From assembly GCA_015179125.1 (NCBI GenBank), contig WHVA01000449.1:30349-94348 (forward strand): a DNA stretch of 64,000 nt, written 5' to 3'. This DNA comes from Gautieria morchelliformis. Its lineage: Eukaryota; Basidiomycota; Agaricomycetes; Gomphales; Gomphaceae. The number at the start of each line of letters is the position of its first letter. The first letter of the stretch is position 1. Both the position numbers and the translations under genes were made by a program. A model generated the notes under the pieces. The model saw only the letters and a program-made list of their open reading frames with translations, was not told the DNA's origin and made no database searches. Positions 1-64,000 of this stretch are shown piece after piece.

Positions 1-1870
1 ACTTGACGGCGAGTCAAAATCTTAGTAGTTGCAAAATACTCAAGGTTCTTATGATCCGTTACAACGTCGATCGGATAGGTTGGACCTTCGAGGTAGTGTC
101 TCCAAATTTTGAAGGCTTCGAAAATCGCAAGTAGTTCCTTATCGTGGACGTTGTAGTTGAGTTCTGGGGTGGAAAAGGTGCGGGAATGAAAGCGATCGGA
201 TGAATTTCTCCGTCGTCGGGGGAAATGATGGAAAGAATGGCGGCTAGCGCGTAGTCAGAAGCGTCGGTTTTGAGTACAAGTTGGGCATCAGGAATCCAGA
301 AACTGAGTATAGGAGCCGTAGTAAGGCCGATTTGAGAGCTTCAAATGCGGAACGGCATTCCGGGGTGAAATTCCATGGGGCACCCTTCCTGGTGAGACGC
401 ATGAGCGGAACAGTAATGTCGGAAAAATTATAAATGAAACGCCGGTAAAAGTTGGCGAAGCCAAGGAAAGACTGCACATCCTTAACATGTCGGGGCTCCG
501 GCCATTCTTGAATTGCCTTGACTTTGTCCTCTGCCATGGTAAGACCTGTTGGAGAGAGGATGTAGCCGAGGTATTCGACCGTGTCGCGATGCCATTCGCA
601 TTTCTCTGCTTTTGCGTAGAGATGGTGTTTGCGGAGACGGCGGAGTACTTCGCGGACATGTTCCCGATGTTTTTCCGGTGAGTCAGAATAGATGAGGATG
701 TCGTCAATGTAGACTAGGACGCATACGTCGAGGAGGTCGGAAAATACGTCGTTCATGAATCACTGAAAAGCGGCGGGAGCATTGGTTAGACCAAAAGGCA
801 TGACAGTCCACTCGAAAGCACCGTAGCGGGTGCGGAAAGTGGTTTTCCACTTGTCACCTTCCCGGATCCGGACAAGGTGATAAGCGTGCCGGAGGTCGAT
901 TTTGGTGTAGATCTTCGCCCTGCGGGGAGTGTCGAGGAGGTCGGAAATGCGCGGAAGCAATATTTGTCCTTTTTAGTGAGGGCATTGAGTCCACGGAAAT
1001 CGACGCAGAGGCGGAGAGATCCATCCTTCTTCTTGACGAAAAGGACCGGAGCGCCATGCGGAGACAGCGAGGGCGGATAAGCCCATGTTAAGATGTTCAT
1101 CGACGAACTCTCGGAGAGTCTGGAGTTCACTTTGCGAAAGGGAGTAGATTGGTCCAAGGGGCGGAGATGCTCCTTCTTCCAAATCTATCTTCAGATCGTA
1201 AGGTCGATGTTCAGCAGGTTTGTCGGCTTTGGCCTTATTGAGCACGTCCGGGAAGTCACGATATTCTTCCGGAACTGAGCTCATGTCGACCGGAGCGGAA
1301 GTCGAGGCGGAACGAGCCTTGACTGAAGCCGAATCAGAGAGGTGAAGCTGGAAAACGGTCGTATCTTCTTGCCGTTGCAATACGCGGAAAGCGGTGGCGG
1401 AAACGAGCGCAATTCGAGGAGCTTCGAGGGTCGGAGTGCTAAAGCGGGACCGGAGTGCGGAACTGAATCCACGAGCGGAGTTGCAGAAGAGGCCTGAGCC
1501 ATCTTTGCGGACGACGTCGGAATAGACGGAAGTTGATCCGGGGTACGGAACTGTATTTGACTCAATGCCCAGTTAATCGACGGATTATATCGGGTGAGCC
1601 AATTGTGTCCTAGTACAACGGAACAGCTAGCATCTAGCGGAGTAACATAAAACGTAACTTCATGGTTGTCCCCAGTAGCGAAACGGATAGACAGATCCAC
1701 AACTTGGGAAATTCCGTGTTGGAAGACCCGTCGAAAAGGCGGAGCGGAATTGTCGGAATGTTGCGGGTCGGAAGTTTATGTTTCAAAACAAAGTCGGAAT
1801 CGAGGAAACAATGAGTCAAACCGGATTTGACCAGTGCTGTGAACAGGGGTGCGGAAATGGTGTCGGAAGT
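1..1870 (-). pseudogene. Gypsy-1 pol: protease, reverse transcriptase, start of RNase H
   Basis: The polyprotein would cut itself, copy the element RNA into DNA and degrade the RNA strand. Visible from the start: a retropepsin-like block around 1700-1850 (THCFLDSDFV, later VVLGHNWLTRYNP), RT blocks [38 protein letters not shown] and YIDDILIYSD (catalytic DD near 705), then FLGFANFYRRF, and RNase H at the edge ([15 protein letters not shown]). Breaks: frameshifts near 1080 and 965, and a TGA near 757 where the family has Trp between AFQ and FMNDVF. The protease catalytic box reads ALVKSGLTHC, with Lys where the catalytic Asp is expected. The integrase would lie left of the window. Confidence 0.9.
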
Positions 1871-1988
1871 GAGTGGACAGAGAGGGAGTCAGAGGACGAA
1901 AGAGCGGATGTGTTGAGTTTAACCTCGTTTGTCGCACGAATGGGGTCAACACAGCCCTCAGCTCGTGCGGAGGCTGGAGGACTGCTGA

Positions 1989-3394
1989 TTATTTTTTTGA
2001 ATCCGCAGTGGGAGCCGCTTCAGATTTCTCTTCCGTCTTTGCTGCGCGGCCCTTGGCCTTAGCAGCGGAGGCGGAAGCGCGAGTGCAGTCGCGAGCGATG
2101 TGACCTCCTTTGCCGCAGAAAAGGCAAAGGTTGTTGTCCATGCGACGCTGGCGTTCTACAGGGGTTAGTTTTCCGTCCTTCCCAAGTTTGTCGGAAAGGT
2201 CCGGAGTGCTCTTCCAGGCGTTGGTGTTGGAAGCAGAGGCCTGGTTATTGCGAGGGGTGGAGTTGTTGTTCTGGTTGCCGGAGTTGGCTCCGGAACTGTT
2301 GTTGCTGTTGTTGTTTCCGGAGTTGTTGTTTCCAGAATTGGTCTTCTTCTTGTCTTTATCAGACTTCTTGTCGGAAGACTTGTCGTTCTTGCTCTGGGTG
2401 GAAGTTTCGCGAGCGATCTCGGAATGTCTTTCCCAGTAGCGCGAATCGATGGATTGGGCAAGGTTGCGGAGGTCGGTAAGGGTGGCGGGTTTTCCGACGC
2501 AGGCAATTTCATCCTTGATGCGGGATGGCAAGCCCATGTAAAACTGGCGTCGGAGTGCGGCTTCTCCCCATTGGACTCGAGGAGCAAGCTGCTGGAATGT
2601 GACGATATATTTAGCTATCTTATGAGTTTCTTTCATATGAAGCTTATCGAGTTCATTTTCCGCATCGGCTTCCATATCAAATGGTCCGAAGTTGCTGCGG
2701 AGTTCGGAAACGAAATTGTGGTAATCGTCGGCCCAGTCGACGAGAGCGAACGGATCCATGAGGCGGGTTCGAAGTAGTCGAGAGCCGTGCCTCGGAGATA
2801 GGAGAGGGCATAATTGACCTTCCGTTCGTCGTCGGGAAAGGTGTCGGGGCGATCACGGAAATTGAGTTGAAGCTGGACCAGAAATGGCTGGAGCTTCTTG
2901 GGGTCGGAACCGTCAAACTGATCTGGTTCGCGGACCTTAGTTTTGGGGCGTGGTGGTGCTTGGGCCGGGTGCTGGAGTTGTCCGGCTAGCATGGCGATGG
3001 CTTGTGCAAGATCCAGAACTGGCGCGGGCGGAACTGGGTTGGTGGGAATCTGAGGTGGAATTGGAGGTGGAGGACCGCCTGGGGGACCGCCGGGTGGGCC
3101 GCCTGGAGGTGGTCCTGGTGGAGGTGGTGGTGGTGGAGCTGGGCGTCGGAATGACGCTGCTGTTTGTTCGCCGCTGCTACTCGTTGAATTCCCGTCATAG
3201 TCGGGATTATTGTCGGGATTAGCGTCAGGAACTTCTTCGAATCGTTGCAGAATTGCATCGGAGAGCTCATCGTTGGTACAAGTGCTGCCAGAAGGTTCCG
3301 CGTGCCTTGGTGCTGCGGATCTAAGACTGCCAAAATAAGAGAGAGCTTCGACAGCTCCTGCTCGAGCTGAAGTAGCTGTGGTACAAGGAGGCAT
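1989..3394 (-). pseudogene. Gypsy-1 gag (capsid and CCHC nucleocapsid)
   Basis: Structural protein that forms the virus-like particle and binds element RNA. The start at 3394 lies about 110 bp downstream of the LTR and primer site. The N-terminal third is Pro/Gly-rich, followed by a retrotransposon gag domain (DQFDGSDPKKLQPFL, later FYMGLPSRIKDEIA), an Asn/Ser/Lys-rich linker, and a zinc knuckle CLFCGKGGHIARDC (CX2CX4HX4C) near 2105. A frameshift near 2760 splits the gag domain between ALDYFEP and DPFALVDWADD, so the gene is broken even though both halves are well conserved. Confidence 0.85.
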
Positions 3395-3487
3395 AGTGAT
3401 AGTTATCGGGTGGGAATCAGATAATACTGTTATGTATCGAGATTTCCACTAAGTTGGAACTGGAAAGGACGGCGGCTTCAACTTGTA

Positions 3488-3500
3488 GGTTGCGCCGCCA
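3488..3500 (-). other. Primer binding site of Gypsy-1
   Basis: On the minus strand the 13 bases TGGCGGCGCAACC start one base inside the LTR. They would pair with a tRNA 3' end reading GGUUGCGCCGCCA, the usual way Gypsy elements prime minus-strand synthesis. The tRNA species is not determined here. Confidence 0.6.
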
Positions 3501-3501
3501 A

Positions 3502-4089
3502 TGAACTATCGTCCTAAGTATTTCAGAACTAAGTCGGAAGTCGGAAAGTACTGAACCAAAGGTTGGTTGGAACTTGAGTCGGAACTGAGGCGGAAGGCGG
3601 AAGATGGAAGGCGGAGAGAGGCTGAGATCTTGCTAGACTCGCTGTACTAAGAACAGGAGATGGAGCGAAGGAAATCAAGTATCGAAGGTGATTATCTGAT
3701 TGCAGAATAAGAGACATACATGACAGGCTTTTATACAAAGAGCTGAGACAACAGGTAATGATATGGTACTAAGCAAATTCCGGAGGAAGCGGAAGTCGAG
3801 TAGACAATGCGTGGGAAACTAACTATTGGGAACAATGGGACTACAAGGGGGGTTCAGGGTAAGGTAGAACAATGGCAAAGAACAAGGGGTCGGGAAAACA
3901 TATCTGACAACGAACTACAAGGGTGACCGGATATGTGGTTTTGATGAACGGTGAGGTGGGTCCGGATGGTCCGGGTAATGGAGTCGAAAGAACAAGGGAA
4001 ATGTACAAGGGGCGAAATGTCAGAAATAACGGAGGGGCGGAAGGTGTGGCGGAACTGAGGGTCGGAAGTCGGAAATGAACGGTCGTAAC
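3502..4089 (-). repeat. 5' LTR of Gypsy-1
   Basis: About 588 bp, starting TGTTACGACC at 4089 and ending ...GATAGTTCA at 3502 on the minus strand (TG..CA). It is placed directly upstream of the primer binding site and gag. The adjoining solo-LTR sequence resumes at once at 4090, so CTTCG (4090-4094) is the likely target-site duplication. Confidence 0.7.
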
Positions 4090-4342
4090 ACTTCGCCAGT
4101 GAAGGGATTGTCAAGACTTAGACAGCCCTTCCATGAGACCTTGCACGTTACATCGTCAAGAGTCGCGGGCTATTTCGCTATGACTGTAGATAGGGTGAGC
4201 CCCGTTTAGGCAAACCCTCTTACCTTGTGAACATTTATTGGTTCACCTATTCGCCGAACGGCATACTTATTCGCACAAGTTATTCAGGCATTCGCTGTGT
4301 TCACTAATACACGATATTAACACCTGAAAACCAATCTTGACA
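4090..4342 (+). repeat. Solo-LTR family S, copy S1 (3' fragment)
   Basis: The sequence ends in CCAATCTTGACA and matches the 3' ends of the complete copies at 5198-6472, 27337-29157 and 62281-63623. Gypsy-1 cuts its 5' part off. It lies in the protease region of Gypsy-2: gene sequence resumes on the far side at 4343. Confidence 0.75.
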
Positions 4343-5197
4343 GAAAAGTCCAGGGTTATGCCAAATCTCCTTAGGAACGGTGTCCCTAAGATAGCGTCGT
4401 AATATTCGACATTCGCTACGTCGAAATATCATCGTATGTCTCACGACCAAATTTGATGGTTGTGTTTGTTCCATAGTTGATCGTGGAATGGCTGCCTATG
4501 CAGGCTAGCTGCAGCGCGATTGGTTGCTCCAGGGAGAATGTCTTCATCCCTGTAGCTCACGTGAATTCGGGGGATAGCAGTACCCCTTCGCTGCCGCTAT
4601 CTAGCAGGCAGTGGGATTTTACGCCGTTTATTTCCCAGTACCCCGATAGGGTACGGTTCTCACTGCACGGGCGCGTTGGCCGCGTCCTGTGTTTGCTTTG
4701 GTGGTGATGCACCGGCTCGGCCACCTTGTCTGGAGTGACCGACATGCGTGCCGCCATGACCTTCGTGGCGGTTTTGTCCTCCAGCATGAATCTGATCATG
4801 CTGGACCTGTAGGTGGTGTCTTCCACCTCTTCGTCCCATTCATAGTATTGGGACGGCTTGGGGTCCCACTCTTCAGCGGGCGCGTCTCCGTTATCCAGAG
4901 TGTCGTTGGGTTGGGGATCACCCTCCCCCTCTTCATCAATCTGTTGAAGAGAATTTTGACCGGGATCCATGTCCGGATCCTCGGCCTCATCGTTGTGCCT
5001 CACGGCTGCTGTCCTTATACCAGACCTAAGCCGGGGGCACTCCGCCTTTTTGTGGCCAGGTTGGCCACATTCAAAGCACGTGGTGTTACTTTGGCTGCCG
5101 CTGGGCCTATCGTTAGGCCGGCCCAACGTTTTCGTTGGTGGGGCAGGTTGTGGGGACGACCCTGACGCTTGAGGCTGTTTAGCTTCAGGCGGGCGTC
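4343..5197 (-). pseudogene. Gypsy-2 gag C-terminus and protease
   Basis: A Pro/Gln-rich linker leads into the zinc knuckle CFECGQPGHKKAEC (CX2CX4HX4C), an acidic stretch, and the retropepsin start EINGVKSHCLLDSGSEG with the catalytic DSG. A TGA near 4555 interrupts the protease where a CGA Arg codon would keep it open. A later frameshift is needed to read on to ILGTPFLRRFGITLDF at about 4345, where S1 begins. The reading frame continues across the S2 insertion into the upstream gag part. Confidence 0.8.
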
Positions 5198-6472
5198 TGT
5201 CAAGATTGGTTTTCAGGCGTTAATATCGTGTATTAGTGAACACAGCGAATGCCCGAATAACTTGTGCGAATAAGTATGCTGTTCGGCAAATAGGTGAACC
5301 AATAAATGTTCACAAGGTAAGAGGGTTTGCCTAAACGGGGCTCACCCTATCTACAGTCGTAGCAAAATAGCCCGTGACTCTTGACGATGTAACATGCAAG
5401 GTCTCACAGAAGGGCTGTCTAAGTCTCGACAATCCCTTCGCTGGCGAAGGTGCTCCTTTGGAGCCCTTCGCCAACAGTACAGAAAATGGTTCGAAGGCTA
5501 AGGTAACGAAGATGAAGTATGAGAACTCACCAGTGATGCCTAAGTTCTCTGCTGGTTGAAGATAGAAATCTCCAGGAGAAGGCTCAAGACAATGATCACC
5601 GCGAGGTCAAGTTTGCACAAGATGGACGACGTATGATAATTGAACTGGAGAATATACATGCGAATGTAAACTACTTATATCGAATGCTCGTAAGGTATTA
5701 GCGAATAGGAAAGAGGCCATTGTGAGTCAGGGTCAGATAGGGGTGTGCAGTCATGATACTAAGTAGATGGAATAAACATACAATAGAGTGAGGGAAGAGT
5801 GTGAACATGAAACGACGGAGAGTAAAGGTGGCGAAGGCACTTATGGACAAAACCATGTCTTGGGACCCGCATACATGCTACCCTGCACGGACTCTTGGTC
5901 TACTGGGTTGATTCCGCATGACCTATGGAAGGGATGTCCTGCGAACATACTTTGACCATACAAACACCCAATGGGGTTGGATTAAGAAGACGATGGGGTT
6001 AATGATGAACCATCATGCTGGGTGAATGGTACCGATCGTATTTGATGGTGTGCCTGCTGGCGAATGATGCGAGCAGCGAATACCCATTTGGCGAAATGCA
6101 AGGAAGGGCAAACAGAGGTGACATAGGGGGGGAGAGGTCGAGGTGGAGGGCGAAGCCGAGCAAATACTGAGGAGGAGTAGCGAAAGGGGAAATGGGGATA
6201 CCAAGGTGCAGGAAGTACACAGGTCATGACAATCCAACTATCAGAACACCATCAGGAGAGGGTCGAGCAGAGGAGGTGGTAGACCCAGTGATGACTTGTC
6301 AAGTCAGTCCAAAGCCGTCGGTCGTGCGTTTAACGGCGTGGCGATGGTAATGGGCGCGAATCAGCGAACATCGGTTGCCGAACATGACAATGGCGATTGG
6401 AACGAACACGGAAATGGGGTGAGAAATGGCAGGACAGAGCCCCTGAGTATGAGGAATAAACGCGTCATGACA
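5198..6472 (-). repeat. Solo-LTR family S, copy S2
   Basis: A 1275-bp sequence bounded by TGTCAAGATT (left) and CATGACA (right), i.e. TG..CA. It is flanked by GCGTC (5193-5197) and GTGTC (6473-6477), a 5-bp target-site duplication with one mismatch. No internal retrotransposon genes accompany it. By the TATA-like element in copy S4 its transcriptional sense is on the minus strand. It interrupts gag of Gypsy-2. Confidence 0.8.
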
Positions 6473-8617
6473 GTGTCCAGCTTGCGCTGGGCGTGAGGGC
6501 GGTAGCCGTTGTCCTGTTCCGCTTCTTGCGAACAGGCTGGGCCTGGTCAGGCCCGTTTGTGTCAATGGCTAGCTCCCTGTGAGTCGGGCAGCGCTTGCCG
6601 TTGCTGCTGCGCTTTCTGCGCGGTGCATCCCCATGTTGTATCGGGATGCCTCCTCAATCATCCAGGCCATCTCGAAGAGTTGCTCTATTGAGCTGCTCTC
6701 GGCATTATAGCCCTTTTTGAGGACCTCATTGCGCAGCGTTTCGCGCAGCGCCAATACGAACCGTCTCCGGAACGTGTAATCGTCTGGCGGCTGTATCATA
6801 CGTGCCGCATATTTCGTGAGCTCGTTCAGCATTTCCTGAACGGTTTTCATGCCCTGCATGACTGCATCGAACTTATTCGATGCGTGATGGTACGTCAGTG
6901 TGTGCAGGAACCTTTTTTGAAGGCCTTGCATCACAGTTTCCAGTGTCCAGCTGCGGACCTGGCGATCGAAGCGTTCAACGTTTCGAAGGAACCACTCCTG
7001 GGCTTCGCCGGTGAGGCGAGTGCCCACGTAGCCGACCTGCATGTCTATGCTGGTTGTCCCTAGGAGGCAATTCATTTTCAGCCATCCTAGGATGGCTGCC
7101 ACGAAGATTTCAAACTCTTCGAGGTCAGATCCCCTAGCATATGGCTCGGGGTGAGCCAATTTTACGCCGGCTTTCGCTAGCACAGACTTCCCCGGGTCTG
7201 TGTCCGTGGCGTTTGCTAACGCCACGCAGATCATCCGTGTGATCCCGTCGTACGGCTCCGTTGGTACGACGTCGGCCTAATCAGGGATTCCCTGGCCTTC
7301 CGTTGGGGCCATGGATCGCTCGCACGGTTGTGATGCCACATGGGGCAGGCTGTTATATGCCCTGACGGGCCCCGGGCCCAGATCCAGCTCGGGATCAGGA
7401 GCATTCTGTGCTCTCGGTTCCGGGGGTGTTTTGTGCCTGGTGTCCCCGGTCAGTCCTGCGTTGCGGATTCGTAGCCTGCTGTTGTAGGCTGCACGCGCCT
7501 GCCGTGCGCCTTGTACGGCTTGCGTGAGCTGCTCGTCGGGCAGCTGAGCGGTGTGGCTGTGGGCCACTGTCTCTTTAGCGTTTTTCGCTAGTAGCTCGAG
7601 TGTCCGTGTGAGGCGGCGCGCGGCTGCGGCTTCTTTACGCTGCCAGTGTGCGACTTCGAGCTCTAAGCTCTTGGTCGTCGTTTCAGAGTCAGGCTCTGAG
7701 GCGACCTGCTCCCTAACGATCTGTTGGATCGTCTTATGGCTGTCCGTTGGGGCAGCCAGTTGCTGTTGAGGTTTGTTCCTGAACCTTACGTCCTGTTCGA
7801 CCGGGACGGCTGGCGGCGGCATTCGCTGCTTGTCTCGCTCCTTTCGGTGCGGGTCTTCCACGTCGCGACTGCGTTCGTTGGCTGCAGACTGTCGCGAGCT
7901 CAGACGAGTTGCATCGCGTTCCCCGCGTGGGCGGAGTGCTTTCTGGACGGCCTCCAGCGTGGCTGCGCCTTGCAGCCTGACCTCCTCCGCCTGGTGGAGT
8001 TCCTTGCCGATTGCCATTAGGGCAGCGGCAGCGTTGTCAAGCTGCGATGCCAGCTGATCGTGCTTGTGGCACGTCAGCGTGCTTTGGCGCAGCGCAGCCT
8101 GCACCTGTTTGTTCAGGGCCTCTGCCATCTCGTGGTCAATGGCGTGAGCCCTCGAGCTCTTGCGACTGGAGCTTGAGTATTCCGAGTCCTGACCATCCTC
8201 TGGGGCTTGTCTTTTTTGCCGTCATCCCCCTTCAGGGACGATCGTCGTCGCTCTATTTCGTGAGCATCGGTTTGAGTCGTGGCTTTGTGCCCGCCTAGAC
8301 GTTGTTGCTCTACCATCTGACGATGGCGAGACTTCTCTGCCCTTTCCTTTGTCTCCGGGCAGAGAGGAATGGGGGGGCGGTGCCAGCTCGTTGCCCGACG
8401 TTGTCTCTTCCTCGGCCACACTCGACGAGACGTGGTCGGGGTTTTCCTTGTCCTCTACTGAGGGGACGAGGGCAGTGAGATCTACGATCTCTCCATCTTC
8501 TATCGTCCTGGACTCTTGGTCCAGGGTAGCGTCAGCCGTCGTGTCGCTGGGCTGCGTCTGAGGCGTGGACCTCGAGCTCGTCGCTCGTGTCCGTCTTCGA
8601 CTGCGTGGAATCATCAT
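6473..8617 (-). pseudogene. Gypsy-2 gag, N-terminal and capsid part
   Basis: Three open pieces in order: 8617-8222 (MMIPRSRRRTRATSS, acidic Ser/Thr-rich), 8128-7277 (a charged, Gln/Ala-rich, coiled-coil-like segment) and 7234-6569 (the retrotransposon gag domain, with WFLRNVERFDRQVRSW and LRETLRNEVLKKGYNAE). The pieces lie in different frames, so at least two frame breaks exist. The part between 6569 and the S2 insertion is also out of frame. The gene continues at 5197 beyond S2. This is a capsid precursor of a Gypsy family distinct from Gypsy-1. Confidence 0.75.
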
Positions 8618-8801
8618 GCTCGCAGCCGACAGTAGAAGGTCTACTGGAGGGTCTCAACGATGTTTAGTCGTCGACACAGCGATCTTTTTCAAGATTGCTT
8701 CGAATCCACTATCGGTTGGTCGCATGGCGATCAACCACAGGATAGTTCAGAAAGGTGTAAAGGATGTCGATCTTAGAACCTTGTATCACAAGGGCACTAC
8801 A

Positions 8802-8812
8802 GAACTTGACCA
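8802..8812 (-). other. Candidate primer binding site of Gypsy-2
   Basis: On the minus strand the sequence TGGTCAAGTTC lies about 185 bp upstream of gag and next to a possible LTR end (TG on the plus strand at 8814). It could pair with a tRNA 3' end GAACUUGACCA. No second LTR is available to confirm it. Confidence 0.35.
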
Positions 8813-9417
8813 ATGAGTGGTATTCTGAATGCTACTGTGTAGGAACCATCTTTCTAGTCTAAAAACCTCGAAAAAAGCATTAAAAAGTCTGTAAAAAACC
8901 TTTTTCCCATCTTAACCTCAGCCAATACACGCAGCTTTGATGGGGAACTAGCTTTAGAATATTCCTTGAATTTTCTGGCATTTCTTCGCCAATTGTTCTG
9001 ACCTCCTTGGCTCAAAACTGCCTTATTTTGCTTGACAAAGGTTATGAACCCATGAGAGTCCATAACTTTGTCATCGGCGCTCAATTTCAAACTCCGACCG
9101 GAGCAATACTCGAACGCGCTTATTCGGAGCCGCACGTCCTCAAACACCCACAACTCCAACACTTTGGCTCTTTCAATCTCAGCTGGTGAGATTGGGAATA
9201 TCCGGTGCAGCTTACACAAGCCTGTACACTTAAATATAGTTCAAACCCAGCAGACACATGACTTGCTTCATAGCAACCATGGCTGTGTAAGGCTGTGTGC
9301 AAGACTGCCCAATGATATGCAGAGCCAAAACTAGGGTGCATAATCAAGCAATCTTATTGGATGCTGAGCCTCCAAGCTTAGTGCCACAACCACTGAAATA
9401 GGACCCTTGACATCATA

Positions 9418-9487
9418 GGGCTGTGCAGGGCTATGCAGGGCTATGCAAGGCTATGCAGGGCTGTGTAAGGCTATGCCGGGCAGTGCA
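9418..9487. repeat. 10-bp tandem repeat
   Basis: About seven imperfect copies of GGCTATGCAG lie upstream of the TATA-like box in the LTR-like region. Such short arrays are common in LTR U3 regions. Confidence 0.7.
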
Positions 9488-9646
9488 AATCAGGGAAGGT
9501 GATTGGCTATCTATTCTTAATTTCCTTGCACAAACACACCACAATAGTTACAAGGGTGTGTTTTAGCTGCGCAAATATTTACTTATGACATCACTCGCCT
9601 AATAGATAGAAGCTCCCCATTTTACGTAATCCTGTGTAATTTACAA

Positions 9647-9655
9647 TATAAAAGG
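9647..9655 (+). promoter_or_regulatory. TATA box of an LTR-like promoter
   Basis: TATAAAAGG is followed by a pyrimidine-rich leader in a gene-free LTR-like segment. Promoter activity is inferred from the motif only. Confidence 0.4.
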
Positions 9656-10215
9656 AGGCCATTCTGACCCCCTAGGATAATCATCCAATCTAGCAATCTA
9701 CTGCTTCTATCCTACACGTGACTCGTGTGACTTGCATCTTACTAAGCTGCTAATCCCAGCTAGGGTTATTCACTTACTTTAGTGTCTAATTCCTTGTTAA
9801 GTAGATACTTTTCTGCTTAGCCACCTAGACTAATCCTCCGGGTGTAATTCTACAGAGTGAGTCTGTCAATTGATAGTCTTGCCATTCGCACTCCAATACC
9901 CGAGAGAGTTGATCAGTTGATTTTCCTGGTTAATATCTTTCACAAGTCAATTCCTGTTACTTGTAAAAGCCGCTTTAGATTCTATTCTTTGCCTCTCGTT
10001 TTATTGCTGTGCGCTGGTAGATTATCAGGGCAGTCCATTTATAAACTCGCCTGCTAAGTACATTCCTTTATATTTTGGAATACGCTTGGACCCCGATAGT
10101 GTCCTTGAACCTACAGTCTTTTAGTTTATTGTTCAGTGCTGCTAAGAAACGCATTGCCTTCCATCCGTATTAACTTGGACTAGTTTTTACGCGGATTGCA
10201 ACCAAGGTACAAATA

Positions 10216-10870
10216 TTAAATCATTTCCGGAGTTGTGCTGCAGCATTGTTTAATATTCTTTGAGTCTCGTAAACGACACGTTCTGATAGATTGAAGTGTT
10301 AGCAATAACACCAAAGTCTTGAAGGGTTCCAAAACAGAGCCCGTATAGCCCTTTTCGCAGGTGGCAGACGTGATCTTCCATTCCCTTAGCAATACTGCCT
10401 TCGGCTTGCTCCATGTATATCTCTTCATCAAGGTCAGAGTGGAGGTACGTGGTTTTGACGTCAAGTTGTTGTAATTCCCAGTCAAGGGTTGCAGCTAGTG
10501 CTAGGACTACTCGGAAGGATTCTAGGCATGCAACTGGTGAAAAGGTGTCATGGTAGTCTTGACCGGCGATCTGTGTGAAGCCCTTTGCCACAATGCGGAC
10601 CTTCAGCTTGGCTATCTTCCCAGACTCGTCACGCTTTATGTGGCAGACGGTCTTACTTTTGATAACCCTTTTTCTGGCAGGGACAGAGCTTCGTAGGACA
10701 AGGTCCCAAACGTGGTGTCTTGTCATGGATTCTAGTTCTGAATCCATGCCAAGCTGCCATATCGGTCCATTAGGACCCTTGAGCACCTCGGTGAATGAGG
10801 CAGGGTCTTCCTCCTCATGCACAATGCTGGCCAATGCCATATCTTTGATGAAATTGGCCTCAAACTCCAC
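10216..10870 (-). pseudogene. Copia-C reverse transcriptase, N-terminal half
   Basis: The Copia RT core starts with NGPIWQLGMDSELESM, then KLKVRIVAKGFTQIAGQDYHDTFSPV and LQQLDVKTTYLHSDLDEEIYM, and ends at GLYGL. The fingers and first catalytic Asp region are present. The YVDD box and RNase H are missing, and the last roughly 60 bases are frame-shifted. Confidence 0.85.
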
Positions 10871-11262
10871 ATCTTTCTTAGCGGCACATGCGAGTCAGGC
10901 CAGAGTGCTGGCAGAGATTATATCGGCGACTGTTTGTTTGGTGCGGCTGGTGTACGGTAAGTTTCGCATGGCCGTGTATCAAGAGAGGGGATACCTGGGC
11001 TTGGTGGATGATCAGGTGCGGTGATGTTGTTTATTCCATCATCTTCATCTTCTGATGCTCCCCCTCCAGCTGTATTTCCTGCATCATCTTGTGCCATAGT
11101 GTCATGTGGCGCATTTTTATTACCCTCTTCATCATCGCTCTCACCGACACCGTCATTACCGACTACAAGGCCAGGGTGCAGCAGCCGTGGAGTGCTATCT
11201 TGTGACTCAATGAAGGTCATGTTCCGTGAAGTGATGATTTGGCCGGTTGTCCAGTTATAGCA

Positions 11263-12686
11263 TCAGTAGGCTTTAGATATTGATGAGTAGCTGACGAGGA
11301 CGCATTCTACTGATCGGTTATAGATCTTGGTGACGTGATGGTTCTGGATTAATACGAAGGCTCTGCAGCCAATTTCCCATAAGTGGGAGAAATCAGGTTT
11401 CTTACCAGTCCAGGCCTCATAGGGTGTCTTATCATCAAGCGCTCTTGTGAGGGTTTGGTTTTGAGATATACCACAGTCATTACGCATTCGCCCCACAAGC
11501 TTGGGGGGAGGTTTGCATCTGATCTAATTGTTCGCGCTTTGGACATAAGTTTATGGTGGGTTCGTTCAACGATTCCGTTCTCGACAGAGGTATATGGTGC
11601 AGTGACAAGGTGTTGAATGCCATGGTCATGGAGGTACCTTTCGTAGAGCTTAGAAGTATACTCTCCTCCATTGTCCGTAATAAATTTTCTTATGGAGCAG
11701 TTAGATTGGCGTTTGATGAGAGTTCGCCATTCAGTAAACGCAGTGAGCGCATCACTTTTTCTGGCAAGGAGATATGTCCAGGTGTGTCTGGACTGGTCGT
11801 CTACGAAGTTAAGGGCGTAAAATTTACCACCGGTGGGTACATCCTCAGGCCCGGTGATATCAGAAAAGACAACATCAAGAACGCTCTCTGCCTCTTTCCT
11901 TCGCGTATCTTTGGTACAGGTGTTTTGGCCTGTTTCCCGAGGATACAGTGATCGCAAATTGGCAGAATGGAGGAAAGGTCGGTGGGCATACCTGTGGCCA
12001 TACTCTTCTTTGCCATAGTAATGATAGACTGATAATTCATGTGGCCAAGTCGCTTGTGCCATGTTTCGAGGCTAGCTGGGGCTCTCACAAGGTTAGCATA
12101 GGCTTGAGCGGAGGATGTGGTGGGAACATAGTATAAGCCCCCAGATGCTCTTGTGCCTCTAAGCATTTCTTTCTTTTGCTGGTCATAGACACGGCACTGG
12201 TCTTTGGAGAAGACTGAGAGGTAATCATCATCGTCCGCGAGTTTGCCTACTGATATGAGCCTGATAGTGGCATCTGGTACATAGAGGATGTTGCGGAGGG
12301 TGAGGGATTTCCCACTCAGTGTGATCATAGAGACATCTCCCATACCGATGGCTTCCGAAATCGACCTGTTCATCCCTTTGATGGGACAAGGTGCAATTGG
12401 TGCAATTTCTGGTGAAGTCATGTTTGCGGGGAGTGCAGTGGATAGATGTGCCAGAGTCTAGGAAACGAGGGATAGTATCCATCGACATAAACGTTTGATC
12501 TGGTTGTCCCATGCTGTGCTTATGCGCCAACCAATCAATACTACACACAGGGTCACTTTTGTCCATGCACACAAATGACCAGTCATTGTCATGGAAGCGA
12601 TCACTTGGCTTGTAAAATGATATCGGACATGAGGTCGGCACAGTTTTTATGGCAATGTTGGCAAATTCAAACTTATGCTCCCCCAC
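11263..12686 (-). pseudogene. Copia-C protease and integrase
   Basis: Several overlapping frames together give a protease block (RFLDSGTSIHCTP, with the catalytic DSG), a GAG-pre-integrase HHCC zinc domain (TWHKRLGHMNYQS with CDHCILGKQ) and the integrase core. The core D,D,E residues are visible as VFSDITGPED, ITDNGGEY and ENGIVERTHHKL. At least two frame breaks (near 12300 and 11850) disable it. The C-terminal linker continues to about 10900 with many Asp/Glu. Confidence 0.85.
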
Positions 12687-12743
12687 AACATTGGCATCAG
12701 TAGCAGCGGCAAGGGCGGCATCTTTCTCCTTTTTTGCATGGGC

Positions 12744-13523
12744 TCAAGGGCCACCACCCTCATCACCTCCGCCTGGATGCCAGCATTTCTCTTTCATGTG
12801 GCCAGGTTTGCTGCAGTTAGCGCAAATGGCCCTGGATGGCTTCTTCGAGGAAATGGCAGCCAAGGCTTCTTCCGCAGCGACAGCCTGGTTTTCATGGCGG
12901 ACCTTAGAGGCCTCGAAGTGCAAGCGTGCCTTGAGGCCATCAAAGGAAATGCCATCTTTGGTGGAGGTAAGAATACCCTCGAGCTGTTCGCGGATGGGAG
13001 TGAAGAATTCATGAGAGCGGGCATTGAGGCAGATCATAATCATCCAATCATCCTCCTTGATGGGTCCAGCGGCGAACATGTCCTTCATCATGTGTTCAAG
13101 GGCGAGGAGTGTGACATCAATGTCAATTCCAGGGATGAAGCGAGTAGAGAGAGCGCGTTTCAGCAGAGGCACTTGGTGCATCGGACCAAGTGTAGAGAAG
13201 GAATCATGGATCTTCTTCCACGTGTCAGCGGCGGCGGTGCAATCAGTGATGACATGGTGCAGCGAAGAGTCCATCTTGAGCTGGATAGTAAAGATAAGTG
13301 TGGTGCTCTTCGCAGTCCAAAGTGCTTTCTCAGATGGGTGCGTGTCAGGAGGAGGGATCAAAGAGGGGTCGTTCTTGTCAATGTATTTCCAGAGACCACT
13401 TGTAGCGAGAAGGGCCTTCGCTTCACTAGCCCACAAGGTGTAGTTCTCACCGCCCAAGAGGAGCTAAGACATCTTCTGTCTAGCCCAGTTCTCGGGGATA
13501 AAAGAGGTGATCGACGAGGTCAT
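12744..13523 (-). pseudogene. Copia-C gag
   Basis: The frame is open from 13457 to 12744, and the natural ATG is probably at 13523 (MTSSITSFIPENWARQKMS), with a TAG at about 13466 between the two. A UBN2-type gag domain is followed by the zinc knuckle CANCSKPGHMKEKC (CX2CX4HX4C) near the C-terminus. Only one nonsense codon interrupts an otherwise complete gag. The long opposite-strand frame at 12675-13643 is a shadow of it. Confidence 0.8.
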
Positions 13524-13634
13524 GATGGGGTTAGGAAAAAACGAGTGTATGCGTCGGTGACAAGAAGTACTTCAAATTCTCTCAGGATATCTGCACAAAG
13601 GATGCTTCACAGGAGTATTAGTAGTGCAGCGGTT

Positions 13635-13645
13635 GGCCCATAACC
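13635..13645 (-). other. Primer binding site of Copia-C (initiator-tRNA half type)
   Basis: The minus strand reads GGTTATGGGCC, complementary to the anticodon region GGGCCCAUAACC of eukaryotic initiator tRNA-Met. Pairing with the anticodon loop, not the 3' end, is the half-tRNA priming known for Drosophila copia. The LTR remnant starts at 13646. Confidence 0.7.
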
Positions 13646-14363
13646 TATTGGAGCTGTACTACTGTGAGCTCAGACGTTCAGAGGTGCGTGAACGGCTGTA
13701 TTATTACCTGTACTACTGTGAGTTGTAGTACAGGTGATGGTGTTAGCAACTCGGGGTTATGGCAGGGAAGGTTCGGTAGAGCTCTTAGAAAGCTAGAATC
13801 AAATTTACTCTCTCAGTGAATTTATTGTCACTGTTATATTAATACAATACCTAGAATCAAATTTACTACATGATTTTCAGTCAACATGCCACGAAAATAC
13901 AAAGAATACTACTCGCCTCTCTCAGTGAATTTATTGTCACTGAGAGAGGAGTACTATCCTGTCTCAGAAGGCATATACATGCACCCGGCCCTTTAGCGCT
14001 CAAGAGCTCGCGCGTCGAAGTCATTTCAAACTCCGCTGGGTGCAGCCGCCTGTAAAAATAGAGATAACAAAATGAAATGGAGAGATAGGGAGTGACTGGA
14101 AATTTTCAAAAATAATCAGAGAAGTGAATGCATGGTACAAGAACAATGTGAGAAGAGATTGAAACACCATACAATAAATCGAACATATTATGCTTGATTT
14201 TGGTGCAGGAGCATAAATGCACCCAACAGATGGTGTGTAAGTGAGAAGAGTAGTAGGCGAGTGTGTAGGATGATTCTTACCTCAGACGTTCAGAGGTGCA
14301 TGAACAGCTGAGGAAAGGTGCGAATATCAGGGTTTGAATGGGAAGTACTAACACGTCAGTGGG
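13646..14363. other. Copia LTR remnants, no gene
   Basis: This region contains two copies of a CTCAGACGTTCAGAGGTGC block (near 13670 and 14281), a repeated CTCTCAGTGAATTTATTGTCAC (13813 and 13919) and a perfect hairpin. The left end (TATTGGAG on plus, i.e. CTCCAATA on minus) fits the 3' end of the Copia-C LTR with one C-to-T change from CTCCAACA. Confidence 0.45.
13916..13949. repeat. Perfect 13-bp hairpin
   Basis: CCTCTCTCAGTGA (13916-13928), an 8-base loop, and its exact reverse complement (13937-13949). It lies in LTR remnant DNA. Function unknown. Confidence 0.8.
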
Positions 14364-14405
14364 TCCATGTAGACGCGTATGGTATATGACATCGATACTC
14401 CAACA

Positions 14406-16101
14406 AGAGGGACCAGATCTGACCAGCCTGAATGATGCACGTTCCCGTGATGACTGGCCACAGTGGGATGCATCTATCAAGTGAGAACTGGACCAGCATG
14501 CGATCCTGAGGACATGGGACCTCATGTAACCACCTGACGGTGCGAATATCGTTGGCAGCAAACTCGTATTCCATTATAAACATGATGCGGACAGTAAGGT
14601 GGTAAACCACAAGACCAGGCTCATTGCACAAGGCTTCATGCAGGCAGAAGGTATAGATTACACTGAAACCTTTTCTCCCACCGCCAAACTCTCCACCATA
14701 TGCATAATCACAGCAATCACAGTCAAAAATCCCTGGGAACTCGAACAAACCAATATCGACGGTGCATACCTTAATGCTCCGATCACGGAGACGGTCTACA
14801 TGCACCAGCAAAAGGGTATGAAGCTCCTGGAAAGGAGCACTATGTATGTGGGCTTAACCGTGCAATCTACGGACTGAAGCAGTCCGGGAGGGAATGGTAC
14901 AACATGCTGAGTGGCATCATGTACAGTTTTGGATTCACGCATTGCGAAGTCGAGCATGCGGTATTCCATAGGTACGCTGGACAGGATGTCCTCATCGTCG
15001 CAGTAGACATCGATGACCTGACCATGGCTGGCAACTCAAAGGACGTGATTCGGCAGTTCAAGGATGAGCTGCGCACCATCCTTAAGATTAAGGACATAGG
15101 GGATTTACACTGGTTGCTGGGGATAGAGGTGAAATGGGACCGCACGCTACGCACAATTTCATTCTCGCAGCATGCATACATACAAAAGATGTATGTGATG
15201 AGCTGTGTACCATCCTTAAGATTAAGGACATAGGGGATTTACACTGGTTGCTGGGGATAGAGGTGAAACGGGACCGCACACTATGCACAATTTCATTCTC
15301 GCAGCATGCATACATACAAAAGATACTCGAGAGATTCAATCTACAGGACGTGAATCCACTCGGCACCCCGCTTGATCCCCACCACAGGTTATCACTGTTC
15401 CAGTCCCCCTCCACCCCTTGCCAGTACCACAACATGCACAACGTACCGTATAGAGAGGCCATCAGGTCACTCATGTACATGGCTTTGGGCATGTGTCCGG
15501 ACATCTCATTCGCTGTGTCATTCCTGGCACAATTTATGCAGAACCCAGGAAGACTGCACTGGGAGGCAGTGAAACATGTCTTCCGCTACTTGAAGGGCAC
15601 AATGAACATGTGCCTCGTCATTGGCGGTTCACAGAGCACCTGGAGGCCTTCTCAGACGTGGACTGGGCATCCCAAGAGCACCGCCAGTCCATCTCTGGGT
15701 ACGTGTTCACCATAGATGGTGGAGCTGTCTCCTGGAGCTCTAAGAAGCAACAAATCGTTGCATTATCTACAACAGAGGCTGAGTATATCGCCACAACTCA
15801 TGCAGCGAAGGTGGCACTTTGGATACACACCCTTTTGGCCGACATCACACACCCACTAGAGAAACCCATTACTATCCACCTAGACAACATTTCCACCATC
15901 TCCATCATGAAGAATGAATACCACCTGCAGACGAAGCACATCAATATTCGCTATCATTTCATACACCACGCCATGTGGGAGGGACTCATAACCGTCGACT
16001 ATGTCCCGACAGATGATATGGTGGCCGACATGTTCACAAAAGCTGTTCAGCGACATAAGGTCTCACACCTGAATGCCATGGTGGGACTGCATTCAGCTTA
16101 A
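14406..16101 (+). pseudogene. Copia-D reverse transcriptase and RNase H
   Basis: RT blocks are seen as SKVVNHKTRLIAQGF, EQTNIDGAYLNAPI and VAVDIDDLTMAG (catalytic DD), and RNase H as TEAEYIATTHAAKVALW and VPTDDMVADMFTKAVQ before the stop at 16101. The frame changes near 14880 and again through a 134-bp tandem duplication. The C-terminal RNase H part (15493-16101) remains open. Confidence 0.85.
15063..15330 (+). repeat. 134-bp tandem duplication inside Copia-D RT
   Basis: Two adjacent near-identical copies (15063-15196 and 15197-about 15330) each start GATGAGCTG and end ACAAAAGAT. Because 134 is not a multiple of three, the duplication shifts the reading frame. Confidence 0.85.
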
Positions 16102-16108
16102 GGGGGAG

Positions 16109-16526
16109 TGTTGGAGGTAGTACTGGTAAGTGTAGAATGCAGGGCCACGGCTGGCAACACGCGACCCGGACTCATATCTAGTTACTTGTCTCGGTCATAG
16201 TTGACCAAGGTAATATATCTGCTGGGCTCGTAGTTAGTGGCTCCTCAGTGAATCACCCATTCACTGAGGTGCATACCAGATTCTGTACACCATAGTGTAC
16301 CAATGCTCACCCCTGAGTTGTCACTACATAGGTACAGTACAGCTATATACACTGAGTGAATCACCCATTCACTGAGTTGTCACTACATAGCTACTGCGCA
16401 TAATCTAACACGGTCAGTGCTTGCCGTGTTGATGTCTGAAAGGAATCGGGGTGAGTAATGTATCTGATGCCGCTTCCTTTTAGTCCATGTAGACGCATAT
16501 TGGTATATGACATCGATACTCCAACA
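16109..16526 (+). repeat. 3' LTR of Copia-D
   Basis: 418 bp, starting TGTTGGAGGTAG right after the purine tract and ending GATACTCCAACA. The ends TGTTGGAG and CTCCAACA are inverted repeats. It contains repeated AGTGAATCACCCATTCACTGAG blocks. Confidence 0.75.
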
Positions 16527-16785
16527 ACATGTGCATATGCCACTGAGAACCTATGTACTGTGTACGGGGTGAGATCCAGGTGCAGACCCAATATGTGTGC
16601 GTAATCGTGTGTGAGAGTGCCTGCGAGCGCACCTCACTCGTACCACCATGGCGGATACTATAAGGGAAAGGGGCAAACTCTACCTACACAACACAAAGAG
16701 TGGGTGCTCATGTACGTGCTTCGGTCACCAGCGACGCACGTGTACTACGCATCCACATCCGTGATGATGGAAGGGAAGAGTCATT
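16527..16785. other. No gene seen
   Basis: Short unique sequence between the Copia-D LTR and the Copia-B 3' LTR. It ends in TCATT (16781-16785), the target-site duplication of Copia-B on this side. Confidence 0.5.
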
Positions 16786-16960
16786 TGAAGAGAGTAGATG
16801 ATGGTTGTGGATAAAGATGATAACATTCGACCAGCGAGTCTCAGAAAAATATACAGCGCCTGTAACTACTGTAACTAAGGGATTCGGTAGGAGATGAAAA
16901 TGGGAACCACAACCACGAGTGACCACAGGATGACTAACGGTTGAGCGATGGTATTCAACA
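16786..16960 (-). repeat. 3' LTR of Copia-B
   Basis: 175 bp, TGTTGAATACC to CTCTCTTCA on the minus strand. It differs at two positions, both CpG transitions, from the 5' LTR at 25837-26011. Its outer flank on the minus strand is AATGA, the same five bases that flank the 5' LTR. Confidence 0.9.
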
Positions 16961-17017
16961 GACCCCCCCGAGCGAAACAAATCAAAAAGAAATATGATGG
17001 GATACAGGAGGGGATGG

Positions 17018-18352
17018 TCACAACATGCCTAATTTATGAATCAAGAAACGGTGTTGAGCCAAAGGCAGGGCCTTCGTGAAAACGTCGGCGACGTTCTCAG
17101 CGGACCTGACATAGGTGATCTCGGCGTCACCATGATCGATGAGCTCGCCGAGCCAATGCCCCTCGACGCGGAAGTGCTTGGTGCGGGGGTGATGGGAAAC
17201 GTCCTGGAGATTGGAGATCGTCTGCATGTTGTCGCAGTAGATATGGATCGGTCCGGCAAGGGGCAGCCTAAGTTCCTGGAGGAAGTGGCGGACCCAAAGG
17301 GCGTGCTTGGCGCTAGGGATCAAGGCCATAGACTCGGACTCGGTCGTCGACAGAGTGATCCGGGTTTGCTTCTTAGATACCCACGCGGTAATACAGCCGT
17401 GATAAAAGCAGATAAAACCCCCCACAGAATGGGAGTCAGCTAGACCCGCGAAGTCGGCATTGGAATAGATCTTGATGAGGGGAGTGGAGGACGAGCGGCG
17501 CAACACAACGCCTGCGTCGCGAGTGCCCTTCAAATAGCGTATAACGCGTTTAACGGCCGTCCAGTGAGCCTCACTGAAGTCATGCGTGTGTTGGCTCAGC
17601 TGCTGGACAGCGAACGCAATGTCGGGGCGGGATCCTAGAACGGCATACATCAAGGAGCCGATCGCTTGGGCGTAAGGTGCGTCTGGTGCGGGACCACCAT
17701 CAGGGCGCGGCTTGAGGGTTTTGATGTCATGCAGGACAGGAGTGTTGACCGGTGGTGCTTCATCCAGATTGAAATGCTGGGCAATGACGTCGATGTAATG
17801 GCCTTGGGAGAGTTTAATGAAATCGTGATTTGGATCGATCTCGACCCTGATCCCGAGGATCTTGAGCATCTCGCCAAGGTCCTTCATAGTGAAATTAGAA
17901 TGGAGGAGGGTTTTAACACTCGCCATCAGCGTCTTAGAACTAGCAAAAAGACTGAGGTCGTCGACGTAAATAGTGATGATGGTGAGCCGGTCGCCGGTCT
18001 TTTTGTAGAAAACGCAGTCATCTGCGTGACACCGCGTGAAACCGTCATCGAGCAAGACCGTCGTGAGCTTCTTGTACCAGGAGCGGCCTGACTGCTTCAA
18101 ACCGTAAATAGCCCGGTGCAATTTGAGCACGCGACTCGATCCATCGTCAAAGCCGTCCGGCTGGCGCATGTATATCTCCTCATCTAGAGTAGAATTAAGA
18201 TACGCGCCTTTGACATCCATCATCTCGATCTCCCATCCCTTTTGGATGGTGATAGCGGGGATGAGCCGGAGGCTGTCTAATTTGACAACCGGTGATGTGA
18301 CCTCAAAATAATCCATGCCAGGTCGTTGCGTGAACCCCTGCGCAACTCACTA
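17018..18352 (-). pseudogene. Copia-B pol fragment: reverse transcriptase and RNase H
   Basis: Uninterrupted from the break at about 18352 to the stop at 17018. RT has EMMDVKGAYLNSTLDEEIYM, IYGLKQSGRSW and the catalytic TIYVDDLSLFA. RNase H has LSTTESESMALIPSAK, YCDNMQTISNL and ENVADVFTKALPLAQHR before LIHKLGML. No internal stop is present, so this half decayed little. It lacks only the first RT blocks and everything upstream, which rules out a functional protein here. Confidence 0.9.
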
Positions 18353-18486
18353 GTCGAGGGGCGATGATTGATCAATCAACCATGACATTATCTTGAATGA
18401 GTGAGCGGGCACTGATCGTGCAGTCCAAGGGAACGGGAGAGCCCAGTGGGGAGGCTTTCCAACTGGTGCTCCTGTAGAGTGAATGT
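18353..18486. other. Unique sequence between Copia-B break and Copia-A
   Basis: 134 bp of non-repetitive DNA with no gene. It ends with AATGT (18482-18486), the target-site duplication of Copia-A copy 1. Confidence 0.5.
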
Positions 18487-18710
18487 TGTTAGTAATCGGG
18501 ATGATGACACCGCCGAGGCAGAGCCGGCACGCATTTAGCCGGAAGTTCGAGATCGCTCTCGGCCCCGGGTTGCTGGTGCGCCGGCATCGCATCGGCACAG
18601 CAGCTCGAAGAGATTGGTAATACAATGGACATCATATTTTGTATATAAAGGCAGAATGATCTACTTGAGATTGTAGTATAATCAGTTTATTATATCTCCT
18701 TCGTTCCACA
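18487..18710 (+). repeat. 5' LTR of Copia-A copy 1
   Basis: TGTTAGTAATC to CTTCGTTCCACA, with a TATA-like TATATAAAGG at about 18648 that probably drives the element. It is followed at once by GGTTATGGGCCCC, the initiator-tRNA half primer site. Confidence 0.9.
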
Positions 18711-18800
18711 GGTTATGGGCCCCAGCCATAACTAAACTACTACAGACCTAGCTTACTCCAACCACGCTCTATACTCCAACGACTCAATAACCAATCGACG

Positions 18801-21349
18801 ATGTCGAGTAGCAACAACACATACAAGATCGACCCCTTGAACGGGGATAATTACGCGGCGTGGCGCCGGCGGCTCGAGTGGATACTCGATGACTTAGATC
18901 TGTGGGACGTGGCTATCGGCAGGGAGACAGAACTGAGACCGGCAGATGTCGACAATGTCACTGCGACCGAGCAGCAGGAAATCGACGACTGGAGAAGGAA
19001 GGACAAGCAAGCTAGAAAAGAGATTTGTCTCAGAGTCGCCGATGAACAGCTAGTTTACATCAATCAGACAATGTCTGCATTTGCTGTATGGACTAGTTTA
19101 CAAGCTATATTCGAATCTAAGGGAGCAGTGGGAATCGTAAATCTCCGAAGAGATTTCTTCCGGACGCTTGCCGAAGACGGCGCGAACATGGAGGAGCACA
19201 TACGCAAGCTCCGCGGCATTCAACAGGAACTGAATGCGCGGGGACATTACATCAGTGACACCGAGTTCTCGAACATGTTGCTGACGTCATTACCAGATTC
19301 TTGGTCAGCATTTATTACGGCAGTAAACGCCAGTGGAGCCGGGACGACAGCTGATATATTAATAGCTCGAGTCCTCGATGAGGATCGAGCACGGAAAGCT
19401 GGATCGGCACGGCAGACGGTGCTTAAGGCGCAACAACGTCACAGGACCAAGAAAGATGACTCAGGAGCAACAAAGGGAAAATGCCGAAATTGCGGCAAGA
19501 AGGGTCATTACATGAAAGACTGTTGGGCGAAAGGGAGGGCCAAGCACCGAAATGGTTCAAATCAGGGAACAAAGAAACAGTCAAACAAGCGGAAGAAAAG
19601 GACTTCGCATTTGTATCTAAGGAGGTAGCATACAGTGCTATATCTGCATCCGACTGGCTAGCCGATTCAGCGGCAACAACACATATAGCTCGAAACCGAA
19701 ACGATTTCGCTAGCTATGCCGAGGAACCATCAGAAATTGAAGGAATTTCACCCGGTGCGGTGCTACATACACAAGGCCGAGGCACTATATACATGGAATT
19801 CAAGATCGGCGCCAAGATGAACACGATCGAACTACGTGACGTCAAGCATGCACCGGATGCACCGAACAACCTTATCAGCGTAGGGCGTCTAACTGATAAA
19901 GGCAACACGGCCACATTTTCAGGCACTGGCATCGAATTCAAATCACGTGCCGGAGTTACCTTCGCACAGGGACAGAAGCGCGGGCGGCTGTTCTGTATGA
20001 AGGCACGGGTCACTCGATCAGTCGAGGCACAGGACTTTGCCACAGCGGCAAAGGGACGGTCATGGGACAAATGGCACAGGATACTCGGGCACGTCAACAT
20101 AAACTCGATTAAAATGTTGAAATCTAACGATCTAGTTACTGGACTTGAGATCGACGAGTCAAACGAGCTGAGCCAGTGCAAGGCATGCATACAAGGCAAA
20201 CGGCATGTGGAGCCGTTCCCCAAAAGAGCCGATGACACTGTAGAACAGGTCGGTGACCTAACAGTATCCGATGTATGGGGGCCTGCCCAGACCGAGGGAC
20301 CATCACGTGAAAAATACTTTTATTCTTTCATGGACATCAAATCGAGGTACACTGCAATCTATTTTGGGAGCACCAAAGATGAAGCGCTCAAACACTTCGA
20401 GACGTACAAGGCATTCCTCGAGACCCAAACAGGTCAGAAACTGAAGAGGTTTCGCTCAGATAATAGAGGGGAATATGTCAATAAAAATTTCAAGGAATTT
20501 TGTGCAAAATATGGCATTATCATGGAGACCACAGCTCCATACTCCCCAGCCCAGAATGGAATCGCCGAACGACTCAACCGGACCTTACTCGAGCACGCGC
20601 GGGCAATGATATTTGCCAAGAACCTGCCAAAAATACTCTGGCCCGAGGCCATGGCTTACGCGTGTTATATCAAAAATCGATCACCCACGCGAGTGCTTGG
20701 AGATGACGCAATGCAGTTCCAAGCACTATTCGGCAAGAAGCCAAACATAGCACGTCTAGAGGAATTCGGGACAAATTGCTGGGTTATGGTGCCGGATCAA
20801 CGTCGAGCCAAACTTGATCCAAAGGCAGAAGAACATATCTTCATCGGAGTAGCAGAACATGCAAAAGCCTGGAGGTATTACAATAAAGCCTCAAAGCATG
20901 TTCAAATTTCGAGAAATATTACATTCGACGAAAACGACAACAGACTCTACCCTATCCCAGATAACGACGATGACGACACGGCACCGCTTGAGGGGGAGCA
21001 CTCACTGCGCGAGCATGTGCCGGACCTGATCCCATCTACCCCGCAGATGTCATCACCCCAGACGACGCCCGTTCCTGATCCACCTGAACAAGCGCCAGCT
21101 CCACAGATTCGACGGAGCGCGCGTATCACTCAAAGACCGGATTACCGGAAACTGAATGATTCAGGACGCACCGAGCAGGTTTACATAACGAGAGAAATCG
21201 TCACTGAACCTGAGAATTACAGAGCAGCGGTATCACGTGATGATGCGCCGATCTGGGAGAAAGCGATGGAAATTGAAATGGATCAACATAAGACATTAGA
21301 AACATGGGAATTAACAGAACTACCACCTGGACGAGTAGCTATCGGTTGC
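18801..21349 (+). pseudogene. Copia-A copy 1 gag, protease, integrase, start of RT
   Basis: Gag starts at 18801 (MSSSNNTYKID), with a UBN2-type domain and zinc knuckle CRNCGKKGHYMKDC. A deletion of about 10 bp at about 19530 shifts the frame, and the same protein continues in the frame seen from 19481. Then follow the protease (WLADSAATTH), HHCC zinc domain (WHRILGHVN, CKACIQGK), integrase D,D,E (TVSDVWGPA, FRSDNRGEY, QNGIAERLN) and the first RT blocks, until TGA at 21350 replaces the CGA (Arg) of GCRWVYAV in copy 2. Confidence 0.9.
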
Positions 21350-22799
21350 TGATGGGTATACGCCGTCAAAACGCAACCGGATGGACAATTAAAGCAAGGG
21401 TTGTGGCTCAAGGATTCACACAGAGGCCAGGGATGGATTACTACGAGATAACTTCACCTGTGGTCAAGTTCGATTCACTACGTGTTCTATTAGCGATCGC
21501 AAACACACTCGATTGGGAAATCGAAATGATGGATGTCAACGCCTATCTCAATTCAACCATAGATGAGGAGATCTACATGCGTCAGCCCGACGGCTTTGAT
21601 GATGGATCTGGACGCGTTCTAAGAATATACAGAGCGCTCTACGGACTCAAGCAATCAGGACGAGCTTGGCATCAGCGCTTATGCAAATTACTACTCGACC
21701 TCGGCTCCCATCAAAGTACAGCCGACGAATGTGTCTACATCAGGCAAGATAAGGACTCAATCGAAGTCATATCAGTATACGTGGACAACTTCGGACTATT
21801 TGCTGATTCCAAAGGAGGGATGATTAAGCTCAAGGGGGAGCTTCATGGAAAATTCCCCTTAACAGATTTAGGAGAGATGAAGAAAATCTTGGGAATTAGA
21901 GTTGAGAGGAATAGGGATGAGGGAACACTGATCATGTCTCAAGGACATTACATCGACATCATACTTGATCGATTCAACATGGCTACGGCACATTCCGTAT
22001 ATACAGCTCTGCATAAAATGATCAAACTCACGACACCTATGGACTCAACAGGTCCAACTGCCGAAGTACCCTATGCCAAAGCAATCGGATCGCTAATGTA
22101 TGCAGCACTCAGCACGTGACCTGATTTGGCCTTTACCGTACAACATCTGAGCCAATTCACTACTACTTACGGAGCCGAGCACTGGACGGCGATCAAACAC
22201 GCGCTCAGGTACCTCAAGGGGTCACGTGACGACGGCATAACCTTCCGACAAGACGCTGGTCTCGACCTCGAAATATTTGTTGACTCGGATTATGCTAATA
22301 GAAAGGACGCACTGTCTATTAGCGGCTATGTAGCTATACTAGGAGGGGGAGCCATTGCATGGAGTTCGAAGAAGCAGCGAACGATCGCATTATCTACTAC
22401 GGAGGCCGAATACATGGCACTTACCGAGGGTGCCAAGCAATTGATCTGGCTGAGGCGCTTCATCGAGGAGCTAGGAATAGATCAAGCCCAGCCCACGTCA
22501 CTTCGATCAGACAATCTAGGCGCCATTACACTATCGCATGACGCAACGTATCATGCACGTACCAAACACATCAATGTCGCATATCACTTCATCCGTGAGA
22601 AAGTGGCCTCTCACGAGGCATCACTTACGTACGTACCAACGAAGGAGAACGTAGCGGACATATTTACAAAGGGATTGGATTTACACCAACATAGGTATCT
22701 ATTAGGGAAATTAGGATTTTGTCGAAGGGACTTCTCGCTGAGGGGGAGTGTTAGTAATCGGGATGATGACACCGCCGAGGCAGAGCCGGCACGCATTTA
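21350..22799 (+). pseudogene. Copia-A copy 1 reverse transcriptase and RNase H
   Basis: RT core with YYEITSPVVKFDS and VISVYVDNFGLFA. The catalytic YVDD of copy 2 reads YVDN here. There are small deletions near 21390 and at the MDVNAYLN site (KG lost), and a TGA at about 22118 where copy 2 has CGA in STRPDLAF. RNase H (TEAEYMALTEGAKQL, SDNLGAITL) continues to 22799, with the last codons inside the 3' LTR as in copy 2. Confidence 0.9.
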
Positions 22800-22972
22800 G
22801 CCGGAAGTTCGAGATCGCTCTCGGCCCCGGGTTGCTGGTGCACCGGCATCGCATCGGCACAGCAGCTCAAAGAGATTGGTAATACAATGGACATCATATT
22901 TTGTATATAAAGGCAGAACAATCTACTTGAGATCGTAGTATAATCAGTTTATTATATCTCCTTCGTTCCACA
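22749..22972 (+). repeat. 3' LTR of Copia-A copy 1
   Basis: 224 bp, same ends as the 5' LTR. Five differences from it, each explicable as a C-to-T or G-to-A change at a CpG. Confidence 0.9.
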
Positions 22973-23894
22973 AATGTAAGTGCTTGAGATTGAAAATTCG
23001 AGATGCAAAGTAATGGACTGGTCAAGTGGACCACACCCACCCACTGTAGAAAACTCCGACATTAGATTTCAGTACCTTTTACACAAACGGCAATAATCAG
23101 TACCTTTGAGCACTGACAAATCAGTGCTCAAAAATATCATTAAATGAACACCAAAAATAAGTGCTTTTGAGCACTGATTTTCAGATACTAAGAAACATGC
23201 AGGTATGTGAAAAAAAAAAAAAAGAAACACGATCGCCCCCTTCACTCCGCCGAGCGCATGTTAGACCATTAGGCGTACAGAGCAATTTACTCTTGTTATC
23301 GAACCGAGGCCGCCAAGTAATTAGCGCCGCCGCCACTATAGCATGAAATAATTGCTCACCAACATCGTGGCGGCCAATGTACCTTGTACGCGCGTCGGAA
23401 TTTTTCCCCCAAGTAATTTGAATCTCCGACCTGCTTGAATTCTAACTCGTCTCTTCCCACCATGACCACGGCCAACAGAAAACAAACTATAATGCTTTCC
23501 CTCATCAATTTTTTGATCGTGCCCAGTTATGATGGAGCGTACTAGCAGGAAAATGGGGAGTATGTGCACAATCATGATGTTATCGCGTGATCCCACTCAA
23601 CACCTGCATCAAAAAGCTCTTCTTACAAATAATATCGTGGGGTTGGGTAAAATCATGGTGGTTTAGAGGGTGCCTCCTGGTAAGCTACTCTTTCATTGAA
23701 AATACCATGCATATACTCAATATATTATTGCTACGTGCCCCTCTGCTGCTCTCGCTCTTGCACTCTGGGTCTTGCTCTCGCACCATCTCCCCTCGCCTGC
23801 TCATTCTCACAATAGACCGCTCCCGCCCTCGCTCTCGCCATATGTCCCCTCGGCTGCCCTTGCTCTTACAATAGACCACTTCTACTCCCACTCA
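22973..23894. other. No gene; AT-rich stretch with a hairpin
   Basis: Starts with the target duplication of Copia-A. It holds a perfect 12-bp hairpin (23105-23132), a related GAGCACTGATTTTCAG block near 23170, and low-complexity C/T-rich sequence (23730-23880). No coding region was recognised. Confidence 0.5.
23105..23132. repeat. Perfect 12-bp hairpin
   Basis: TTTGAGCACTGA, CAAA loop, TCAGTGCTCAAA. Related sequence recurs in inverted sense beyond the DnaJ pseudogene near 25055-25090. Confidence 0.8.
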
Positions 23895-23895
23895 T

Positions 23896-25010
23896 ATGGA
23901 GGTTGCGAGAGGTGAGTGTGGGGGCTGGGCTGTCGCAAGTATTGGGAACCATGTTGCATGCCTTATATGCCTACCTTCCTCATCGCTCACATGCTCACAT
24001 TCCGATCCTTCCAGCATACGCAGTCCTATCAGACCCCCAGGTGCGCCAATGAACATCTCTACTATTACTTAACTCAACCTGACCACTGTATTTCTTTTTT
24101 TGTACAGAAACGCGGCCTTTATGATCGACATGGGGAGGTACGTGTTGCAATTCGCCCTTGTCATTGTTCTTTGAGCTCCCTTTATTTTACTTCGTCACTT
24201 ATCATTTTATACTTGCCCGGACGTGAGCTGACAAATATTACCCTTCCCCCTCATCCAGGAAGGCCTGACACAACATGAAGGCGGTCAGCACCCCAATCCC
24301 TTCGATATGTTTTCATCCTTCTTCGGTGGCGACGGACGTGAGTCGTTTCATTGTGAATTTATCGTTCTGCATGCTCAAAATGATACTTTGCCATATAATA
24401 CTCCTCGTACTCATGTGCCATATCATCCATGACACTTGTGATCCTGTGACACTGCAGCCCAACAACAGGAGGTCTGCCGCGGGCCCATGATGACAAGCGA
24501 CTTTGAGGTGAACCTCGAGGATATGTACAAGGGTGTCGAGATCGATATAGGTTCCAAACATCGTCTTTGCATGATTTCTGCACTGACAATTATGCTTTCG
24601 AAGCCCATTCCGATCCTGCCTTTGGCTTTCATCTCCATTTCTCATGATCCTGTGACTCGGTATCCAGTTCATGATTAACAAAAAGGTCCTCTGTGACCAC
24701 TTCCGCAGCTCCGGAGGACTCGCACATCCAGACGTGTTCCACGTGCTCGTTCCACACATCCAGCACTACACGCTCAATGTCCCCGTGGGCATTGCCAAGG
24801 GCAGTAAGTTCATGTTTGAGGGCGAGGGCGACGAGAGCCCGGACTCGGAGGCGGGCGACGTTGTTATATGCGTCCTGGGCAGGAAGAACAAGGGCGGTTA
24901 GCGGCGGATGGAGATGAGTTTGTATAGCACCGAGAGCATTGGGGTTGAGGAGGTGTGTGGGGCGACGTTGGATGGGTTGGGACATAGCTTTCATTCTGTC
25001 TTTCAGTAAT
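23896..25010 (+). pseudogene. DnaJ/Hsp40 co-chaperone fragment (ER Scj1-like)
   Basis: J-proteins of this group assist Hsp70 in the ER. Spliced pieces read MEVARAYAVLSDPQ (23896-23911 with 24015-24040), KRGLYDRHGE (24108-24137), EGLTQHEGGQHPNPFDMFSSFFG (24259-24337), then TSDFEVNLEDMYKGVEIDI (about 24490-24550) and a C-terminal exon (about 24665-25010). GT donors and AG acceptors are preserved, so this was a genomic copy, not a processed one. The J-domain N-terminus with the HPD motif is missing and the cysteine-rich zinc finger is largely lost. A TAG at about 24899 follows LGRKNKGG where the family continues, and the RRMEMSLYSTESI remainder still reads on behind it. A non-functional fragment. 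Confidence 0.75.
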
Positions 25011-25836
25011 AGAAAGCACTGTTATATTGTGTTCTAAAGTACCATTTATAAGTAACTTAAGAACTGAAAATCAGTGTTCTAGGGCACTGAAAGCGGACAT
25101 TCTAGCTACTAGATTTCGGTACCAAGCTTATCGAGAGGAAGCGTCAAAAATCTCCTCCCTGGATACTTATTATCAGTAACTTGGGCACTGAAAAATTGGT
25201 GCGTAATGTACTTATATTAAGTGCCCCGAGTTACTGCAGTGCACCTCCCAACCGGACAGGTTTGAGTGAGCTGAGGAAACTTGGTGGAGACGTCCTAGCC
25301 ATTGGATCAGGTCTACCAGTCCGACACACCATAACTTCGGGATGCTTTAGAAGTCTGCGGACAACAATGGGAACTTCTTGACAGGGTTCGTATATGACAA
25401 AGTGACATTGAAACAAGGCATTGAAAGTGAAACCATCCGCCAATGGGAGCAGAGCAGACCTGCCACGACTGGGAAAATTTAGTTGCCAGTCTGAGAAAAG
25501 ACGCGCAGATTGAGCATATCCCTAAAATGTAGTTACAAAATCACCTACATGACGCCTCTTCGGTACTTTACGAGAATCTCTGAATGCTTGCCTGAATTCA
25601 CCAACCTTCTCAAGGACAGCTGCGAAGACGTATAGGCTAACTAGAAGGCCCAGGGGCAGGTTTTTGCCGAGGAACTACGTGAATCGTACACGTACCGCTC
25701 TCACCTTATTTGACTGTGAAGTTGACAGTGATGGTCAACTGATATTGCTGATATTGAATATAATAAAAGCCTTGAAGCACCTCGCCTAACTTGTTAGCCT
25801 TTTCATAGTTGGAGGTGTAAAAGACAATGACAATGA
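25011..25836. other. No gene seen
   Basis: AT-rich sequence with blocks related, in inverted sense, to 23040-23190. No coding region. It ends with AATGA (25832-25836), the target-site duplication next to the Copia-B 5' LTR. Confidence 0.5.
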
Positions 25837-26011
25837 TGTTGAATACCATCGCTCAACCGTTAGTCATCCTGTGGTCACTCATGGTTGTGGTTCCCATTTT
25901 CATCTCCTACCGAATCCCTTAGTTACAGTAGTTACAGGCGCTGTATATTTTTCTGAGACTCGCTGGTTGAATGTTATCATCTTTATCCACAACCATCATC
26001 TACTCTCTTCA
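25837..26011 (+). repeat. 5' LTR of Copia-B
   Basis: 175 bp from TGTTGAATACC to CTCTCTTCA, followed immediately by GGTTATGGGCCCC (primer site). Preceded by AATGA. It differs from the 16786-16960 LTR only at two CpG sites. Confidence 0.9.
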
Positions 26012-26090
26012 GGTTATGGGCCCCGCGCTCTAAACCATAATCCAAAGTAAAGTAATAAAAAAAATAAAACTTCCTGTAACAATCGCCGTT

Positions 26091-27336
26091 ATGTCTGCCC
26101 TCACACGGCCGAGCTCCCTATACCGGATCGAACCACTCACCGGAGACAATTATCCCACGTGGAAGGAGAAGATGCGATGGATCTTGCTTGAGCAAGATCT
26201 ATGGGAACATGCATCGGGTCAGGCGACGAAACCAGTGCCGGCCGACGACAAAAATGTAACGGCCCCGGAGAAACAAGCGATCGCAGATTGGATGAAAAGA
26301 GATCAACAGGCTTTCACGGCAATCAGCTTGCGTATCAGTGATGATTACCTAGTCTATACATACGGTGCCACGACGGCACGCGAGGTGTGGCTAGCCCTGC
26401 TTACAATCTTCGAAGCAAGAGGGCCGTTGGGTATAATAAATGTACGTCGGGATTTCTTCCGCACTTTCATAGCCGAAGGCGAGAACATATACAAAAGCTG
26501 CGCAGCCTCCAACAGCAGCTGCACACACTTGGTGATCTAGTCAGCGATCGCGACTTCTGCAACGCGCTGCTCACCTCACTCCCCGGCTCCTGGTCCACGT
26601 TCCTTACAGCGATCAATGCCGCCCTTCCCACGCTCTCCTCTGACGTACTCATAGCTCGTGTTCTCAAAGAGGATCGAACTCGGCGCTCCACTCACGGCAC
26701 GGAGACGGCCTTGAGGGCGCAGGACAAGCGCGGAAAGGGGCGCAATGGACATAATGATGGCGGTGCCACAAAAGGGAAGTGTAATAATTGTGGCAAAAAG
26801 GGGCATTGGGTCAAAGACTGCTGGGCCAAGGGTGGCGGCAAAGAGGGGCAAGCGCCGAAGTGGTGGAAAGATCCAGCTAAGAACTCAAATGCAGACTCTA
26901 TTAAACAAGCTACCGAAAGCAAAAGCGCTGCTGACGACTTTGCGTTCGCCGCCATAGAGTCCGCGGACCCCGAGCTGGGCGACCAGTCATCCATTGCTGG
27001 AGATCTATCGTGTCGCGCCACCATCTCTGCATCAGAATGGCTGGCAGACACGGGATGGACGACACATATCGCCCGAAACAGGGGGGATTTTATTGAGTTC
27101 AGTTCTGACCCATCAGAGATTGAGGGCATTGCCCCCGGGAGCCCCTTGAAGACTTTAGGCCGCGGGATTGTCCAAATGGAATTCAAGGCTGGCGATCGCA
27201 CGTTTACGGTGAGACTAACGGACGTGAAGCACGCTCCCGATGCACCAAACAACATCCTCAGCGTCGGGAGGCTCACGGACATGGAGCATGTAGCTCTGTT
27301 CACCAATAACGGTGTGAAATTCCGCTCCCAGTCAGG
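26091..27336 (+). pseudogene. Copia-B gag and protease
   Basis: Gag starts at 26091 (MSALTRPSSLYRIEPLTGDNY), with a UBN2-type domain. A single-base frameshift lies near 26490. The zinc knuckle CNNCGKKGHWVKDC is near 26780, and the protease motif (SEWLADTGWTTHIAR) follows, with DTG as catalytic triad. The frame stops at the S3 insertion after FRSQSG and resumes at 29158 with TVFAEGHKIGC, so the two parts were once continuous. Confidence 0.85.
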
Positions 27337-29157
27337 TGTCAAGATTGGATTTTGGGCGTTAATATCGCATGTTAGTGGCGAATGCCCAAATAGCATGTGC
27401 GATCTAGCGAATCGCCCAGCGAACAGTACCGAAGAGGTAAGGGATAAATGGTAAGAGGTTTACTCGAAAGGAATTCGCCCTGATCTACAGTCGTAGCGAA
27501 ATAGCCCGTGGCACTTGACGATGTAACGTGCAAGGTGTCACAGAAGGGTTGTCTAAGTAGCGACAATCCCTTCGCCAGCGAAGGTGCTCCTTCAGAGCCC
27601 TTTTCTGACAGCACAGAAAATAACTCGAAGGCTAAGGTAATGAAGATGAAGTATGAGAACTCACCAGTGAGGCCTAAGTCCTCTTCTGGTCGAAGATAGA
27701 AATCTACAGAAGAAGGCTCAAGATGATAGTCACAGCGAGGTCAAGTTTGCACAAGATGGACGTATGATAATTAAACTGGAGAATATACATGCGAATGTAG
27801 ACTACTTATACCGAATGCTCATATGGTGCTAGCAAATAGGAAAGAGGCCATCTGGATTCAGGATTGGATAGGGGTGCGCAGTCAGGATACATAATAGATG
27901 AAATAGACATACAATAGAATGGAAGAGGGGTGCGAACATGAAACGACGGAGAGGAAAGAAGGCGAAGGCCCCTATGTACGAAAACACGCCTTGGGACCTG
28001 CATATACACCACCCTGCACGGACTCTTCATCTGCTGGGTTGGTCCCACATGACCTATGGGTAGGATGCCCTGCGAATGCATTCTGGACATAGGAACACCC
28101 AAAGGGGGTTGAGTTGAGAAGATGATGGGACCAGTGATGAACCATCAACCCGGGTAAAGGATGTCGATTGTGTTTGATGGCGTGCCTGCTGGCGAATGAT
28201 GCGAGTAGCGAAGGGTCATATGGCGAATGTGGCGAATAGCAAATGGAGCGAGGAGTGAATGGAGCGAGGAGTGAATGGAGCGAGGAGTGAATGGAGCGAG
28301 GAGTGAATGGAGCGAGGAGTGAATGGAGCGAGGAGTGAATGGAGCGAGGAGTGAATGGAGCGAGGAGTGAATGGAGCGAGGAGTGAATGGAGCGAGGAGT
28401 GAATGGAGCGAGGAGTGAATGGAGTGAGGAGTGAATGGAGCGAGGAGTGAATGGAGCGAGGAGTGAATGGAGCGAGGAGTGAATGGAGCGAAGACACGCG
28501 AACATGGAAGAGTGGTGAAAGGGACAACAGGGATAGCTGGGTACAAGAAATAAATGAGTCATGACAGCCTGCACCTCCTTGCACTTTATGATAGGACCAG
28601 TGATGAACCAACAATCCAGGTAAAGGATGTCGATCGTGTTCGGTGGCATGGCTACTGGCAAATGATGCAAGTAGCGAATGGCCAGTTGGCGAATGTGGCA
28701 AATAGTGAATGGGGCAAGGGGTGAATGGAGCAAAGCCAAGCGAACATGGAAAAGTGGTGAAAGGGAAAACAGGGATAGCTTGGTACAAGAAATGAATGTG
28801 TCATGACAACTGTGTAGTGAAAACTTCAGCGAAGCTAATTCGTCCTGCGCTGCAGTGGTATGAGTCCCATTGAGTCCAACCTGCATGGAGGCTGCAACTG
28901 ACACTATCCAAATGCATCCTGAGCATGTGGGTCTGTCATGGAGTGGGAGTTTAACAGATGATGGGTTCTATGATGGATGAGGGCTCCAATACCTGGCGTG
29001 CTGGCAGGAATGATGCGAATAGCGAATGCGAATAGCGAATGCGAAAGCAGTATGGCGATGAATATTTTGGCAAGATATTCGCTGGTTCAGGAAGTCGTTC
29101 GCTGGTTTGGGAAGTCATGTGCTAAGGGATGATTCGCAGAATAAACGAATCATGACA
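27337..29157 (-). repeat. Solo-LTR family S, copy S3, enlarged by a minisatellite
   Basis: 1821 bp, TGTCAAGATT to ATCATGACA, flanked by perfect 5-bp duplications TCAGG (27332-27336 and 29158-29162). It is longer than the S2 and S4 copies (about 1.3 kb), partly because of a 16-bp tandem array at 28241-28494 and a second diverged copy of that neighbourhood. No coding content. Confidence 0.85.
28241..28494. repeat. 16-bp minisatellite, about 16 copies
   Basis: Nearly perfect head-to-tail copies of GAATGGAGCGAGGAGT inside solo LTR S3, with one unit showing GAATGGAGTG. Because three units make 48 bases, all three minus-strand frames stay open and give spurious Ser/Leu/His-rich ORFs. No spacers, so not CRISPR. 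Confidence 0.95.
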
Positions 29158-30352
29158 TCAGGGACGGTCTTCGCCGAGGGGCACAAGATAGGGTGCGTGT
29201 ACCTCATGCGTGCCCGGATCCGCCCTGCCATTCAGACAGATTTTGCCGCTGTGGCTAAGCCGAAGTCCTGGGACTCCTGCATCGCATCCTCGGGCATGTC
29301 AACATCGGCGCGATCAAATTGATGAAAGCGCGCGATCTTGTCACCGGGATGGATGTAGACACGGCCGCGCCGGTGACACAATGTGTTGCTTGCATTCAGG
29401 GCAAGCATCACGTGGAACCGTTCCCCAAACAGTTGGAAGACGCTGCTACATTGGTAGGCGATCTGACCGTCTCCGACGTTTGGGGACCGGCGAATACAGA
29501 GGGCCTGGCGCGGGAACGGTATTTTTATTTGTTTACCGATGCCAAAAGCAGGTACTCCACCATCTATTTCAGCCACACCAAGGACGGCGTCCTTGATCGT
29601 TTCAAGGAATACGCCGCCCTGGTTGAAACACAGACTGGGCTCCAGCTTAAGCGCCTGCGCAGCGATGGAGGCGGTGAATATATTAACGGTCCATTCAGAG
29701 ATTTCTGCGCCCAGAAAGGGATCATAATGGAATCTACCGCCCCTTACTCACCAGCCCAGAATGGCATTGCCGAACGCCTGAATCACACCTTGCTCGAACA
29801 TGCTCGCGCCATGACGCTTTGCGAAACAAGCGCCCAAGATCTTATGGCCCGAAGCCGTCGCCTACGCCTGTTATATCAAGAACAGGACGCCCACTCGAGC
29901 CCTTGGCGCAGACATGACGCCATTCGAGGCCTTTTTTGGCAAGAAACCTGACATCGGGAGGTTGGAAGAATTCGGTAAAAAGTGCTGGGTCCAAGTTCCG
30001 GACCAGCGTCGTACTAAATTAGAGCCCAAATCCGAGCAACACATTTTTACCGGCATCGCACCTAATGCTAAGGCTTGGCGTTTCTACAATGTCCACACGC
30101 GCCACATCCAGACCTCTCGCAACGTCATCTTCGATGACGTTGACAACGCCATTCATCCCGTCCCTGAGGACGACGACCTGGTGGTTGGGCCGCCTGCAGG
30201 GAACACCACCAGGGCCGCCCAGCCGGTCCCAGCCCCCGCTTCAGCTGCCACGCCTCCAGTCGAGACCACTGCTGTGCCGGTGGCTGTGGAACCGAAGGCG
30301 GATCCGAGGCGCAGCACCAGGATCGCGGGTAGACCCGTGCCCGATTACAAGC
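29158..30352 (+). pseudogene. Copia-B integrase
   Basis: Continues the protein cut by S3. A zinc-domain remnant (CVACIQGKHHVEPF) is followed by integrase D,D,E as TVSDVWGPA, LRSDGGGEY and QNGIAERLN, then the conserved MTPFEAFFGKKPDIGRLEEFG region and a proline-rich linker ending GRPVPDYKQK at about 30352. Frame breaks near 29270 and 29830 disable it. About 90 codons of early RT are missing between this end and the RT half at 18352. Confidence 0.85.
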
Positions 30353-31077
30353 AAAAGGCCTGCTTTTACCACTGGCTTGGAATGTTACACCATTCATATA
30401 GTGCAGCCTTGGCGAGAACATTCCCGAGCTACATAGGGGAGACGAGCTAGGTGCCACGATCCCCACCGGGTGTCCTCGCTGCCACAGTACGGCAAACTAG
30501 GGTATGCATGAGCAGCGTGATTGACAGGATGAAAGCGCGCGGTCTGTGTAAAGCCACTACATAAATCACCAGAACTGATAGAAAACTCAACTCATGACAC
30601 CAGACTCGGAACATAGCTCATCAGTGCAGATCTGAATCCTTCAAGTTGATAGCCAGCATCTTGTACGTCATGGATGAGCTGCCACTGGCTGCTTAGGACC
30701 GCCTCTTTCAGCAGTGGTAAGAGTACACGAAGCAATGATTCTATTATCGACATTGGTGAATTACCTTGTCTACTAAAACTATTCCCGAATTTGCTCAGGC
30801 TCAAAAACTACGTAGCTGACGATCTTACATTGGCACTCTCTAATGTGGCTATCATGGGCCACGGCTAGCTTCAATTACATGTAAACTACGAAGCTTGAAG
30901 ACTCGAGTGCGGTGCAAAAAATCGTGCTTCCTTTATTTTGAGCATCTCCATCCTTCAGAAAATTAGGGCACATCATTATATATTCATTATATATCGGAAC
31001 GTATATATAAGTACAGGAAGGATCATACCATTCGAACTCCTCTGCGTTGCCTCTCCACGACGTGAATGTTCGTATAC
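30353..31077. other. No gene recognised
   Basis: Sequence between the Copia-B break and the left end of the first palindromic module. A short minus-strand frame (30592-30804) resembles nothing I know and has no supporting signals. AT-rich near 30970-31020. Confidence 0.5.
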
Positions 31078-31410
31078 AGACGCAAGAAAGACGGAAGGGA
31101 CTGGTGCGTACATACAACGTCATACATGACGATGCCAGGTCAAATCCGAATATAGGCAAAAAGATACGAAACCGAAACAGTATGTAGGTGACGAAGCATA
31201 TTATAAAATCGTCCGATGGAGGGAAAAATGTATTACGAAACATAATAGTCCATCATCAAATACAAAGAAACGTCGGATCTATATTTCTTCGACAAGGGAA
31301 TGTCCACGTGCAGATGTCCTATCATGAAGAGCGGTTAGCTGACGGGACGAGCCATAAACCTAAAACTGCACGGTGTCAACAACGTACTTATCATAAGGCG
31401 AAGATGCTGT

Positions 31411-32069
31411 TCAATCAAGCCACAGATCAGTGCTGCAAGGCCCATCATTTTCCCATGACCATGTAAGCCACGCTTCGTACGAGAGCTCGTCGTTCACGAT
31501 GTCGGGGTAGACTTTACTTGAGAGGACAATGCGGTCGGCCTCGCGACCCGTCTCTGTCGCCAACGCAGTTACTAGTTCGTCCCATGGGGGCACGGCGGGG
31601 AACTCAAAGACATAGGGTGGCTCATGCTGGTCATGCTGAGATATATACACATCGAAGCCGAACAGATCCTGCAGGTAAGCGGTTAGGACGGTAGTTGTGG
31701 ATGCAAGGGGTGACGCACATGACTACCACGGAACAATCCAAAGTTCGGTGCTAGCGACATGGTTTCGACGCTGCTGCTCGATAAGTTGGCATGCGACAGG
31801 GGGGCTTCTCGTTCGGACTGCTCAAAAGACGAGGCAGACGTGGAGTCGAATTCTTCTTCTAACCCACCAGGCGTATGGGGCGCTTCGATGGGGGAAATAT
31901 ATGAGTGGGGTGGAGCTCGAGCGAACAAGTCTGAGCTGTCGGCGAGGACAGGCATCTGTCTCGTATGGGTATCTGGCAGGATAGGGATGCCTGTAGCCTC
32001 TGAGGTACGGAGCTTGAGCTTAGAGATGCAAGAGCGTATAGAGTTCTTCAAGTGGGTGAAAGTCAACAT
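31411..32069 (-). CDS. Gene Y, copy A (unidentified two-exon protein, 202 aa)
   Basis: Exon 1 is 32069-31719 (start MLTFTHLKNSIRSC), a 50-bp intron 31718-31669 begins GTGCGT and ends CAG, and exon 2 is 31668-31411 (stop after STDLWLD). The intron is in phase 0 and at the same place in all four copies. The first 115 residues are Ser/Pro-rich and probably disordered. Exon 2 looks folded (YVFEFPAVPPWDELVTAL, LSYEAWLTW). No signal peptide or membrane segment. I do not recognise the family and assign no function. Frames are intact. It is head-to-head with copy B at 32820 and may share the intervening promoter region with it. Confidence 0.6.
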
Positions 32070-32819
32070 TATCGGAGTCGCAAAGGAGAGGGTGAAGGGT
32101 CAGAAGACAAGAGGATGGGTCGCTGTACGTTTATGCCACGGTATAAATGGCAGCCTCGATTTTCGGAAGTTGTAGACATAAGCCGTACTCGAGACATGTC
32201 GCGGACAGGCGGCGATCATTGGGGCCCCGAGACCAGGCCCAGCTCCAAGGTAAGATGGCGAAGGGGAAGTATACAGTACATATCGATCAGTGAGGTAAGT
32301 CTTATTCCACAAGGTATAACCATATGGTGAGAGTCAAGACGGGAGTTGTTGAGCGTCTATGGGCGTTAGATGCTGGTTGGTACAGCCAGACAGTTCGTTC
32401 GTACTGTATTTTCAGGTCACAGATCCAGGCGCAACGGCTGGGGTGTCCTAGAATGTCTCAGGCTGACTCCGCGACCTCGGGATTCGGGGAGCTCGCCAGT
32501 GCCTACAAGGCCTGAGAAGCGACTCCGCTCAACGTTGAACGTTGAACTCCCGTCTTGACTCTCACCATATGGTTATAACTTGTGGAATAAGACTTACCTC
32601 ACCGCTGCATGCTTCCCCTTCGCCATCTTACCTTGGAACTCGGCCTGGTCTCGGGACCCCAATGATCGCGGCATCGCCGCCTGTCCGCGACATGTCTCGA
32701 GTACGGCTTATGTCTACAACTTCCGAAAATCGCGGCTGCCATTTATACTGTGGCATAAACGTACAGAGAGCCATCTTCTTGTCTTCTGACCCTTCACCCT
32801 CTCCTTTGCGACTCCGATA

Positions 32820-33469
32820 ATGTTGACTTTCACCCACTTGAAGAACTCTATACGCTCTTGCATCGCTAAGCTCAAGCTCCGTACCTCAGAGGCTACAGGC
32901 ATCCCTATCCTGCCAGATACCCATACGAGACAGATGCCTTTCCTCGCCGGCAGCTCAGACCTGTTCGCTCGAGCTCCAGCCCACTCCCTCATCGAAGCGC
33001 CCCATACACCTGGTGGGTTAGAGGAGGAATTCGACTCCACGTCTGCCTCGTCTTTAGAGAAGTCCGAACGAGAAGCCCCCCTCCCAGATGCCAGTTTATC
33101 GAGCAGCAGCATCGACACCATGTCGCTAGCTCCGAACTTTGGATTGTTCCGTGGTAGTCATGTGCGTCACCCCTTGCATCCACAACTACCGTCATAACCG
33201 CTTACCTACAGGACCTATTCGGCTTCGATGTGTATATATCTCAGCACGACCAGCATGAGCCACCCTATGTCTTTGAGTTCCCCGCCGTGCCCCCATGGGA
33301 CGAACTAGTAACTGCGTTGGCGACAGAGACGGGTCGCGAGGCCGACCGCATTGTCCTCTCCAGTAAAGTCTACCCCCACATCGTGAACGACGAGCTCTCG
33401 TACCAAGCGTGGCTTACATGGTCCCGGGAAAATGATGGGCCTTGCAGCACTGATCTGTGGCTCGATTGA
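32820..33469 (+). CDS. Gene Y, copy B (unidentified two-exon protein, 199 aa)
   Basis: Exon 1 32820-33161, 50-bp intron 33162-33211 (GTGCGT...CTACAG with a CATAAC branch-like site), exon 2 33212-33469. Inverted copy of copy A with scattered substitutions and a 3-codon deletion in the low-complexity part of exon 1. The ATG at 32820 was chosen because the upstream frame is not conserved between copies, and a TATA-like ATTTATAC lies about 80 bp upstream. Intact frames in three of four copies suggest real genes, not random ORFs. Function unknown. Confidence 0.6.
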
Positions 33470-34372
33470 ACAGCACCTTCGCCTTATGAGAGGTACGTTG
33501 TTGGCACTGTGCAGTTTTAGGTTTATGGCTCGTCCCATCAGCTAACCGCTCTCCATGATCTAGTAGGACATTTGCACGTGGACATTCGCTCTCTGACGCC
33601 GGATCCGACGTTTATTTGTATTTGATGATGGACTGAGTAATTAATGTTGTATTCATTTTTCCCTCATTTTATACGTTAATATGCTTCGTCACCTACATGC
33701 CGTTTCGGTTTTCGCATCTTATCTTTGCCTAGATTCCGATTTGACCTGGTGTCGTCATGTATGGCGTTGTATGTACGCACCAGTCCAAGTTCACCCTCTC
33801 TAGTTCTTGCGTCTGTGTACGAGTCGGCGCGCGAGTTGTCCAATGAGAGATCGATCGAACACTGTTTCGTTGAGATAAACAATGGGACGATTGTACTCCA
33901 TGCATGCATTGACTGATTCGGGAACCATTACTCGCCGAGTATCAGAGACACACGCTCTCAAAGTGCCGAAGGGAGCAAAGAATTTGAATGCGTGGTTGTC
34001 TGGCCCAGGACTGATTTGATAGTATACATATTCGGTAGAATTTATTACTTTCGTGATGCTGTACCTGCAGGCACGCTCGCCGTCGGTGCGCCCGCGCAGC
34101 CCAAACCCTGAGCAACATAGATCCGGTTTTAAGCCCCGAGTTTACTGTAAGGCCAGGCTGATGTTGTGTACCGCGATGAGCAGTATCTACGACCCCAATT
34201 TTGTACGTTGCATTTTTTTTGTCCCGGTACAATCGCAGTCGCAACCCTAAACCATAGGCCATGCCACAATTCGGTAGCTTCCAACTGAATCTTCCTCTTT
34301 GCAAACGACATTGATATTGGACGGCGGCCAAGCAAGAAACGGTACAGTATGAGACTAGGTGGGGTTCGTAAC

Positions 34373-34786
34373 CTAACTGGAGCCATGGAGAAGGCGTTCG
34401 GGAATGAGGAAGCAGGTTATAAATTGTTTTACATCCCCCGCGCCCGCAAAGTAATCAGGGCTAACGTCGAGAGTGGAGACCTCCGTGTCGCCCCATTTGA
34501 CCCAGCTTGATTCCCCCCAACTCTTTCCCGTGACGGGATATGTCTTGGGGTCGCTGCTCACTCTGATGGTACATTCGGCTTTTCCCTCCCCATCCCAGTA
34601 GAAAGCGTATTTGGTGAAATTATAGCTGTGTGATATAATGAAGTGGCTCACGCTACGCCTGGGGGTGGAGACACTGCCGTATATGCCTGGCCAACCGTTT
34701 ATCGCCCCATAGGTGTAAAGGTGCAAGTTTCCTGGGCCGTGGGTAGTAACCAAGATGCCGTCTCCATTCCCGAAAACCTGTGCCAT
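34373..34786 (-). CDS. Gene X, copy 1 (unidentified small protein, 137 aa)
   Basis: Single coding exon starting MAQVFGNGDGILVTTHG and ending IPERLLHGSS. The sequence is rich in Gly, Ser and aromatic residues in an alternating pattern (FIISHSYNFTKYAFYWDGEG) that suggests a beta-sandwich. No signal peptide, membrane segment or cysteine cluster. A TATA box (34904-34911), a short leader and a 56-bp leader intron (34855-34800) precede it, all conserved in copy 2. No family assigned. The close sequence match of three copies in the window argues for a real, amplified gene. Confidence 0.6.
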   Translation of the reverse strand: MAQVFGNGDGILVTTHGPGNLHLYTYGAINGWPGIYGSVSTPRRSVSHFIISHSYNFTKYAFYWDGEGKAECTIRVSSDPKTYPVTGKSWGESSWVKWGDTEVSTLDVSPDYFAGAGDVKQFITCFLIPERLLHGSS

Positions 34787-34799
34787 TGGGAATATTCAC

Positions 34800-34855
34800 C
34801 TGATTATATATGTATATTGAGCTTCATACGTGGAGGAATCGAGGAGCGTGCTTAC
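34800..34855 (-). other. 5'-UTR intron of gene X copy 1
   Basis: GTAAGC...ATCAG, 56 bp, ending 14 bases before the ATG. The corresponding intron of copy 2 is 36769-36705 (GTAAGC...TTCAG). Position and splice sites are conserved although the interior has diverged. Confidence 0.5.
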
Positions 34856-34903
34856 CTGTTCCAAACAGTTGATAGTCTGGCGAACGATGGTTACACCGTT
34901 GCT

Positions 34904-34911
34904 CTTTTATA
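34904..34911 (-). promoter_or_regulatory. TATA box of gene X copy 1
   Basis: TATAAAAG on the minus strand about 50 bp upstream of the leader intron. The same motif lies at 36818-36825 upstream of copy 2. Confidence 0.55.
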
Positions 34912-36289
34912 TTGTTCCAATAGCCTTAGGGCGCCCTTGCTAGACAGATCGCTTCATAAATTTAGGGGACAAAGGTGGTCACCTAGAGGAGAGATGGTGG
35001 GTGTATGCCTTCGGGGCAAAACAAGGCAGAGTTAGGCGTGCGTGTCAATATGCACTAGATGCGCCCTGCTGATCACATGAGTGGGAGGATTTAAACGCAG
35101 GTTACTTCGGTATCGAATCACCAATTCAGAGTGCAGTGCCAAAAAAATTGCATTTCCTGCTTCACATAATTAGTAGGATACATCACTATATAAACATAAA
35201 CGAGATTTACGCACGCGTTTATAAACGAATCGCAGCCCTAATGCCAGAATGTAAACAGTGGGCTACTGTGGCGCATGGTGCATGTTGCAAAAGGCTGAGC
35301 GCTGCGCTCAGGCTTGAGCCAGTGTAACGGCGTTCCATGCTTCAATACACAGACGAACGAGCTGCGATGACATTCGTTAGACATTAGTTCGAAATATTCC
35401 ATTCAGTTCGCATTTACAGTCACTGAAATTTCGAATTGACATCACCGACATGCCTGTATGTGGCGCACCTCGTCAAGACGGATCTCGATAAGCCTGTGCA
35501 ACCAACCGGAGGGGGGTGTTGGCATTATGTACGCCTTAATTCGGGCTATTAGTTGTCTTGCCATTCCGGTGCCACCGAGTGTAGACTCGCGGTTAACGTT
35601 GTCAGCTTTACCAGAACTACGAGTAATCCTCATCATATATTCACGAATCACAACTTCCAACCTTCGGCGAGACGACCAATGAGAGATGGATCGAACACTG
35701 TCGAGTTCGGAGTCGTTGAGATAAACAATGGGACGAATGCGATTGTACAGTATCCTCCGTACATCTGATTCTTGATCCACTGCTAGAGTAGCAGAGAAAC
35801 AAACCCTTACATAGAGTGTCGAGGGGAGCAATGACTTGGAACGCGTGGTTGTGTGGCCCAGGACTGATTTACATAATAGTAAAGTTATACATATTCGGTA
35901 CGAGAATTTATTGCTTTCGTGATGCAATGCTGTACCTGCATGTACGCTCGCCATCTAGTGCACCATCCTACCACGCCGTCGATGCGCCCGCGCAGCCCAA
36001 AGGGCAACATAGATCCGGTCCTAAGACCCAATCTTACTGTAAGCTCAGATTGATGTTGTGTACAGCGATGAGCAGTACCTACGACCACAAATTTGTACGT
36101 ACGTTGCATTTTTTTCCTGGTGTATCGCAACCTTATACCATAAGGCAACAGGCTATGCCTTCAATAGCTTTCAACTGAATCTTAATTCAGAGTCAGATAA
36201 CCTCTTTGCAGACGACATCGACATTGGACGGAGAACAAGCAAGAAACGGTACAGTATAAGGCTACTAAGTGGGGTTCATCACATAACAG

Positions 36290-36691
36290 CTAATGGGGAA
36301 GACGTTCGGGAATGAGGAAACAGGTTACAAAGCGTTTTACATCCCCAGAACCCGGAAAGTATTCAGGGCTAACGTCGAGAGTGGAGATTTCTGTGTTGCC
36401 CCACTTGACCCAGCTTGATTCCTCCCAACTCTTTCCTACGGGATATGTCTTGGGGTCGCTGCTCGCTCTGATGGTACATTCGGCTTTTCCCTCCCCATCC
36501 CAGTAGAAAGCGTATTTGCTGTAATTATAGCTGTGTGAGATAATGAAGTAGCTCACGCCACGTCTCGAGGTGGAGACACTGCCGTAGGCACCTGGAGTAC
36601 CACCTGACACAGCATAGGAGTAGAGGTGCAAGTTTCCTGGGCCATGGGTAGTAACCAAGATACCGTCTCCATTGCCGAAAACCTGTGCCAT
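36290..36691 (-). CDS. Gene X, copy 2 (unidentified small protein, 133 aa)
   Basis: Tandem paralogue of the gene at 34373-34786 with the same start (MAQVFGNGDGILVTTHG), TATA box and leader intron. It differs by scattered substitutions, e.g. YAVSGGTPGAYG where copy 1 has YGAINGWPGIYG, and lacks one residue in PVGKSW. It stops four residues earlier (IPERLPH). Open throughout. Function unknown. Confidence 0.6.
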   Translation of the reverse strand: MAQVFGNGDGILVTTHGPGNLHLYSYAVSGGTPGAYGSVSTSRRGVSYFIISHSYNYSKYAFYWDGEGKAECTIRASSDPKTYPVGKSWEESSWVKWGNTEISTLDVSPEYFPGSGDVKRFVTCFLIPERLPH

Positions 36692-36817
36692 TGGGAATAT
36701 TTATCTGAATATATGTATAATTTGAGCTTCACATGCGGAGGATATCAATCGATCGAGGAGCATGCTTACCTGTTCGAAACGGTTGATAGTCTGGCGAAGG
36801 ATGGTTACACCGTCGCC

Positions 36818-36825
36818 CTTTTATA
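36818..36825 (-). promoter_or_regulatory. TATA box of gene X copy 2
   Basis: TATAAAAG on the minus strand, at the same relative position as in copy 1. Confidence 0.55.
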
Positions 36826-37400
36826 TTGTCCCGACGGCCTCAGGGCACCCTTGCTAGACAGACCGCCTTATAAATCCAGGGACAAAGTGCTCACATAGAG
36901 GAGAGATGATGGGTGTATGCCTTCGGGGCAAACAAGGCAGATTCAGGCGGACGTTAGTAGATGCGCCCTGTTGATCATATGAGTAGGGGGATTTAAGAGC
37001 AGGTTATTTCGATATCGAATCACCAAATGAATTCAGAGTGCAATGCCAAAGGTGGGGGGTGTATGCCTTCGGGGCAAAACAAGGCAGAGTTAGGCGTGCG
37101 TGTCAATATGCACTAGATGCGCCCTGCTGATCACATGAGTGGGAGGATTTAAACGCAGGTTACTTCGATATCGAATCACCAATTCAGAGTGCGATGCCAA
37201 AAATTTTGCATTTCCTGCTTCACATGATTAGTAGGAAACATCACCATATGATTAAACATAAACAAGATTTACACACACGTTTATAAACGAATCGCAGCCC
37301 TAATCCCAGAATGTAACAGTGGGCTACTGTGGCGCACGGTGCATGTTCAGAAGGCCGAGCGCTGCGCTTGGGCTGATGGAGTTCGCCATCAATGGCGTTC

Positions 37401-37746
37401 CACCGTGCACAGATGAACTGCGGTGACGGCTGGAGAAATTCCTGCAATTTTATCGATTCAGTTGGCATTTAACTGAAATTTCGACATATTCACATAGCCG
37501 TCATGCCTATATGGTGGCGCACTTCTCATCAGATGCATCGTCTCGCTAAAGGCTGTGCTTGTCTGCAGCTAAGCCATAAAAAAGGAATGTGCATTTGTGT
37601 GGGCGATGTCAGTGTCGTAGTGCCAGTCCATCAGGTCCAAAGTACAGCATTAGACTCTATCAGAATTCGAATCAGTGTGGTCTCTCCCAGGCTGAGCAGT
37701 ACTTCTCAGTGAATGAAGCTGAAAATATGAGATGCATGCACACACT
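37401..37746. other. No gene seen
   Basis: Spacer between the gene X tandem unit and the MITE. Short open frames only, no supporting signals. Confidence 0.4.
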
Positions 37747-38125
37747 AGGTGCAAGTCACTGTTTGTTTACCATAACCCACAACAAATAGTGAAAAAAGAG
37801 CAAATCTGGTAATAATTTGAAACAATAGCAAATGGCGAAGAATCCTTCCTTTTTCTTTTTTTTACAATTTAAGGCATCAAGGAAATCTGAATAAAGACAA
37901 ATGAATATTTCTTGCATCTTCTGCAGTGAATATGATTTATTTTGTTACAATTTATTTCATATAAATGATCATCTGTTTTTATTCAGATTTTCTTGATGTT
38001 TTAAATTGTAAACAAAAAGGAAGGATCCTTCACCATCTTCCATAGTTTCCTATTATTACCAGATTTGCTCTTTTTTTCACTATTTATTGCTGTGGGTTAT
38101 GGTAGACAAACAGTAACATGCACCT
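37747..38125. mobile_element. MITE with long terminal inverted repeats
   Basis: About 379 bp, very AT-rich. The arms (about 37747-37905 and 37973-38125) are inverted copies of each other, beginning AGGTGCA.GT.ACTGTTTGT.TACC and including AAAAGAGCAAATCTGGTAATAAT. The loop of about 65 bp is non-coding. Arms of about 155 bp make it a foldback/MITE-type element. No clear target-site duplication was found, so the superfamily is undetermined. Confidence 0.8.
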
Positions 38126-38225
38126 GTGAAGAATACATAGAAAACATTGCAAGGCTAAAAAGGGATGGACTAATGGATAATCTTAACAATAGATAATGAC
38201 CGTGAAGGAAAATCGAAAAGAAAAA

Positions 38226-39670
38226 CTACAGGCCCAAGCCCTCATCGGTACCCTTCGTTTCTTGCCCAATATCCAATACGCTATCGCCCGAGACCACACT
38301 CTCGGCATCGAAGACCTCTCCATGCGCATTGGATGCTTTTTGTGTCCCTGGAGACCTTCTGCGCCGGAACATCAAAGTATCGAGAATGGAGTTGAACCTT
38401 CTCCAAAACATCAAGGCGTCAAGCAATTCCGGGCATAGCAGTTCCAGCGACGGAATTGCTCCAACAACAATACTCACCTTGCCCGTGCCAAAAATAAGAA
38501 AGGCAACGAGAGGGGCTATGACAGTTGGAGCTCGTGAGTGCTAGTACGGTCGCCATAGCACGATGACGGCTAAAACGCACTTCCGGCTTGCAGCATGTCG
38601 ACCCAGACAGGAGGGCTGACAGATGGTCCAACTAGATTAGAGCCACTAAGGACACCGATTCCCAAACTGCGAAGCACAGTTGCCGCATATGCTCTTTCAC
38701 GGTGGCAAGTCCGTATGTAGCCGAGCAGATATCCATGTGGATGATCAGATTCAGGACGCAAGAGGCACCAGCGCATGGAAGGAGAACGTACACAGCGACT
38801 ACAACACGATATACGCAAAAAATGATGACCCGAAAGACCACAGAGAGTGAGACTTGAAGTCCGTTTCCTCCAGCCCGTCGGAAAAACCGCCAATGACGGT
38901 ACAGAACGCGGATGATGCAGACTTTGAGAACGATCAGCCAAATTTCACAGCGAGAAACCACTTACCATCAAAGATGAGGGTGGCGATCAAGATGACGATC
39001 AATACCGCGTACTGGCAGAAGAAACTGGAGGGGTGGTCAACTGTCTCGCTTGCATAGTGTATATGATAGAAAGTGCTCACAAAATTCCCTCCAGAGATAA
39101 ACAATAAAAACTAAACTGCAGGGTTTCATGCTGAAAGTCAAATGACTTATGGTTAGAGAAGACACTGCCATATAAGAAATGATATATTTACTGGAACAAG
39201 GCAGATAACCGGCAACGAGAACCCAAGTAGAGACAAGTAAGGCGCTGACAGAAGCTGTTGTGGTTAAGAAAGGTCCGATAAAGACACATTACGGTTGAGG
39301 AAGAATATGATCTACCGTAGCTCTCGTCCATCGAATTAGTCCAGGGGTAAGGGGGCCATGGATGGCGGCTCTGATATCCAACCACAGCTACGTGTGTCTG
39401 AATTGTGTACTCGTAATGACGATAAAATAACACAGATACCTGAACAATCAATGCGCACATAGCTGTATCTGTCATCACCTGAGCTCCAGAGACCAGTACT
39501 GACTGAGTGAAGCACTCCCGGTCGGAGTGGATGAATGGAAGACGATTGGAAGTTATGCTAGCTGGGCCCAAACGGTATAGTCTGCCGTAGCCGTGGTGAG
39601 ATGCTACGACCCGAAATACGACAAGTCTGGACTCACCCGATAGAGAAAGTTATGCTGGAAAATATCCACG
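38226..39670 (-). pseudogene. 7TM-like membrane protein, probably degraded
   Basis: Minus-strand exon-like pieces show hydrophobic helices in a pattern seen in an uncharacterised Agaricomycete multi-pass protein family: TQSVLVSGAQVMTDTAMC (about 39490), VSALLVSTWVLVAGYL (about 39230), FFCQYAVLIVILIATLIFD (about 38980), RVIIFCVYRVVVAVYVLLP (about 38800) and APLVAFLIFGTGK (about 38500). The last is followed by a Ser/Arg-rich cytoplasmic tail ending at 38226. Helices are linked by plausible GT..AG introns, but a stop lies at about 38632 in the main hydrophobic exon and no complete gene model closes. Family assignment is inference. Confidence 0.4.
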
Positions 39671-41573
39671 TGAAGCAAAAATTAAGAAATATAAGATTCC
39701 GTGGCGCCTTTTTGGGAAAGATGGAGAAAAGGAGGAGGATGGGAAGTCCAATGTGACCGCCGATTATCTGTAGCGCAAGGTATATGGCCTGCTGTCGCCT
39801 TAGCTCTGCAAAATATCCGAGCTAAGCAGGCGAAGAGGGCAGTAGGCGGAATCGATGAGTTTCACATACCTTCATCTTGTCGATTCAGGCTGTCCAGGAA
39901 AGCCGAGGCATTCGGTGTGAGAAGGAGTTGCACGTTGTCAGCACTGTGCCCATCAAAATGGCACAAGGCCATTTGGACTAGTACAGCTACATGTCAGATG
40001 CTTCTGCAAAGGCAATTTGTGACCGACGGCATTACCGTTCAGATCATGTTGGACCGTTGCCCAGCCCAACTCCTCTGTATAAGGAGTCGTCCCGCATAAC
40101 AAGTGAATTGCCACACCCTGGATTTCATTGTTTGAGCAGCAGCCATGAATTCCAAGGCAACTGTCGGAGGGTGACAGCTTTGGCGGGCACTTCATTGATG
40201 GCTCGTGCTTCAGTCGAGCTTCCACAGCAAGTAAATAGTTCACCTGTAACACCATCGTGCCGTTGGGAAGAGGAGCAGACAATGGCATGTAATTTATACT
40301 GGCTGAACGGCGAACGCAGACATAAGTTCTCTGTGCAAGGTCTCGACTTGAGTATTGTACTTACTGCTTGAACATGTGGCAGCAGAGATGAAGAGTAGAA
40401 TCGTCCTGAGCATTGTCGCGAGAACGGAGAGAAAAATTCACGTAGACGAATGATGATTGACTGCACTTGATTTGGCTAAGTGGTTTGAAATGGTTACAAG
40501 TTCCGACCAGAAGGGAAACGTGCAGGTGCTTCATACTAGAAGAAGCCCACCACAGAAGCTGCCGGATCAGTTGGACAGGCGGCACACCACAAAAGGGAAT
40601 AGGCAAATGAAGATCCGCGCACTAGAAGTCAGTGAATTTGAGGCGTCACGTGATAAAGCGGGTGCGCGATCAGGATTTTCGGATTTTTCATTCGTTATAG
40701 TGTTATTCAAGCGCATCAGCTTCAACGCCATGTCTTGCTTAGCTAACAAGATTAGGATGGCTGCAGTTCTCGAAGGCTCGTCTGCGGCACTCTTTCAACT
40801 TTCGCCCTGCTTTGTTGTGTCCTGTCTCGACGTCGCTTCCCCGGCCCCACACAGACCAGTGATTCCGGCGGCTCCGTCCACGCACACCGCCTCACTGTTC
40901 TCGTAAGTACCTAATCCTCTCCAGACGCTATAAGCGCTAGCTAAACAGTGAGATTAGATGGCATCTGCGCCACAGCACCATCAGTGGCCACTTCTCACAC
41001 AGGCGCACCCCGATGTGAAATGTTGTCACGCTATATCTTTCCCCACTATACCCGTCTATAGCTCTCCCGACGACAACCGCACGTCCTCTTCAAGCTTCAC
41101 CGCCTATCCTTCCCCACCCATCTCCCCAGCTCTGTTCCACATGGTTGCGGATGCACAAGACCGCACCTCGTTCTGGTATGGTGTCGCCATAAGGACACGC
41201 ACAGCCAAGGACGCCGAATCACTCCAGCGTGGAGCTTTCGGTGTTCTTGTGCGCTTTGCTGGCTGTGCTTATCTCCTATGATTTTCTTCGCTGTGATTTG
41301 ATGTGTCTCTGGCGCCTTGGTGTGCTTCTCTCTGCTCTGGGTTTGCCCTGATGTCTAGCAGTGCTTTTCAATATTTCTGGCGTCCTCTTCCATCTTTTCA
41401 TTTCTCCTCTGCGCCTGTCTAGTGGGTGCGGTAAGTGGGGTTGTGAGTCCTTTTCGTATCGTGGGTTACGCGCATTCATCGGTCTGTCTCCACACTTTTG
41501 TGAGTCATACACGTTTCATGGAACACACCTGCAACATCGTGCCTAGTACCAGGGGTTCATCCTCTCACTCCGT
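39671..41573. other. Unresolved region, possible minus-strand exon with signal-like peptide
   Basis: A minus-strand start at 40413 gives MLRTILLFISAATCSS, a hydrophobic leader, followed by GTAAGT at 40364. An acceptor-like site lies near 40246. No downstream gene model is convincing. Plus-strand frames at 40457-40906 and 40958-41281 show no recognisable domains. Nothing else is supported. Confidence 0.25.
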
Positions 41574-42053
41574 TCATTTTAAATCTCTCGCGTCGCCTCA
41601 CAGTCCCTCACCCACTCATTCATTACTCACCTAGCCCTGCATGTCCTTCCTCCCGCTCACTTCACGTTTCCTTCCCGCCTATCTGGACGAGTACTGTATA
41701 CCTCGTAAAGGTAGCATTGAAGATTTCAGGCTGATCGAAATCTGCAGTCTATTGGGTCGATTTGGGGCGGATCTAGACAAGAAGAAATGTCTGAATAGTG
41801 AATGGGTTAGATGTGTGAAATAACCGGCCAAGCGAATACGACGTGCTGTGAATAAGGGCTGAATGTTTTTACTGTAGTACCAGTTTGGGACTATATTTAA
41901 AGTGGATGATCATGCAGCGCGCGCGGTGAGTTTGGTGTCTTTGCTGTGCCAATCTGACACTTGTAGCCTGTCTTGGAACAGTCACCCACGACGGTTTCGG
42001 CGCCTTGAAAGCGAACGGAAAGTCACGGTGCCGGGTGGCACGGGTTACTCTAA
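41574..42053 (+). repeat. Direct repeat flanking palindromic module 2, left copy
   Basis: ATTTTAAATCTCTCGCGTCGCCTC to ACTCTAACAG matches 50049-50310 in the same orientation. The left copy has about 200 extra bases (41636-41838). Between the two copies lies module 2 (42054-50048). Confidence 0.8.
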
Positions 42054-42263
42054 CAGAGAGCCGAATGTACCATCAGAGTGAGCAGCGACCCCAAGACATA
42101 TCCCGTGGGAAAGAGTTGGAGGGAATCAAGCTGGGTCAAGTGGGGCGACACGGAGGTCTCCACTCTCGACGTTAGCCCTGAATACTTTGCGGGTGCGGGG
42201 GATGTAAAACATTTTGTAACCTGTTTCCTCATTCCCGAACGGCTTTTCCATGGGTCCAGTTAG
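42054..42263 (+). pseudogene. Gene X, copy 3 (C-terminal half only)
   Basis: Reads AECTIRVSSDPKTYPVGKSW through IPERLFHGSS, matching the last about 65 residues of gene X. The first half is lost exactly at the junction with the direct repeat at 42053, so truncation happened when module 2 was formed or moved. Orientation is opposite to copies 1 and 2, as expected for an inverted copy of the module 1 right arm. Confidence 0.8.
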
Positions 42264-43223
42264 GTAACGAACCCCACCTAGTCTCATACTGTACCGTTTC
42301 TTGCTTGGCCGCCGTCCAATATCAATGTCGTTTGCAAAGAAGAAGATTCAGTTGGAAGCTACCGAATTGTGGCATGGCCTATGGTTTAGGGTTGCGACTG
42401 CGATTGTACCGGGACAAAAAAAAATGCAACATACAAAATTGGGGTCGTAGATACTGCTCATCGCGATGCACAACACCGGCCGGGCCTTACAGTAAGCTCG
42501 GTGCTTAAAACCGGATCTATGTTGCTCAGGGTTTGGGCTGCGCGGGCGCACCGACGGCGAGCGTGCCTGCAGGTACAGCATCACGAAAGGAATAAATTCT
42601 CGTACCGAATATGTATACTATCAAATCAGTCCTGGGCCAGACAACCACGCATTCCAAGTCTTTGCTCCTTCGGCACTTTGAGAGCGTGTTTCTCTGATAC
42701 TCGGCGAGTAATGGTTCCGAATCAGTACTTCAATGTATGCATGGAGGATACTGTACAATCGTCCCATTGTTTATCTCGACGAGACAGTGTTCGATCGATC
42801 TCTCATTGGACGACTCGCGCGCCGACTCGTACACAGATGCAAGAAAGACTGGAGAGGGTGAACTTTGACTGGTGCGTACATACAACGTCATACATGAAGA
42901 CGCCATGTCAAATCCGAATCTAGGCAAAGATAAGATACGAAACCGAAACGGTATGTAGGTGACGAAGCGTATTACTGTATAAAATCGTCTGATTGAGGGA
43001 AAAATGAATACAACATTATTACTCAGTCCGTCATCAAATACAAATAAACGTCGGATCCGGCGTTAGAGAGCGAATGTCCACGTGCAAATGTCCTACTAGA
43101 TCATGAAGAGCGGTTAGCTGATGGGACGAGCCAGAAACCTAAAACTGCGCAGTGTCAACAACGTACCTCTCATAAGACGAAGATGCTGTTCAATCGAGCC
43201 ACAGATCAGTGCTGCAAGGCCCA

Positions 43224-43843
43224 TCATTTTCCCGTGACCATGCAAGCCACGCTTGGTACGAGAGCTCGTCGTTCACGATGTGGGGGTAGACTTGAAAGGA
43301 CAATGCCGTCGGCCTCGCGACCCGTCTCTGTCGCCAACGCAGCTACTAGTTCATCCCATGGGGGCACGGCGGGGAACTCAAAGACATAGGATGGCTCATG
43401 CTGGTCGTGCTGAGATATATACACGTCGAAGCCGAATAGATCCTGTAGGTAAGTAATTAGGACGGTAGTTGTGGATGCAAGGGGTGACGCAGATGACTAC
43501 CACGGAACAATCCAAAGTTCGGAGCTAGCGACATGGTGTCGATGCTGCTGCACGATAAACTGGCATGCGACAGGGGGGCTTCTCGTTCGGAGTGCTCCAA
43601 AGACGAGGCAGACGGGGAGTCGAATTCTTCTTCTAACCCACCAGGCGTGTGGGGCGCTTCGACGGGGGAAATATCTGAGTGGGGTGGAGCTCGAGCGAAC
43701 AAGTCTGAGCTGTCGGCGAGGACAGGCATCTGTCTCGTGTTGGTATCTGGCAGGATGGGGATGCCTGTAGCCTTCGAGGTACGAAGCTTCAGCTTAGAGA
43801 TGCAAGAGCGTATAGAGTTCTTCAAGTGGGTGAAAGTCAACAT
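43224..43843 (-). pseudogene. Gene Y, copy C (frameshifted)
   Basis: Exon 1 43843-43493 and the 50-bp intron (43492-43443) are intact. Exon 2 starts at 43442 and reads correctly to GREADGIVLSS, but then a deletion of about 5 bases (near 43292) changes the frame and loses the conserved YQAWLTWSRENDG end. Otherwise close to copies A, B and D. Confidence 0.75.
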
Positions 43844-44130
43844 GAGTACCAACGTCGCAAAGGAGAGGGTGACGGGTCAGAAGACAAGAGGATGGTTCGC
43901 TGTACGTTTATGCCACGGTATAAATGGCAGACTCGATTTTCGGAAGTTGTAGACATAAACCGTACTCGAGACATGTCGCGGACAGGCAGCGAGTCCGAAT
44001 GCGGTCCCGAGACCAGGCCCAGTTCCAAGTAACATGGCAAAAGTTTGCAATGTCACCTGGAACTGGGCCTGGTCTCGGGACCATTCGGACTTGAAGGGGA
44101 AGTATACGTATCGATCAGTGAGGTAAGTCT

Positions 44131-44351
44131 TGTGGAACGAAGGAGATATAATGATCTGATATTCTACGATCTGTACAAGATCCTCTGTCCTTATATACTA
44201 ATTATGATGTTCCTATATTACCAATCTCTTCGAGCTGCTGTGCCGATGCGATGCCGGTGCACCAGCAACCCGGGGTCGAGAGCGATCTCGAACCTCCGGC
44301 TAAATGCGTGCCGGCTCTGCCTCGGCGGTGTCATCGTCCCGATTACTAACA
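44131..44351 (-). repeat. 3' LTR of Copia-A copy 2
   Basis: 221 bp, identical to the 5' LTR as far as I can read. The last codons and stop of the polyprotein (44300) lie inside this LTR. Confidence 0.95.
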
Positions 44352-47300
44352 CTCCCCCTCAGCGAGAAGTCCCTTCGGCAAAATCCCAATTTCCCTAATA
44401 GATACCTATGTTGATGTAAATCCAATCCCTTTGTAAATATGTCCGCTATGTTCTCCTTCGTCGGTACGTACGTAAGTGATGCCTCGTGAGAGGCCACTTT
44501 CTCACGGATGAAATGATATGCGACATTGATGTGTTTGGTACGCGCATGATACGTTGCGTCATGCGATAGTGTAATGGCGCCTAGATTGTCTGATCGAAGT
44601 GACGTGGGCTGGGTTTGATCGATTCCAAGTTCTTCGATAAAACGCCTCAGCCAGATTAATTGCTTGGCGCCCTCGGTAAGTGCCATGTATTCGGCCTCCG
44701 TGGTAGATAGCGCGATCGTTCGCTGTTTCTTCGAGCTCCATGCGATAGCTCCCCCTCCTAGTATAGCTACATAGCCACTAATAGATAGTGCGTCGTTTCT
44801 ATTAGCATAATCCGAGTCAACAAATATTTCGAGGTCGAGACCAGCGTCTCGTCGGAAGATTATGCCGTCGTCACGTGACCCCTTGAGGTACCTGAGCGCG
44901 TGCTTGATCGCCGTCCAGTGCTCGGTTCCGTAAGTAGTAGTGAATTGGCTCAGATGTTGTACGGTAAAAGCCAAATCAGGTCGCGTGCTGAGTGCTGCAT
45001 ACATGAGTGATCCGATCGCCTTAGCATAGGGTACTTCGGCAGTTGGACCTGTTGAGTCCATGGGTGTCGTGAGTTTGATCATTTTATGCAGAGGTGTAGA
45101 TACGGAATGTGCTGTTGTCATGTTGAATCGATCGAGTATGATGTCGATGTAATGCCCTTGTGACATGATCAGTGTTCCCTCATCCCTATTCCTCTCAACT
45201 CTAATTCCCAAGATTTTCTTCATTTCTCCTAAATCTGTTAAAGGGAATTTCCCATGAAGCTCCCCCTTGAGCTTAATCATCCCTCCTTTGGAGTCAGCAA
45301 ATAGTCCAAAGTCGTCCACATATACTGATATGACTTCGATTGAATCCTTATCTTGTCTGATGTAGACGCATTCATCGGCTGTACTTTGATGGAAGCCGAG
45401 ATCGAGTAGTAATTTGCGTAAGCGCTGATGCCAAGCTCGCCCCGATTGCTTGAGTCCATAGAGCGCTCTGTATATTCTTAGAACGCGTCCAGATCCATCA
45501 TCAAAACCGTCGGGCTGGCGCATGTAGATCTCCTCATCTATGGTTGAATTGAGGTAGGCGCCTTTGACATCCATCATTTCGATTTCCCAATCGAGTGTGT
45601 TTGTGATCGCTAATAGAACACATAGTGAATCGAATTTGACCACGGGTGAGGTTATCTCGTAGTAATCCATCCCTGGCCTCTGTGTGAATCCTTGAGCCAC
45701 AACCCTTGCTTTAGCCTTATCGAATTGTCCGTCCGGTTGTGTTTTGACAGCGTATACCCATCGGCAACCGATAGCTACTCGTCCGGGTGGTAGTTCTGTT
45801 AGCTCCCATGTTCCTAACGTCTTGTGTTGGTCCATCTCAATTTCCATCGCTTTCTCCCAGATCGGCGCATCATCACGTGATACCGCCGCTCTGTAATTCT
45901 CAGGTTCAGTGACGATTTCTCTCGTTATGTAAACCTGCTCGGTGCGTCCTGAATTATTCAGCTTCCGGTAATCCGGTCTTTGAGTGATACGCGCGCTCCG
46001 TCGAATCTGTGGAGCTGGCGCTTGTTCAGGTGGATCAGGAACGGGTGTTGTCTGGGGTGATGACGTCTGTGGGGTAGATGTGATCGGGTCCGGCACATGC
46101 TCGCGCGGTGAGTGCTCCCCCTCGAGCGGTGCCGTGTCGTCATCGTCGTTATCTGGGATAGGGTAGAGTCGGTTGTCATTTTCGTCAAATGTAATGTTTC
46201 TAGATACTTGAACGTGCTTTGAGGCTTTATTGTAGTACCTCCAGGCTTTTGCATGTTCAGCTACTCCGACGAATATATGTTCTTCTGCTTTTGGATCAAG
46301 TTTGGCTCGACGTTGATCCGGCACCATAACCCAACAATTTGTCCCGAATTCCTCTAGACGTGCTAGGTTCAGCTTCTTGCCGAATAGTGCTTGGAACGGC
46401 GTTGCGTCATCTCCAAGCGCTCGCGTGGGTGATCGATTTTTGATATAACACGCGTAAGCCACGGCCTTGGGCCAGAGTATTTTTGGCAGGTTCTTGGCAA
46501 ATATCATTGCCCGTGCGTGCTCGAGTAAGGTCCGGTTGAGTCGTTCGGCGATTCCATTCTGGGCTGGGGAGTATGGAGCTGTGGTCTCCATGATAATGCC
46601 ATATTTTGCACAAAATTCCTTGAAATTTTTATTGACATATTCCCCTCCATTATCTGAGCGAAACCTCTTCAGTTTCTGACCTGTTTGGGTCTCGAGGAGT
46701 GCCTTGCACGTCTCGAAGTGTTTGAGCGCTTCATCTTTGGTGCTCCCAAAATAGATTACGGTGTACCTCGATTTGATGTCCGTGAAAGAATAAAAGTATT
46801 TCTCACGCGATGGTCCCTCGGTCTGGGCAGGTCCCCATACATCGGATACTGTCAGGTCACCGACCTGTTCTACAGTGTCCTCGGCTCTTTTGGGGAACGG
46901 CTCCACATGCCGCTTGCCTTGTATGCATGCCTTGCACTGGCTCGGCTCGTTTGACTCGTCGATCTCAAGTCCGGTGACTAGATCGTTAGATTTCAACATC
47001 TTTATAGAATTTATGTTGACGTGCCCGAGTATCCTGTGCCATTTGTCCCATGACCGTCCTTTTGCCGCTGCGGCAAAGTCCCGTGCCTCGACTGATCGAG
47101 TGACTCGTGCCTTCATACAGAACAGCCGCCCACGCTTCTGTCCCTGTGCGAAGGTAACTCCGGCGCGTGATTTGAATTCGACGCCGGTGCCTGAAAATGT
47201 GGCCGTGTTGCCCTTATCAGTTAAACGCCCTACGCTGATAAGGTTGTTCGGCGCATCCGGTGCATGTTTGACGTCACGTAGTTCGATCGTGTTCGTCTTG

Positions 47301-48322
47301 GCGCCGATCTTGAATTCCATGTATATAGTGCCTCGGCCTTGTGTATGTAGTACCGCACCGGGTGAAATTCCTTCGATTTCAGATGGTTCCTCGGCATAGC
47401 TAGCGAAATCATTTCGGCTTCTAGCTATGTGTGTTGTTGCCGCTGAATCGGCTAACCAGTCGGATGCGGATATAGCACTGTATGCTACCTCCTTAGATAC
47501 AAATGCGAAGTCCTTTTCTTCTGCTTGTTTGACTGTTTCTTTGTTCCCTGATTTGAACCATTTCGGTGCTTGGCCCTCCTTGCCGCCACCTTTCGCCCAA
47601 CAGTCCTTCACGTAATGACCCTTCTTGCCGCAATTTCGGCACTTTCCCTTTGTTGCTCCTGAGTCGTCTTTCTTGGTCCTGTGACGTTGTTGCGCCTTAA
47701 GCGCCGTCTGCCGTGCCGATCCAGCTTTCCGTGCTCGATCCTCATCGAGGACCCGAGCTATTAATATATCAGCTGTTGTCCCGGCTCCACTGGCGTTTAC
47801 TGCCGTAATAAACGCCGACCAAGAATCTGGTAATGACGTCAGCAACGTGTTCGAGAACTCGGTGTCACTGATGTAATGCCCCCACGCATTCAATTCCTGT
47901 TGAATGCCGCGGAGCTTGCGTACGTGCTCCTCCATGTTCGCGCCGTCCTCGGCAAGCGTCCGGAAGAAGTCTCTTCGGAGATTTACAATCCCCACTGCTC
48001 CCTTAGATTCGAATATAGCTTGTAGACTAGTCCATACAGCAAACGCAGACATCATCTGATTGATGTAAACTAGTTGTTCATCGGCAACTCTGAGGCAAAT
48101 CTCTTTTCTAGCCTTCTTGTCCTTCCTTCTCCAATCGTCGATCTCCTGCTGTTCGGTCGCAGTGACGTTGTCGGCATCTGCCGGTCTCGGTTCCGTCTCC
48201 CTGCCGATAGCCACGTCCCACAGATCTAAGTCATCGAGTATCCACTCGAGCCGCCGGCGCCACGCCGCGTAATTATCCCCGTTCAAGGGGTCGATCTTGT
48301 ACGTGTTGTTGCTACTCGACAT
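44300..48322 (-). CDS. Copia-A Gag-Pol polyprotein, 1340 aa
   Basis: A single uninterrupted frame from MSSSNNTYKID (48322). Domains in order: UBN2-type gag (about 10-215), zinc knuckle CRNCGKKGHYVKDC (228-241), aspartic protease with DSA at 292-294, HHCC zinc domain (WHRILGHVN ... CKACIQGK), integrase with D,D,E in TVSDVWGPA, FRSDNGGEY and QNGIAERLN, an acidic/proline linker, RT with VISVYVDDFGLFA, and RNase H (IFVDSDYAN, TEAEYMALTEGAK, SDNLGAITL). Gag and Pol are fused without frameshift, so gag excess must come from proteolysis or another route. The final residues are encoded by the 3' LTR. Every key catalytic residue I checked is present, unlike in copy 1 (18487-22972). Confidence 0.97.
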   Translation of the reverse strand: MSSSNNTYKIDPLNGDNYAAWRRRLEWILDDLDLWDVAIGRETEPRPADADNVTATEQQEIDDWRRKDKKARKEICLRVADEQLVYINQMMSAFAVWTSLQAIFESKGAVGIVNLRRDFFRTLAEDGANMEEHVRKLRGIQQELNAWGHYISDTEFSNTLLTSLPDSWSAFITAVNASGAGTTADILIARVLDEDRARKAGSARQTALKAQQRHRTKKDDSGATKGKCRNCGKKGHYVKDCWAKGGGKEGQAPKWFKSGNKETVKQAEEKDFAFVSKEVAYSAISASDWLADSAATTHIARSRNDFASYAEEPSEIEGISPGAVLHTQGRGTIYMEFKIGAKTNTIELRDVKHAPDAPNNLISVGRLTDKGNTATFSGTGVEFKSRAGVTFAQGQKRGRLFCMKARVTRSVEARDFAAAAKGRSWDKWHRILGHVNINSIKMLKSNDLVTGLEIDESNEPSQCKACIQGKRHVEPFPKRAEDTVEQVGDLTVSDVWGPAQTEGPSREKYFYSFTDIKSRYTVIYFGSTKDEALKHFETCKALLETQTGQKLKRFRSDNGGEYVNKNFKEFCAKYGIIMETTAPYSPAQNGIAERLNRTLLEHARAMIFAKNLPKILWPKAVAYACYIKNRSPTRALGDDATPFQALFGKKLNLARLEEFGTNCWVMVPDQRRAKLDPKAEEHIFVGVAEHAKAWRYYNKASKHVQVSRNITFDENDNRLYPIPDNDDDDTAPLEGEHSPREHVPDPITSTPQTSSPQTTPVPDPPEQAPAPQIRRSARITQRPDYRKLNNSGRTEQVYITREIVTEPENYRAAVSRDDAPIWEKAMEIEMDQHKTLGTWELTELPPGRVAIGCRWVYAVKTQPDGQFDKAKARVVAQGFTQRPGMDYYEITSPVVKFDSLCVLLAITNTLDWEIEMMDVKGAYLNSTIDEEIYMRQPDGFDDGSGRVLRIYRALYGLKQSGRAWHQRLRKLLLDLGFHQSTADECVYIRQDKDSIEVISVYVDDFGLFADSKGGMIKLKGELHGKFPLTDLGEMKKILGIRVERNRDEGTLIMSQGHYIDIILDRFNMTTAHSVSTPLHKMIKLTTPMDSTGPTAEVPYAKAIGSLMYAALSTRPDLAFTVQHLSQFTTTYGTEHWTAIKHALRYLKGSRDDGIIFRRDAGLDLEIFVDSDYANRNDALSISGYVAILGGGAIAWSSKKQRTIALSTTEAEYMALTEGAKQLIWLRRFIEELGIDQTQPTSLRSDNLGAITLSHDATYHARTKHINVAYHFIREKVASHEASLTYVPTKENIADIFTKGLDLHQHRYLLGKLGFCRRDFSLRGSVSNRDDDTAEAEPARI

Positions 48323-48401
48323 CGTCGATCGGTATTGAGTTATTGGAGTATAGAGCGTAGTTAGGTTTGTAGTAGTTTAGTTATGCGCGGGGCCCATAAC
48401 C

Positions 48402-48622
48402 TGTGGAACGAAGGAGATATAATGATCTGATATTCTACGATCTGTACAAGATCCTCTGTCCTTATATACTAATTATGATGTTCCTATATTACCAATCTCT
48501 TCGAGCTGCTGTGCCGATGCGATGCCGGTGCACCAGCAACCCGGGGTCGAGAGCGATCTCGAACCTCCGGCTAAATGCGTGCCGGCTCTGCCTCGGCGGT
48601 GTCATCGTCCCGATTACTAACA
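48402..48622 (-). repeat. 5' LTR of Copia-A copy 2
   Basis: TGTTAGTAATCGGGACG to CTTCGTTCCACA on the minus strand. TATATAAGG is a likely TATA box. The U3/R part differs from copy 1 LTRs (about 18640-18700), so the copies represent two subfamilies. Confidence 0.95.
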
Positions 48623-49142
48623 AGTCTTATTCCCCAAGTTATAACATACGGTGAGAGTCAAGACGGTTGTTGAGCGTCTAGTGACTATGGGCGTTAGATG
48701 CTGGTTGGTACAGCCAGACAGTTCGTTCGTACTGTATTTTCAGGTCACAGGTCCAGGCGCAACGGTTGGGGTGTCCTAGAATGTCTCGGGCTGACGCGAC
48801 CTCGGGATTCGGGGAGCTCGCCAGTGCCTACAAGGCCTGAGAAGCGACTCCGCTCAACGTTGAACGTTGAACTCCCGTCTTGACTCTCACCATATGGTTA
48901 TAACTTGTGGAATAAGACTTACCTCACCGCTGCATGCTTCCCCTTCGCCATCTTACCTTGGAACTCGGCCTGGTCTCGGGACCCCAATGATCGCGGCATC
49001 GCCGCCTGTCCGCGACATGTCTCGAGTACGGCTTATGTCTATAACTTCCGAAAATCGAGGCTGCCATTTATACTGTGGCATAAACGTACAGAGAGCCATC
49101 TTCTTGTCTTCTGACCCTTCACCCTCTCCTTTGCGACTCATA

Positions 49143-49801
49143 ATGTTGACTTTCACCCACTTGAAGAACTCTATACGCTCTTGCATCGCTAAGCTAAAGC
49201 GCCGTACCTCAGAGGCTGCAGGCATCCCTATCTTGCCAGATATCAATACGAGACAGATGCCTGTCCTCGCAGCCAGCTCAGACTTGTTCGCTCGAGCTCC
49301 ACCCCACTCATATATTTCCCCCGTCGAAGCGCCCCATACGCCTGGTGGGTTAGAAGAAGAATTCGACTCCACGTCTGCCTCGTCTTTAGAGCAGTCCGAA
49401 CGAGAAGCCCCCCTCCCACATGCCAGCTTATCGAGCAGCAGCGTCGACACCATGTCGCTAGCTCCGAACTTTGGATTGTTCCGTGGTAGTCATGTGCGTC
49501 ACCCCTTGCATCCACAATTACCGTCCTAACCGCTTACCTGCAGGATCTATTCGGCTTCGACGTGTATATATCCCAGCACGACGAGCATGAACCGCCCTAT
49601 CTCCTAGAGTTCCCCACCGTGCCCCCATGGGACGAACTTGTAACTGCATTGGCGACAAAGACGGGTCGCGAGGCCGACAGCATTGTCCTCTCCAGTAAAG
49701 TCTACCCCGACATCGTGGACGACGAGCTCTCGTACCAAGCGTGGCTTACATGGTCCCGGGAAAATGATGGGCTTTGCAGCATTGATCTGTGGCTCGATTG
49801 A
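49143..49801 (+). CDS. Gene Y, copy D (unidentified two-exon protein, 202 aa)
   Basis: Exon 1 49143-49493 (MLTFTHLKNSIRSC), 50-bp intron 49494-49543 (GTGCGT...CTGCAG with a CCTAAC branch site), exon 2 49544-49801. Intact. Exon 2 has a few conservative and some less conservative changes relative to copies A and B (e.g. YLLEFPTVPPWDEL). The frame is also open upstream to 48867 but that extension is not conserved in copy B. After the stop, a GTACGT...CTAG segment (near 49825-49890) conserved in the copies could be a 3'-UTR intron. Confidence 0.6.
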
Positions 49802-50048
49802 ACAGCATCTTCGCCTTCTGAGAGGTACGTTGTTGACACTGTGCAGTTTAGGTTTATGGCTCGTCCCATCAGCTAACCGCTCTTCATGATCTAGTAGGAC
49901 ATCTGCACGTGATTCGCTCTCTGACACCGGATCCGACGTTTCTTTGTAATTGATGATGGACTGAGTAATAATGTTGTATTCATTTTTCCCTCAATCGGAC
50001 GATTTTATAATATGCTTCGTCACCTACATACTGTTTCGATTTCGTATC

Positions 50049-50310
50049 CATTTTAATCTCTCGCGTCGCCTCACAGTCCCTCACACACTCATTCATTACT
50101 CAGACGTGCTGTGAATAAGGGCTGAATGTTTATACTGTAGTACCATTTTGGACTATATTTAAAGTGGATGATCATGGTGAATTTGGTGTCTTTGCTGTGC
50201 CAATCTGTTCCGTGCGATCTGGAATTATAACACTCGTACAGTCATCCACGACGGTTTCGGCGCCTTGAAAGCGAACGGAAAGTGCCGGGTGGCACGGTTT
50301 ACTCTAACAG
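50049..50310 (+). repeat. Direct repeat flanking palindromic module 2, right copy
   Basis: Matches 41574-42053 but lacks about 200 internal bases. Begins where the right arm of module 2 stops. Confidence 0.8.
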
Positions 50311-50406
50311 CCAAATGTATTCGAAGAATAGAACAGTAACCTACATTCTCAATGATACTGTGTTTCCTACTCTCGCACTCACTATGTATCATACACCCAT
50401 CCCAAC

Positions 50407-51241
50407 CTAGGAGCGTACCTCCCTCAAACCCGTCCCTCCCTGAGCAGTATCCCCTTTGGCATTCCCTCCCTCCCCTCCACCCCCAGTCCCAGTCCCACCT
50501 CCTACATCGTCCCCATGTCCCTTCGCACCACCTCTCCCACCAAACCCCATCCGCATCTCCTGCATCCCAGCCTCTGCAATATCCCGATACTTCTCCGCCC
50601 CCGCCTCGTCTCCGAATACCTCGTCCACGCCCTGCATTACCTTTCCTCGGACTGCATCCCCTGCACCCTATATCGAGGAATGTAGTCAGCTTCAATTTCT
50701 ACGGACTAGCGACAGCATGGAAATGTAGACTCACGTGTACGCCGGAGACGACGCCTTTCATACTTGTTGAGGCTGCCGTCATCCCCGTCCCCTCATATAC
50801 TGCCCCCCCTCTTCCCTCTTCCCCTGCCGCGGTAGTGCCTGCCTGCTCCGCGCCCTCCTTACCAGTCTGCGCACCACTGCCCATCCCCGTCCCTTCATAT
50901 ACTGCCCCGCCTCCCGACATGCCCTTCGACTCGGGGGGCTCACGCTGAGGTCCTGAGTCCGGCTGTGCGCGCTGCGTATCCCAGGTAGCAGTGCAAGGGA
51001 CACCCTGGAAGTTGCTAGCTTGCATCTGCTGCGTGTCTGGCTGCGCTGTCTGTTCACCGTAACAGCCTCCGGTGGCACCGCTCGCCGCACCTGGGAACGG
51101 TTCCCCCTTAAAGTTATCTGCATGTCCAGCGGCCGCACCGCCACCGTGGTGAGTAGGAGTATGCTCGATCCCAGATGCTGCGCCATATGGATTCGGCGCG
51201 TCTGCAGAGTTTTTAACGTTCGCTTGGTTCTGGGAAGTCAT
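50407..51241 (-). CDS. Small Gly/Thr-rich protein, two exons, 255 aa
   Basis: Exon 1 51241-50735 (MTSQNQANVKNSADAPNPYG), intron 50734-50668 (GTGAGT...TATAG, 67 bp, phase 0), exon 2 50667-50407. The joined core reads MKGVVSGVH-GAGDAVRGK and then MQGVDEVFGDEAGAEKYRDIAE, a pattern I associate with small, hydrophilic, uncharacterised basidiomycete proteins of possible stress type. Two GGAVYEGTGM repeats precede it. The tail is almost pure Gly/Thr/Lys. Highly hydrophilic, no signal peptide or membrane helix. Intact and with a good promoter, so this is probably an expressed host gene. The functional class is a guess. Confidence 0.75.
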
Positions 51242-51278
51242 GATAGAATCTTAATATGGATTTCCGCCCCTTTCACCG

Positions 51279-51287
51279 CCTTTTATA
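51279..51287 (-). promoter_or_regulatory. TATA box of the Gly-rich protein gene
   Basis: TATAAAAGG on the minus strand, about 40 bp upstream of the ATG at 51241, the usual spacing for a short-leader fungal gene. Confidence 0.6.
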
Positions 51288-51583
51288 AGGATACGAATCA
51301 GGCTGGCAGTGACGGGTTTTTGACGTCATCCTTTGCGCGCACCAAAGAAAATCCTTGATAAGTCACGAGATCTGTCACGGGTACGTGACACATGACGCGT
51401 TGTCACCCTTTTTTTTTTTTACTATTTCGTCCTGTGTCACGCACGCGGAGCCGGGGAACACATCTTGGTATCATGATGCTGCTCTTCCATCCACCGTCGC
51501 TGCCACGCCCGGATACTTAGGCTGGTCTAAAGAAGACCTGCTGAGAGACCGTGATCTTGTCTGCGGCGAGCAGGTGCGTCGAT

Positions 51584-52093
51584 CACCTGTACCTTACACT
51601 AGCGCTTGCTATTTAGGTGGCGACAGCCGGTGTGTAGTCCCGGCCTAATACGGCCTCGTTCGAGAGGTAAGCTATGACGCGAGACCAATCTCAAGAAAAC
51701 CTTCACCCCGTAGTAATATTGCGTGACTGATCCTTGAGATAGGTCCAGGCTCCCAAAAGGTCACATGACCGGTCCATTGTGTCAAAGCCAAGACCTACCA
51801 GCCTAAATTTAGCAACGAAGTAGATAGCCATAATAGGATATAGGATATGTTCGGCCCATCGCTAGTAGTCCCTCCTCACCGCTGCACACGACGGCAACCT
51901 ATAGAGGCCATCCCCTTGTCTCAAAAAAACCCTAATAAATCTTAAAAATATTCGCATCTGTCATTCAATTCCCACAGAGCTGATCCGGCGTCACAAGGAA
52001 GTGCGTGCTCGCTATTGCACACGACGAGCATGCAACTTTGCTCTACAGCTTCCGGAAAATTATGAAAAATCACCAGAACAAATGATTTTTATG
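51584..52093. repeat. Left TIR of the KDZ transposon
   Basis: 510 bp, near-identical in inverted sense to 59230-59717. It carries two small extra pieces (9 bp near 51780, 7 bp near 51840) not in the right copy. The last shared part is CCAGAACAAATGATTT. Confidence 0.9.
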
Positions 52094-52124
52094 ACTAACA
52101 ACTTATCACATTCAAAATTCATCA

Positions 52125-53647
52125 TTAAGAACTCTGTGTTGGGGTAAAAGGGACTGCTGCCGTCCCTTCTCGGACATCAGCAATAACCTCAGCCTCCTCC
52201 CCCTTCTTTCTCTTTCCTTTGCTCTTGCCGTTGCCTCGACCGTTACTCTTTACCTTGTCCAATGGCTCATTCTCTTTATCAGTTCTTGCCTTAGATTTCT
52301 TCGTCGGCTGTGCTGTGATATCGTCTGTCGATTTGCGCTTCTTTGAAGCAGTTTTCGAGTTCTGCCCTCCACGGGGCACATAAGGATCGTCCCCGGCATT
52401 GAGCCTTCGCAAATTCCCTGCCTTGCGAGTGTCTTGTTCTTCCTGGGTAAGGCGTACCCAATGACAAGTTCCCTCACTAAGCGCGGCATGGACTTTATTT
52501 AAGTCGGCAATCCGGGTGATCTTTGAAGGGTTCGCGAACAGGATGTCCTTGGGCCAGCCAACCAAGTCAATGCCATGGGCTTCAACAAGCAGCCGTTCAA
52601 ACTGAACATATTCCATATCCAGATCCGCCCCAGCTGCTGCAGCTAAAGTGACAAATTAATAAGTAAAATGGACATCTATCAATCAGAACGTACCAAGGCC
52701 AGTTCTAATCAACTGCCGTATTTTCAGCCTTAGTTCACCAAGCCGCTCGTTGTGATTTAGTACCACTCCTAAGAATGTTAACAAATCAGCTGTTATGTGG
52801 TGCAGTAGCAGTGATAGGTCAGGTCCTTCTTACCTTCGGCACTTCGCAGTGTGTACATTTCGAATTCCCTTGACACCCTATCGGGGTCAAGTTTGAGAAT
52901 GTTGACAAGGAATGACTCAGCCTTAGGCGTCATGATCACCGTCCCATCTTGGTGATGCTCATCTTTACCTTTGACCGTAAACATGAATACCTCTGTTGAG
53001 GTGCGAGCATTGAGATGATGCAACTAGAGATACCAATTAGCACAAGGAGATAGCTGAATGAAAATGAGTGCACCTCTTCTTCTATGCTAGTCAATACATG
53101 ACGGGTGTCATGGAGTACACCTATGGGGCGAACATGAGGAGCCGTGTGGACATGGGCTCGTGTGGCTGTCAACCTGTTCGTAAGCAGCTCGCGGTCCTCT
53201 GCAACCAAGTCCTTGGCAAATTCTGGGCCACCAAGCCCTCGGATCCTCTCAACGACAAGTTTGATACGCTCATAGTCTTCAGGTGAGATTTCCAAGTCTG
53301 TCCTGAAGTCAGTGTACCGCTATACATGTACATTATTGGATACTCTTACCCTGTTTCTCATTTTCCTTTTCTACCAGACAAATGGCATGTTGTGCCCCAT
53401 TGAAGATGTTAGGGCTTCTTTTCATCCGGGAGAAACGTCCCCCTTGATGGACTTGCTCGAGGAAATATCTAGTGCTCTTCTTGTGTTCCAATGCGAGACG
53501 AGCCACCTCTCTGTCAACCATATCAAGGACCTCATTAACTGAATCACGGATATTCTGTCGTCTCGCCTTGGCGGCCTTTGAGGCAACTTTACGCTGCTGA
53601 TACGAGAGGTTCTTGGATGGCCCTTTACGGGTTTTCAGGCGTGCCAT
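52125..53647 (-). CDS. KDZ-borne accessory gene 1 (five exons, about 440 aa, unknown function)
   Basis: Exons approximately 53647-53350, 53297-53074, 53033-52834, 52769-52694 and 52642-52125, joined by consensus GTAAGA/GTGCAC...AG introns. N-terminus MARLKTRKGPSKNLSYQQRK is very basic. The middle is helical with charged residues. The C-terminus is Lys-rich (KKRKSTDD, GKSKGKRKKGEEAE), like a nuclear localisation signal. Similar proteins starting with MxRxRTKKGP and ending in a Lys-rich tail are, to my recollection, abundant and unannotated in Agaricomycetes. Carriage here suggests a transposon origin. A DNA- or RNA-binding role is only inferred from charge. Confidence 0.7.
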
Positions 53648-53788
53648 TGGTGTGGCGAAGGTGTGTTGGGAGATGTCTTCGTGGTTTAAACCAAATTCAC
53701 AGGCACGTGACTTGCAATAAAATAAAAGTGATCCAAACTCAATTCAAGACTATCAATTTCATACAAGTTTCTAGATAACTATTCCCAA

Positions 53789-55277
53789 TTAGATCGCATC
53801 GTCAGTGGCAATGACAGTCTGAGTCAGTCTGACAAGGTCATCTATTTTATCAGATGGGATGCGCAGTACTCGCTCCATGTGGTTAAACATATCAGGCGTC
53901 CAAGAAGCCTGCTGGACAGCCTGCTGTAGCCAACGTACCGCATTGGTAAGAACCTTCTGGCTACTGTAGATCCTGTAAGTCTCCAAAAACTCCACCAGGG
54001 ACGTTACAGCCATCTCGTTGGCATGTAAGGCTTCAATCCTGCCAAGATCGACTTCCTGCATTGCAGCCAATGTCTTGGCATCGTAGAATTCGTCCGAGCT
54101 TGATGGACTAGGGGCCTCGGCTGGGATGAACTGGCTGGTGCGGTATGCATTCAAGGACTCGTGGAAAGAGCGTGTAGGTGTCTGTGGATTCAGGGGCACA
54201 TAAGAGTGGCTGGCACCTTTGCCGGCAAAGTTTGAGGACATAGGAGGGTAGGCATTGAGAGACTGGTGGGATGAACGAGAGGGGGTAATAGTTGTCAACT
54301 CGGGTTGTCGGCTGTGGTGGGATGAACGACCAGGTGTAATAGTTTGTAACTCAGGTTGTCGGCTCTGGTGGGATGAACGAGAGGGAGCAATAGTTGGTGA
54401 CTCAGATTGTCGGTCTCGTGTGTGGGAGTGAGAAAACCCTATGGAATGTACATTAGCAAATGCTGCAACATGAACATGAAACTTACGTTTGAAGTATCCT
54501 GTATTTACAGTTCGCCGCTCCCACTCCTTAACCCAGGGAATAGCAAGTGTGGTCACGAAACGAGCACCAAGGTCATCTATAGCCTTGGAGACCAAATTGT
54601 CAGTCTTCAGCTTATGGTCGAACCAATCGGACACCCCAATAACTAGGTTCTTGCGCAGGGTGGCTGCATCCAATTGGTCTCCAGGACGGCATTCTGGGTG
54701 TAGTGAGAAGAGAATGCATGCTGAACCGCTGAGGCGGCTGTAGATGGCACACTAGCCACTTCTGTTAGTGTGCAACCCTAAATGAACAAAATAATTCTTA
54801 CCGCGTCATCAATGTCTTGAAGGGCAATGGCGCGGTATTGCCTGCGCTCATCAGCATTGGAAATCCAACCCATTGGAAGCTCTTCAGCACTCATTCCAAA
54901 ATCGTACGAAGCTCCCTGGCCAAAGCGACGTCGCGCCCGTTCTACGGCCAGATCCAATGCGTCCACTGTTCGTGGCTCATTCTCCTGCCATTTTCGTAGG
55001 GCGGATGGATGGGAGTGCTGAGGGTGGGTCGTGAAATCTGGATCAACTGGGGAGCGGTTGGCAGCACGAGACGGATAAGTCTGCCAGAGCATATCGAGGT
55101 TCCAGACAGCCTTGTTTGGTGAACACAACCGCCCACATGGACCAACATAGGTAACTACACAGCCGGGATGGCATTGGAGCTCCTTAGTAGAAATATAATA
55201 AATAATTGGTTACCCCTGCAAGTCTTCAAATGCGATGTCTGGAATTTGGCAAAGAGGCTAATTTCACCATTCTCCAT
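53789..55277 (-). CDS. KDZ-borne accessory gene 2 (about 430 aa, unknown function)
   Basis: A possible first exon with MENGEISLFAKFQTSH (55277), then ELQCHPGCVVTYVGPCGRLC with four close cysteines (C-x3-C-x8-C-x3-C), a WNLDMLWQTYP block, then VIGVSDWFDHKLKTDNLVSK. A Ser/His-rich segment follows with three imperfect TITPSRSSHQSRQPEL-type repeats, and a helical C-terminal part ends VIATDDAI at 53789. Consensus introns lie near 54790-54740 and 54485-54440. The junction of the first two exons is not resolved. No stop or frameshift was noticed in the main exons. The cysteine group could bind zinc. Function unknown. Confidence 0.6.
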
Positions 55278-55770
55278 TGTGTTGGAGTAACAAACACATG
55301 ACTGCCCAAACACGTGACTACCTGCGCGTGATGCCGCAAGCTCGTTTGTTCTCTATATTTAGGTATATGCATCTCTGTTATGAGACACCCCTTTTGTTTT
55401 CTCTTTTATTCAGACAATTGTGATAGAAACTATAAGTAACAATAGTTAGGACCACTTTCCTCAGTCGTTTGACACGCCATCGCGTCCAAACACTGAGGTA
55501 AGAAACTCTTACAATTACTATGTATTTCCCATATTCACCTGTACACTATAGATTACTGCATCAGGTGAATAAATAGTCATTTGACACGCCATCGTGTCCA
55601 AATACTGAGATTACTGTATCAGTTATTGCGCAATCTTTACACATTGCAGTGTCACAGTTAACATGGCAATGGACAGGTGCATTGTATGCGCTTTCAATAA
55701 TGAAATCACGACTCATGCTTTATAGACAAGAACAGCCTGGCATGCATTGTGCATTGCAAGTAGAGACTAA
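55278..55770. other. Spacer between KDZ genes
   Basis: AT-rich, non-coding, with a repeated TTTGACACGCCATCG.GTCCAAA.ACTGAG block (near 55468 and 55580). It probably holds the promoter of accessory gene 2 and the 3' end of the transposase gene. Confidence 0.5.
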
Positions 55771-58700
55771 CTAAGTAATGAGATCATTCATTGATAAACT
55801 GGAGATATAATCCTCCAGACGAGACATTTCTTCATTATCCTCATCATCCTCATCTTCATCCTCATCGTCCTCACGTGCTTTGGCTACTCCATGATGCGTA
55901 GCCTGGGAGGATGAAGGTAGCTTTATCGTTATTCGTGTAGTACCCAGTTGTGTACCAATCTCGGAGGAACCTGTGTAACCTGGTAAGGCAAACAGGGCCT
56001 TGAGCTTATGTCGGTGATAGTCATTGAGCCGTCGCCAAGTTTGGAGCTGCTCCTTAAGCTCTTCGCACAACAGTGGTTTGTGGGCCTGGAGATTATGGAT
56101 CTGCATTTCGTATTCTGTTTCGCTATCATGGATCCAAGTGTTCAACCGTGCCACCTCCACATTCAACCGAGCTATTTCTTCTTTTGCACGTTCCAGTCGC
56201 AAACTATATATTGTCACTTGGCGATTGACTGTGTCAGCCCACGGAAGCTTACGGATGTCCTCTCGTGCTGCTGAGCGCAATAAGTCAAATTCTGCCAGGG
56301 TACCATATTCAACGACTTCCTGCCATTCGAGCCGGGGTCGTGGAGGAACTAGCTTGGCGGCTGCTTGATTATAACGCTGAGAGCTGACTGGATAGCTTTG
56401 CATCGTGTCTGCAATGATTTGCTGATGTGTACCCGCAGCTTGTACCCTGTATTGTATTAGCTTGGATCCTATCACAACATTGGCAATTACGCACCAGTGC
56501 CAGACAAATTGGCCTTTGTGAGCTCAAACAGGCGTTGTACAACTAGGCCTTCAAGCTTATCAACTGCTAGCTGGTACTCCCGAATCTTGTTGTAGCTCAT
56601 GGCCACCTCCCATTCATGGCATCCAGGAGTCCAGCGTTCAGCGATATCAAGAGTTTCTTCTATAGACATAACTTCCTTTTGCAGGAACTCATAGGCCTCC
56701 CATGCCTGTTGACGAATAGCTCTTACACGACTCGTGGGCGGTGTAAACTGGCAAGTTGCATCGAACATATGCCTTCACTCTAAGTTAATGCCTGAAAAAA
56801 GTGAACCAAGGAATAATAACATACTTTGCTAGCTGCATCTTTGTGAGAACCGTCACATATTGGCCCCTGGCTATATCACTGTCCGGCTCGATCTCTTTTG
56901 AAGCCAAATAGGTACGTTCCTGGTCCAGCCATTTCTGATAGTGTGTGTCGGCCACAGACTGATAACCAGTCAGTGCTGCAATTGCAACAGGCATGTCATG
57001 AATAAGACCAAGAGCTTGAGCATAGTTGTTGTATAGGAATGTCGCTGCTCGTGTAATTATAGACTGCTGGAGAAACACTAGATGATGCTACTTACATAGT
57101 AGTTCATATTTATCTTCATCGTGTTGGCGAAAATACATATCAATTGCCTGATGGCGATGGAATCGTGAAGTGTGGCGTATAGCACTTGCAAGCGCATTGG
57201 AACCCTTGAAGATACGTTCACATACCTCCAAGTCTTCGATGCCAAACCCGTGCAGATACAGGGGATGCCACTGTAACTGGCATCTCCGATTGTGTGCATA
57301 TCCATGGAAAGCTGGTACTACAAAGCGGAGCTGTTTCTCTTGCGCATGTGCACCCAGCGAGCTGTTTTTGACAGTTGTGGCGAAAGAACAAGCGATTCAT
57401 ACCCGATGGCCAGATTTGAGTCATACACTTCAATGATCTTGTTGAGGTGAGCCAGGGGGTACTTTGCCCTGGGTGAACATGTGAGTATAAATATTAGGAT
57501 TTGAATTGCATACCCACAATTCCCCGCTACGGACCATGTCTGCAATGAGAATGATAAATCCATGGCGGCATGCAGATAAAAAAATGCCTGATTCATCAAA
57601 TTCCTTGTAAGTGGCCTTGACAGCATCAGCATTTGCTGCCTTCCATCGGTCGGTGCATGTGGTATCTCCCATACGTTGTATCCACCTGCTCGGCCTCCTG
57701 CCACAGAGTTGGACCTTTTGCCTTAGGCGTTTCCTAACTTCATCCTTGAATTGATCAACCTGATCAACGGTGAGATAGTAGTCGCTTAGAAATGGCTTGT
57801 TGATATCTTGGCGACCAGACCGTGCGAGCCGTTTCAGCGAGTTGTTACCATCGAGAGCAAGAAGCATTGATGGCTGAAGCTCGGTCTCTCCATTGAGCTG
57901 GTCTAAGGGTAGATCATCAATTCCTTCTTGGCCACAGTTTGGCACTAACCTTGTGACAGCATGAGGGACACATGTGCTTCATTCGCCAATTGGGTGTATC
58001 ATGGACATAATTGCTTTTACCTTTGCATCTACATGTCGTAGTAGATCTAAGTATGTATCGAATGCCCGAGTGAATTGCTCCCGCAAGTAGCGTCGATAAT
58101 TAATCTAGAAAAGAGCGGTCAATGACATTGGGTGTGATAACCAAAGAAAGGAATACCTTGCAGACATCACAAAGAACTCTTACCCATGCCTGGATACTCA
58201 CGTGGGGACTTCGAAGACGCAGCCGACGAAATACCTCAAGTGTCGCAACTTCAAATGCCATCGACGGGTCGACAGGATTGCAGGAGATAATGCCATAGTG
58301 GATGAGTGTGACACTGATGTGAGAGACTCCGGAGATGTGGCTAAATTCTCGTTCCATGCAAGCTTCCAATGCAAAGGTGAGCAAGTGTCGACATTGATTC
58401 AGAGACTTACCGCCAATTCCCATAACACTCAAAATAAATTTCCCTCCACTAGTTTCTATGCGAGTTCCTCCGTGCTTCCAAAGTAAGTAGGCATCTGCTA
58501 AGGCAGGCATCTGTGCCTGCCATGCCTGATCTCGTCGATGTATCGCTTCTGCCCAAGTGCGCCCGTCTTTTTGCTTTTATAGAGATTATTTGAGATAATG
58601 GAGTCTAAGAACAACGTGGAAAGGCTAACCTCATTCTAATATGCCGGTCATATTCACAAGTAGCCAAATACTCGCCTCCCTCATGGCTAATCTCTCGATT

Positions 58701-59111
58701 GTTATCAGGGCAGCCAATACCATCGATATTTTCGACCACATCTTCCCAGCCGTCCATCATAGTCTCATCATGGTTGCTGCGACCTATGTCTTGAGATACC
58801 TGTTCCAATGCGCGGCGAGTCGATTGATGAAGATCTTGACTTCGGCTCAGTAAGTCTTTCCTGTATATTAGGCATGGAACATCACCTTGATTATATTCTT
58901 GTCTCTTCTCGTCCCATCGTTCTGCGCTCACTCCAAGTTTGGCTCGCATGACCCGCTCATGTAAAATGCCTGTTCGAACAGGTGGCCGTGCACCTTCGCC
59001 AAGGGTGGTAACTTGATGGCGCACCCCGAGACGACTAATCTTGACACCTTGACTCAATTTGCTCTTAACCTTTCGACGGTGAGGAGCTGGTCTGAGCGCA
59101 GGCATGCGCAA
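55771..59111 (-). pseudogene. KDZ transposase, multi-exon, one apparent frameshift
   Basis: Cut-and-paste transposase. Start at 59111 (MRMPALRPAPHRRK). An N-terminal region is followed by TWAEAIHRRDQAW and AFEVATLEVFRRLRL, then the KDZ core: MLLALDGNNSLKRLA (about 57850), FDESGIFLSACRHGFI (about 57570), ADMVRSGELAKYPLAHLNK (spliced with GTGGGT donor), AFHGYAHNRRCQLQWHP and GIEDLEVCERIFKGSNALAS (about 57220). A coiled-coil C-terminus ends in an Asp/Glu run and SLSMNDLIT. Introns have good splice sites. At about 57397 one base is missing: GGGTATGAATCGCT where GYDIACSF is expected. This shifts the frame in the core unless it is a sequencing error. Otherwise complete. Confidence 0.8.
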
Positions 59112-59229
59112 GAGAATCCAGGTATGGGATCACGTGATTGATGATTGATCTGCACATGATGCGTGTTCAAAGAAGACAATAATATCTTGTGAATCGTGTG
59201 ATGCCTAAATCAGAGCTCATTGGATGTTA

Positions 59230-59717
59230 TAAATCATTTGTTCTGGTGATTTTTCATAATTTTCCGGAAGCTGTAGAGCAAAGTTGCATGCTCGTCGTGT
59301 GCAACAGCGAGCACGCACTTCCTTGTGACGCCGGATCAGCTCTGTGGGAATTGAATGACAGACGCGAATATTTTTAAGATTTATTAGGATTTTTTTGAGA
59401 CAAGGGGATGGCCTCTATAGGTTGCCGTCGTGTGCAGCGGTGAGGAGGGACTACTAGCGATGGGCCGAACATATCCTATTATGGCTATCTACTTCGTTGC
59501 TAAATTTAGGCTGGTAGGTCTTAATGGACCGGTCATGTGACCTTTTGGGAGCCTGGACCTATCTCAAGGATCAGTCACGCAATATTACTACGGGGTGAAG
59601 GTTTTCTTGAGATTGGTCTCGCGTCATAGCTTACCTCTCGAACGAGGCCGTATTAGGCCGGGACTACACACCGGCTGTCGCCACCTAAATAGCAAGCGCT
59701 AGTGTAAGGTACAGGTG
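59230..59717. repeat. Right TIR of the KDZ transposon
   Basis: 488 bp, inverted copy of 51584-52093. Ends GGTACAGGTG at 59717. Confidence 0.9.
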
Positions 59718-61309
59718 TATGGTGGTTTGGCTAGAGCACCGTATCTGTACCAATCATTGAAGTAATATTAGTAATATAACCTTCCGTTCATTAGTGATTC
59801 ATTTCGCGAGGACAACACTGCCCGTGAAAGCCCGGTACGAATGGAAGGTCGCTGTCATCGTCGCTGTTTATACCGTATCGTAGCGGCGGCGGCTGCCGCC
59901 CCAGTCCCCAACTCTCTCCAACTTTAAATGCGTCAGAGCTTAAAAAACCGAATCAGTAAAGTTCTTTCTGTCCATGAAATTGAAGCCAGACCACCGTAAG
60001 ACAGTAAAATACAAGGAGTACAACTGAAGGGTGGGAGAATGGGAGAGTAGACGAAATAACTAGAGTGGGGGAAAGAAACGCTCTATGAAATAGGTGTGCC
60101 GTGAGGCAGTGGACGGATGAGGTGGCGTTTGGCGGTCAGGACGATGTCGTGCTTAGAGCTGCGTTCCAGAATATTGCAATGGCCATGGGAAATGCAGAAC
60201 AAGGGCCACCTTGTGCGGAGTAGTGTTTTGTCTTAAATTCTACAATGAGTCAACTCAACCGTATATTTACGCAGTCATCCTGATAGCGTCGTCATGTCCA
60301 GTCATCATGGTATATAGCAATCAACGTACCAGATATAGGAGTTTTCTTGCGTCCATCTCCGACTTTGAGGGACGTTCATCACTTCTTTATCCAGCAACGG
60401 ACAGGGAGACATCTTGTTATTAGATATCTTCAGTAATCAGATGCTCTGGGATAACAACATCCTTCTGGGGACTGACATTGCAAATCGTGAGTATGATTAC
60501 AAGGCTCAGGGTGAGGTCATCAGGAAGATGGACAACACCGTGTATGATGTGGATGAGTGCACCTGTATCAGGAGGTTGTGCATGGGGAGAGGTCTTATGC
60601 GTGAGTACTGTATCCCTTTTGTTTTGCATGACCCTCAGTCTGTTTCCTGCATTCCCTGTTGGGATGGGAAATCGCCCAATGTGCCGTAAAGGACGGCAAA
60701 TACAGATGGAGGTGACGGAGGGGGCTCATAGAACAGACAGGTAGATAAGGGAAGGGTCAGGGCACGGAAAGAAAGCCCAGGGTGAAGACAGCGCCGAAAA
60801 AAGAAAGGACGTCGGAAACAGGGCGAAAGAAACACCCATCCGAACGCCATGCCAAAAAGGGATGTGTAGAGATCCCACTATGCAAACGAAGGATGGGAAG
60901 GGGTGGGACGGGATGACAAAGAAAAAGCGGGGCAGGCCAGGCAAACATTTCAAGAGTGGGGATACATTTTACTCCCCCGTGAGACACAGAGAAACCAACC
61001 CCCCCCCCCTCTAAAATGACAGGCCTCCACAGAAAAACCGCTAGGAAGGGCCATCCAATTAAATGAATACGAATGCACCCGCATAACGGTGATCACAGTT
61101 ATTCGCGCTCGTGCAACCCTCCCTCTCCTTTGGAGAGAGTCAGGGACCGTATTTCACAGCTGTATATGTTGAGCTCATTGCTGTATATAATCTCATTTGG
61201 AGTTACATTATTCTTAAGGAGGTCATCTGGGCAGTTAAAATATTGCCCGGGCCTCAAATTTAGTATATCCTCAAGGTGAAAGCCATGACTCACTGGTAGT
61301 GAGATTGCT
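59718..61309. other. No gene recognised
   Basis: The first part has no coding signal. A plus-strand stretch at 60414-60689 is open (DNTVYDVDECTC region) but matches nothing I know. 60690-60960 is markedly purine-rich on the plus strand. A run of nine or more C lies near 61000. Confidence 0.4.
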
Positions 61310-61508
61310 TCCAAATGGCCACGAGGGAGAATGACGATAGGAAGAACAAGAGCAGGATGGGGTGGGTCATTCAAGGATGATGGGGTGGTATGAGTTCAAT
61401 GGGAAGAACAAGAGCGGGATCCGGTGGGATGTTCGAAGATGAGGGGCTGGGTATGAGTTTGATGGGAAGAACGAGAGCGGGATCGAGTGGGCTGTTCAAT
61501 GATGAGGG

Positions 61509-61812
61509 AACCGGGCATGCGGCGCTGAACAAGCACCTACACAAAATGGGGAAGGCAGACTCACCCATGTGCCCAGCCTGCGAGAAGGCAGAGGAGACGG
61601 TATATCACTACCTTTTCAGATGCCCAGGGTACAAAAAGCACAGACAGGAGCTACAGAGGGAGCTGCGAAGAGGAGCTACGATGGCTACAACTATACTGGG
61701 AAGACCGAAGGCGATGAAACACCTACTCAGGTTTATACAAGCCACCAGGAGATTCGCTAAGACGCATGGGGAGCTGACATTGCCGCCGCAACGGGAGGAC
61801 AGCAAGAAGTAG
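61509..61812 (+). pseudogene. LINE ORF2 C-terminal fragment
   Basis: Reads GHAALNKHLHKMGKADSPMC, then the zinc motif CPACEKAEETVYHYLFRC (CX2CX8HX4C) and HLLRFIQATRRF before the stop at 61812. This arrangement is typical of the end of LINE ORF2 proteins behind RT and RNase H in fungi. RT and endonuclease are absent because the insertion is 5'-truncated. Confidence 0.85.
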
Positions 61813-62039
61813 GCAGAGGAATTGTGGAGCAAGCAGGGAGAGGCATGAAGAATAGAAAACCTCGCCAACCAAAGGCATGGACAAGCTTGGGGCTTCGCCC
61901 GCAGAGCACAAGTGGAGATAGAGGCAGAAAGGGCAGAAAGAACAATCCTGTTGACCAGGGCTTTGTAGGAAATTTGTCTTACATAGGGCCTTGCCCCAAA
62001 AGACATAAAATTGGATATAAAAAATAAAAATAAAATAAA
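61509..62039 (+). mobile_element. 5'-truncated LINE (non-LTR retrotransposon) 3' end
   Basis: Encodes the C-terminal tail of a LINE ORF2, followed by a 3' UTR and A-rich end (AAATAAAAATAAAATAAAA). Flanked by AATGATGAGGG on both sides (61498-61508 and 62040-62050), the target-site duplication left by target-primed reverse transcription. Confidence 0.85.
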
Positions 62040-62280
62040 AATGATGAGGGGCTGGGTATGACTTCAATGGGAAGAACAAGAGCGGGATCAGGTGGGTCAT
62101 TCAAAGATGAGGGGCTGAGTATGAGTTCAATGGGAAGAACGAGAGTGGGATCAGGTGGGTTGTTCGAAGATGAGGGGCTGGGTATGAGTTCTATGGGAAG
62201 AATGAGAGTGGGATCGGGTGGGTCGTTTGAAGATGAGGGGCTGGGTATGACTTCGATGGGAAGAACGAGAGCGGGATCGG

Positions 62281-63623
62281 TGTCATGACGCGTTTATTTC
62301 CCATACTCAGATGCCCCGTTCTCCCATTTCTCACTCCACCTCCATGTTTGTTCCGATCGCCCTTGCCATGTTCAGCAACCGATCTTCGCTGTTCGCGCCA
62401 TTTACCATAGAGGTCCTGATTGGAAACAGGTTCATAGCTGAGCAGAGGGACTATGACCCTGTTCAAGAGAGGCAGATGGCTGATGAGCTGTCAAAGCACA
62501 ATCGACGTCTTTGGACTGACTTGGCAGTCATCGCTGGGCCTATCACCTCCTCTGCTCAACCCTCTTTCAATGGTGTTCCTATGATCGGATTGTCATGACT
62601 TGTGTATCTCCTGCACCTTGTTATCCCCATTTCCCCTTTCGCCACTCCTCCCCATGTTCGCTCGGCTTCACCCTCCACCTCAACCACTCCTGCCCTATGT
62701 CATCTCCGTTAGCCCTTCCTCGCATTTCGCCGAACAGCCATTCGCTGCTCGCATCATTCGCCAGCAGGCACACCATCAAATCATGATCGATATCCCTACC
62801 CGGCATGATGGCTCGTCAGTAGCTCTATCAGCTTCTCAGTCCAACCCCCTTTTGGTGTTCATATGATCAGGGTGCGTTCGCGGGACGTCCTACCTGTAGG
62901 TCGTGTGGGTTCAACCCAGCAGATGAAGAACCCGTGCAGGGCAGTGTATATGCGGGCCCCAAGACATGATTTCGTACATAGGTGCCTTCGCCACCTTTAC
63001 TCTCCGTCGTTTCGTGTTTGCACTCTTCCCTTACTCTATTGTATGTTTATTCCATCTACTTAGTATCATGACTGCGCACCCCTATCCAACCCTGACTCAC
63101 AACGGCCTCTTTCCTATTCGCTGATACCTTACGAGCATTTGATATAAGTAGTTTACATTCGCATGTATATTCTCCAGTTCAATTATCATATGTCGTCCAT
63201 CTTGTGCAAACTTGACCTCACTGTGATCATCATTTTGAGCCTTCTCCTGGAGATTTCTATCTTCGACCAGAAGAGTACTTAGGCATCACTGGTGAGTTCT
63301 CATACTTCATCTTCATTACCTTAGCCTTCGAACTATTTTCTGTGCTGACGGCGAAGGGCTCTGAAGGAGCACCTTCGCTGGCGAAGGGATTGTCGCTACC
63401 TAGACAACCCTTCAGTGACACCTTGTATGTTACATTGTCAAGTGCCACGGGCTATTTCGCTATGACTGTAGATAGGGCGAGCTCCGCTCAGGGAGCCCTC
63501 TTATCTTGTGAACATTTATTGGTTCACCTATTCACCAAACGGCATACTTATTTGCACAAGTCATTTGGGCATTTGCTGTGTTCACTAATACACGATATTA
63601 ACGCCTAAAAACCAATCTTGACA
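62281..63623 (+). repeat. Solo-LTR family S, copy S4
   Basis: 1343 bp, TGTCATGACGCG to CCAATCTTGACA, flanked by perfect 5-bp duplications ATCGG (62276-62280, 63624-63628). A TATA-like GATATAAGTAG lies at 63141 in the last third, which sets the sense of the family. It is inserted in the 63-bp minisatellite. Confidence 0.9.
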
Positions 63624-64000
63624 ATCGGGTGGGTTGTTTGAAGATGAGGGGTTGGGTATGACTTCAATGGGAAGAATGAGAGTGGGTCGAGTGGGCTGTT
63701 CAATGATGAGGGGCTGGGTGTGAGTTCGATGGGACGAGAGCAGGATCGGGTGGGTTGTTCGAAGATGAGGGGCTGGGTATGACTTTGATGGGAAGAACGA
63801 GAGCGGGATCGGGTGGGTTGTGCGAAGATGAGGGGCTGGGTATGAGTTCGATGGGGTGAGAGTGTGTCGAGTGGGCTGTTCAATGATGAGGGGCTGGGTA
63901 TGAGTTCGATGGGAAGAGCGAGAGCAGGATCGAGCCGATTGTTCAATAACCAACGGTTGAGTTGAAGGCAGTGTATGATGATGCAATTATGAATGAGAAT

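Follow-up and report, generated by a model that had tools for sequence, protein, structure and literature searches.

The window analysed here (the whole 64,000-nucleotide stretch of Gautieria morchelliformis DNA) was dense in retrotransposons and DNA transposons. Two pieces of a Ty1/copia-type element, Copia-B, lay in it about 7.5 kb apart on opposite strands, with the following features in and between them.

16781..16785, plus strand: outer target-site copy beside the Copia-B 3' LTR, TCATT (AATGA in element sense)
16786..16960, minus strand: Copia-B 3' LTR, 175 bp
16961..16969, minus strand: putative Copia-B polypurine tract, GGGGGGGTC, adjoining the 3' LTR, assigned by position and G-rich composition
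17018..18346, minus strand: Copia-B 3' half, reading from reverse transcriptase (RT) through the RNase H region without interruption until the stop codon
18346..18347: presumed left inversion junction, RT against non-Copia DNA
18347..18486: non-Copia DNA from the left junction to Copia-A1, the presumed inner edge of the inverted tract
18487..22972, plus strand: Copia-A copy 1 (Copia-A1), in the presumed inverted tract; LTRs different at 5 of 224 sites, target-site duplication (TSD) AATGT
25832..25836, plus strand: outer target-site copy beside the Copia-B 5' LTR, AATGA
25837..26011, plus strand: Copia-B 5' LTR, 175 bp
26012..26023, plus strand: Copia-B primer binding site, GGTTATGGGCCC, adjoining the 5' LTR; 12 bases identical to those of Copia-A1
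26091..27336, plus strand: Copia-B gag, zinc knuckle and protease region; one frameshift
27337..29157, plus strand: later DNA transposon nested in Copia-B, 1,821 bp; ends TGTCA...TGACA, TSD TCAGG
29158..30354, plus strand: Copia-B pre-integrase, integrase and SH3-like domains, stopping short of RT; two frameshifts
30354..30355 (approximate): presumed right inversion junction, post-integrase linker against non-Copia DNA

Anatomy of the two Copia-B halves

As a yardstick for both pieces, we used the intact Copia-A2 element of the same window (44131-48622; 4,492 bp), which has one frame of 1340 codons and LTRs that are identical over 221 bp. The left piece was homologous to Copia-A2 residues 875-1314 with zero internal stops, and Pfam matched it to positions 39-243 of the 244 positions of the RVT_2 profile. 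RNase H was not named by Pfam in this piece; we apply the label because the alignment reaches the terminal part of Copia-A2. The original prediction had placed RT, RNase H and a 3' LTR on the minus strand at 16786-18352; this content was found, with the break moved to 18346 and RNase H resting on the Copia-A2 match.

The right piece corresponded to residues 1-787 of Copia-A2 and bore three frameshifts. Pfam identified gag, zinc knuckle, Pol_BBD, pre-integrase, rve and SH3-like domains in it, with rve (31.4 bits against a cut-off of 32.6) and pre-integrase each slightly below their cut-offs. We take the Pol_BBD match to be the protease region, and we assign GGTTATGGGCCC to the anticodon region of the initiator Met tRNA. 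The expected content of 5' LTR, gag, protease and integrase at 25837-30352 on the plus strand was thus present, with the break at about 30354, but the nested DNA transposon had been overlooked. Because the primer binding site and the polypurine tract stand at the expected ends, the two pieces are the true 5' end and the true 3' end of the element.

Read across the two halves, Copia-B has the gag-protease-integrase-RT-RNase H order of Ty1/copia elements (Pseudoviridae), integrase falling within the 5' half and RVT_2 within the 3' half, in an order given by the Copia-A2 alignment. It also shares with them TG...CA LTRs, a 5-bp target duplication, a primer binding site after the 5' LTR and a polypurine tract before the 3' LTR. 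It differs from them in lying in two pieces on opposite strands without about 261 bp of early RT, and in the DNA transposon and three frameshifts borne by its 5' half. Scans for relatives of the Copia-B RT or integrase pieces in viral contigs, and of the RT piece or Copia-A2 in prokaryotic genome contigs, returned 1, 1, 7 and 9 pattern-matching stretches, none of which was confirmed; this absence says little, as it is expected for a eukaryotic element.

Fit of the halves, LTRs and target-site copies

The two halves were complementary. The left half (1,561 bp), the right half (2,692 bp, leaving out the nested transposon and one of its target copies) and the segment absent between them (Copia-A2 residues 788-874, 87 codons, about 261 bp) sum to 4,514 bp, compared with 4,492 bp in Copia-A2. 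The loss of about 90 codons of early RT at the breakpoints, as originally proposed, therefore agrees with the 87 codons obtained by alignment. The missing segment was also searched for within the window, and the only matches (E up to 0.001) were Copia-A1, Copia-A2 and two remoter elements with 36% and 41% identity, none of them of Copia-B type.

As predicted, the two 175-bp LTRs (16786-16960, minus strand; 25837-26011, plus strand) differed at two sites (98.9% identity), and AATGA in element sense stood at both outer LTR edges (TCATT at 16781-16785; AATGA at 25832-25836). For comparison, the LTRs of the two Copia-A insertions diverged from each other by about 10%, and both Copia-A copies in the window carry TSDs of 5 bp (AATGT and AGTCT). 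When 5-mers were drawn at random from the window, the chance of agreement was 0.0010 for any pair and 0.0014 for AATGA (about 1 in 700-1000). These values bear on the possibility that two truncated Copia-B copies inserted independently and that their outer 5-mers are alike by chance. The region is indeed crowded with nested and truncated elements, and the damage to the halves is unequal, with three frameshifts in the right half and zero in the left; a split of this kind has a chance of 0.27 at equal rates, so the imbalance is weak evidence against a single age of the halves. Two independent insertions would, however, demand the flank coincidence of 0.001-0.0014 together with complementary truncations that leave a single gap of about 261 bp and with near-identical LTRs, and we consider them unlikely.

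Both Copia-B LTR differences were CpG to TpG/CpA changes, with the decayed form in the 5' LTR each time. In the Copia-A1 LTR pair, 5/5 differences were likewise CpG-type, an adjacent TG/CA pair being taken as two decays of one CpG. Because both Copia-B differences are of this type, as are all five in Copia-A1, they have the appearance of decay that followed insertion, not of divergence between copies, although two sites are few. The LTR-pair differences of Copia-A1 and Copia-B taken together were CpG-type transitions in 7/7 cases, compared with 93/242 substitutions between whole Copia-A1 and Copia-A2, a contrast which suggests that methylated CpG decays in the source genome.

Junctions and origin of the split arrangement

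No Copia match was detected in 18347-18486 or 30355-31069 (E up to 0.001). When these stretches were compared with the rest of the window at the nucleotide level (E up to 0.5), only two 14-base matches were obtained, one of which was a self-palindrome near the left break (18365-18378), while the other, at 30528, recurred at 29321 in the Copia-B pre-integrase region. An assembly misjoin of a normal Copia-B element would be favoured by surroundings rich in repeats, but beyond these 14-base matches the non-Copia sides of the breaks had no second copy in the window. A misjoin would also require the loss of about 260 bp, and the window contains zero N bases; we regard it as extremely unlikely.

Around the second 14-base match, some 170 bp beyond the right break, 22 bases (30528-30549) resembled Copia-B pre-integrase (29321 on) with a score of 32, which was reached by 1 of 300 shuffles for a match chosen post hoc. 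Of the nine codons at 30528, six agreed with Copia-B pre-integrase (E 3.8). The resemblance may be due to chance or may be a crumb of another Copia element. A lenient comparison of nine Copia queries with four stretches (E up to 10) gave many further weak matches. The lowest E among the matches listed was 0.002, for a match with stops near 16411-16515 beside a neighbouring Copia element, and the next-lowest among them was 0.015 at 18403-18453; we treat all these weak matches as chance or as possible remnants.

Local alignment of 18320-18486 with 30320-31100 gave scores of 13 (direct) and 12 (inverted), compared with shuffle means of 11.9 and 11.9 (200 shuffles per orientation; maxima 21 and 17), and hence no shared sequence, microhomology of a few bases being beyond the reach of this comparison. 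A chimeric Copia copy was found at neither junction, with similarity to Copia-A2 ending at 18346 and near 30354. Among reading frames of 30 codons or more, those across the joined flanks of the empty site (39, 47, 55 and 69 codons) and across the presumed second break site (36 and 63 codons) included none of note.

The junctions bear directly on a mechanism in which ectopic recombination between two opposed Copia-B copies inverted the tract, and the partner halves were later deleted at both junctions. Exchange of this kind has been reported for Galileo in Drosophila, where two chimeric copies flank the inversion and the target-site copies are swapped (PMC2775673). Such recombination would also predict the same 5-mer on both outer Copia-B edges, and the 22-base resemblance past the right break could be counted in its favour. 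Since Copia similarity ends at both junctions, however, it needs two extra deletions; moreover, the 22 bases correspond to pre-integrase, whereas a partner remnant at that position should run from RT to the 3' LTR. We judge this mechanism very unlikely. The Copia-B locus and the Galileo inversions are alike in that target-site copies tell which outer flanks were once together, and differ in that Copia-B is one halved element, with a second copy found at neither junction (PMC2775673).

Autointegration of Copia-B into itself was rejected by reasoning, given the 7,485 bp that separate the left break from the right target copy and the position of the target-site copies outside the LTRs.

The matching outer 5-mers, the LTRs, the complementary halves on opposite strands and the non-Copia DNA beyond both breaks support the original prediction of one Copia-B insertion halved by an inversion. 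The best explanation, to which we assign a probability of roughly 0.87, is a single insertion that was later split by an inversion through two-break joining, with about 260 bp lost. Joining of two breaks is preferred over recombination between copies because no Copia-B sequence continues past the breaks apart from the 22-base resemblance. Under the two-break explanation, Copia-B (about 4.5 kb) would have entered the minus strand at AATGA/TCATT and duplicated 5 bases. A double-strand break in its early RT and a second break in the DNA to its right would then have been rejoined with the segment between them turned over, presumably in a single event repaired by end joining, and about 260 bp of RT would have been lost. 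The 3' half would thereby have stayed at 16786-18346, while the 5' half would have moved to 25832-30354 together with the target-site copy beside it; the ancestral order at the locus would accordingly be the uninverted one. The DNA transposon entered the 5' half at some time after the Copia-B insertion, and the arrival of Copia-A1 in the tract could have preceded or followed the inversion.

Alternatively, the break within Copia-B might be a product of the element's own life cycle, such as a discontinuity in its DNA that stayed unrepaired at about the time of integration; insertion and inversion would then be nearly one event. No support for such an origin was obtained: the right half contains a single six-G run, which begins at 27081 within the protease region and away from the break. 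We hold this origin to be exceedingly improbable.

A split element that, like Copia-B, keeps a target-site copy on each half documents a small inversion by itself: it orients the ancestral order and sets the inversion later than the insertion. Split elements of this sort are usable for assembly tests and for dating rearrangements without a second genome. The case is an ordinary rearrangement with an unusually neat record and a fresh instance of a known phenomenon; neither the element type nor the mechanism is new. In the portions available to us of the literature on retrotransposons, inversions and CpG decay, no paper describing this locus was recognised.

Contents of the presumed inverted tract and other elements

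The inverted tract today measures 12,008 bp, in line with the proposed 12-kb inversion. Its size at the event may have been about 5.7 kb (5,691 bp), because Copia-A1 and the nested DNA transposon could both postdate the inversion. Comparison of the LTR differences of Copia-A1 (5/224) and Copia-B (2/175) gave a Fisher p of 0.47, and these differences give no order for the two insertions.

Copia-A1 and a DnaJ pseudogene had been expected in the inverted segment, and both lie there, the DnaJ fragment (24665-24898) matching DnaJ_C only below the Pfam cut-off (E 5e-5; 23.8 bits against 26.6). Two weak PDB matches, MAS5 among them, were also obtained for this fragment. Within 23160-25088 it lies between 33-nt inverted arms that are 79% complementary, and it may be a gene segment that a transposon carried along.

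The DNA transposon nested in Copia-B contains a tandem array (28242-28491) in which a 16-bp unit is repeated 15.6 times. It belongs to a family with TGTCA...TGACA ends and target duplications of 5 bp, and relatives of it were present at 5198-6472 (duplication GCGTC/GTGTC, 4/5) and at 62281-63623 (duplication CCGAT, 5/5), with an inverted partial copy of the family at 4091-4344.

A second candidate split element, consisting of adjacent minus- and plus-strand Copia pieces at 10.3-16.1 kb, was rejected because its pieces overlap in RT (Copia-A2 residues 806-957 and 813-940). A different Copia element carries a 134-bp tandem duplication with 96% identity within its RT region, at 15063-15324. A large inverted-repeat element occurs twice in the window, at 31070-33822 and at 42827-50048. 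As the latter copy is broken by the young Copia-A2 (TSD AGTCT, LTRs identical), the former may represent an empty site for the Copia-A2 insertion. An inverted pair of about 500 bp with 96% identity was located at 51584-52091 and 59228-59717.
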